In this document: positions 1-37,118 of the stretch, in pieces | Layout of the letters: every line of letters begins with the position of its first letter | Numbering within the stretch: the first letter of the stretch is position 1 | IMG/VR virus record: IMGVR_UViG_3300008450_000159 | Coordinates: 1-37,118 of that record | DNA from: a virus | Length of the DNA stretch: 37,118 bases | Direction: 5' to 3' (one strand) | Position numbers and translations under genes: made by a program | Notes under the pieces: generated by a model | Databases searched by the model: none | What the model was told of the DNA's origin: nothing | Seen by the model: the letters and a program-made list of their open reading frames with translations, nothing else

Positions 1-2152
1 TATCATGCTGTGAAATAGTAGGTGTATTCATCCATGTTTTCTCCTCAATTACATAACCATACATCCCATTCTTTTTGATACGATGATAGCCCAATCGTTT
101 CAGTTCCATTCCTAATTTTTTGACTGATAGCTTTTGCTTGGTAGCCATTTCAATTAAATCCTTAATCTCTGATGTAGTCTTGAAACAATGGTCATTAGCG
201 TTACCTACTGGCTCAAAAAACTTATAGACCATTTCAGCCTCAATAGATACTTCAGAGTACCTACCACTTGTATAATGCTCCAGTAGGTCTATTTCTTCAC
301 TTGATAGCTGTGAACGTACACCATCAATAAATAACTCTTTGACTTGTGCAAACAATTGCTGTTTGTCTATGCTGTTATATAACTGATAATCGAATCTACC
401 AGTAGCTTCAATGATTATGATCCGCCTATTGCCGGTAGAATCATTCAGTAATTCTGTTTCATTACATGTACCACATAAGGTAGCTACTCTTGGTAGAGTT
501 ACATTCTTCCGTCCATATGGCTCACGCAGAGTAAATGAATCTGATGATAACATCTTCTTCATGTGTTTGGAATCCTGCTTTGACTTACCGGAATATTCAT
601 CATCGAAGATGATTAGCTTTTGGGTCATCAATAGTTCATCATCCTTTCCTTTGTCTAACTGGGAATTTGCAAAGAATCTCTTTAGTGGATTAGGTAGGAG
701 TCTTTTGAAGAATTGGGTCTTACCAGTATTCTTTGCTCCTGCCAGTACCAAGCATAAGATATTTGGCTCATTATCATATATAGATTCAATTATACCAATC
801 AACCATTTGGTGATCATTTGTCTCCTCCAAACATGTTCACCAGTATCACTTGTGATGGATTTGGTTAGGTCATCCAATCTATCATAGCAGTCCCATTGAA
901 TATCATCAAAGTAATCTTTGATGGGATTGTAAGATGGAGTAGATGTGGAGAAAAGTATAGTATCAAAGATTTCTCTTGTAAGCTTATCGAACTTCTTTTT
1001 ACCATCAATATAAATAGTATTAAGATCTTCGATTTCCAATTCCCTACCAGCAAGTTCATATGACCTTGTGATGATATTCTTTTTAATTGGATAATTAGTT
1101 CTCAACCATAACTCTACATCATCAATAGAAAGCTTCTTTTCATCCTTATTTGGTTTAAACTCATGTGAATTAAATACAGCTTTGATTACTTCATTATCTT
1201 GCTCTGATAACTTACCATCAATCATTTGGACTACATCATCTGGCTTTTTGTTAGACTCTTTAGCATAATAAGTAAGCTTACTGATGTACTCCTCACGTTC
1301 ATCATAAATTTGAATATTGTTAAGCTTGCAGTAGTAATAGAATGAGTTAATAGTTATACTACCATTATTATACTTTAGACAATGTTGGTACTGCCTATCA
1401 GTATCATTTGGATTATATGATGGACTAAACTTGGAAATACGATGAAAATATTCTGTACCAATATCACCATAGGTATTTGCAATGGCAAATCCAATTGTTA
1501 GCCATTGTTTATAATCACCGGTAATATCCTTATTGATTGCAGAAAGTATTCTTTCGAACTTGGTATTTGTATGCAGGAAAGATGACTTCTTTGCATTTGC
1601 ATCATTAATCCTACTTTGCCTTGTTAGATAATCCTTGAATGTGGAGGAATTACTATTGATGACTAAATCTGGGTCATAGCTGATGAATCTTGCTCTTGCA
1701 ACATCCCTACATGATGGGTCAATAGAAATACCAAGTAGGTTATAGTAGTACTGCTGTAATCCATCAAATGCGTCTCCGTGTTTATTATGGTCTATCTTAA
1801 CTATGCAACATAGACCTTTAGTGCTTATAGAACGGAATACACTATATGTGTATTTATCTTGAGCAAGAATATCAAAAGCAGAGTTTATGTTTGGAACATC
1901 ATCAATATCTATTGCTATCAGTCCAGAATGCTGAAGCAATCCATCATTATTTCTTGTTGCGAAAGTTCCACTTGTGGTAAAGTAAGGTACTTTCTTCTTT
2001 AGCTTTTGTCGTTCAGCTTTATCCTTTTCGATTGCTATACTGATACATAAATCCTGCCATCTACCATTCTTAATTTCATTTAGAATATGGTTGATCTCAT
2101 ATACTAATCCATCAGTTACTTGATGGATGTTTTTGTAGAGTGATACTTGCAT
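1..2152 (-). CDS. VirE/VapE-family primase-helicase with BT4734-like N-terminus (3' end off the window edge)
   Basis: Replication protein that probably primes and unwinds phage DNA. The frame is open without a stop from ATG 2152 to base 1 (717 codons). The N-terminal part, with the segment HSGLIAIDIDDV near residue 70, matches the BT4734/VirE_N type domain. A PriCT-2-like stretch follows (WLTIGFAIANTYGD, around residue 225). The C-terminal half is a superfamily-3-like VirE ATPase with Walker A GAKNTGKT at residues 472-479 and a Walker B-like LIIFDDEY near residue 515. The next conserved region contains GNRRIIIIE. It is the last gene of the early module and is preceded by an AC-repeat leader and an intrinsic terminator. 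If the window is circular it continues at 37118 and ends at 37048, giving 740 aa. Family assignment is confident; exact enzymatic activities are inferred from the family. Confidence 0.9.
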   Translation of the reverse strand, partial: MQVSLYKNIHQVTDGLVYEINHILNEIKNGRWQDLCISIAIEKDKAERQKLKKKVPYFTTSGTFATRNNDGLLQHSGLIAIDIDDVPNINSAFDILAQDKYTYSVFRSISTKGLCCIVKIDHNKHGDAFDGLQQYYYNLLGISIDPSCRDVARARFISYDPDLVINSNSSTFKDYLTRQSRINDANAKKSSFLHTNTKFERILSAINKDITGDYKQWLTIGFAIANTYGDIGTEYFHRISKFSPSYNPNDTDRQYQHCLKYNNGSITINSFYYYCKLNNIQIYDEREEYISKLTYYAKESNKKPDDVVQMIDGKLSEQDNEVIKAVFNSHEFKPNKDEKKLSIDDVELWLRTNYPIKKNIITRSYELAGRELEIEDLNTIYIDGKKKFDKLTREIFDTILFSTSTPSYNPIKDYFDDIQWDCYDRLDDLTKSITSDTGEHVWRRQMITKWLIGIIESIYDNEPNILCLVLAGAKNTGKTQFFKRLLPNPLKRFFANSQLDKGKDDELLMTQKLIIFDDEYSGKSKQDSKHMKKMLSSDSFTLREPYGRKNVTLPRVATLCGTCNETELLNDSTGNRRIIIIEATGRFDYQLYNSIDKQQLFAQVKELFIDGVRSQLSSEEIDLLEHYTSGRYSEVSIEAEMVYKFFEPVGNANDHCFKTTSEIKDLIEMATKQKLSVKKLGMELKRLGYHRIKKNGMYGYVIEEKTWMNTPTISQHD

Positions 2153-2153
2153 G

Positions 2154-2163
2154 GTGTGTGTGT
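2154..2163 (-). repeat. (AC)5 leader repeat before the primase-helicase
   Basis: On the minus strand the bases just before ATG 2152 read ACACACACAC then C, directly against the start codon. This is the shortest of four AC dinucleotide leaders in the early module. No Shine-Dalgarno sequence is present. The repeat may serve as an unstructured ribosome-loading site; this is inference. Confidence 0.7.
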
Positions 2164-2170
2164 TTATGGG

Positions 2171-2205
2171 TAAAAAAATCCTCTTGCTTTACGGAGCAAG
2201 AGGAT
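2171..2205 (-). terminator. Intrinsic terminator just upstream of the primase-helicase
   Basis: A perfect 11-bp stem (ATCCTCTTGCT at 2178-2188 and its complement at 2195-2205) with a 6-base loop. On the minus strand it is followed directly by a run of seven T (2178-2172). It lies between the upstream gene cluster ending at 2255 and ATG 2152, only 19 bases before that start codon. No promoter is evident between hairpin and gene, so expression of the primase-helicase probably depends on read-through or antitermination. Confidence 0.85.
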
Positions 2206-2254
2206 GATGGATGCAATGTTAATGGGTTACACCATCATCACCCAAATTTGTTAA

Positions 2255-2398
2255 TTACTTGAATTCCCAACCATCGGGATAAATGGTATGTGTATTCGTT
2301 TTAAGGATTCGACTAACAATTTCATCCTTGGTAGGAATACCTAATGATAGACGAATACTAATGAATGCTGCCAGTAAGCTTGTGTTGATGTGTATCAT
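2255..2398 (-). CDS. Small protein of 47 aa, unknown function
   Basis: The start ATG (2398-2396) overlaps the TGA stop of the preceding gene as ATGA, the coupling used throughout this genome. The product begins MIHINTSLLAAFISIRLSLG and ends YPDGWEFK. It has a short hydrophobic N-terminal part and a polar C-terminal half containing KDEIVSRIL. I do not recognise the family. The coupling, sensible codon use and position just before the terminator support it as a real gene. It closes the group of small exported or membrane proteins between 3552 and 2255. Confidence 0.6.
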   Translation of the reverse strand: MIHINTSLLAAFISIRLSLGIPTKDEIVSRILKTNTHTIYPDGWEFK

Positions 2399-2841
2399 AG
2401 CAGTAGGAGTAATAGTGCAAGAATTCCGGATGATGTCATATAAAACTTCTTTTGTTTTTTATACTTGACATTTTCTTTTTGTACTTCACGAATAGTCCAT
2501 TCAAGTGAATCATTATCTATACTGATTAGCCTATATGATTCCAATGCATCAGTTAATTGAACATTCAACATCTTCATATAAGCAGTCTGCTTACCTATTA
2601 ATTCATTCTGAACTTGTCTATTTTGTTCCAGAAGATGTAGTTCTACTCTATCACTATCAGCTTGCGTTAAATCCTGCAACATATAGATCACAAGATTCTT
2701 GGGTAAGATGACCAGCGAATCCTTACTGGATTGAGTCTTTGTACCGGTCTGACAATGTGCGGAAAAGGTCTGAAGAAGACATATTGCTAATGTAAGGATT
2801 AGCAAGACCTTTGTTACTGCGAATTCTAACGATTTGTACAT
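2395..2841 (-). CDS. Exported coiled-coil protein, possible spanin-like component
   Basis: A 148-aa product with an N-terminal signal-like segment (residues about 10-30, ending FSAHCQ), a polar helical middle rich in E, Q, L and K (about 55-130), and a strongly hydrophobic C-terminal end with a run of leucines (about 137-148). The segment KDSLVILPKNLV resembles small exported proteins I recall from Flavobacterium and other Bacteroidetes phages (memory, not a search). Its first 119 bases overlap the upstream 112-aa gene in another frame, reminiscent of overlapping Rz/Rz1 spanin genes. It lies far from the endolysin, so the spanin idea is only an inference. The cysteine near residue 30 is not in a good lipobox. 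Confidence 0.65.
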   Translation of the reverse strand: MYKSLEFAVTKVLLILTLAICLLQTFSAHCQTGTKTQSSKDSLVILPKNLVIYMLQDLTQADSDRVELHLLEQNRQVQNELIGKQTAYMKMLNVQLTDALESYRLISIDNDSLEWTIREVQKENVKYKKQKKFYMTSSGILALLLLLL

Positions 2842-3061
2842 CAGTTTTGGTTTTGATTTTTAGTAAGGAGTCTATTTTGAGATTCATTTTACCATATAGT
2901 TCACGATTTATGTCCATTCGTGATTCAAGCAGTTCTATTCTCTCTATAGTATCTAAATCTGGCTTTTGTTTTTTCATAGCATTATTGACCATGAAATAAC
3001 ATATAAGAATGCTGATAGCACATATAAGCACTATTTGCATTATGGTTTTTTGAGCATTCAT
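2723..3061 (-). CDS. Small membrane-anchored coiled-coil protein, i-spanin-like
   Basis: A 112-aa product with one N-terminal membrane helix (about residues 8-28, IVLICAISILICYFMV). It is followed by a charged helical segment likely to form a coiled coil (about 35-75, IERIELLESRMDINRELYGK) and a polar tail. A type II anchor with an outward coiled coil is the layout of inner-membrane spanins, but the sequence carries no diagnostic motif. The start is one base after the neighbour's end, and the 3' end overlaps the next gene by 119 bases. Function unproven. Confidence 0.65.
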   Translation of the reverse strand: MNAQKTIMQIVLICAISILICYFMVNNAMKKQKPDLDTIERIELLESRMDINRELYGKMNLKIDSLLKIKTKTDVQIVRIRSNKGLANPYISNMSSSDLFRTLSDRYKDSIQ

Positions 3062-3062
3062 A

Positions 3063-3395
3063 TTAAAGTGATTTTAGATAGGTAATAGCTTCGATTAGTT
3101 CAGCTTTATCAGAGTAAGGAATAATCTCAAGCATTTCATCCATCAAGCATTTATTATATAGTTCTACCTTTTTTGCAATCTTGCTGAATTTAGCTTGTGT
3201 ATACTTTGTTTTTGGAACATTACCATCAACATCTTTCAATGATGTCATTGGCAAAGCTTTTACTACTCTTTGTACTTCTGTGACATAGACTTTTGATAAA
3301 TCTACTTTGGTCATCTTTAGCAGAGTCGAATCTGCTGTTTGTGCATTCGCATTACCCAGTAGTGCGACAAATGCAATGGTTAGGATTTGTTTCAT
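3063..3395 (-). CDS. Secreted protein of 110 aa, unknown function
   Basis: It has a typical signal peptide: MKQ, then the hydrophobic ILTIAFVALLG, then a probable cleavage after NANA at about residue 18. The mature part is small, basic and helical, with no recognised domain. The start codon lies one base after the stop of the 51-aa lipoprotein gene. It is part of a run of four or five small envelope-directed products, which suggests a role at the host envelope such as lysis or superinfection exclusion. The role is inferred from context only. Confidence 0.65.
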   Translation of the reverse strand: MKQILTIAFVALLGNANAQTADSTLLKMTKVDLSKVYVTEVQRVVKALPMTSLKDVDGNVPKTKYTQAKFSKIAKKVELYNKCLMDEMLEIIPYSDKAELIEAITYLKSL

Positions 3396-3396
3396 G

Positions 3397-3552
3397 TTAA
3401 TAATGTTGGAGATTTGATTGTTGGTTTTTTTTGTATTTGTGATATGCTTCAGAATGAGTTACATCATGGTAGGATGAACATGATGATATAAACAATAGAG
3501 TGATTAAAGCAATCACTTTATACTTTGCCAATCTTGATAGAACTGCTCCCAT
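3397..3552 (-). CDS. Small lipoprotein of 51 aa, o-spanin candidate
   Basis: ATG at 3552-3550 opens a frame to TAA at 3399-3397. The N-terminus MGAVLSRLAKYK is basic. It is followed by a hydrophobic core and the lipobox ISSC at residues 22-25, so the mature lipoprotein would be only 27 residues (CSSYHDV...). Start and signal overlap the end of the nuclease gene (stop at 3513). An alternative TTG start at 3531 would give 44 aa. Small lipoproteins next to membrane coiled-coil proteins fit the outer-membrane spanin pattern. The reading frame and lipobox are seen directly; the role is inference. Confidence 0.6.
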   Translation of the reverse strand: MGAVLSRLAKYKVIALITLLFISSCSSYHDVTHSEAYHKYKKNQQSNLQHY

Positions 3553-3953
3553 GTTTTTGCTATAATGTATACTCCTCCACTATTTTGAACTTCCGATTGA
3601 ACTTTAATTTGATGTTCACTCATTTTGTCTTTACCTACCTTCACTTCAATTGCTACCATAATGCTAAATCTTCGACCTTGATGTTCAATCATTTTATTAG
3701 CTATGATATCACTAATGCCTTTACGAGTCCCTCCTTTTCTCCACTTACCGGTTCTTTTATCATATATACCAGTATTATTAATTCTATCAGCATAATGACC
3801 AGTTAGCCTAACGAATTCGACTATTGCTCTGGTCAATTCATTACTGGATGCATCTTTAAATGGACGAACTGGAGGAAGAGCATGCAATGGAATCAATGGA
3901 TGTTCAGCAATCTTCTTCATCATTGCAAGCTTTGTAAGGTCATTTAATGTCAT
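3513..3953 (-). CDS. VRR-NUC domain nuclease
   Basis: A 146-aa protein of the VRR-NUC (PD-(D/E)XK) type. Visible motifs are GTRKGISDI (about residues 74-82, with the metal-binding Asp), AIEVKVGKDKMSEHQ (about 101-115, E-x-K) and a following helix with Q and E. The family cleaves branched or replication-associated DNA. It overlaps the DUF3310 gene by 14 bases at its 5' end and the lipoprotein gene at its 3' end. It sits in the replication and recombination module with ERF and the primase-helicase, which fits a Holliday junction or recombination role. No upstream HTH or helicase domain is fused. Confidence 0.85.
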   Translation of the reverse strand: MTLNDLTKLAMMKKIAEHPLIPLHALPPVRPFKDASSNELTRAIVEFVRLTGHYADRINNTGIYDKRTGKWRKGGTRKGISDIIANKMIEHQGRRFSIMVAIEVKVGKDKMSEHQIKVQSEVQNSGGVYIIAKTWEQFYQDWQSIK

Positions 3954-4143
3954 TGACTGATCTATTTAAATACCAAATAGCTTTCTCAAGATCTTCTTTT
4001 TTATCATTCTTCCTTCCTGCTCTTGCAATATACTTGATTGCATTTCCCAGCTTAAAATCTAAATTCCAAGCCTCAATTACATTGATGACTTCATAAGTAT
4101 CATCATCAAATTGATAATGTTTAGGATGATTTATATGGCTCAT
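3940..4143 (-). CDS. DUF3310 protein
   Basis: A 67-aa protein with the full DUF3310 signature: PKHYQFDDDTYEVINVIEAW, then LGNAIKYIARAGRK, then EDLEKAIWYLNR. The family is common in phage replication modules and is often fused to or listed with nucleotide kinase-like proteins. Its biochemical role is not established. Its length is typical for the single-domain form. It overlaps the nuclease gene downstream by 14 bases. A large hairpin (4184-4234) lies upstream, between it and the preceding lipoprotein gene. Confidence 0.9.
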   Translation of the reverse strand: MSHINHPKHYQFDDDTYEVINVIEAWNLDFKLGNAIKYIARAGRKNDKKEDLEKAIWYLNRSVNDIK

Positions 4144-4228
4144 GTGTAAGTATCATTCCGGTTATTGATAGTACTAAAATTAAGCAAGATGATAGGAGAC
4201 AATAAGGAATCATTAATGCTCCTATCAT
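4121..4228 (-). CDS. Possible 35-aa membrane peptide (uncertain)
   Basis: ATG 4228 to TAA 4121 would encode MIGALMIPYCLLSSCLILVL followed by SITGMILTHEPYKSS, almost entirely one membrane helix. Its start codon lies inside the right arm of the hairpin at 4184-4234, and it runs 23 bases into the DUF3310 gene. The stretch may simply be a terminator in which a hydrophobic frame arises by chance from T-rich codons. Recorded because it is the only coding candidate in this 120-base gap. Confidence 0.25.
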   Translation of the reverse strand: MIGALMIPYCLLSSCLILVLSITGMILTHEPYKSS

Positions 4229-4234
4229 GCTTGC
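4184..4234 (-). terminator. Large hairpin between lipoprotein and DUF3310 genes, terminator-like
   Basis: Left arm 4184-4198 (GCAAGATGATAGGAG on the plus strand) pairs with right arm 4219-4234, with one bulged base, around a 20-base loop. On the minus strand the hairpin is followed by TTAATTTTAG, a modest T-rich tail. It lies after the lipoprotein gene in the direction of transcription. A terminator, an attenuator or a protein-binding inverted repeat are all possible. Confidence 0.5.
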
Positions 4235-4263
4235 AACACAACACACTATGTGTAATTTTAATT

Positions 4264-4791
4264 TTATTGGCATTCCCATTCCCACACACCAGTTCGAACA
4301 GCAATGGGTGTAGAGTAGTAGTATGTTATTGTATAATTTACCTTATCAGTAATAACATAGGCAGCTTGCATTTGGTAATCTGTAGATGGTTTCATCATGC
4401 ATGATGTGCCATATTTCATATAGAACAGATTAGTCAAGCAATCTGCACTATATGGGCAATCTCTTGGAGTTACAACAATTCGATATGGTGTAACTTCAAC
4501 ATCAGCAGTACTAACTGGTCGATTCTGGTCATCCCATCGAAGAATCAACCATCCACATATGGATGTATCAAATTTCATGTTCCAATTAGTAGGAGACATT
4601 TCAATTTTTTTCCATTCAGTAGTAGGTTGATTATTACCATTACCATTACCATTAGCACCACCAGCATTTGGATTAAACTTTCGAAGATTTGCATCTTCAG
4701 CTATTACTGGTGATACATTCGACAATTCATCTTTGTGCTTCATACATGCTGCGAATAGCAACAAGCAAATGATTAATGTTAGATTTTTCAT
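4264..4791 (-). CDS. Lipoprotein of 175 aa, unknown function
   Basis: The signal is MKNLTLIICLLLFAAC with Cys16 as the lipidation site. The mature protein has a low-complexity linker of alternating N and G (about residues 43-55), followed by a compact domain with six cysteines that may be disulfide-bonded (CGWLILRWDD, RDCPYSADC, CMM, terminal WEWEC). A beta-rich surface-exposed domain is likely. Phage-encoded lipoproteins often block superinfection or act on the envelope, but nothing here fixes the role. It is the last gene before the 4184-4234 hairpin. Confidence 0.7.
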   Translation of the reverse strand: MKNLTLIICLLLFAACMKHKDELSNVSPVIAEDANLRKFNPNAGGANGNGNGNNQPTTEWKKIEMSPTNWNMKFDTSICGWLILRWDDQNRPVSTADVEVTPYRIVVTPRDCPYSADCLTNLFYMKYGTSCMMKPSTDYQMQAAYVITDKVNYTITYYYSTPIAVRTGVWEWECQ

Positions 4792-4845
4792 GGGTCATTA
4801 TTTTTATGCTAATGTAATGGGTAAATGTATATAATTAATGGGTGA

Positions 4846-5157
4846 TTAATTCACTTCACTAATTTGAGTAGCTAAATCTGTGTGTTTAAGTTTAGTAATT
4901 TGTTCATCAAATGTGCGTAATCTAACCGAAATTTCATCTACATGCTTACGCAGTAGCTTTGACATTTCATTTTGATAATACTTTTCATCCCTATTATTAT
5001 AGGATGATTTTATTTGAACTTCTCCTTTAGACCATTTGATGTATTTATCAAGAGATTCAATGTATTTATCAAACAGCATATCACGTTCATAGATAAGATT
5101 CCAGATTTCATCTGTGTGATTTGCATCATGCTCACCGGAGAGGATTTTAATTTTCAT
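4846..5157 (-). CDS. Hypothetical protein, 103 aa, coiled-coil
   Basis: A charged, mostly helical protein without membrane segment or signal. Repeated pairs of charged and hydrophobic residues (LLRKHVDEISVRLRTFDEQ, about residues 67-86) suggest a coiled coil. No family is recognised. The start overlaps the end of the 74-aa membrane protein gene by 11 bases, showing that it belongs to the same operon. A 54-base gap with repeated AATGGGT elements separates it from the lipoprotein gene. Confidence 0.6.
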   Translation of the reverse strand: MKIKILSGEHDANHTDEIWNLIYERDMLFDKYIESLDKYIKWSKGEVQIKSSYNNRDEKYYQNEMSKLLRKHVDEISVRLRTFDEQITKLKHTDLATQISEVN

Positions 5158-5371
5158 TGGATTTGTATTTAGCTATTTGGTCATTAATTGATTTACCTAT
5201 GAATGTCATTACTACGAATCCTACCGGAATTCCAATAAGATACCATCCAAAGATCTGCCATAGCCAGTAGAGTAACATTACTGCTCCTACAGCTAACATC
5301 CCAGTTACTACGTTATCAAATACCTTGATAACACTATATATTTCATTCAGCAATTTTTTCATCTGTATCAT
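5147..5371 (-). CDS. Small two-helix membrane protein, 74 aa
   Basis: Two hydrophobic segments (about residues 17-41, VVTGMLAVGAVMLLYWLW, and 43-62, YLIGIPVGFVVMTFIG) are followed by a short polar tail. A start at Met4 (5362) is equally possible and gives MKKLLNEIY. The 5' end overlaps the preceding gene by 29 bases and the 3' end overlaps the next by 11. No family is recognised. Small two-helix proteins can be holins, but this one is in the early module, so that role is doubtful. Confidence 0.6.
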   Translation of the reverse strand: MIQMKKLLNEIYSVIKVFDNVVTGMLAVGAVMLLYWLWQIFGWYLIGIPVGFVVMTFIGKSINDQIAKYKSNEN

Positions 5372-5687
5372 CTTCGATTGTTATGTTACCATTTAGAAAT
5401 TCTTTCATAGCCATGTATAAAGCTTGCTTTTTGTGAATTGGCAATTCCAAAAGCATTATCATTAAATCACTCCAGACTTGTGAATCATCCAACAAATCAT
5501 CCATGTCCATATTACCAGCCATATGTGTGTATAATGATTTAGCTGATGAAAGGTATGTAGATAGTAATTGCTTTGTTCTAAAGTTCACCTTATCTTTTAG
5601 CACATATGACCATGCTTCTGCTTGTTGTGACAATGACATAAACATGAATAGTGCAAATCTGTTATTATCAAGTTTTAATCCTTCCAT
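5343..5687 (-). CDS. Hypothetical protein, 114 aa
   Basis: A soluble, predominantly helical acidic protein. The C-terminal end is rich in D and E (NITIEDDTDEKIAE). No signal, membrane helix or known motif. It overlaps the upstream 155-aa gene by 13 bases and the downstream membrane protein gene by 29, so it is clearly coupled. Position after the ERF and 155-aa genes suggests a link to replication or recombination, but the sequence does not say which. Confidence 0.6.
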   Translation of the reverse strand: MEGLKLDNNRFALFMFMSLSQQAEAWSYVLKDKVNFRTKQLLSTYLSSAKSLYTHMAGNMDMDDLLDDSQVWSDLMIMLLELPIHKKQALYMAMKEFLNGNITIEDDTDEKIAE

Positions 5688-6142
5688 TTGATTGCATATG
5701 TAGTGGTTGATGATTTGATTGGAGTAAACAAGGTGATTAATTCACCAGTAGATTCATCACAAGTAGTGATTGATGATTTGATACTTCGAAGAAATTTCTC
5801 TCTCTCCTTTCGCAGTTCAGTTAATCTTTCGATTTCAGCTACTAACTGATTTAACTCTGGGTCATTGCAATTAGTATAATCATATTTCACTCCTGCTTCC
5901 TTGATTGCAAATTCACCATTATAGTGAACTATATCTTCACCTTTTTGATACTTGGAACATTCTTCAATGACTGAATCTCTTAATCTCTCCTTTATAGATG
6001 TAATAACATCTTCCATGAATTTTACTCGTACAGCTATGTCCAGAGCATTTACATTGCCTTCATAGATTGAATCAATCAATTCCTTTGCATAGGCACTAAT
6101 AACATCTTTAGTTACCTTTTCGCTGATGTTGATGATGTTCAT
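5675..6142 (-). CDS. Hypothetical coiled-coil protein, 155 aa, next to the ERF gene
   Basis: The N-terminal half is helical and the middle (about residues 98-122, LNQLVAEIERLTELRKEREKF) is a likely coiled coil. The C-terminal end is beta-rich with many threonines. No enzyme motif is seen. It starts inside the last codons of the ERF gene (4-base overlap). Proteins of this size and shape often sit beside single-strand annealing proteins in phages and may help recombination or protect DNA ends. I cannot assign a family. Its start is preceded by an AACAAACACA leader. Confidence 0.6.
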   Translation of the reverse strand: MNIINISEKVTKDVISAYAKELIDSIYEGNVNALDIAVRVKFMEDVITSIKERLRDSVIEECSKYQKGEDIVHYNGEFAIKEAGVKYDYTNCNDPELNQLVAEIERLTELRKEREKFLRSIKSSITTCDESTGELITLFTPIKSSTTTYAIKWKD

Positions 6143-6774
6143 TGTGTTTGTTGCTTTAGAAAGTTAATTTGAAGATGTGACAATGTATACTTCTGCTGAA
6201 TCTGCTCAATAGTTCCACCATCATTGATGAACTTGACCATTTCAGCAAGCTTTGTATCTGGCACTCCCGGTTTAGAACTTGGAGCAATTGAGGAAGATGC
6301 ACCATCATCATCTTCATCACCCACAAGGCAAAGAATAGCTGACAAGCTATATCTTTTTAAATAAGAATAGCCTCCTCCAGCTTGCTGAATTGCATTGACA
6401 TTATTGCCTTGCATAGGGATAACTGCAAGCTTTGATGCAATGAATTCACCACTAATGTGAGTTAGAATAGTTATTACTTCATTACCGGCTAAATGTTGTT
6501 GGATAATTACTCCTTGTTCAGCTAATGCTGGCTTTACCTTGGTCACTAATTCATCCAAGGTAGTATAAGAGCGATTCTTCCCTCCTCCTACTGGTACTGA
6601 TTTATCCTTCTTAATGCTCACTCCTGCCTTGTGAAAGTTCAGCAAAGCTTTGTTGATGTTAGATTGATTCTTCGATGTCCAGTAGGAATCTGTGTGCCAA
6701 ATGATGTCAATTGGCTGTGATGATGTGCACTCATTCTGCTCCACTTCTTCAAATAGTTTTTTTGATTGTGCCAT
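6139..6774 (-). CDS. erf: ERF-family single-strand DNA annealing protein
   Basis: A recombinase of the ERF superfamily that anneals complementary single strands, for example during genome circularisation or recombination-dependent replication. The product is 211 aa from ATG 6774 (MAQSKKLFEEV). Recognisable family segments are INKALLNFHKAG, YTTLDELVTKVKPALAEQGV, ITILTHISGEFIASKLAVIP, and the hallmark QAGGGYSYLKRYSLSAILCL followed by GDEDDDG. The C-terminal tail is short and helical. A frame extension upstream to 6837 would translate the AC repeat as Thr-His repeats and is rejected as the start. It follows a (CA)9 leader that abuts the stop codon of the HTH gene. Confidence 0.9.
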   Translation of the reverse strand: MAQSKKLFEEVEQNECTSSQPIDIIWHTDSYWTSKNQSNINKALLNFHKAGVSIKKDKSVPVGGGKNRSYTTLDELVTKVKPALAEQGVIIQQHLAGNEVITILTHISGEFIASKLAVIPMQGNNVNAIQQAGGGYSYLKRYSLSAILCLVGDEDDDGASSSIAPSSKPGVPDTKLAEMVKFINDGGTIEQIQQKYTLSHLQINFLKQQTQ

Positions 6775-6778
6775 GATT

Positions 6779-6796
6779 TGTGTGTGTGTGTGTGTG
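6779..6796 (-). repeat. (CA)9 leader repeat before the ERF gene
   Basis: Nine perfect CA units on the minus strand fill the space between the TAA stop at 6799-6797 and AATC-ATG at 6774. There is no other leader sequence and no Shine-Dalgarno sequence. A microsatellite of this length is prone to slippage, so its length could vary between isolates. Confidence 0.8.
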
Positions 6797-7045
6797 TTAT
6801 TGATTTTGAATCTTACGTTTTTTTCTCTGTTCATCAATGATGACCTTCAGTTCAGCAATTCGCTCCTCTCGCTGTTTGATAATGCGTTTAGCATGCTGAA
6901 TGATTAGAATTGCATTTTCAGTCATAGCTACTCCTCTTAATGCATTCTGGACTGATTGAGTAGATGTACCAATTTCATTGGCAATAGTAGTTACATCACC
7001 AAATTTCAATTGGTCACGAATTTGCTTTAGTTCAAATTGTTTCAT
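6797..7045 (-). CDS. Small helix-turn-helix-like DNA-binding protein
   Basis: From ATG 7045 (MKQFELKQIRDQL) the product is 82 aa. An upstream ATG at 7066 would add MNLINIT. The segment VTTIANEIGTSTQSVQNALRG (about residues 18-38 of the shorter form) reads as a helix-turn-helix. It is followed by a long basic helix rich in R, K and E to the C-terminus. It may bind DNA as a regulator of the early operon. The 5' end overlaps the 79-aa gene, and the stop codon abuts the (CA)9 repeat that leads into ERF. Confidence 0.65.
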   Translation of the reverse strand: MKQFELKQIRDQLKFGDVTTIANEIGTSTQSVQNALRGVAMTENAILIIQHAKRIIKQREERIAELKVIIDEQRKKRKIQNQ

Positions 7046-7271
7046 TGTTATGTTGATTAAGTTCATTATGCTTCTCCTTATAACCTTCTAACCATCTTTG
7101 TGTATGGTCTCCCCAAGAATGCCTTTCAAAACAATCAATGAGTGAATTACTGATATATATAGCTAATCTCTTGTCTCTCTCTTCCAAATGTCGAATCAAG
7201 AATTCAGTTAATCCTGCAAGATAACTTGCTGCTTCTGCTGCCTTATACGAATCGTAATTTCTTGAATTCAT
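7032..7271 (-). CDS. Hypothetical protein, 79 aa
   Basis: A small helical soluble protein with alternating hydrophobic and charged residues (AAEAASYLAGLTEFLIRHLE) and a polar asparagine-rich tail. No family is recognised. It starts two bases after the stop of the 68-aa gene and its end overlaps the HTH gene, so it belongs to the early operon. Confidence 0.55.
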   Translation of the reverse strand: MNSRNYDSYKAAEAASYLAGLTEFLIRHLEERDKRLAIYISNSLIDCFERHSWGDHTQRWLEGYKEKHNELNQHNNETI

Positions 7272-7272
7272 C

Positions 7273-7479
7273 TTAATACGTTACATAAATGATGTGAATG
7301 ACATTACCTTCTTCGTCTAATTCATTATGGACTTCAATCCAATCACCTTTAGGTAGATTGCTTTGGTCAACCAGTTCACCTTGGACGAATGTCATCTCAC
7401 CGGTAACTGAATAGAATTCTACAATTTGATTGCAGCCATGACCTTGTAATGGTGCAATAGTAATTCTTGGATTTTTCAT
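7273..7479 (-). CDS. Hypothetical protein, 68 aa
   Basis: A small beta-rich acidic protein (VEFYSVTGEMTFVQGELVDQ, then WIEVHNELDEEGNVIHIIYV). This could be a small OB-like or SH3-like barrel, but I recognise no family. Its ATG at 7479 lies directly after an (AC)8 repeat plus one C, the second-longest perfect repeat leader in the window. Confidence 0.6.
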   Translation of the reverse strand: MKNPRITIAPLQGHGCNQIVEFYSVTGEMTFVQGELVDQSNLPKGDWIEVHNELDEEGNVIHIIYVTY

Positions 7480-7480
7480 G

Positions 7481-7496
7481 GTGTGTGTGTGTGTGT
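7481..7496 (-). repeat. (AC)8 leader repeat before the 68-aa gene
   Basis: Eight perfect AC units on the minus strand end one base before ATG 7479. The upstream 46 bases to the end of the previous gene include a weak ATGCG/CGCAT hairpin. No purine-rich ribosome binding site is present. Confidence 0.8.
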
Positions 7497-7542
7497 TAGA
7501 GTTTATAAATATGCGTTGAAGAGTCGCATCCCTCTATATTGA

Positions 7543-7866
7543 TTAGAAATTATAGTCGTAGTGCTTGTATGGTTTTTGCTCAATTTCGTATTGCTTGTAA
7601 AAAGCTTTACCAATTCGCATTTCAATCATTTTACCAGTAGCAGTAAAATCATAATCTTGGCTATGGTTATTCAAACAAATTGCTGAAAATCCTCCGGGAA
7701 TGAATTCCATCTTCGATTTATTTTCACTGGCTTCATACAATTCAATGATAATTGTAGTCTTTCCTTTAGTGCCAACAATTTGACCTACTTGCTGTATATC
7801 AGTATACAAGTACCGATTTACGAATTTTCCAATCATTTCTGCTGATACTTTTAATTGCTTTTCCAT
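7543..7866 (-). CDS. Hypothetical protein, 107 aa, first gene of the early operon
   Basis: I choose ATG 7866 (MEKQLKVSAEMIGKFVN), preceded by AAAACACAACAAA. A longer frame starting at 7923 would translate the AC repeat into Thr-His-Pro repeats and also lies at or before the predicted transcription start. The protein is beta-rich in the middle (IVGTKGKTTIIIELYE), with a tyrosine-rich C-terminus. No family is recognised. As the promoter-proximal early gene it could be a host take-over protein; this is only inference from position. Confidence 0.6.
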   Translation of the reverse strand: MEKQLKVSAEMIGKFVNRYLYTDIQQVGQIVGTKGKTTIIIELYEASENKSKMEFIPGGFSAICLNNHSQDYDFTATGKMIEMRIGKAFYKQYEIEQKPYKHYDYNF

Positions 7867-7882
7867 TTTGTTGTGTTTTAAT

Positions 7883-7910
7883 TGTGTGTGTGGTGTGTGG
7901 TGTGTGTGTG
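7883..7910 (-). repeat. Imperfect AC repeat leader of the early operon
   Basis: On the minus strand 28 bases consist of AC/CA units interrupted by two CC doublets. The element falls between the predicted early transcription start (about 7914) and ATG 7866, so it would form the 5' half of the leader RNA. Confidence 0.75.
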
Positions 7911-7940
7911 TTTCTGAATGCAATAGTACAGCTATTTTTG
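7911..7940 (+). promoter_or_regulatory. Candidate promoter for the plus-strand nuclease gene
   Basis: TATTTTTG at 7933-7940 matches the Bacteroidetes -7 consensus TAnnTTTG exactly. A weaker TTTC at 7911-7914 sits about where the -33 TTTG is expected. Transcription would begin near 7947 with a leader of about 80 bases before ATG 8029. It interleaves with the minus-strand promoter at 7921-7952. Confidence 0.4.
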
Positions 7941-7952
7941 ATACTTGGGCAA
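7921..7952 (-). promoter_or_regulatory. Candidate early promoter
   Basis: On the minus strand, TTG (7952-7950), 21 bases, then TACTATTG (7928-7921), close to the Bacteroidetes TTTG / TAnnTTTG arrangement. The same TAnnATTG form recurs in the candidate late promoter at 36939-36969. Transcription would start near 7914, immediately before the AC-rich leader. Confidence 0.4.
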
Positions 7953-8028
7953 TTTCGTAAGTAGAAAAGCCTATATATTATGTAACTCATTGATAATCAG
8001 CCTCATAATTTTTAGCTATATTTATAGG

Positions 8029-8511
8029 ATGAAAGCTCACCACCAGCATAAAGGATTACGAGCAGAAGAGGAATTTGAACTGCTATTAAAGCCTTATGGC
8101 ACTATAATCAAAGCCAATGATGACCAAGATAAATTCGAACATTGGGACTTGTGCCTTACACCATTTAATAGTTCAGAAAGCTACAAATATGACATCAAAA
8201 GCATAAGTAATTACCCAAATTATGTATGGCTGGAATTAACCAATGTAAATGGTGACCAAGGCAGTCTATATGGCAAGGCAGATTATATAGCCTTCCAAAC
8301 AGATCAGGAATACATTATTCGTGAACGTAGCAAGCTTCTGGATTATGCACTCCATTACCGGTCTAAAGATGTAATGACCAAATTCAAAGCTACTCCTATG
8401 ATAGCTTTCCAAGTTTACCAAAGACCTTCAACTATGGAAGAAATAGTATTCTTTCCTATGCCTTTGATTAAATACGATTGCAAAAGGATTAAACGACTTC
8501 TCCTTGAATGA
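8029..8511 (+). CDS. PD-(D/E)XK-like phage endonuclease, the only plus-strand gene
   Basis: 161 aa from ATG 8029 (MKAHHQHKGLRAEEEFELLL). Motifs fit a small phage PD-(D/E)XK nuclease: an N-terminal E-containing helix, KFEHWDLCL (about residues 40-48), YKYDIKSIS (about 57-65, D-x-K), and VWLELTNVNGDQGSLYGKAD (about 70-89). The EHWD...DxK...LYGKADYIAF pattern is one I recall from phage proteins of unknown target. A longer frame back to 7945 would start at the predicted transcription start and is unlikely. It diverges from the early operon and converges on the metallophosphoesterase gene, with the 3' ends overlapping by 23 bases. Substrate could be branched DNA or host DNA. Confidence 0.8.
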   Translation: MKAHHQHKGLRAEEEFELLLKPYGTIIKANDDQDKFEHWDLCLTPFNSSESYKYDIKSISNYPNYVWLELTNVNGDQGSLYGKADYIAFQTDQEYIIRERSKLLDYALHYRSKDVMTKFKATPMIAFQVYQRPSTMEEIVFFPMPLIKYDCKRIKRLLLE

Positions 8512-9508
8512 TTTTCTTAAGACTCACTCTAAAATTACCGGAATCATCAAGCAGTTCGACATATGCAAATCCATTTACCCATTGATTGATTCCATAGGTA
8601 TAGCTTGCATCAAGCTTTGATAGACATCCATTTGTCCATGCACCATTTATAGTTCCATCCATTGTACGAGTTATGTACTCTTGGGATTGATGCCAATGAC
8701 CAAATAAGATGTTAGCTTGTGCCTTCATATAATATGTACGAGCAATATTAACTGCTCCCATAGTAGCTCTAATCTCATGTCCATGTATGATATTAAGCTT
8801 ACCCAGCTTGATACCTACATTATCTTTTAGATATACTACTCCATTCTCCTTGAACTTAACCAGATTATCTAACTCAAACATTCCATCAAATTGATTTGCA
8901 TTATTTCGAATCCAATGTTCTAATCTCAATTCGTGATTACCACATTTAAAATAGATGGTTGAATCTGGGAATCTCTGCTTTAATTGATTTATAAAAAATC
9001 GGAAGATGTCAAGTTCATCCTTGACTGATTTATTCTTTGGATTCTTACTGAACTTACTTAACTGGTAAAAATCCAATATGTCTCCATTTAGAATGATTGC
9101 ATCAACATCCATATCCCTACCAAATCTTAAAGCTACCATTAGTGATTGCTTACAATGGTAAGGAAAGTGAATGTCAGAAAGCACCAGCACTCGTTTATGG
9201 TTAATGGTGTGCCATGTTAATTCACTTGATTCACCATCTTCTAATTGAGGAATAGCTACATCAGCTTCAGCCTCTGATACCTTATATGTTTGGAGAGCAT
9301 GTAACTTTCTTGCATCCCTAATCATTCTCATATCACCAGTATTTAAATCATGGTGATTGTGAATTATACCATTCAAGAATTGATTAATCTCCATCATTGT
9401 AGATGATGGATGTGATTCTATAAATTTATATAGCTGGTCAAAATATGCATCATAATATCTTGGTCTTTGCTGATAGCCATTGCATAGATGCATTAATTCT
9501 TTGTTCAT
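8489..9508 (-). CDS. Calcineurin-like metallophosphoesterase
   Basis: 339 aa. The metallophosphoesterase metal-binding motifs are complete: SDIH at residues 111-114, NGD at 141-143, GNHE at 190-193, HGHE at 242-245 and GHWH at 270-273. The N-terminal 100 residues are helical and unassigned. This family hydrolyses phosphomonoesters, phosphodiesters or nucleotides with two metal ions. In phages such genes may act in nucleic acid metabolism or as nucleases. It is the last gene of the late transcription unit, three bases after the 97-aa gene, and its end overlaps the convergent nuclease gene. Confidence 0.88.
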   Translation of the reverse strand: MNKELMHLCNGYQQRPRYYDAYFDQLYKFIESHPSSTMMEINQFLNGIIHNHHDLNTGDMRMIRDARKLHALQTYKVSEAEADVAIPQLEDGESSELTWHTINHKRVLVLSDIHFPYHCKQSLMVALRFGRDMDVDAIILNGDILDFYQLSKFSKNPKNKSVKDELDIFRFFINQLKQRFPDSTIYFKCGNHELRLEHWIRNNANQFDGMFELDNLVKFKENGVVYLKDNVGIKLGKLNIIHGHEIRATMGAVNIARTYYMKAQANILFGHWHQSQEYITRTMDGTINGAWTNGCLSKLDASYTYGINQWVNGFAYVELLDDSGNFRVSLKKIIQGEVV

Positions 9509-9510
9509 AT

Positions 9511-9804
9511 TCAGTTATTTCTTGTATGGAATGATACAAATGTATTTTCCTTTTTATGATACCAATCACGCCATATTTCGAATATAACTCTATAGTTAGC
9601 TAATGCAGTTATAACATCACCATCAGCAAGCACTATATCAGTAGTACCTTTTTCAAAGCCTTCTTGTATATAGTAAATATGGTCTAATGGAACAGCTACA
9701 ATTCTCTTTACAAATTGCCTATTATTTGGTATGATACCATCATCCTCTTCACCATAATTTGGGTCTAAATAAGCAAGTACTTCGATGAATTGCTGGTATT
9801 CCAT
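9511..9804 (-). CDS. Hypothetical protein, 97 aa
   Basis: I choose the start at ATG 9804 (MEYQQFIEVLAYLDPNYGEE), which lies 10 bases after the end of the methyltransferase-like gene. A start at 9891 would overlap that gene by 77 bases and read its C-terminal codons out of frame. The product is soluble, acidic in the first third, with hydrophobic beta strands later (FVKRIVAVPLDHIYYIQEGF). No family is recognised. Confidence 0.6.
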   Translation of the reverse strand: MEYQQFIEVLAYLDPNYGEEDDGIIPNNRQFVKRIVAVPLDHIYYIQEGFEKGTTDIVLADGDVITALANYRVIFEIWRDWYHKKENTFVSFHTRNN

Positions 9805-9814
9805 TATATATCCA

Positions 9815-10354
9815 TTAATCTGGATATATAAAGATACATCCCCTCTTTGCTCCAGTAGCATGCTCATTATACTCAATTGAGTAGCTACCATAGGCTTTAT
9901 CTACAGATTCCTTGATATAATTCCAATCGTATACTATACCGGGATAAGTATCATATCCAAAATCTTTCTTTGGGACTTTAAAATCATGGATGACCAGAAT
10001 TGGCTTTTTGCCAGATCCCCATACCAATTCAATTTCCTGCAACAATGGATTCTCATACCAATGTGCATCAAGGAATACGATGATATTTCCTTCAGCCATT
10101 GTTAATGCTTCCTTGAGGAATTGCTGACTGGGCTGTAAACAATGAATCACATTGTCATAACCATCTAACTCTTGAGTAGCTATCTTATAGAATTCTGGAT
10201 TGATTTCGCATGTATATACTTTGCTGAAATTCTTCGAAAGCCATTTAGTCGTATCAGCATAATAAGTTCCAGTCTCAATTACTGAATCAATTTTAAACTT
10301 CTCCTTGATTTGCAAGAATTTCAATTCAAGGTAAGTATCATTGTTGAATGCCAT
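9815..10354 (-). CDS. SAM-dependent methyltransferase-like protein
   Basis: 179 aa with a Rossmann-type layout: VIETGTYYADTTKWL (about residues 25-39, in place of motif I), VYTCEINPEFYK (about 46-57, acidic end of strand 2), then IIVFLDAHW (about 90-98) and a later strand ILVIHDFKVP. This resembles small phage and surface-polysaccharide methyltransferases of the class I fold. The target is unknown; a sugar, DNA or protein substrate are all possible given the other sugar genes. It overlaps the 68-aa membrane protein gene by 17 bases. Confidence 0.65.
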   Translation of the reverse strand: MAFNNDTYLELKFLQIKEKFKIDSVIETGTYYADTTKWLSKNFSKVYTCEINPEFYKIATQELDGYDNVIHCLQPSQQFLKEALTMAEGNIIVFLDAHWYENPLLQEIELVWGSGKKPILVIHDFKVPKKDFGYDTYPGIVYDWNYIKESVDKAYGSYSIEYNEHATGAKRGCIFIYPD

Positions 10355-10544
10355 CTTCTGTAATGGTAAAAAAGTTAGTCAAGAATTTACCAATAACTCC
10401 ACCAATTAAACAGAATAAAGCTACGAATTTATCATCCATAACAATGTTATAGGCTGATACCATTGTACCGATTGATAGTAGTGCATCCCCAATTGCTCTA
10501 TAGAATTTAGGAGTAGGTGACCAATAATTTTTTAGATTGAACAT
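10338..10544 (-). CDS. Small membrane protein, holin-like, 68 aa
   Basis: One or two membrane segments (about residues 15-36, YRAIGDALLSIGTMVSAYNI, and 40-60, FVALFCLIGGVIGKFLTNFF) with a short polar C-terminus. Its place directly downstream of the endolysin and near another holin-like gene makes a lysis role plausible. The upstream 76-base gap contains a hairpin (10612-10633) and, on the minus strand, a TATAAT box. No family name can be given with certainty. Confidence 0.6.
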   Translation of the reverse strand: MFNLKNYWSPTPKFYRAIGDALLSIGTMVSAYNIVMDDKFVALFCLIGGVIGKFLTNFFTITEDGIQQ

Positions 10545-10611
10545 GGTAGATTTTTTTTAAATGATTATATATTTGAATAGGTTTTGAGAATGTTCATCTT
10601 TTAGGGGAATT

Positions 10612-10639
10612 GGAGGATTCTTATGAGTCCTCCTTTTTT
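10612..10639 (+). terminator. Hairpin with T-tract at the endolysin 3' end (plus-strand orientation)
   Basis: GGAGGATTC (10612-10620), loop TTAT, GAGTCCTCC (10625-10633), then six T (10634-10639) on the plus strand. The nine-pair stem includes one G-T pair and spans the endolysin stop codon. As written it would end plus-strand transcripts coming from the 8029 gene. On the minus strand it lacks a T-rich tail. Confidence 0.55.
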
Positions 10640-11094
10640 ATTTGGAAATGCATTAAATCTGGTCTATTAGTCCAATCTGCTCCACAATCCAAATGCCTTC
10701 GACTAACTGCAATGAATTCTTTGCTGAATGGTGTAAGACCTTTTTGAATGCAAGCTTCTCTTGATTTACCTAATGGATTATGAGAAGCATTTAAATCAAT
10801 AGCCATTCCATAAGCATGAATGCTCAAGCTTTGTAATCCTCTTTTCTTTCGAACATTCCAACATCCATCATATGTAATGATTTCCTCACTTACTCCTTCT
10901 TTGACTAAATCATTTAACCAATTCTCTACTACTGGACGAAATTTCCAATGCATGTAAATCTTTGATGGTAGACATGGAATAGCCAAATGTATCAATGGTG
11001 GTAGCTTCCATATAATCATATTCTTCCTTTCCCAATTGATTGTATCAATTGATGGATTACCATATTTGGATGTAAGAGTTTTAGAATCTATCAC
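10621..11094 (-). CDS. Endolysin, M15-type D-Ala-D-Ala or L-Ala-D-Glu peptidase
   Basis: 157 aa peptidoglycan peptidase of the VanY/M15 superfamily. Zinc-binding residues are visible in SIHAYGMAIDLN (residues 91-102, with His93 and Asp100) and DLMHFQI (146-152, with His149). There is no signal peptide, so export through a holin is expected. The first 40 residues carry no known domain. The neighbour upstream is a holin-like gene that overlaps it by 14 bases, which completes a lysis pair. The 3' end is covered by a hairpin. Confidence 0.88.
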   Translation of the reverse strand: MIDSKTLTSKYGNPSIDTINWERKNMIIWKLPPLIHLAIPCLPSKIYMHWKFRPVVENWLNDLVKEGVSEEIITYDGCWNVRKKRGLQSLSIHAYGMAIDLNASHNPLGKSREACIQKGLTPFSKEFIAVSRRHLDCGADWTNRPDLMHFQIKKEDS

Positions 11095-11296
11095 AGATTT
11101 TCTTCCAGATTTTCTTGAATGATGATTTTATTGGACTACCGGTTAATGTATCTATTCCAACAAGAATAGCTATAGCATAAGAATACGTTTGTAGGTCTAA
11201 ACTACCTAACCATGCTGATAGATGACCTAAAAAAATAAATGAGCAGGATGATATAAATCCATGCATAGATGATGTATCAATTGTATTATGATTCAT
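11081..11296 (-). CDS. Holin-like membrane protein, 71 aa
   Basis: Two hydrophobic segments (about residues 12-30, FISSCSFIFLGHLSAWLG, and 36-52, TYSYAIAILVGIDTLTG) and a basic C-terminal tail (FKKIWKKICDRF). Size, topology and direct overlap with the endolysin gene argue for a holin. It is the first gene after the terminator at 11312-11335, so lysis genes may have their own expression control. Confidence 0.7.
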   Translation of the reverse strand: MNHNTIDTSSMHGFISSCSFIFLGHLSAWLGSLDLQTYSYAIAILVGIDTLTGSPIKSSFKKIWKKICDRF

Positions 11297-11311
11297 GGTT
11301 TAATATAATAA

Positions 11312-11335
11312 GAGAGGGGATTTTACTCCCCTCTC
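11312..11335 (-). terminator. Intrinsic terminator between tail and lysis genes
   Basis: A perfect 9-bp stem, GAGAGGGGA (11312-11320) and its complement (11327-11335), with a 6-base loop. On the minus strand it is followed by TTATTATATTAA, moderately T-rich. It separates the probable tail tube gene (ends 11354) from the holin gene (starts 11296). It may trim structural transcripts while allowing part of the transcription to reach lysis genes. Confidence 0.75.
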
Positions 11336-11353
11336 AAATCACACACAATCAAA

Positions 11354-11905
11354 TTAAACAATCGGAATATAACAATTAGTGAAGATACCGGCAGGAGTAT
11401 CATATGGACATGGCAAATCTGGATTTTGCCATTTGACTGATACTTCATAGGTAAGTACTTCTTTCAAGTTATCAGCTACTACCATCTTTGGAGTAATTGT
11501 TACTGGAGTAGCAGCCTCCCAGATTTTAGTGCTTGTACGAAACCAAATGGTGTAATCACTACTTTGCTTGATAGCATTATAAAAATCACAATTGTCTGTA
11601 GTATTTGGGTCTTTGTAAACTAACGTGTGTGTACTACCACCATTCACAGTTTCTGAATCACCAAATCCAACAAGTTCATCTTGTGCAGAATCATAACTAC
11701 CACTTGTTGCATAGATAACAATAATATCACCAGCAGCAAGACCAGCATTCCATTCTGTAGGTGATGCTGGGTCTGTGAATGAGAATGAATTTTTCACATA
11801 AGCTACTGAACGAATTCGAGCAAATTCATAAGTTGGGCAAGGATTACATGTATATTGTGGAATAGCACCACCACCACATGTACTTGCAGGATAATATACT
11901 GACAT
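11354..11905 (-). CDS. Probable major tail (tube) protein
   Basis: 183 aa, beta-rich, rich in T, S, D and N, without signal or membrane helix. N-terminal cysteines occur in TCGGGAIPQYTCNPC. A proline-rich end follows (PDLPCPYDTPAGIF). It comes immediately after the tail-completion genes and before lysis, where a tube protein is expected in the head-neck-tail order. No direct family motif is recognised, so the call rests on position, size and composition. A minor virion protein is the alternative. Confidence 0.5.
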   Translation of the reverse strand: MSVYYPASTCGGGAIPQYTCNPCPTYEFARIRSVAYVKNSFSFTDPASPTEWNAGLAAGDIIVIYATSGSYDSAQDELVGFGDSETVNGGSTHTLVYKDPNTTDNCDFYNAIKQSSDYTIWFRTSTKIWEAATPVTITPKMVVADNLKEVLTYEVSVKWQNPDLPCPYDTPAGIFTNCYIPIV

Positions 11906-11925
11906 GTTTTTTTATTTTTTATGGT

Positions 11926-12528
11926 TTAACATATTGGACAATTACTGATGCAAGTAATGTCATAGTCTGTTGTGATTGTATAATCCATTGATATTAGAAT
12001 ATGATTTGGATGCAATGGATATGATGATACTGGTAATTTATATTCATTTGTAAAGATAGCTACACTATCAAAGTTCGTAGTATCAGCTTCTATTATTACT
12101 CCTAATAATCCTTGATAGCTACTGATTTGTGTATACTGCAATTGTTGCTGAATTCCTGCTGATAAAATGAATGATAACTGATTAGGTAACATCTTAATGA
12201 TATTCCTATCAGCGAATGCAATCATTCTCATATTAGCCTCTTCTCTTGATACATTACCACCATCACCAAATGTAACTGGTGGGTCAATGATATTTGTAGT
12301 AATACATCTATGATAAATCTGTATACTATAGATATCACTCATTCCACTAAAGGTAGTACCACCATTAATGTCTACCAATGTTGGAATATTATCTTGAGCA
12401 TTATTATAATTCCTCGGAACTAATTCGCTTAATCCATATAGTTTTTTCCGGAATCTCTTATCATCTGATAATGTTCCATTAGCCAATGTATCATTTATGA
12501 TACTTACTATTTCATTTATATATGGCAT
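11926..12528 (-). CDS. Probable tail terminator or neck protein
   Basis: 200 aa soluble protein, start coupled to the stop of the gpG-like gene as TAATG. The first part (MPYINEIVSIINDTLANGTL) is the kind of helix with which tail-terminator and minor tail proteins often begin. The middle is beta-rich, and the C-terminus carries CISNCPIC. Order after tail-completion protein and before a tail tube candidate supports a neck or tail-terminator role. No sequence motif proves it. Confidence 0.5.
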   Translation of the reverse strand: MPYINEIVSIINDTLANGTLSDDKRFRKKLYGLSELVPRNYNNAQDNIPTLVDINGGTTFSGMSDIYSIQIYHRCITTNIIDPPVTFGDGGNVSREEANMRMIAFADRNIIKMLPNQLSFILSAGIQQQLQYTQISSYQGLLGVIIEADTTNFDSVAIFTNEYKLPVSSYPLHPNHILISMDYTITTDYDITCISNCPIC

Positions 12529-12971
12529 TATTCAAATGTACTTTTAATGTATTCGTCTATAATTGTTTTAACTTCTTCATATTCTGATTCAGTAAGCTTG
12601 AATATTTCTCCAAATCTTTCTTCTGCCCAATCAGCCTTATCAGCATTAAATTTATTATCATAACCTATTCCATATTCAGTATCACTAATAGCTATGACTT
12701 TCCAATCATTCTCCATTTGACCGGTTAGCACTAATTTGATATCACTACCAGTAGTAGCAAATCCATTTTTTTGTCTAAACTTCAAATACTTATCAGAGTA
12801 AGTACCAATAGCACTACCATCAGCTTTTTGACCATTTGTATGAATTCTATCTTTCATAGAATTCTTTGACCTATCAGCTACTAATCTTAATAATGTATCA
12901 GCTTGTTGAAGAGAAAGCATTTTACCTTCCAAATCACCTAATGCACTAATGTCATAGGTCATTTGATTCAT
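12528..12971 (-). CDS. Tail completion / virion morphogenesis protein (gpG-like)
   Basis: 147 aa resembling the phage virion morphogenesis family (Mu gpG, P2 gpS and HK97 gp10 relatives). Features are an N-terminal helix, SMKDRIHTNGQKADGSAIGT (about residues 37-56), the YLKFRQKNG motif, LVLTGQMENDWKVI, then IGYDNKFNADKADWAEERFG. Such proteins join head and tail. It starts in an ATGA overlap with the 13-aa frame and ends in a TAATG overlap with the next gene. Confidence 0.75.
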   Translation of the reverse strand: MNQMTYDISALGDLEGKMLSLQQADTLLRLVADRSKNSMKDRIHTNGQKADGSAIGTYSDKYLKFRQKNGFATTGSDIKLVLTGQMENDWKVIAISDTEYGIGYDNKFNADKADWAEERFGEIFKLTESEYEEVKTIIDEYIKSTFE

Positions 12972-13009
12972 CTTTTTCCTCCTCTTGGCTTTCCTTTACA
13001 TCCACACAT
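12968..13009 (-). CDS. Possible 13-aa Cys/Arg-rich coupling peptide
   Basis: ATG at 13009 begins one base after the TAA of the 335-aa gene, and its TGA overlaps the next ATG as ATGA. The frame encodes MCGCKGKPRGGKR. It exactly fills the 39-base space between two structural genes and carries a strongly purine-rich stretch. It could be a true micro-peptide, a translational relay, or a chance reading of a purine-rich ribosome binding region (AAGAGGAGGAAAAAG). Confidence 0.35.
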   Translation of the reverse strand: MCGCKGKPRGGKR

Positions 13010-13010
13010 G

Positions 13011-14018
13011 TTAATAGAATTGGATTGATTCTCGTAATTGAATTGGCTCATTGCATTCAATGCAACAATCACATGATAATTTAAATCCTCCAGAGATTTG
13101 CTCTAAAGACTTCATGTATTCGACTTGATACTCTTCTCGTAATTCCTTTGCTCTTTGCAGATTAGTAGTAGTATACTGATTAATCTTGCTGCTATATAAC
13201 TGCTCTGTTAGCATTTCAATTCCCAAAAGATACCAATATGCTCTGCTAAATATTGATTTGTTTTGGCAGACCAATGCATCCCAATTACATACCACACTAA
13301 ATATAGCTGATAGACCATATGTGTTTGATGTATATGTTAATGTTGGATCAGAAAATCCATCATCACTATATGCTCCTCTAATTCTAATGTCACAGCAATT
13401 TGGAATAGAATGTTCTAATGGAACATCCATGCTTACTGGATTACCAAGGTCACCGGTAACTAAATAGAATGCACCAATTCGCCAAGAATTAACATTGTAA
13501 TTATTATGGAATGTTTGATTGACTTCAATCGTATTCCATCCATTTACAAGATTAACAGATTTAGACCAAAGACTTGCACCAGTACTGATATCATTAATAC
13601 TAAACACTTGACTATTAGCATTACCATTAGCGTAGAAATTCAATTGCTGAATGTGTATGGACGCAAATGGACTTGGAACGTATTCATAATCGGAAGACTC
13701 AATCAGTTCTAATGTAAATCCAATTTTTTCTGCTGGAGCAGGAATAGTTCCATCAATAATATTACCCAGATTAATTCCTTGCATTAAGCTATTAAGCTTA
13801 TAATGCTTGGTCATAGCTTCTCGTACATCTAAACTAAATCGTGATTCAGATCTCCTTTGAATCATATTCCACATATCAAGATATGTAGCTTCCTCTTCAT
13901 TGGTCAAGCTTACGATTTGCTTTAATGAGATTCCCGGTAAATCATTAATGTACAGACCAGAGAGGGATGTGGTATTACCACATCCCCTCAAGCCTATGTA
14001 ATTAGATAAGCAGTTCAT
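13011..14018 (-). CDS. Structural protein, probably head-neck, 335 aa
   Basis: No enzymatic motif. The N-terminal MNCLSNYIGLRGCG is followed by LSGLYINDLPGISLKQI. This resembles the N-terminus of a conserved protein I recall following capsid genes in Bacteroides phages, from memory only. The middle (about residues 125-240) is beta-rich and may form a jelly roll. The C-terminus carries a cysteine group (CDCCIEC, about residues 317-323). It lies 9 bases after the major capsid gene. Role in connector, decoration or neck is inferred from position. Confidence 0.6.
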   Translation of the reverse strand: MNCLSNYIGLRGCGNTTSLSGLYINDLPGISLKQIVSLTNEEEATYLDMWNMIQRRSESRFSLDVREAMTKHYKLNSLMQGINLGNIIDGTIPAPAEKIGFTLELIESSDYEYVPSPFASIHIQQLNFYANGNANSQVFSINDISTGASLWSKSVNLVNGWNTIEVNQTFHNNYNVNSWRIGAFYLVTGDLGNPVSMDVPLEHSIPNCCDIRIRGAYSDDGFSDPTLTYTSNTYGLSAIFSVVCNWDALVCQNKSIFSRAYWYLLGIEMLTEQLYSSKINQYTTTNLQRAKELREEYQVEYMKSLEQISGGFKLSCDCCIECNEPIQLRESIQFY

Positions 14019-14027
14019 GCCTATTTA

Positions 14028-15158
14028 TTAGGTATTACTGATTGAATAACGCAAAGTTCCATTACTTCCAGCCAATGCATCAGCACCATCATATGCATCA
14101 GTAGGAGTCGTGAAGAGTCCATAACGCTTTTTAATGAGCAGTACATAACCGCGAGCAGCAGAAATACTTGCTTTATTAATATAACCACTTGCAATGTTGC
14201 TACTCAAATCATCTGGACAATCAATGTACTTCACTTGCAAATCGAATGCAATATTTCCAAGACCATTTGGAGTCCAACATTGTGTGCGAGGGTCAATGAT
14301 AGTGGTGAAGAATGATGCACCACGTTGACCAGCAAAGCTTCCTACGTTATCCTGCCTTTCAATAAGATGTACACTTCCCGGAGCAAACATACCTACGTTA
14401 TTGGCTCCCCAAGTAGATGCAGTCTGACCAGAAGCATAAAATTGGAAATCTGATGCCATAGCTTCCGGATTATAACCAGTACCATTACTGATTCCTCCTT
14501 TCTGCTTCTGAATTGAGTAAGCATGCATCAAGCTACCTAATGCTCCAACAAACATTGGTGTAGAACAGAATTCGTTAGCTTCTGCATCCATCAGCAGCTT
14601 TGTCAATCCACTACCCAAATCATTTAGAGTACCATCTTGCTCAATGTTAACTGCTACAGCAGCAGTAGTCCCTCCTTTGTGCTTACCAAAGCTTGATGCC
14701 ATTGATGTTGTAAGCACATTCTCCATCTTCTGATAGATACCATTCATGCTATGAAGGATAGCTCGAAGATGTTCATTCATCATTTGAGTAGCTGGTTGAC
14801 CTATTGCTACTGAACGAGAAGCTTCTTCACAATATTGACGAACTTGGTCATCAGTCATAAAGATTCCAGTCTGTGCAATATTATTTACACTAACTGATGT
14901 TTCTTTATATGCTGGTAGTACATCAATAGCACAAGTATCACTTGTAGATACTTGACTAATTGTAGTCCTCGGCATGTATTTGACATTAACTGAACGATAA
15001 TGTCCATTCTGATATGCTTCTTGTAATACAGCAGGTCGGTCTGGCTGTGTTACAAGCATATTTAGGAATCCCGGAATAGTCACTTTTTGACCGGGATAAT
15101 TTTGCCCAGCAATACTATCAAGATGTAGTAGCAGAGCTTCACAATATCCATTTGCCAT
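14028..15158 (-). CDS. Major capsid protein
   Basis: 376 aa, without signal or membrane helix, located directly after the scaffold gene. The segment VKYMPRTTISQVSTSDTC followed by a long helix (YCEEASRSVAIGQPATQMMN) and a sheet-rich C-terminal half fit the HK97-like capsid fold. NVGMFAPGSVHLIERQDN and ASFFTTIIDPRTQ look like the capsid beta strands that follow. No cleavable N-terminal delta domain or protease gene is seen. The gene order scaffold, capsid, neck protein is the main argument. Confidence 0.75.
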   Translation of the reverse strand: MANGYCEALLLHLDSIAGQNYPGQKVTIPGFLNMLVTQPDRPAVLQEAYQNGHYRSVNVKYMPRTTISQVSTSDTCAIDVLPAYKETSVSVNNIAQTGIFMTDDQVRQYCEEASRSVAIGQPATQMMNEHLRAILHSMNGIYQKMENVLTTSMASSFGKHKGGTTAAVAVNIEQDGTLNDLGSGLTKLLMDAEANEFCSTPMFVGALGSLMHAYSIQKQKGGISNGTGYNPEAMASDFQFYASGQTASTWGANNVGMFAPGSVHLIERQDNVGSFAGQRGASFFTTIIDPRTQCWTPNGLGNIAFDLQVKYIDCPDDLSSNIASGYINKASISAARGYVLLIKKRYGLFTTPTDAYDGADALAGSNGTLRYSISNT

Positions 15159-15191
15159 TTTTATAAGCTATTTAATATGTTAGAAATAAAG

Positions 15192-15278
15192 TTAATTGTA
15201 TGTTGGCATTCGCCCTACTTGTTGCTTTTCAGCCTTGATAATTGTTGGATTACTCCCTATATAACTTACTTGCATCAT
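15192..15278 (-). CDS. Small protein of 28 aa between scaffold and capsid
   Basis: The ATG at 15278 overlaps the scaffold stop as TAATG. The frame MMQVSYIGSNPTIIKAEKQQ, then VGRMPTYN, ends 33 bases before the capsid ATG. Its segment YIGSNPTIIKAEKQQ looks like a beta hairpin. It occupies most of the 119-base gap, so coupling and coding-like composition support it. A head decoration or chaperone peptide is a guess. Confidence 0.5.
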   Translation of the reverse strand: MMQVSYIGSNPTIIKAEKQQVGRMPTYN

Positions 15279-16153
15279 TACACTAAAGTACTGCCAGCTT
15301 TGAAATCTGCCAAAGCCTTACTTGTTTGATTTTTAGCAGCAGGAGCAGCTACCTTTACCGGTGAAGGAGTCTGTGTAATTACATTACCTACTGGACTATT
15401 ATTTGGTTTATTTACCTTTAATAGTTTAGCTTCAGCTAAAACATTATCAGTAAATGACTTGACATCAATAGTCTTATTGTCAATTGTAAATGGCAAATCT
15501 TGTGCTTCAGCATTTACAAGCTTGATACCTTCATTGGTATAGATATACTTTCCTCCTTTCTCTCGTAATTTCTTTTCCCAAAGATTACGAGCAGTAGTAA
15601 TTGTTACATCTTTATCCAAATCCAAAGCATAATCATATCCATTGAACATAGAATTCAATTCTTTATCAGTCAATTGGCTTTGCCATTTAGAATTGATATT
15701 ATCAATATCAACCTTCCTACCTTCACGTTCATTATTCAAAAGTGATTGCAGTTCGTTTACCTTGTCAAGCAAAGCTTTCTTTTCTCCACCAGTAGCACTA
15801 ATTGCCTTCTCTTTGGTTTCAGAAATAGCCTTTGCAAGAAGAGGAATTCTATTATATGTATTTGTCTCCTGCATGATTACATTCTTCACATCTTCATCAA
15901 GACCAAATGAATCAAGTACTTCTGACATCTTCTTATCCACAGCATTCAATGCAGTACCGGTGAAATGTCTCTTGATTTCTAAATTACGTTTAGCTTCATC
16001 TTCAGTCATCAATTTAGATTGATAACTATTTAGAATAGAAGATGGAACATTAATTTGGTTTAGATTAGGATTTGAAATGATAGCTTGAATTTCATCTGTC
16101 ATTTCAATTCCTACTCTGCTACTGATTTCTTCAAGGAATTGTGCAATGTTCAT
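15278..16153 (-). CDS. Capsid scaffold protein
   Basis: 291 aa, helical and charged. The central coiled coil runs about residues 108-160 (KALLDKVNELQSLLNNEREG), with a later DUF-like segment (LDKDVTITTARNLWEKKLRE). The C-terminal end is low-complexity with many P, V, A and K (SPVKVAAPAAKNQ). This pattern and the place just before the capsid gene match siphovirus scaffolds. It starts as an ATGA overlap with the 78-aa gene. Confidence 0.7.
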   Translation of the reverse strand: MNIAQFLEEISSRVGIEMTDEIQAIISNPNLNQINVPSSILNSYQSKLMTEDEAKRNLEIKRHFTGTALNAVDKKMSEVLDSFGLDEDVKNVIMQETNTYNRIPLLAKAISETKEKAISATGGEKKALLDKVNELQSLLNNEREGRKVDIDNINSKWQSQLTDKELNSMFNGYDYALDLDKDVTITTARNLWEKKLREKGGKYIYTNEGIKLVNAEAQDLPFTIDNKTIDVKSFTDNVLAEAKLLKVNKPNNSPVGNVITQTPSPVKVAAPAAKNQTSKALADFKAGSTLV

Positions 16154-16386
16154 AGTTCTAATTTTTTAGGTCTTCCTACTTTTTTGGGTTCACTCAAATT
16201 GATAATAGTTGTAGCTTCTTCAGCAGCTTTTTTTACAATTGTAATGTCAGCTACTTTAGGTCGAATTTGACATATCCTATCAAGATTCTCTCTCATTAAG
16301 AATTCTCTGACATTATCTTCATTCTCTGATGGAAATTCGAACCAGATTTGACCATCTTTAATTACTTCAAGGAATTGCTGTTTCAT
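16150..16386 (-). CDS. Hypothetical small head-region protein, 78 aa
   Basis: A soluble protein with WFEFPSENEDNVREFLMREN in the first half and a basic C-terminus (PKKVGRPKKLEL) carrying an AT-hook-like GRPKK motif. The location between MuF and scaffold suggests a head assembly accessory. The basic tail could bind DNA. The function is not known to me. It ends in an overlap with the scaffold start. Confidence 0.6.
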   Translation of the reverse strand: MKQQFLEVIKDGQIWFEFPSENEDNVREFLMRENLDRICQIRPKVADITIVKKAAEEATTIINLSEPKKVGRPKKLEL

Positions 16387-16398
16387 GTTGTAAAGGTA

Positions 16399-17322
16399 TT
16401 ATAATGTTCCATTTTTTAATGCATCCAAATACTTCTTTGGAACAAGTGATTTAGGTACTCCAGCAAAATCATGATTGCAGTTCCATCCACCAGCATTCAC
16501 TCGTAGATTACTAACATTAGTACCTTCCTTCATTCCATAAGGTAAATTATACTTTTGATATATTGGTATACTATCATCACATATTTTACCTTCTAATAAC
16601 TCTTTAAACTGACTTACATGAATATACTCCATGCATTTATTCTTTCTTGCTTCAGTAAGCTTTAAGCAGAAATCCCTCGTAGTATCTTTATTGCTACCGA
16701 TATACTGATACCATTCATAACCTAAATCATCACTAATTACACTACCATAATTTCTTGAATACTCATTCAATGCAGTAGTAGTATAGGTCTTACTATACTT
16801 TAGCAATCTACCTTCCTCTTCATCAGTACCTTTTATATATGCTCTGACTTCCTCCAAGAATTCATCCCTACTTCCTCCTTGAGTAACATTCTTTACAAGA
16901 ATTGATTGAATTGGGTCAATTACATTTGCTGCTAATGCATCTTCACCAAATGCATCCAAAGTACTTTGAATACTTAAATTAGTTACTTCCTTTAATACTT
17001 TAGGTAAAGTGAATTTACCTACAATTGATGTGTAATATGCATTCTGTAATTTTCCTATATCATCATAGGTCTTCAGCAAATCATCTAATTCACCTTCGAA
17101 TTCTTTATCAAAGATTATCTTCCTTAATTGAGATTTAATTTTAGCAATAATCTTGACATTCTTTATTGATGGTTTAATCTTACCATTACTTGTATCAAGT
17201 TCACTTGCTAAATTTATGATGGATGCATATATTCTTTCTTGAACTGCCGGTAATCTTTGATTGAACTTGGCAATTCGTTCATCTACTAAATCTTGTAACT
17301 GGACAAGAATTTGAGTATTCAT
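16399..17322 (-). CDS. MuF-like minor head protein
   Basis: 307 aa head morphogenesis protein. The C-terminal MuF signature is visible: a helix before SIPIYQKYNLPYG, then NLRVNAGGWNCNHDFAGVPK (about residues 274-293), and the upstream TRDFCLKLTEARKN (about 216-229). The N-terminal two thirds are helical. MuF proteins associate with the portal inside the capsid and may be ejected. The gene starts at the last base of the portal gene, which fits the usual portal-MuF order. Confidence 0.8.
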   Translation of the reverse strand: MNTQILVQLQDLVDERIAKFNQRLPAVQERIYASIINLASELDTSNGKIKPSIKNVKIIAKIKSQLRKIIFDKEFEGELDDLLKTYDDIGKLQNAYYTSIVGKFTLPKVLKEVTNLSIQSTLDAFGEDALAANVIDPIQSILVKNVTQGGSRDEFLEEVRAYIKGTDEEEGRLLKYSKTYTTTALNEYSRNYGSVISDDLGYEWYQYIGSNKDTTRDFCLKLTEARKNKCMEYIHVSQFKELLEGKICDDSIPIYQKYNLPYGMKEGTNVSNLRVNAGGWNCNHDFAGVPKSLVPKKYLDALKNGTL

Positions 17323-19127
17323 TAATCATTATTTTTTTCATCCTCCATTTCATCCTCCAATAAATCATCTTGAGAATCTTCTTCTTCCTTTATGATGATT
17401 TCTTTTGGATTTGCCATAGCTTCTTCTGGCATAGGAGTAACTGGTTTTGGCTTTTGCTGATTAGCATATTCTTGCATGATTGACATTTGTTCATCATATG
17501 TCAATTCAGCAAATCCTTCTTTCTCTTCCAAAGCTTTAGTTACGAACTTATTGATATTAGCATGAATGATAAGGTCAATCTTATCAATTGCTCCAAATGT
17601 TTGTTGAAGAGCAATTGTTTCCTCTGGTACTCCTGCAAATGGGTCAAGCTTTAACTTCATTACTACCAAATCCTTGACATTCGTATCATTGAATTTCTTT
17701 GATGCAAGTTCTATTTGTGCTGCATTGATAATGCTTGGGTCAACCTTTGCTTGAGTCATCATAGAAAGTTCATCTACGAGTATCTTACCACTTAACATAT
17801 CATATCTTTCTGGAACTGGAACATAAGGTAGTAGTTCATTCACATCAGCAACAATTCCACCATAACGCCAAGCACAAACATCATAAACTACTTCATCTAA
17901 AATCCTTACAATATCTTCAGCAATTGAATGAACAAAGCTATTTAATTCCTCTCTATCAACTTGCTTTGCTACTCCACTTTGTGACAATGGAACATCAGCA
18001 AGATATTCCATGTTAATTGCTGACAATGCATCATAAAGATGTTGCTTGATTCGTCCATCTTGTATTGTAATGATATTAGTATCTTTTTGTACGAATCCCA
18101 TTGGAGGAGTAGGTACTGCTGGTTCTCCCGGTCTTGGCATAGCTACTACCAAATGTTCAAATGGATTCAATGGCAATAGACCTTTTCCTCCACATGATGG
18201 ACATTGAATTGGAGCAGAATTCTCCTTGGGAATTTCACCTACTCCTTTACATCTACCACAAGCTTGTGGTTGAATAGAATACATAGTAGGAAACATAGTC
18301 TGAACTATGCTTGCTTGCATATCACTATACTCCCTCAAAGCTTCATCCATCTTTGGAACTATACCAGCTAATCTACTTTCGTACAAAGCACAATCAGCAT
18401 ATTGATCCTTAATTAATCCATACATATGCCTAACTGGTATATATCCAAGTACATTCTCTACTTGCATAATCTCGTATATACCAGAATTCCTTCTTTCGAA
18501 TAACTGAATAACATCAGCTTGAATCAGCCAGTACCTTTCACCATTACTATATGTAGTACCATTGTCTACATATTCCCTCATTTCATTCTCCTTCAGTAAG
18601 TAGAACTTACCTTCTTTGTAGTCTATTACTTCATCACTATCAAAGATTCTTGGATATGGTTTATAGTATTCATTTGGCTGAACTTCAAATGTCATTGGAT
18701 ATGTGAATACTACAGCATTTGCATCTATCAAATAATATTTAAATGCTACGTTGAATAGCCAGTTCGTAATACTGGTATTCCTTGGGAATTTATACATCAA
18801 ATAATTCTTTGGAGATTCATCCTCTGAAATCATTGATGGTAATTCACCACTAAAATTAATTGACCAATCTTGTGACTTTCGAATCTTCTGCAATGAATTA
18901 TAGACCTTGGTGAAATATGGCTTTGTTACCGGAACAAATATCTTCTTCCGATAATTCTTAATTTCATCTGATTCTGCCGGTCTTCTCTCCTCAATCAATA
19001 TACCGGGATATTCTCCATCAGCATGAATCTCTAATGATTCATACATTTCAACCGATTCAGCATAATGTTTATGTCGTGTGCCTTGAAGAATATATGGTTC
19101 AAGGAAAGATGGTGATACTGCTGGCAT
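17322..19127 (-). CDS. Portal protein with an inserted DnaJ-like zinc motif
   Basis: 601 aa. Size, position before MuF and helical C-terminus with an acidic tail (EEEDSQDDLLEDEMEDEKN) fit a portal protein that forms the packaging ring at the capsid vertex. Near the middle are two CxxCxGxG elements, CGRCKGVGE at residues 290-298 and CPSCGGKG at 309-316, the pattern of a DnaJ zinc finger. The remaining part has no zinc ligands. I infer the portal role from synteny with MuF, scaffold and capsid; sequence motifs for portals are weak. The next gene upstream is a glycosyltransferase that ends one base into it. Confidence 0.75.
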   Translation of the reverse strand: MPAVSPSFLEPYILQGTRHKHYAESVEMYESLEIHADGEYPGILIEERRPAESDEIKNYRKKIFVPVTKPYFTKVYNSLQKIRKSQDWSINFSGELPSMISEDESPKNYLMYKFPRNTSITNWLFNVAFKYYLIDANAVVFTYPMTFEVQPNEYYKPYPRIFDSDEVIDYKEGKFYLLKENEMREYVDNGTTYSNGERYWLIQADVIQLFERRNSGIYEIMQVENVLGYIPVRHMYGLIKDQYADCALYESRLAGIVPKMDEALREYSDMQASIVQTMFPTMYSIQPQACGRCKGVGEIPKENSAPIQCPSCGGKGLLPLNPFEHLVVAMPRPGEPAVPTPPMGFVQKDTNIITIQDGRIKQHLYDALSAINMEYLADVPLSQSGVAKQVDREELNSFVHSIAEDIVRILDEVVYDVCAWRYGGIVADVNELLPYVPVPERYDMLSGKILVDELSMMTQAKVDPSIINAAQIELASKKFNDTNVKDLVVMKLKLDPFAGVPEETIALQQTFGAIDKIDLIIHANINKFVTKALEEKEGFAELTYDEQMSIMQEYANQQKPKPVTPMPEEAMANPKEIIIKEEEDSQDDLLEDEMEDEKNND

Positions 19128-19984
19128 TATATAATATTTCTTTCTTTTAACTGATTACGTTTATTAAAGATAGTCATGGATTGCATGTTCATCTTATAGC
19201 TTGCATTCTTCACCATATCATCGTATACTTTTTGTTGAAATGATGACAGATGATTACCACCAGCAGAGAATGCATACCATTGCTTCTTAATTTCCATTAT
19301 GTTATAAATCTTCCTAATTGCTGGCTGCCAGTATGTTGGCTGCCAAGGTAATTTATGTGGAGCATGATTCTGATTATTCAAAGCCAAACAAAAGAATGGT
19401 TCATCTGGCTTATCACCAGCAAAGCTTCTTGTCAAGAGTTTACCTTCATCATAGTACTTAACTGCCTTCTTAAAAATTGAATCAGCAAGTTCACCGGTTT
19501 TCCAATAAATCCATTCAGATGATAAATCATACCATTGATTGACATCAGAATAAGCTTCCTTTAATTTATTAGAATCTACCCATTCACTAATTCCTTTATC
19601 TGGCTCATTAATTCCCCTATTAGCCATTGTCCATTGTACTTCAGTCATATCACTCCAAAGCTTTTCGAATTGAGCAAATTGACTGAATACCATATCTGCA
19701 TCTACAAATTGTGTTTCTAACTTATATGGTGTAAGTTCGTTTAGATAGAACTTGCATATCAAAGGTAGGCATTTGTCTCCTCTATAATAATGCTTTTTTT
19801 TAGGCTTTATAATCCTATCAAAAATCATCTTTTGACCTTCATGCAAATGTGATAATGCAATATCATCAGCAATTACCGATATCTTTTGTTTTGGGTCACA
19901 TGCCTTGATAGATAATGCCAGATTATAAGCAAATCTACCATACAATGGATGTTTTAATGCTAAAGTTAGAAATCCTTTATCCAT
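19127..19984 (-). CDS. Glycosyltransferase-like protein within the structural cluster
   Basis: 285 aa. The N-terminal MDKGFLTLALKHPLYGRFAY and KISVIADD look like the nucleotide-binding strand of a GT-A glycosyltransferase. FVDADMVF (about residues 93-100) supplies the DxD metal motif. A late region has PDEPFFCLALNNQNHAPHKL, typical of GT8-like proteins. It sits between the distal tail gene and the portal gene with a one-base overlap, so it is expressed with virion proteins. It might glycosylate a virion protein or act on a host sugar. Substrate unknown. Confidence 0.7.
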   Translation of the reverse strand: MDKGFLTLALKHPLYGRFAYNLALSIKACDPKQKISVIADDIALSHLHEGQKMIFDRIIKPKKKHYYRGDKCLPLICKFYLNELTPYKLETQFVDADMVFSQFAQFEKLWSDMTEVQWTMANRGINEPDKGISEWVDSNKLKEAYSDVNQWYDLSSEWIYWKTGELADSIFKKAVKYYDEGKLLTRSFAGDKPDEPFFCLALNNQNHAPHKLPWQPTYWQPAIRKIYNIMEIKKQWYAFSAGGNHLSSFQQKVYDDMVKNASYKMNMQSMTIFNKRNQLKERNII

Positions 19985-19985
19985 G

Positions 19986-21929
19986 TTATATGATTTTCAT
20001 TATTACACTATTTTGAGCATAATCAAGAATGTTCTCTGGAAAGAATGCTGATGGTGCAAGAATAGCACTAACATCAGCACTACTTCCAATTATAATTACA
20101 TCTAATATTTTTACTGATGGGTCATATGTAACACTACTGCTGCTGATATTCCCTCCCATTCCAGTAGGCAAAGCTAATGCTATTGTATCAGTAAAATTAA
20201 TTTCTATTGCTAATCTTCCTGCTGGTGTAGTTGCATCCATTGCTGGATATGCAGCAGTACCAGCAGAAGATATATGATATATATAGAAATTTGCTGGGTC
20301 AAGAGTATCAAGCACCCATGAACATCTATATTCTACGTTTCGAATATTTGTTGGTACTTCTTCAATAGATGGTGGACAAATAGGATTAGCTAATGCTCCA
20401 CATGGTGAAGAGAATAATGTTTCTTCGTGAACGAGTACTACTCTGCTTTGTGCCAAGTTATATTTTCCATTCTCTGCCCATTCTGGCTCGTAATTTTCAG
20501 TAGGAAAATAGAAGGCATAATTATCTACGAATAGCTTTTGAGACATTAATTGTACTCTTATCACATCATGACAAGCTTCGTCTACATAATCGAACCATGC
20601 TTGTCTCCTCTTACCAGTCTGTCCAAAGCTTCTTGTATAACTGCCATTACTATATAAATACTCTTCACCTTCATTAGGATATATTGGATTGAATTGCAGT
20701 ACTCTTAATCTTTGGACTAATGTGAAATCCGGATTATTAATATCACCAAAATAAAATCCATAAGCATATCCATCAGACCATGCTTCTACTACTTTGGTGC
20801 ATTCCCATCCAGTAGCATTATAATTAGCGTAATTAATAGATGTATATTCAACATATACTTCATCATCACAGCTTTCTTGTAATACCATTTTAATCACTTC
20901 ACATCCACCGACACTTGGGTCTAATGTAGTCCAATCTGTACACCATACCAATCTATCATCATGGTAATCTGGAACATAAGTAGCAGTTACATCATTTCCT
21001 GCTAAATCCTCCCATCTTACATTAAATCTTGTAGATGGATTACCAAAATCATGTATATCTACTTGACTAATGCATCCATCAAAATTATCTTGCTTAATGA
21101 ATCGTAGTAATCCACTTGCATCAGTAGGTATATTATAATATTTGAATTCTCCATTACCAGTAGTAGTACCAAATACTACTCCTCCCATTTCAACTTCTAC
21201 TCCTCCTTGTGTGCAATTGTCTATAACGAATTTAATAGAATGATAATGACCAGCAGTAGTATATGCTGTAGTATTCTTTAAATCACCACCATCAGTATTT
21301 AATGAACAAAATGTTCCATAATCACCATTGTAACTATATGACCATGATGGTGTGCCAGTAAACAAATCATCTACCCAACAATCGGTAACTTCCATAAAAC
21401 TGATATCATCTAATTCGATTGTGTCTCCTGCTGCTGTTGCTCCTAAATCCATAATCACTATCAGATTTAGGTTAGTACCGGGACTTACTAAATAAACATC
21501 ATATGTTCCAGCTTCATTATAGAATCCACTATATGTAAGCAATCCCAATGTAATGTTTATTGCTGCTGACCCAGTAACATTAGTAATTGTAAATCTAAAA
21601 CGATATACTGCTCCTTGATTTAATGTTACTACTTGTGAAAGTACTCCTGCTGCTGCACCATTACCAGTATATTCAGCAGATGAATATGCACTACTTGTCC
21701 ATCCATTACCTCTTGTCCATGCACCCAATATTTCTGAACTAACCAAATCATACATTTCTGGTTCACATTCAACATCAGATTCACATGGATTCATTTCCCA
21801 TTGTACACATAATTTATCACCCGGTTGAACTAATTGAGCATATTGACGAACATCATTATTCAAACATGGATATGCTCCAATAGGTAATTCAAATATGAAT
21901 GGTTGATTAGGTATGAAATTAATTGACAT
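19986..21929 (-). CDS. Large tail-tip or fibre protein with carbohydrate-binding-like modules
   Basis: 647 aa, beta-rich, many cysteines, with no helical or coiled-coil stretch. Residues about 66-180 (WTRGNGWTSSAYSSAEYTGN ... DTIELDDISFMEV) and about 185-300 each look like a carbohydrate-binding jelly roll. The pattern WTRGNGW, VYRFRFTITNV and DDISFMEV is that of CBM4/9-like modules. A further beta-rich part follows. The gene overlaps the 667-aa tail gene by 11 bases. A role in host glycan binding is inferred. Confidence 0.65.
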   Translation of the reverse strand: MSINFIPNQPFIFELPIGAYPCLNNDVRQYAQLVQPGDKLCVQWEMNPCESDVECEPEMYDLVSSEILGAWTRGNGWTSSAYSSAEYTGNGAAAGVLSQVVTLNQGAVYRFRFTITNVTGSAAINITLGLLTYSGFYNEAGTYDVYLVSPGTNLNLIVIMDLGATAAGDTIELDDISFMEVTDCWVDDLFTGTPSWSYSYNGDYGTFCSLNTDGGDLKNTTAYTTAGHYHSIKFVIDNCTQGGVEVEMGGVVFGTTTGNGEFKYYNIPTDASGLLRFIKQDNFDGCISQVDIHDFGNPSTRFNVRWEDLAGNDVTATYVPDYHDDRLVWCTDWTTLDPSVGGCEVIKMVLQESCDDEVYVEYTSINYANYNATGWECTKVVEAWSDGYAYGFYFGDINNPDFTLVQRLRVLQFNPIYPNEGEEYLYSNGSYTRSFGQTGKRRQAWFDYVDEACHDVIRVQLMSQKLFVDNYAFYFPTENYEPEWAENGKYNLAQSRVVLVHEETLFSSPCGALANPICPPSIEEVPTNIRNVEYRCSWVLDTLDPANFYIYHISSAGTAAYPAMDATTPAGRLAIEINFTDTIALALPTGMGGNISSSSVTYDPSVKILDVIIIGSSADVSAILAPSAFFPENILDYAQNSVIMKII

Positions 21930-23922
21930 TTTCTTTTGACTTTGATGTAGTAATAATGAAATCAGCTACTCCTTTACTATGATTATATTTTAATTCTTGA
22001 ATCCATCCATAACGATAAGGTCTATTCTTCATTCCAAATCCTATTTTTTTGTTTGGACTATTTACTATAGTCATCCATTCATTATATGTCAATGGGTATC
22101 TTAATCTATGCAATTGAACTTTAAGATTATCGGGATTCACGTTATTAAAGATACCACCAATAAAGGATGTATCTACCACTTGAAAGAATGTTTGGGATGC
22201 ATTCTTTAAAATAACATATTCTTGTCCAGCTTGAAATATATTATTAGCAGCTACATATAATGGATAACTTCTAATTCTCATTATCAAATAATCATTCTGA
22301 TTCATTGGAATTGTTTGGTTATTCATTGTTCTACTCAATTGAGTATTTAATGGATATCCTGCTCTCCAATATTGACCGGGATATGTTGCTCCTAATCCTA
22401 ATTGAGTATTATGTTGACCTATATAATAAGTATTAACCAAGTTATTACCAACATCATAATGCTCTATTAGAAATTGATAATCATTACCAAATGTTCCACC
22501 AGTAGGATTACCAAATAAGATTGTTACTTGTGCCTTTATCGTATATACTGCTGTTTCTGGAGCAGTATACCTTGATGTACCAGTATCAAAATTACCACCA
22601 TAATCATAACTTTCTACATCAAGAAAATTACTCCAATCTTCTGATGCAAGAGGATTTAAATGCTGTAATTGTGTACTCCCATATGCATAACATTGACCTT
22701 GTACACTATTGATGTAATATGCAGCTATACTATCAGCTAAATCCTCAACATACCGATTACTAATATTTTCATTATTCAATAAGTAGTTATAATGGTAGAA
22801 TGGTGGTACACTACCCAAGAAATTATCATTTGTAGTCACACCATTAAAATCATCTGTATAAGTACTATTTATTAAAAATAAATTTGAATCCCTATCAGTT
22901 ATTAATGTATCTACTACTAATTGAATAATATTACTACTGCTTACCCATTGACAAGTTAAATCTAATGTTTGGTCAAGATTGCATGTACCTAATATATGAA
23001 ATTCTTCTTGTTTGAATCCATAGAAATCAATCAATTCTGGAAAATCAATTTGATTAACTAAATCAGTAGGACTTCCGAACTTTATTAGAGCATATAGTTT
23101 TTGATTATCATAGCTTGTTTCTATTTTATCTACATCAGAAAGAATCAAGCTAACATTACTATTATATAGGTATTCTTGACTTTCAATTCGAACTACTGGT
23201 GATGTAAATGGATTATCAATGAGTAATACAATAGGTATTCTCCTATTTATTTCAGTAAATAATTCCAAGAATGATGTTGTTACCCATCTTGCATCATTAA
23301 TAGATGGTACTACTCCTCTTAATCTTTCACCAGTAGTTATGCATAATCCTGCCCAATCACCATTTGCACCAAATGTATCAGAGACAAATGAAACAGAATT
23401 ATCAGTCATAAAATCTATAAAGTATCTAAATGCTTCCTCTACTCTGCATGCTTCAATAGTTCGTGTAACAGCTAATGTAGATACATCCCTAACTTGTAAA
23501 TCATAAATCTGTGTAGATACTATGTTTTGTTTATTCTTTGTATACAATCCATCTAATGATGTTTTGATATTCTTATTATTATTTATTGCATAAAAAAAGC
23601 TTTTATCTTGAATCTTTGCACTAACAATGCAAGCTTGTTCGTTTACTGAACAATCACTTATAAATATTATTCCTGCATATAATAGAACATATTCTGCATT
23701 ACAATATTTTTCTATTTTAATATTTACTTCAGTACAAAAGCTTTCATTATAAATAATATTAGATAAATAATCATATCCTTCTGCATCAAAATCCAATTCA
23801 AAATCTTGGAATAGAAGAAAGATATTTAACTGCTTATCACGTTTTAGTGATACATCAATATCCTCCCAGTTTAATGCTGGACTTACTTCAATACCATCCA
23901 AGTAGAATTTGAATAAGTTCAT
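21919..23922 (-). CDS. Distal tail protein (after the tape measure)
   Basis: 667 aa starting MNLFKFYLDGIEVSPALNWE, the typical beginning of proteins that follow the tape measure in Bacteroidetes phages. The N-terminal 350 residues are beta-rich and may correspond to distal tail or baseplate hub domains. Later parts (about residues 420-560) look like a beta sandwich. It starts as ATGA at the end of the tape measure gene. No catalytic motif is visible. Confidence 0.65.
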   Translation of the reverse strand: MNLFKFYLDGIEVSPALNWEDIDVSLKRDKQLNIFLLFQDFELDFDAEGYDYLSNIIYNESFCTEVNIKIEKYCNAEYVLLYAGIIFISDCSVNEQACIVSAKIQDKSFFYAINNNKNIKTSLDGLYTKNKQNIVSTQIYDLQVRDVSTLAVTRTIEACRVEEAFRYFIDFMTDNSVSFVSDTFGANGDWAGLCITTGERLRGVVPSINDARWVTTSFLELFTEINRRIPIVLLIDNPFTSPVVRIESQEYLYNSNVSLILSDVDKIETSYDNQKLYALIKFGSPTDLVNQIDFPELIDFYGFKQEEFHILGTCNLDQTLDLTCQWVSSSNIIQLVVDTLITDRDSNLFLINSTYTDDFNGVTTNDNFLGSVPPFYHYNYLLNNENISNRYVEDLADSIAAYYINSVQGQCYAYGSTQLQHLNPLASEDWSNFLDVESYDYGGNFDTGTSRYTAPETAVYTIKAQVTILFGNPTGGTFGNDYQFLIEHYDVGNNLVNTYYIGQHNTQLGLGATYPGQYWRAGYPLNTQLSRTMNNQTIPMNQNDYLIMRIRSYPLYVAANNIFQAGQEYVILKNASQTFFQVVDTSFIGGIFNNVNPDNLKVQLHRLRYPLTYNEWMTIVNSPNKKIGFGMKNRPYRYGWIQELKYNHSKGVADFIITTSKSKENVN

Positions 23923-26888
23923 ATGATTTGCCTTGGATTAATTTTTCTACTTAACTCATTAGCAATTACCTTTCCTACTACTCCTGCATTTGATACATCT
24001 ACACTACGATTCTTACTTAATACTCTTCCAAGAGCAAATGAATCTACTGATGCAGAAATCTGTGTATCTTTTCCAATGGATGACTTTCCTCCCAACTTGT
24101 TTAATACGAATGCATTAATCTCACTTGGACTGATTTGCTTCTTGTAAATTGCTTTGATAGTAGGATGATATGCTTTATTGGTTTCTACTGGAATAACTGC
24201 TTCACCGGGACGCAACATAGCATGTACACTATCACTACCCATATCTACACCAGCTACTGATAAAGTACCTTTATTGAACTTGGGAATTGGTGTAGCTATG
24301 ATTTTAGCAAGATTTAATCCTGCTGTTGCTGCTGCAAATGCTAATGCTGCTGGTGCAGCAGTAGATGGAGTAATTGTCAAAGCATTAATTAATGCTTCTG
24401 CAAATTTAATAGTAGCAGAGAATATGGCAGCTTCCTTATCAGCTTTAGCTTGCTTCTGCTTAATCTTCTTTAGCTTCTCTTGGTATTCTTCTTCAGTTAT
24501 AATTCCATCTTCTCTTGCTTTCTCTAACTCTTCTTGCTCTTTTGCTAACCTATTAGAATTTAATTGACCAGCTAAATCTGCTGCTGCAAGTAGTGTTTCT
24601 CTGGCAGATTCGTATATTTCTTGTTGCCTATCTTTTTCTTCATCTGCTTCTCCATCTTTAATTTCCTTCCTTCGTTTAGCTACTTCTGCATCTAATGCAG
24701 TATTCTTTTTTCCATAGAAAAGATAAAGAGCTTGCATTTCTTCTAAATGCTGTAGTTCATTCTTTTTTCTTTCTTTATCAGCTTCCTTCTCGTTTTTAAT
24801 ATTATTTGTAATATTCTTATCACGAATATTAAAATCATCCTCTGCAAATTGCAATGAACTTTGTAGTGCTGCATCTTGCTCTTTCTGTGCTTCATCACTT
24901 ATATCAGATGATAGCTTCTTATTTTGAAATAGTAACTCATTTATCTTCTCTTGAATCTCTTTTACTTTTTCTTTGTTTTTTAGAATATCAGTATCAGTTT
25001 TAAGGATTAATTCGTATTCCCTAACTGCTCTTTTATTAGCATTCAATTGGTCTGTAGAAATTTCTACTTGACTTCTTCCTCGTAATTTATCTACTTCTAA
25101 TTCTCTTGTTTTTGCTACCAATCTTTGTTCGACTCCTTTAGTTACTTTCTCAAGTTCAGTATTTCCTAATTGCTGATTCAGTAGAATGTTATCACGAGTT
25201 AATTGATTAATCCTATTTTGAATCTGCTCTCTTGCTTTTCCTCCTTTTAGTGATTCTTTTAATGCTTCTAATTGACTTACTCTCGCTGCATCATTAGCTT
25301 GCTTTGCTCGTTCTAATGCAGTATTAATAGCATTCTGTGCTTCTTCACTAATCTTTAAATCAGCATTCTTTGCTCTTATATTTTGTAATGCTTGAATCTC
25401 CCATTCATTATTCTCTTGTTGCTTCTTTAGAATGACATCCAATGGCTCACCTTGTTCACGCAATAATGCTATTGCATCAGCCCTACGTTTTTTCTCTTCG
25501 TCCAGTTTAGATGTAAGGTCTTCAATAAGCTTTGCTTGCTCCTTCTTTACATTATTTAATTCTATTTCAGCATTCTTTAAGGCAAATGATTGGTTTATTT
25601 GCTCTTGTCGTAGATTAAATAATTTACCGATTCTTCCTAATGTTACTGGATTAACAAAGTATATTTCTTCTAATCCTGCTGCTTTCTGTTTATCATTTAA
25701 TTTATTTATTTCATTAATATAATTAGCTGTAAATTCTTCCCTCTCCCTCTCATTCTTTTTTAATGCTGCTGTTTGGTCTGAATAATATCCTAAACTTTCG
25801 TCATTTAATATTCTCTGTTTGGTAATTTGGTCTTCTATACCTTTTAATAAATCATCATTGGCTGCTATATTTTCTTTTTCTAATTCTAATTGCTCTTCAG
25901 TCTTTTGGACATTATCATCCTTCAGATTATTATAAAGCAAGAATGCTCCTACTACTGCTCCTATTGCAGCAGCAGCAAAGAATGCTGGATTAGCTTTCAA
26001 TGCATTATTGAATGCTATTTGTGCTGCTGTTGCTCCTTGTGTAGCAGTAGTACTTGCTTGCTGTGCTTTTTTATATGTACTCAAAAATCCAGCAGTATCA
26101 GCAGCAGTACCAGCTACTTGACTTATACCATCAGCTAAATCAGTAGCTGATTCAGTAGCTTCTCCTGCTACTGCTATAGTACCTTGTAATCCTTTATTAA
26201 TTACTTCTGTACTACTGCTTACTACTCCTAAAGCAGTACCTACGTTCTTTACTGCATCACCTACTTGGCTCAAGCTTCCAAAGCCTTGGACAATATTGAT
26301 TACTCCTTGGAATTGTGTAGCTACTTTCTGAATTGATTCCGATTCTACGCCAAAAGCTTGTAATGCTCCAGTAGCTACTTGGAATACTCCACTAATGCTT
26401 GTACCTAAATTATTGAATGCAGCAATTTTACCTTCCGGATTCAAGGTATTTACTTCTTGATTTAAATCCTTGAATTCCTTCCTTAATAATGCTAACTTTT
26501 CTTTTGCTTGAATTGTTTGAACATTATTCTTTCCGAATTGCTGTGTTAATCGTTCTACTTCTCTTTGTGCTTCCTTAATTTGTGCTGATAATCCTTTAAA
26601 GGCATTACCAGTATTCTTGATTGGAACATTAGCTTTACCAGTCTTACCCAGTTCATCATTTATTTTTTTTGCTCCTTCTCCTGCTTGCTTTGCTGAATCA
26701 CCTACTACTTTTATATCATCAGCTACTTTCTTTATTCCTGCATCAGCAGCAGTAGCAGCAATCCCTAAAGCTTTAAACGCTTCTGCATCTTCTTTAATTA
26801 CCTTACCTTGTTCGACTAATGTATCAGTAGCTGATTTAATAGCAGAATTATCTACTTCATAAACTATTTTGATTGTTTCTTGTGCCAT
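23919..26888 (-). CDS. Tape measure protein
   Basis: 989 aa. Long helical regions of charged heptads (about residues 330-790, with RKNELQHLEEMQALYLFYG) surround a hydrophobic membrane-like segment (about 301-319, PAFFAAAAIGAVVGAFLLYN). A second alanine-rich hydrophobic stretch near residues 850-875 precedes GSDSVHAMLRPGEAVIPVET, the kind of C-terminal motif found in tape measure proteins. Its length sets tail length, which by family rule of thumb would be around 150 nm. It starts by TAATG overlap with the 44-aa basic peptide gene. Confidence 0.9.
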   Translation of the reverse strand: MAQETIKIVYEVDNSAIKSATDTLVEQGKVIKEDAEAFKALGIAATAADAGIKKVADDIKVVGDSAKQAGEGAKKINDELGKTGKANVPIKNTGNAFKGLSAQIKEAQREVERLTQQFGKNNVQTIQAKEKLALLRKEFKDLNQEVNTLNPEGKIAAFNNLGTSISGVFQVATGALQAFGVESESIQKVATQFQGVINIVQGFGSLSQVGDAVKNVGTALGVVSSSTEVINKGLQGTIAVAGEATESATDLADGISQVAGTAADTAGFLSTYKKAQQASTTATQGATAAQIAFNNALKANPAFFAAAAIGAVVGAFLLYNNLKDDNVQKTEEQLELEKENIAANDDLLKGIEDQITKQRILNDESLGYYSDQTAALKKNEREREEFTANYINEINKLNDKQKAAGLEEIYFVNPVTLGRIGKLFNLRQEQINQSFALKNAEIELNNVKKEQAKLIEDLTSKLDEEKKRRADAIALLREQGEPLDVILKKQQENNEWEIQALQNIRAKNADLKISEEAQNAINTALERAKQANDAARVSQLEALKESLKGGKAREQIQNRINQLTRDNILLNQQLGNTELEKVTKGVEQRLVAKTRELEVDKLRGRSQVEISTDQLNANKRAVREYELILKTDTDILKNKEKVKEIQEKINELLFQNKKLSSDISDEAQKEQDAALQSSLQFAEDDFNIRDKNITNNIKNEKEADKERKKNELQHLEEMQALYLFYGKKNTALDAEVAKRRKEIKDGEADEEKDRQQEIYESARETLLAAADLAGQLNSNRLAKEQEELEKAREDGIITEEEYQEKLKKIKQKQAKADKEAAIFSATIKFAEALINALTITPSTAAPAALAFAAATAGLNLAKIIATPIPKFNKGTLSVAGVDMGSDSVHAMLRPGEAVIPVETNKAYHPTIKAIYKKQISPSEINAFVLNKLGGKSSIGKDTQISASVDSFALGRVLSKNRSVDVSNAGVVGKVIANELSRKINPRQII

Positions 26889-27022
26889 TATCCTTGACCA
26901 ATATTTCGTTTAAGATAATTCTTGCTACTCTTCAATTTACTTGATTTCTTTTTAGAATGAACTTTGGGTCTTTTTATTTTGACCTTTGGTTTATAACCAC
27001 TTAGATTATCTTTTTTTTTCAT
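26888..27022 (-). CDS. Small highly basic protein, 44 aa, before the tape measure
   Basis: The frame begins with ATG 27022, overlapping the TAA of the glycine-rich gene (TAATG), and ends with TAA 26888, overlapping the tape measure ATG (TAATG). The product starts MKKKDNLSGYKPKVKIKRP and continues VHSKKKSSKLKSSKNYLKRN, with about 40 percent K and R. I recall similar short basic proteins just ahead of the tape measure in other Bacteroidetes phages. A nucleic-acid-binding or assembly role is inferred from charge alone. Confidence 0.75.
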   Translation of the reverse strand: MKKKDNLSGYKPKVKIKRPKVHSKKKSSKLKSSKNYLKRNIGQG

Positions 27023-28257
27023 TAATAGAATTCCATTACTAAACACATACCACTTGCTCCACTTCCTCCTGCTCCACTAATATTACCATTTAAACTGGCT
27101 GATCCTCCTCCTCCTCCTGCTCCATATAATCCACCATTACCACCATTAATAAATGTTGGATATGATGTGTGATATCCTCCTGCTCCACCAGTACCTAATC
27201 CAATCGTAGATGTCAAGCTTGTTGATAGCATAACTGATGTGCTTCGATTATCACCACCATTTGGACTTGCTCCACTACTTGCTCCAGCTTGTAATATACC
27301 ATTCAAGTATACTCCTCCTCCTGCTCCACCAGTAGTAGATGATGCATTACCATTACTGATTCCTCCTCCTCCTCCTCCTCCCGGTGAACCAGTACTTGCA
27401 AATCCTGCTGTTCCAGCAGTACCATTAGCTTGACTACCAGTTCCACCACTTGCTCCCGATAATGCATATGGACTATATGCAGGAATAGATGTTATGTTAC
27501 TTCCTCCTGCTCCAGATGAACCAGCAATAGCAGTACCACCAGTACCACCAGTACCTCCTTTAGCTACTACTACGCTACCAAAGCTTGTATCACCACCAGC
27601 ACTACCAGAATTACCATTTGTATCATCAGCAGTAATACCAGTACCACCAGTACCACCAGTACCTATAGTTATTGGATAACTTCCAAGGAGTCCATCATTA
27701 CTAATTTGTCTATATACGATTGCTCCTCCTCCTCCTCCTCCTCCTCCATATCTATTGGTGGTAGTCGCTCCTCTTCTTCCTGCTCCTCCTCCTCCTCCTC
27801 CTCCTAAAACAGCAATTAATACTCTGCTTAATCCTTGTGGCTTTGTCCAAGTAGAATTACTGGTATACTCACGCAGAATAACAGATTCTTGAGATGATTG
27901 CTTTACTATTGACCATCCACTACCTTCTGTATATTGTAGAGTATCATTTGATTGAAGAATCGCTTTTATAATAGTATATTCAGTACCACTTACATCTTTC
28001 TTAATAATTACTTGAGCAGCTACTGAATCAGAATTAAATACCATAATGGTATTTACTACTCTTGTCAAATTAGAAGATGGAGACGGAACAAGTTCTACAG
28101 CATTAGTATTATTGGTTAATCCTTGTGAACTACTTTTTGGAACATTCAATCCACCAGCAGTTAATGTACTATAACTACTATACCACATTAATTGGTTAGT
28201 AGTAATTGTACCGGTTAGTACAAGTTCTAACTTCTCTGTAGTAGTAGATAGATTCAT
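27022..28257 (-). CDS. Glycine-rich fibre or tip protein
   Basis: 411 aa. An N-terminal beta domain (about residues 1-130) is followed by TWTKPQGLSRVLIAVLGGGG near residue 137 and then a glycine-rich region to about residue 400. That region has many GGGGGG, GGTGG and GGAGG runs. TW+KP next to GGGG is the hallmark of glycine-rich phage tail fibre domains whose repeats form polyglycine II sandwiches and carry receptor loops (as in Mu- and T-even-type adhesins). Here it lies between chaperone candidates and tape measure. The start overlaps the preceding stop as TAATG. Confidence 0.8.
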   Translation of the reverse strand: MNLSTTTEKLELVLTGTITTNQLMWYSSYSTLTAGGLNVPKSSSQGLTNNTNAVELVPSPSSNLTRVVNTIMVFNSDSVAAQVIIKKDVSGTEYTIIKAILQSNDTLQYTEGSGWSIVKQSSQESVILREYTSNSTWTKPQGLSRVLIAVLGGGGGGGAGRRGATTTNRYGGGGGGGGAIVYRQISNDGLLGSYPITIGTGGTGGTGITADDTNGNSGSAGGDTSFGSVVVAKGGTGGTGGTAIAGSSGAGGSNITSIPAYSPYALSGASGGTGSQANGTAGTAGFASTGSPGGGGGGGISNGNASSTTGGAGGGVYLNGILQAGASSGASPNGGDNRSTSVMLSTSLTSTIGLGTGGAGGYHTSYPTFINGGNGGLYGAGGGGGSASLNGNISGAGGSGASGMCLVMEFY

Positions 28258-28553
28258 TATGTAGTCAAATCACCCATAATCTGATTAAACATAGCTTGTG
28301 CATCAGCACATACAGATCCACCATAAGTATCACCTAATGTCCATTGGTATATCTTATGATTATTACTATACATGCCCATTGCATTATTAGTCTTATCAAG
28401 ACTAACAAACAGACTTGTAATATCTAAAAGATATGCTTCCAAGATAACTGAATTCTCACTAATCGTAAGATATTCTGCTGCTGGAAATGAACTGGTTGAC
28501 CCACCAGTTCCATCATCGTAAGCTTTTGCTGTGAATACTAAATCCTTTGCCAT
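28257..28553 (-). CDS. Hypothetical virion protein, 98 aa
   Basis: A soluble beta-rich protein: MAKDLVFTAKAYDDGTGGST, then EYLTISENSVILEAYLLDIT, then IYQWTLGDTYGG. The AYDDGTGG and YQWTLGDTYGG segments are of the kind found in small tail proteins. It begins one base after the end of the 47-aa gene and shares the TAATG overlap with the glycine-rich gene. Assignment to the virion is from context. Confidence 0.55.
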   Translation of the reverse strand: MAKDLVFTAKAYDDGTGGSTSSFPAAEYLTISENSVILEAYLLDITSLFVSLDKTNNAMGMYSNNHKIYQWTLGDTYGGSVCADAQAMFNQIMGDLTT

Positions 28554-28554
28554 T

Positions 28555-28698
28555 TTATGATTCTTTATTTTTTGTTATATGTTCTAATAATAGAAAGTAT
28601 TCCCACAAAGTTAATCTACTTATGTCCATTCCATATTGTCTCTTCAAGATAGTTCTTTGCAAAAATGTTTCCTCTGCTTGCTTTGCAAATCTCATCAT
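28555..28698 (-). CDS. Probable second tail assembly chaperone frame, 47 aa
   Basis: The ATG at 28698 overlaps the stop of the 204-aa gene as TAATG. The product MMRFAKQAEETFLQRTILKR, then QYGMDISRLTLWEYFLLLEH, ends NKES. The frame is also open upstream to 28749, so it overlaps the end of the 204-aa gene by 52 bases. Tail chaperone pairs (G and GT in lambda) have this arrangement before the tape measure. I see no clear slippery heptamer, so coupled initiation is favoured over frameshifting. Confidence 0.55.
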   Translation of the reverse strand: MMRFAKQAEETFLQRTILKRQYGMDISRLTLWEYFLLLEHITKNKES

Positions 28699-29312
28699 TA
28701 AGCTTTCTTCATTCCTAATTGTTGAATCTCCTCCATTACTTTCGAACATAGATTGAAATCTTCCTCTGACAGCCTCGGAAATGGTAGAATATCCGATAGC
28801 TGCTGAACAATAAAAAAATCAGTTATATCAGCAGCCTCCTTCCACTTCTTAATCTTTTCAGCATTATACTCTGGGTCATAAGAATATGGAGATTCATTCT
28901 TATCAAAATATGCTACTGATGCAAATTTATATATGATGTCAGCAGTAGGTATTACAAATGTTACTCTCTCTTTTAACCTACTTGTCATCATAGCAATTTC
29001 ACCAATATTAATCTGCTTGGGATTCCCAAGTACCTTCTCAACATTAGTGATATAATCCATCAGCACATCTTTTGTCATTCTCATATTGAATTCTTCATAG
29101 ACTTGTAATGCCATGAGTCCCCTCAATGAGAAAGTATTAAAGTAATCTTTTAACCGGTAATATTGTACTCCATTACTTATGAATGCTGGCTCAATCACAT
29201 GACCTTCTTCAATTTGCCATATTGGTTTATGACCAAGCTTCGTTTTTAGCTTGTACCATTTGTTTCTCAAAGTAATCTTTAACTTCTTCAATAGCTGTTT
29301 TAGCATGTCCAT
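28698..29312 (-). CDS. Possible tail assembly chaperone (G-like), 204 aa
   Basis: A soluble helical protein with a basic N-terminus (MDMLKQLLKKLKITLRNKWY) and an acidic C-terminus (RLSEEDFNLCSKVMEEIQQL). Its first 86 bases overlap the 85-aa gene; a start at Met3 (29306) is also possible. Proximity to the tape measure and the short overlapping frame after it suggest a tail chaperone, but two other structural genes lie between. No motif is diagnostic. Confidence 0.55.
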   Translation of the reverse strand: MDMLKQLLKKLKITLRNKWYKLKTKLGHKPIWQIEEGHVIEPAFISNGVQYYRLKDYFNTFSLRGLMALQVYEEFNMRMTKDVLMDYITNVEKVLGNPKQINIGEIAMMTSRLKERVTFVIPTADIIYKFASVAYFDKNESPYSYDPEYNAEKIKKWKEAADITDFFIVQQLSDILPFPRLSEEDFNLCSKVMEEIQQLGMKKA

Positions 29313-29484
29313 ATCTTATTAGGTTTCCTCCAAGGTAGAATTTCCATTCCTCGTTATTCCATAACTTAAATTCATAGCTTCTCATTTTCCATCTAAATGG
29401 CTTTCCCCTACAAGAGCATTTACCCATAGGAATAAATCCCATAGGAATCAATTGACCATTTATTTCATTCTGATATTCCGACAT
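29227..29484 (-). CDS. Hypothetical protein, 85 aa
   Basis: A small soluble protein with a cysteine pair near the N-terminus (GKCSCRGKPFRWKM, about residues 21-34) and a helical C-terminus (IEEVKDYFEKQMVQAKNE). It overlaps the membrane protein gene by 20 bases at the start and the 204-aa gene by 86 bases at the end. No family is recognised. Confidence 0.55.
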   Translation of the reverse strand: MSEYQNEINGQLIPMGFIPMGKCSCRGKPFRWKMRSYEFKLWNNEEWKFYLGGNLIRYGHAKTAIEEVKDYFEKQMVQAKNEAWS

Positions 29485-29743
29485 TATATAACCATGTGTT
29501 TAATCCTGCTAATCCAAATACATATATTATATATGTCCAATCAAAGCCAAACATCAGCAAATATGGAAAGCTATGTAAGCTTGCCATACATGTAATGCAT
29601 CCAGCAATTGGTTTATACCAATAATAACCAACATAATTCTCAAGCTTGCTTACCGATGATAGAATCATTCCATCTTCAGTTGATAGCTGAAATCCTATAC
29701 AATAGAATGAATTCAAAAACAGCAATAGCAGTATTTCTATCAT
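29465..29743 (-). CDS. Small membrane protein with CxxC, 92 aa
   Basis: N-terminal hydrophobic segment MIEILLLLFLNSFYCIGF, a central YWYKPIAGCITCMASLHSF with a CxxC pair, and a final helix (WTYIIYVFGLAGLNTWLYNV). The layout suggests two membrane segments joined by a soluble loop. The ATG overlaps the stop of the 236-aa gene as ATGA. The function is not known to me, though I recall similar proteins in late operons of Bacteroidetes phages. Confidence 0.6.
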   Translation of the reverse strand: MIEILLLLFLNSFYCIGFQLSTEDGMILSSVSKLENYVGYYWYKPIAGCITCMASLHSFPYLLMFGFDWTYIIYVFGLAGLNTWLYNVGISE

Positions 29744-30450
29744 GTTTGTGGAGTAGTATCAGTTGAATTCTTGAATGTAAATCGTACACAATTGTATTCA
29801 GTACCACCAACTACCCATGTAACTACATCACCTTCATCATCTAATATGCTCATAGTATAATAGGTGAATGGATTGAATATTGCACCATTACTGCTTACAT
29901 CCCAAGTTATTACTCCTCCAGTACTTGTTATCATCTGCGTATACCAGTTATTGCTTGAATGGTCTTCAATAGTAACCATATAATTATCATCCGGTAATCC
30001 TAAATCGAATTCTGGATTTCCATCACAATAGTTCAAAATCAAATCTTGGCAGTCTTCACATAATGTTGGCTCACAGACTTCTCCCAAGAATCGAAGAGCA
30101 ATTGTATGGTTATTCCTTTCTTCCCATGTCTCTTCAGTAAAGAATGCACCAGCAAAATGGTCACAAGTATTATCACCTTCTCCCAATATATTCACATTGA
30201 TATGACCTTGATTCGTATCAATGGTAATTGAACTACTAATAATCACACCATCAATGTGACCATTATCATCAGTTATATATGATTCAATTAATGATTTAAA
30301 TGTTGCTAATCCTCCAGCAGTAGTTACATTGTTATTCTGATGTCTGTGAATGTTGATTCCATTCTCTACAACATACAATGTGAAATTACTTAATGGTTGA
30401 TAATTCTTGGTCTTCAATTGACCAATGATTTCTATAGGTACTATTGCCAT
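29740..30450 (-). CDS. Hypothetical protein directly after the large terminase gene, 236 aa
   Basis: A beta-rich soluble protein, with MAIVPIEIIGQLKTKNYQPL at the start and a cysteine cluster in CEPTLCEDCQDLILNYC (about residues 130-146). It may be a minor virion protein; its composition resembles other structural proteins in the window (rich in N, D, T, low in K). No family is recognised. It starts 15 bases after the terminase stop. Confidence 0.6.
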   Translation of the reverse strand: MAIVPIEIIGQLKTKNYQPLSNFTLYVVENGINIHRHQNNNVTTAGGLATFKSLIESYITDDNGHIDGVIISSSITIDTNQGHINVNILGEGDNTCDHFAGAFFTEETWEERNNHTIALRFLGEVCEPTLCEDCQDLILNYCDGNPEFDLGLPDDNYMVTIEDHSSNNWYTQMITSTGGVITWDVSSNGAIFNPFTYYTMSILDDEGDVVTWVVGGTEYNCVRFTFKNSTDTTPQT

Positions 30451-30465
30451 AGTTCAAAGATATAA

Positions 30466-31689
30466 TCAAAGTACTCTTAACCAATCTTTATGGAATGAAT
30501 TGCAGTAATATCGGAAACAATCCAATAAATCTGCCTTACGAATATCAGTACTCCTATCTTTCAAAATATCACCATCATCATCTACTTCTACATATTGTAA
30601 ATCCCTAATCAATTGATTACAAGATGGGTCAACCATAACTTGGTAATTCTGTAGAAGACTATTCATCAAAACTCTTGTATCACGAACTGATGGATTAACT
30701 GCTGGCTGTTTCATCTGTGACCTTCCTAACATCAATTGCTTTTGGACTACATCATAATAGCCATAGTTACCAGCAGTCAATGCACTACGATTTGCACCAG
30801 TAGCATCACCGGTAACTACAAATGCTGCCTTTGGAAATCTTGCTATGATATTTTGTGTTAACTGATATATATCGGAATTCCGTAGTGCAAATTCATTGAT
30901 AACTCTAATACATCCATCAATGTGCTGAACTGCTATGCATGTGATTGGGTCAACATTGAAATCAAAGGAAAGGTAGATATGATACCTTTGGTCATAGCTA
31001 CATGGTTCAATATGCTTCTCTGCATCAAATGCATATGCAAATGGATTATTTGCAAGATTAACATCTTCAGCTAAAATCTCACATCGAAAGGTAAGTTCAT
31101 CTAATTGTTGGCGAAGATTATCTACTTCATCTACATCTATGTGTGGATTATCATAGGTTGATAGATTAAATCTCGCCCATTGTGGATCTTCCTTATGGAA
31201 CAATTCCTTGAAGAATGTGTTACCGAACTTTGGAGTAGAGAGAATCCATGCATCACCTTTATAGTCCAATAATGTTGGCATGATGGTCTGATTCCAAGCT
31301 TCTCTGAACTTTCTCGCTTTCTCTGCTTCATCAATAACTACTCTTTTATACTTCCTTCCTCTACCAGAATCTGGTTCATCCATTGACCAGAAATCAATTA
31401 CTCCACCAGTAATTAATCTCATTTGCTTGGTCTGCTCGTTCTTGCTTTGAATAATGGGTGATAATAGATATCGTAACTCTAACCATACATCTTGCAAATC
31501 CTTGTATGTAGGCGCATAATAAGCACAACTACCACCATCTAATGCTATTTGTGGTAGCAGTTCATTTACAGCTAATGTAGTCTTTCCCCATCTTCGACCA
31601 ATCTTTAGTACATTATATCTTTTCGCTTTCTCCAGTACTATCTTCTGACCATTGTGTAGACTCTTCAGCTTTAGTTGTATTTCCATCAT
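30466..31689 (-). CDS. Terminase large subunit
   Basis: 407 aa DNA-packaging motor. ATPase: Walker A GRRWGKTT at residues 31-38, Walker B RVVIDEAE at 116-123, and motif III STP at 151-153. Nuclease: SFDFNVDP at 241-248 with Asp243, TGDATGAN at 293-300 with Asp295, and KADLLDCFRY at 385-394 with Asp387 or Asp390. Length and motif spacing are normal. It overlaps the small-subunit candidate by 77 bases in another frame, so translation is probably coupled. Confidence 0.93.
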   Translation of the reverse strand: MMEIQLKLKSLHNGQKIVLEKAKRYNVLKIGRRWGKTTLAVNELLPQIALDGGSCAYYAPTYKDLQDVWLELRYLLSPIIQSKNEQTKQMRLITGGVIDFWSMDEPDSGRGRKYKRVVIDEAEKARKFREAWNQTIMPTLLDYKGDAWILSTPKFGNTFFKELFHKEDPQWARFNLSTYDNPHIDVDEVDNLRQQLDELTFRCEILAEDVNLANNPFAYAFDAEKHIEPCSYDQRYHIYLSFDFNVDPITCIAVQHIDGCIRVINEFALRNSDIYQLTQNIIARFPKAAFVVTGDATGANRSALTAGNYGYYDVVQKQLMLGRSQMKQPAVNPSVRDTRVLMNSLLQNYQVMVDPSCNQLIRDLQYVEVDDDGDILKDRSTDIRKADLLDCFRYYCNSFHKDWLRVL

Positions 31690-31987
31690 CCCTAACTACC
31701 TTAATGGTGATACCTTCTTGGGTAAACTCAATGTTTGTTTTTGCCTTACCATATGCTCTGTCAAGTAGCAATTCTGCTGCTCGTACATCACCATCTAATG
31801 CTTTCTTTCTAATCGCTCGTAGTACTTCTTCTGCCATAATCTTTCCATTCTCTTCACCAAGTACTTCTGCAAGTAGCTTTTGAATCTCTGGTATTTTTTT
31901 GGGTCTTCCTCCCGGATTACCACTTTGACCTTTCTTCCATTGATGTGATGATAGGTTATCTTTCCAATTTGGGTTTCTTGCTGCCAT
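31613..31987 (-). CDS. DUF5681-type protein, probable small terminase subunit
   Basis: 124 aa. The N-terminal WKKGQSGNPGGRPKKIPE (about residues 17-34) is the DUF5681 signature found in phage proteins next to large terminases. The middle (IMAEEVLRAIRKKALDGDVR) is helical, and LLLDRAYGKAK is typical of the family. The C-terminal part is acidic and overlaps the large subunit gene. Gene order and size support a DNA-recognition role in packaging. Confidence 0.75.
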   Translation of the reverse strand: MAARNPNWKDNLSSHQWKKGQSGNPGGRPKKIPEIQKLLAEVLGEENGKIMAEEVLRAIRKKALDGDVRAAELLLDRAYGKAKTNIEFTQEGITIKVVRDDGNTTKAEESTQWSEDSTGESEKI

Positions 31988-32873
31988 AGCGTATATCTAT
32001 TGTTTGTTTTAATCCTTTGTCTAATGCAATAGTAGATGACCATCCAAGTTTTTTTAACTTCGATGAATCCATTAACTTTCTCTCTACTCCATCTGGTTTA
32101 TTACTATCAAAGATAAAGCTACCTTTATAGTTTATAATCTTGCTGATTTTCATAGCCAGTTCAGCAATAGTACATTCTTCTCCACTACCTACATTGATTG
32201 GCTCATTATCATCATAGTGCTTCATTATGTAACAACATGCATCAGCTAAATCATCAACATGCATGAATTCCCTCTTTGGATTACCAGTCCCCCAAATCTC
32301 TACGAAATCTTCACCCATTGATTTAGCCTCCCAAATCTTACGAATCAAAGCAGGAATAACATGACTATTATTCAAATCATAGTTATCACCTTGACCATAT
32401 AGATTGGTAGGAATAACACTAATGTAGTTAGTACCATATTGCTTATTGTAGGATTTGCATAGTTCTATACCGGTAAGTTTTGCTACTGCATATGCTTTAT
32501 TTGTAGACTCTAACACACCACTAAACAAATACTCCTCCTTCATTGGCTGTTTGCAATTCCTTGGATATATACAGCTACTACCAAGAAACATAAGCTTATC
32601 TACACCATATATCTTGGATGCATGTATGATGTTCGATTGAATCATCAGATTGTCATACAAGAATTCACCGGGATATATACTATTAGCAATTATCCCTCCT
32701 ACCTTGGCAGCAGCAATATATACATGATTTGGTTTATGCTTTCTCATTAATGCAATGACTTGGCTCTGGTCTCGTAAATCTGCATCCCTCCTGCCTATTC
32801 CGATTGCTTGAGGAATCCTTCTCATTAAAGCACTACCTACCATTCCTTCTGCTCCAAATATTAGTACTTTCAT
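31956..32873 (-). CDS. fcl: GDP-L-fucose synthase
   Basis: 305 aa short-chain dehydrogenase that epimerises and reduces GDP-4-keto-6-deoxymannose to GDP-L-fucose with NADPH. GAEGMVG at residues 7-13 binds the cofactor, and AAAKVGGIIANSIYPGEFLY (54-73) is the family hallmark. Ser99, Cys101, Tyr128, Lys132 and His171 correspond, with a constant offset of 8, to the E. coli residues Ser107, Cys109, Tyr136, Lys140 and His179. It is complete and slightly short at the C-terminus. It overlaps the glycosyltransferase gene as ATGA and runs 32 bases into the small terminase gene. Confidence 0.93.
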   Translation of the reverse strand: MKVLIFGAEGMVGSALMRRIPQAIGIGRRDADLRDQSQVIALMRKHKPNHVYIAAAKVGGIIANSIYPGEFLYDNLMIQSNIIHASKIYGVDKLMFLGSSCIYPRNCKQPMKEEYLFSGVLESTNKAYAVAKLTGIELCKSYNKQYGTNYISVIPTNLYGQGDNYDLNNSHVIPALIRKIWEAKSMGEDFVEIWGTGNPKREFMHVDDLADACCYIMKHYDDNEPINVGSGEECTIAELAMKISKIINYKGSFIFDSNKPDGVERKLMDSSKLKKLGWSSTIALDKGLKQTIDIRYGSKKPKLER

Positions 32874-33442
32874 TTTGCTTCAGTTATTGCATCATCATAA
32901 ATGTATACACATAAATAATCATCTATGTGATGACTGGTTTTAGCTAATGGAATAATCTGTTTCAAATATTCCCAATCTTCTCCATACATCGAATCTGGAT
33001 ATTTACCTTCAATAGCTATAATCCTCCTCCATGCACAAACATGCCAAGGAGGACGTTTAAATCCATTTAATGATGGTTCATCATTCTTTTCATAACCTAA
33101 TTCAAATGTCAATCCCATTGGTATTCCCCTATTGATAATCACCCATTGTTTAAATGTGACTACATCAACATCTTGCTTACATCCATTAACTAACTCTGCA
33201 ACATAATTAGGTTTTACTATATCATCATCATCAATCCAACATACATAATCACCTTTGGCAATATCTAATAGTGCTTGTCTCTTATAGCCTATACTCCTTC
33301 TTTTATTATCACAGACTACCAATAGTTCAACTTCACTTGGATTATCTAATGCATTGATTTGATATTCAAGTTCACTAATCAAAGCAATTAAATGTGATTC
33401 AATCCTGCTTGGAATACTTGGAATCAATATGCTTAATATCAT
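32870..33442 (-). CDS. Glycosyltransferase family 2 protein
   Basis: 190 aa from ATG 33442 ([20 protein letters not shown]). A TTG two codons upstream is less likely. GT-A motifs: [18 protein letters not shown] (about residues 43-60), then [14 protein letters not shown] (about 73-86) with the DxD, and later [16 protein letters not shown] (E-D pair, about 158-173). It is paralogous to the protein at 35483. No membrane helix, so it acts in the cytosol. It lies between gmd and fcl and overlaps both genes; the acceptor is unknown. Confidence 0.85.
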
Positions 33443-34412
33443 GTTCAATCATTTCAGTTAACATATCACGCATGCTATATTTTGGTGACCAATCAAGCAA
33501 TTCTCTTGCTATACTACTATCACCTAACAATTCATCTACTTCTGTAGGTCTATAGTATTTCTTGTCAATAGCTACCTTTCGATTACCATTGACATATCCA
33601 CCAGTAGCAGACCATTCAAGCTTCATTCCTACAATGTCAAATGCCATTGTTACCATTTCCTTCACAGAATGTGATTGACCAGTAGCTATAACCAAATCAT
33701 TTGCTACTGGCTGTTGCATCATCAAGTACATAGCTTCTACATAATCTTTAGCATGACCCCAATCTCTCTTACTATATATGTTACCCAAATGCAAGACTGA
33801 ATGCTTACCGGTGACCATTCTGGCAATAGCCTTTGTTACCTTCCTCGTTACAAATGTCTCTCCTCTCCTTGGACTTTCATGGTTGAATAGTATTCCATTG
33901 CTGGCATGAATACCATAAGCTTCTCTGTAATTACGAGTAATCCAATATGAATAAAGCTTTGCTACTGCATAGGGTGACCTTGGATAAAATGGTGTAGATT
34001 CCTTTTGTGGAATCTCCTGCACCATTCCATATAACTCTGATGTACTTGCTTGATAGAATTTACATTTCAATCCCAGTATTCTTATCCCCTCCAATAATCT
34101 CAATGTACCTAATGCATCCACATTAGCTGTATACTCTGGCATTTCAAAGCTTACCTTGACATGAGACATTGCACCAAGATTGTAGACTTGATCTGGATTA
34201 GTCTTCTTTAAAATACTCAATACATTGAGTGAATCTGATAAATCACCATAGTGTAATTCAAAATTGGGATGGTCGAATATATGGTCTATTCTTTCTGTAT
34301 TAAATAGACTGCTCCTCCTAATCATCCCATGAACTACATATCCTTTCGATAATAATAGTTCAGCAAGATAACTTCCATCTTGACCGGTCACACCAGTAAT
34401 TAATGCAATCAT
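33399..34412 (-). CDS. gmd: GDP-mannose 4,6-dehydratase
   Basis: 337 aa enzyme that converts GDP-mannose to GDP-4-keto-6-deoxymannose. GVTGQDG at residues 7-13 binds NADP. The catalytic residues are Thr124, Ser125 and Glu126 in STSELYG, Tyr148 and Lys152 in [22 protein letters not shown] (177-191) is the family signature. It is about 35 residues shorter than the E. coli enzyme but all key residues are present. The start overlaps the preceding gene as ATGA. With fcl it forms a complete GDP-L-fucose route from host GDP-mannose. Confidence 0.95.
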
Positions 34413-34621
34413 TCCAATTCTTTAATGAAAGCTTTTAGATTGTCCAGCACTCCTAACCATAGCATATCATCCTGCTCTACATATGTACCATAGTTATATC
34501 CCGGCATGACTTCCACTACTTCAATAGTGGTTAGTGTACCTACATTCTGCGTAATCTTTAGGATTACCGATAGCTGTTGTGGCTGCACATAATAGCTACC
34601 TGCATAGTAAATGATGTTCAT
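34409..34621 (-). CDS. Hypothetical protein, 70 aa
   Basis: A small beta-rich acidic protein ([20 protein letters not shown], then [13 protein letters not shown]) ending in a helix ([16 protein letters not shown]). The stop is coupled to the gmd start by ATGA. No family is recognised. Location within the sugar block suggests an accessory role, but that is inference. Confidence 0.55.
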
Positions 34622-34626
34622 GCTTT

Positions 34627-35172
34627 TTATTTTTTGTTATATATCCAACATCCCTCTTGTTCTTTGATTCCTTCTGGAAAGAATTCGTTTACTGCTCTCT
34701 TGACATCATTGCACCAAGCATAATCATGACCAGCAAATGTTCCACCAATAGCTACCTTACTCCACCAAGCATTTAAATCCTTCTTGACTGATTGATAGTC
34801 ATGTGCTGCATCAATGAATACGAACTGAATACTTTCATCTGGATATTGGTCTGCACATTCCCATGATATTCCCCTCACCGGTAATACTACATCTTTGACT
34901 GGCTCAATGTTATTGATGAATGTATCATATAGACCTTTGAACTTCTTTTGAGGAATTTCTTGCTGTGATGATAACCATTCCCATGAATCAATGCAATGTA
35001 GCTTTATATGCTTCTTGCTATTGATAATCTCTACTCCCATGTAAGATGCACTCATGCCTTTCCAGCTACCTACTTCAACAAATAATCCACTATCATATTT
35101 GTTGACCATAGCACTATAGAGCTTTGGATAAGTAAACCAATTCTCACCCAATGATTGATAGTAGTGATTCAT
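34627..35172 (-). CDS. Class I SAM-dependent methyltransferase
   Basis: 181 aa of the Methyltransf_24 type. Motif I is LFVEVGSWKGMSASYM (about residues 30-45). The second strand ends HCIDSWEW with its acidic residue. FVFIDAAHDYQSVKKDLN (about 117-134) and IGGTFAGHDYAW (about 142-153) are typical of the family. Such enzymes in polysaccharide or phage sugar clusters O-methylate sugars, and here the enzyme lies inside a nucleotide-sugar and glycosyltransferase block. The start overlaps the previous stop as ATGA. Confidence 0.85.
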   Translation of the reverse strand: MNHYYQSLGENWFTYPKLYSAMVNKYDSGLFVEVGSWKGMSASYMGVEIINSKKHIKLHCIDSWEWLSSQQEIPQKKFKGLYDTFINNIEPVKDVVLPVRGISWECADQYPDESIQFVFIDAAHDYQSVKKDLNAWWSKVAIGGTFAGHDYAWCNDVKRAVNEFFPEGIKEQEGCWIYNKK

Positions 35173-35480
35173 TCTATTTCTCCTTCAGTTCGTAGAATCC
35201 TTTCAGACCATCTTAATGCTGGCTCTCCTCCCCATAGTAAATAGCTGATAGTGCCACATGCCTTATCATCACTTGGGTCATAGTACTCTGCTGCTCTTGA
35301 TAGATAACTATACATGCGTTTAATGGTCATCAAGCTTACCGGATTACCTTGAGACAAATCGCTTGCTCTTTGTTTACCCACTTGAGTAGCACATTTATTA
35401 CCAACTTCTTTGTTCAATCGAATCCCTCGTTCAGCAGCTTCCTTTACTGCCTTGGGATAACTATCATATGTTTTAGCCAT
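35169..35480 (-). CDS. Conserved phage domain protein, 103 aa
   Basis: The sequence YPKAVKEAAERGIRLNKEVG, then KQRASDLSQGNPVSLMTIKR, then ACGTISYLLWGGEPALRWSE, matches a domain I recall as common in phage genomes and sometimes fused to head proteins. Its molecular role is not known to me. It is soluble and helical. It is placed between a glycosyltransferase and a methyltransferase gene, with an ATGA overlap to the latter. Confidence 0.7.
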   Translation of the reverse strand: MAKTYDSYPKAVKEAAERGIRLNKEVGNKCATQVGKQRASDLSQGNPVSLMTIKRMYSYLSRAAEYYDPSDDKACGTISYLLWGGEPALRWSERILRTEGEIE

Positions 35481-35482
35481 AG

Positions 35483-36058
35483 CTATACTTTGTTTACTCC
35501 TCTGTACTGGTAAAAGTAAATGAATTGGTCAATGAATGCTTGATCTTGAATCAATCCACTTTCAGCTAATCTTTTTGAGTAATCATAATCTTCACCCATG
35601 CTGATAGACTTATAACCAATCTCTCTTGCTATGTCAGTCATCACCGGATTCAAGTGATTCAATGGACGAGTATAAATGTAACTGCCATTATACTTTGTTG
35701 GTTTATCAGAATAAGGTAATCCTGCTTTATGGATGAATTCAACTGGGTAAGTATTATTGCTCGTTATAATTCCTCTAAATCCTACTCCATATGGTCTATG
35801 CTTTAACTGATTCAATATTAAATCCACATAATTAGCTGATACCAAATCATCATCATCTATGAATGCTATGTAATCAGTCTTACAATTATCAATTGCATAT
35901 TGTCTCTTCTCACCAATGGATAATGTTCGATTATCCTTGATGACCATTACTTCTACTGATTTGAATTCCAATTGTGGGTCAATCACTCCTCGCAATCTTT
36001 CGTAGAAATATTCTCTACCATCAATTGTAAGAATTGCAATTGTGAATAGCTTATTCAT
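35483..36058 (-). CDS. Glycosyltransferase family 2 protein
   Basis: 191 aa GT-A-type enzyme. VMVIKDNRTLSIGEKRQ (about residues 38-54), YIAFIDDDDLVSANYV (about 64-79) with the DxD metal motif, and SMGEDYDYSKRLAESGL (about 154-170) are equivalent to the protein at 32870. The two are clear paralogs sharing SIGxKRQ and IDDDD-V--NYV. No membrane helix. It overlaps the upstream 218-aa gene by 8 bases. The acceptor and donor are not determined by sequence. Confidence 0.85.
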   Translation of the reverse strand: MNKLFTIAILTIDGREYFYERLRGVIDPQLEFKSVEVMVIKDNRTLSIGEKRQYAIDNCKTDYIAFIDDDDLVSANYVDLILNQLKHRPYGVGFRGIITSNNTYPVEFIHKAGLPYSDKPTKYNGSYIYTRPLNHLNPVMTDIAREIGYKSISMGEDYDYSKRLAESGLIQDQAFIDQFIYFYQYRGVNKV

Positions 36059-36707
36059 CCAGTAGTGGAAAGTTTAATTTCTTTCTATACTCATAAAGCC
36101 TCTTACCATATTCAAAAGCTACCTTACTATTCTCCTTACGATATGTATCATCCATTTGGCTTTTACCTACTGAATAATGTCTGTGTTCAGCTAACTGCTT
36201 ACCGGTAACATGGTAAATCCCTAATCTCTTACATGTATCAGTTAGGTCATTATCAGCATACATTGATATATACTTGGGATGATATAGATATCCCAGCATG
36301 TCATATGCTAATCCATTCATCACCGGTAATGTCAATATATCTTCACGAATACCATCATTGAATTGTAGTACTGCTGGTTGACCTTTGTACTTTCTGAATT
36401 CCCTATCAATGATATCATCCCAGTCTTTTACCGGAAACATATCATCACTTACAAGAATAATATAATCGTACTTGGCTAACTCTGCTCCTGCATTACTTGC
36501 TTGCACCATATTAGTGCTTTCACTTGAAACAATGATTACATCTTCATTCTTGAATTCGATGTTATAATCATTTATTGCTTCATCATTGTTGCTCAACGAA
36601 ATAATCCATTCGATATCTTCATTGAGTTTTTTAGAAAGAATCCAAGATCTATAGCAATTCCAAGCAGTATTTGGTCTACCAAAAGATGGATGAATAAAGC
36701 TAAACAT
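36051..36707 (-). CDS. Glycosyltransferase-like GT-A protein, 218 aa
   Basis: I choose ATG 36707 (MFSFIHPSFGRPNTAWNCYR), which overlaps the previous stop as TGATG. A TTG one codon earlier is possible. GT-A motifs are visible in IEWIISLSNNDEA, VQASNAGAELAKYDYIILVS followed by DDMFPVKDWDD (the DD motif, about residues 92-93), and a late HRHYSVGKSQMDDTYRKEN. It diverges more from family 2 than the other two. It is the second gene of the late operon. Confidence 0.75.
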   Translation of the reverse strand: MFSFIHPSFGRPNTAWNCYRSWILSKKLNEDIEWIISLSNNDEAINDYNIEFKNEDVIIVSSESTNMVQASNAGAELAKYDYIILVSDDMFPVKDWDDIIDREFRKYKGQPAVLQFNDGIREDILTLPVMNGLAYDMLGYLYHPKYISMYADNDLTDTCKRLGIYHVTGKQLAEHRHYSVGKSQMDDTYRKENSKVAFEYGKRLYEYRKKLNFPLLDE

Positions 36708-36916
36708 CAACCAAAGTTAGGTACTTCCTTTTCCTGCTTTGGACGAATGGATAATGATGTAAAAGCATTACCATTTGAACTTACCTTATTCCATCCAGAA
36801 ATATCATAAAGCTTTCCTTCGATGTTGATTGTGCCTTTGTAATCTGGATGATTCTCTTTCTCCTTTGAATTGTTATTAAACAATGTTCCGGAATTCAATT
36901 TGTGTTCGTATGCCAT
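36707..36916 (-). CDS. Small conserved phage protein, 69 aa, first late gene
   Basis: MAYEHKLNSGTLFNNNSKEK, then a beta-rich core (TINIEGKLYDISGWNKV) and SLSIRPKQEKE. I recall similar short proteins in many phages; they look like a small OB-like or beta-barrel protein and may bind single-stranded DNA or replication factors. It starts after TAAAAGAAA (A-rich leader, no Shine-Dalgarno sequence). It follows the candidate promoter at 36939-36969. Confidence 0.7.
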   Translation of the reverse strand: MAYEHKLNSGTLFNNNSKEKENHPDYKGTINIEGKLYDISGWNKVSSNGNAFTSLSIRPKQEKEVPNFG

Positions 36917-36938
36917 TTTCTTTTAGGATTTATAACTG

Positions 36939-36969
36939 CAATAATATATAACAATGAATCGAATAACAA
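36939..36969 (-). promoter_or_regulatory. Candidate late promoter
   Basis: On the minus strand, TTG (36969-36967), 20 bases, then TATTATTG (36946-36939), close to the Bacteroidetes TTTG / TAnnTTTG pattern. It resembles the early promoter's TACTATTG. Transcription would start about 7 bases downstream, near 36932, giving a short leader to ATG 36916. The repeat cluster 36992-37039 lies just upstream and could be an operator. Confidence 0.4.
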
Positions 36970-36991
36970 TGCAAGTAATTCACAATATGTT

Positions 36992-37097
36992 GGGTAAGAT
37001 AGGTAAGATAGGGTAAGATATTTTTAAGCTATCTTACCCAGTATAACCTACTGATAATCATAATAGTTAGACCTACTTGGGTAAGATAGGTAAGATA
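36992..37097. repeat. GGTAAGATA repeat cluster with hairpin (candidate origin or operator)
   Basis: Direct copies of (G)GGTAAGATA lie at 36992-37001, 37002-37010, 37011-37020, 37079-37088 and 37089-37097. An inverted copy lies at 37030-37039. Copies 37011-37020 and 37030-37039 form a perfect 10-bp hairpin with a 9-base loop. No T-tract follows on either strand, so it is not a normal terminator. Its location beside the primase-helicase resembles an iteron origin. The last two copies would lie in that gene's C-terminal codons. Confidence 0.65.
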
Positions 37098-37118
37098 ATA
37101 TTATAATATTAGTATATT
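37048..37118 (-). CDS. Probable C-terminal end of the primase-helicase (if the window is circular)
   Basis: Joining base 37118 to base 1 keeps the primase-helicase frame open for 23 codons (KYTNIIILSYLSYPSRSNYY then DYQ) to a TAG at 37050-37048. The tail would be polar and tyrosine-rich, and the SYLSYP part is encoded by the GGTAAGATA repeats. The total length is then 740 aa. The alternative is that the window is a linear cut and the real end is elsewhere. Confidence 0.5.
   Translation of the reverse strand, partial: YTNIIILSYLSYPSRSNYYDYQ

Follow-up and report, generated by a model that had tools for sequence, protein, structure and literature searches.

ACA motifs act as translation enhancers in Salmonella, by up to 100-fold for dppA; the proposed explanation is that they anchor the 30S subunit, possibly through S1, and ACAA repeats can work without a Shine-Dalgarno (SD) sequence (PMC3879156). 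Initiation in F. johnsoniae is tuned or raised by weak structure and by adenines at positions -3 and -6, and the surroundings of its starts are depleted of AUG (PMC6847099). Ribosome display with E. coli ribosomes in vitro co-selected AC repeats with SD sequences, and C-rich leaders have been noted in some phages (PMC3310771). Unstructured repeat leaders that favor viral translation are also known outside bacteria, namely, the CAA repeats of tobacco mosaic virus omega and the poly(A) leaders of poxviruses (PMC5690424). The choice and ranking of start codons without SD pairing have mostly been tested on A-rich host leaders.

Here we analyzed a virus record of 37,118 bases (the window), in which the minus strand carries nearly all genes and four of these are led by AC-repeat tracts (Table 1). 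A separately assembled contig, IMGVR_UViG_3300031857_001933, is 100% identical to the window and joins its base 1 to base 37118 via about 153 extra bases, which gives the genome a circular map of about 37.27 kb. This separate contig carries the same repeats, and an assembly artifact was therefore rejected as their source. Leftward from a single rightward gene (about 8.0 to 8.5 kb), the gene order is small genes, the ERF gene, a VRR-NUC-like gene (weak match), and the primase gene; beyond the junction, past the primase, lie sugar genes, the terminase, and structural genes. By this order, the 8-to-1 kb block is early by content, and we infer from position and content that the tract-led genes are early genes. 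The best primase matches among cultured phages are to phages of Nonlabens, Cellulophaga, and Flavobacterium, so a host in Bacteroidota is likely. No cultured phage had a near-DNA match to the window, and terminase alignment against 84,980 species genomes returned no relative that would indicate a host or prophage.

Table 1. Source record and features at the AC tracts (window coordinates)
Feature	Positions	Strand	Details
IMG/VR record IMGVR_UViG_3300008450_000159	1 to 37,118		Virus DNA, one strand
Primase/helicase gene	1..2152	-	BT4734-like_N, PriCT_2, VapE-like; extends past window end
Primase A/C leader AAACACACACACC	2153..2165	-	Run 2154-2163 (10 nt), 1 nt gap to ATG
Terminator-like hairpin, then T7	2178..2205	-	Just upstream of primase leader
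ERF-family ssDNA annealing protein gene	6139..6774	-	Pfam PF04404, 6e-15; PHROG 2324, 4e-30
A/C leader CAACAAACACA before gene 5675-6142	6143..6153	-	Milder version
ERF A/C spacer	6775..6798	-	AC run 6779-6797 (19 nt), then AAATC, ATG
68-aa gene	7273..7479	-	No family match in protein family searches
(AC)8 leader AACACACACACACACACC of 68-aa gene	7480..7497	-	Run 7481-7496 (16 nt)
107-aa gene, first of leftward early block	7543..7866	-	Weak PHROG 19789
A/C-rich leader of 107-aa gene, 45 nt	7867..7911	-	Imperfect AC run 7883-7911
Possible promoter -7-like element TACTATTG	7921..7928	-	Weak match, consensus TAnnTTTG; upstream of first leader

An initial annotation of this DNA had reported AC runs before four early genes, always as AC on the coding strand, and this was borne out. 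The window holds five (AC) runs of at least 10 nt, forming four tracts, each before a start and with AC always on the sense strand (run coordinates are those of GT on the plus strand, the tract-led genes all being on the minus strand). The expected number of AC/GT runs of this length is 0.06, and the maximum in 300 dinucleotide shuffles was 2; the two runs of at least 16 nt were never matched in the shuffles. The only remaining AC/GT runs of at least 8 nt are two 8-mers, at 11340-11347 and 11625-11632. All five runs lie inside the non-coding DNA, which makes up 1221 nt (3.3%) of the window under the gene set used, with gene starts read from open reading frames without a trained gene finder. 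A rough estimate by hand, not computed by a tool, puts the chance of the four-of-four placement near 3e-4, assuming that runs occur only in non-coding DNA, that about one-fourth of this DNA is start adjacent, and that both strands are equally likely. The annotated run positions stand, except that the second run is one base longer than described. "Directly before a start codon" likewise describes the primase, ERF, and 68-aa genes (gaps of 1, 4, and 1 nt, respectively) and not the fourth tract, 16 nt from the start of the 107-aa gene; the imperfect run there holds AC runs 7883-7892 and 7900-7911.

The primase start is supported by a 55%-identical orthologue aligning from residue 1 and the ERF start by orthologues that also align from residue 1; searches for relatives to confirm the starts of the 68-aa and 107-aa genes found none. 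The primase tract follows 13 nt after the terminator-like hairpin with its seven Ts, and the ERF spacer is intercistronic, beginning inside the stop codon of the upstream gene at 6797-7066. The annotation was also correct about a milder version, AACAAACACA, before 6142, and the starts at 2841 and 3395 have A/C-rich leaders too. No late gene in the window has such a repeat, as had been claimed; this restriction to early genes does not extend to Flavobacterium phage 11b, where an A/C tract lies ahead of the capsid gene. No RNA family (Rfam) or tRNA was found at the tract sites.

The tract-led starts have no adjoining SD sequence, and no G occurs in the 13 to 22 nt before them. Across the window, an SD-like motif is present at 4 of 37 long-ORF starts, which, together with the primase matches to Bacteroidota phages, agrees with the proposal that the host barely uses SD pairing. 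By unpaired probability (-25 to +15), the regions around the four starts hold places 2, 3, 4, and 7 among 55, their predicted folding energy (-30 to +20) is zero in all four cases, and the whole leader at 7867..7911 has zero predicted structure. The suggestion of unstructured leaders in an SD-poor host is therefore supported, with the four starts among the least foldable of the 55, although A/C composition by itself entails low structure, and neither that nor the foldability ranking is independent evidence. At the start at 7866, A occupies both -3 and -6, within AACAAA; the primase and 7479 leaders end in ACACACC, with A at -3 and C (or A, by register) at -6; and the ERF leader ends in AAATC, with A at -3 and A or C at -6.

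In lacking SD sequences and in their low structure near the start, the tract-led starts resemble the Kozak-like, A-rich, SD-less starts of Bacteroidota such as F. johnsoniae (PMC6847099), but host leaders favor A at set positions, whereas AC runs place C at half of the positions. The tracts also share with the enterobacterial ACA/CA-rich enhancers (yifK, dppA, and gltI; GcvB targets) an A/C-rich sense-strand stretch no more than about 50 nt upstream of the start; in those enhancers the stretch likewise lies at or near the start, with loose position, and contact with S1 has been proposed (PMC3879156). The enterobacterial enhancers, however, act beside SD sequences in cellular genes, whereas the phage tracts abut the AUG without SD and are long simple repeats. 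The sites found by ribosome display likewise have AC repeats, there together with efficient starts, but those repeats acted alongside SD (PMC3310771). Like the tracts, the omega leader is a viral, unstructured simple repeat; the window has AC rather than CAA units, and CAA units are found in two relatives (G004 and G005). Omega and poxvirus leaders serve eukaryotic ribosomes with one leader per mRNA, whereas here the setting is bacterial, with several genes per genome, and the likeness between omega and the phage tracts is one of working, with no shared descent.

We propose, with a probability of roughly two in three, that A/C-only leaders, unfoldable and free of start codons, serve as ribosome entry sites selected for their composition. 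The tracts would form the 5' untranslated region (UTR) of the first early gene and spacers or leaders for the other genes. RNA made only of A and C allows no self-pairing, no AUG, GUG, or UUG, no stop codon, and no SD sequence, so the ground before the AUG would stay single stranded and without false starts in a host that does not use SD pairing. The 30S subunits would load on the tract and start at the first AUG, and contact with S1 or with the uS7 side of the mRNA channel may contribute. Selection would act on the A/C-only composition and on neither the AC unit nor the length, with simple repeats being the route by which A/C tracts arise and lengthen through slippage; growth by slippage would give each phage lineage its own unit (AC here and CAA or AAAC in relatives). 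The position, strand, composition, and lack of structure of the tracts and their swap to other A/C repeats at orthologous genes are established, and we infer that the tracts probably raise translation and may make contact with a protein.

The relatives compared were metagenome contigs. Among 26 terminase relatives, only one has the AC unit ACACACAC within 12 nt of an ATG. The initial annotation had taken absence of the repeat leaders in relatives as grounds for refutation, which holds for the AC unit and fails for the class, since repeats of CAA or AAAC occupy these sites in relatives with terminases 74 to 79% identical to that of the window: G004 and G005 have (CAA)n leaders, and G008 has leaders built of AAAC/ACAAAC units, with an identical 35-nt stretch, AACTAACTAATACTAACTCACAAAACACAAACACA, in two of them. 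In G005, nine (CAA)n runs of at least 11 nt (0.15 in shuffles) are present, six of them abutting an ATG, and eight of the nine lie on the minus strand at 0.4 to 9.7 kb, where the primase and ERF genes of that genome sit; (CAA)n precedes up to eight early genes in this one relative. The ERF spacer provides the best test, because the ERF gene is orthologous across relatives. It is an AC repeat in the window, CAACAACAACAAC in G005, AAACAAACAAACACA in G008, TAAACACA in L002 and G014, and CAACT in G003 and its kin; across relatives, these spacers are 2 to 22 nt long and mostly A/C-only. The exact (AC)n repeat is thus not conserved, yet its role seems to be. In G002, G003, G004, and G005, the ERF tract runs on past the start codon as ATGACAACAACA, which recalls the effect reported for CA repeats downstream of the start, as cited in PMC3879156 and PMC3310771. 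Phage leaders that carry one A/C repeat here and another at orthologous genes are natural variants with which the effects of structure, composition, and motif could be separated.

These spacers also bear on a reading without function, in which slippage fills the scarce non-coding DNA and selection purges spacers that fold or add starts, leaving A/C repeats behind with no gain in translation. Spacer length that drifts freely and the separate repeat unit in each lineage would be expected from it, and with so small a non-coding share under the listed genes there are few other places for microsatellites. We nevertheless consider it unlikely, given that long tracts recur at several genes per genome (as in G005), that G008 has two identical copies of a 35-nt leader stretch, and that the other spacers in these genomes are A/T-rich rather than A/C; enrichment that recurs at a single functional class is not what neutral slippage would produce.

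The initial annotation had suggested that slippage of the repeats could tune expression through length change, a switch that would differ between phage individuals. Slippage is possible in pure runs of 16 to 19 nt, and relatives with about 90% DNA identity have leaders that differ by 1 to 4 nt. However, all four repeat lengths are identical in the separate contig, a weak comparison in that it covers two assemblies, and G019 and G005 are 100% identical around the sites and have equal leader lengths. None of the runs is inside a reading frame, and among relatives the length of the ERF spacer varies freely. Such a switch therefore appears very improbable.

A common address for a regulator, whether an RNA-binding protein of phage or host or a GcvB-like small RNA rich in GU, through which the four genes would be switched together, has a precedent in enterobacteria, where GcvB silences CA-rich enhancer leaders (PMC3879156), and would suit a repeat unit common to several early genes of one genome. 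The unit differs at orthologous genes of relatives, though, so the address is not kept; besides the tracts and one T-rich stretch, the window has no complementary G/T-only tract of at least 16 nt, and no Rfam RNA was found. We hold this explanation to be quite improbable, and ribosome entry on A/C-only leaders remains our preferred reading.

Among 2.9 million IMG/VR contigs, (AC)6CATG occurs 59 times against 5 times for the reversed string. Start-like sites make up 32 of the 49 non-redundant matches, whereas among all CCATG sites of those contigs their share is 24% (P about 2e-9). A further IMG/VR survey took (AC)>=8 runs and was not conditioned on ATG. Of the 70 matches listed, 22 have a start within 25 nt on the AC strand and 3 have one on the GT strand, against a background of 7% (sign test, 1.6e-4). 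Part of the strand bias could stem from GT runs being avoided, since they create GUG starts, and not from a gain through AC. SD-like motifs are found in 14% in contigs with (AC)6CATG starts versus 32% in ERF relatives, with terminase relatives at 11%; some AC-run leaders among the matches listed belong to phages with ordinary SD motifs.

Fixed orientation to the start codon, recurring across unrelated phages, argues against a role at the DNA level, in which the GT-rich strand would serve replication or recombination, in the vicinity of the primase and ERF genes, instead of translation. GT repeats are recombinogenic, and the primase and the annealing protein account for two of the four tract-led genes. 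Relatives, however, keep the composition using units other than GT repeats, and iterons near 36992-37097, away from the tracts, mark the likely replication origin. A DNA-level role is accordingly given little credence.

The idea that AC runs are habitual in Bacteroidota genomes was rejected: in 395 of them, a manual count gave 85 matches versus 76 for the reversed string. With no such excess, the genes of Bacteroidota themselves do not rely on AC-run leaders. The 18-base AC form had only 7 matches in 257 Gb of cellular genomes, and this rarity, together with the IMG/VR bias, marks the device as a habit of phages and not of hosts, one that is rare and has arisen repeatedly. That the host lacks the pattern fits, speculatively, a phage competing early for ribosomes. 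Extending the ribosome entry reading, we tentatively suggest a leader "dialect," doubtful as it is: each lineage would spread its own A/C-only repeat (AC, CAA, or AAAC) before early genes by slippage and within-genome copying, as a phage-specific ribosome entry signal unused by Bacteroidota hosts, through which early mRNA of the phage would prevail over that of the host. The tracts are also candidates for use in Bacteroidota genetics as simple and strong start sites.

A clear Bacteroidota promoter before every tract was rejected as well: where promoter-like elements occur at all they are weak, and not every tract is therefore promoter proximal. The leader of the gene starting at 7866 may be a true 5' UTR behind the weak promoter-like element, as may those in L002 (TATCTTTG, 31 nt before the ATG) and G004 (TATATTTG, 41 nt before the ATG). 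The presence of tracts in both 5' UTRs and spacers fits a role in translation better than a promoter role.

In the terminase relative G008, two different genes (starts at 28745 and 29996, reverse-complement coordinates) have an identical 35-nt leader, and this sequence identity suggests copying of leaders within one phage genome. An A/C tract also lies directly before a capsid gene in Flavobacterium phage 11b, which is in culture and could serve to test what such a leader does.

Two genes of the window, that for primase and the gene starting at 11296, are preceded by terminator-like hairpins that end 15 to 26 nt from the ATG; their transcription may involve read-through, processing, or an internal promoter. 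In contrast to most window genes, the start at 12971 has a strong Shine-Dalgarno-like AGGAGG upstream (12972-12985), which may reflect overlapping coding or a wrongly placed start.

The window ends (1 and 37118) are bridged by ~153 bases in the identical, separately assembled contig L001, and the record is thus a nearly complete circular map of ~37.27 kb. Directly after the primase gene, clustered iterons flank an AT-rich tract, together likely forming the replication origin. The assembly break point coincides with this cluster and tract.

Features of the window and of related sequences
Feature	Location	Strand or orientation	Description
Iterons GGGTAAGATA	window 36992-37097 and junction in L001:13601-13855	both orientations	clustered
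Terminator-like hairpin	2178-2205	-	upstream of primase gene start (2152)
Terminator-like hairpin	11312-11335	-	upstream of gene starting at 11296
Tail-fibre-like protein gene	27022-28257
Sugar gene cluster	31956-36058		GDP-mannose dehydratase-like, epimerase-like, methyltransferase-like, and glycosyltransferase-like genes
A/C tract AACACAAACACACAAAA	phage 11b (L379) 9969-9985		directly 5' of major capsid protein precursor

Within the tail-fibre-like gene, short tandem repeats (CTC, TCC, and 9-mers) are numerous and GC skew is strong.
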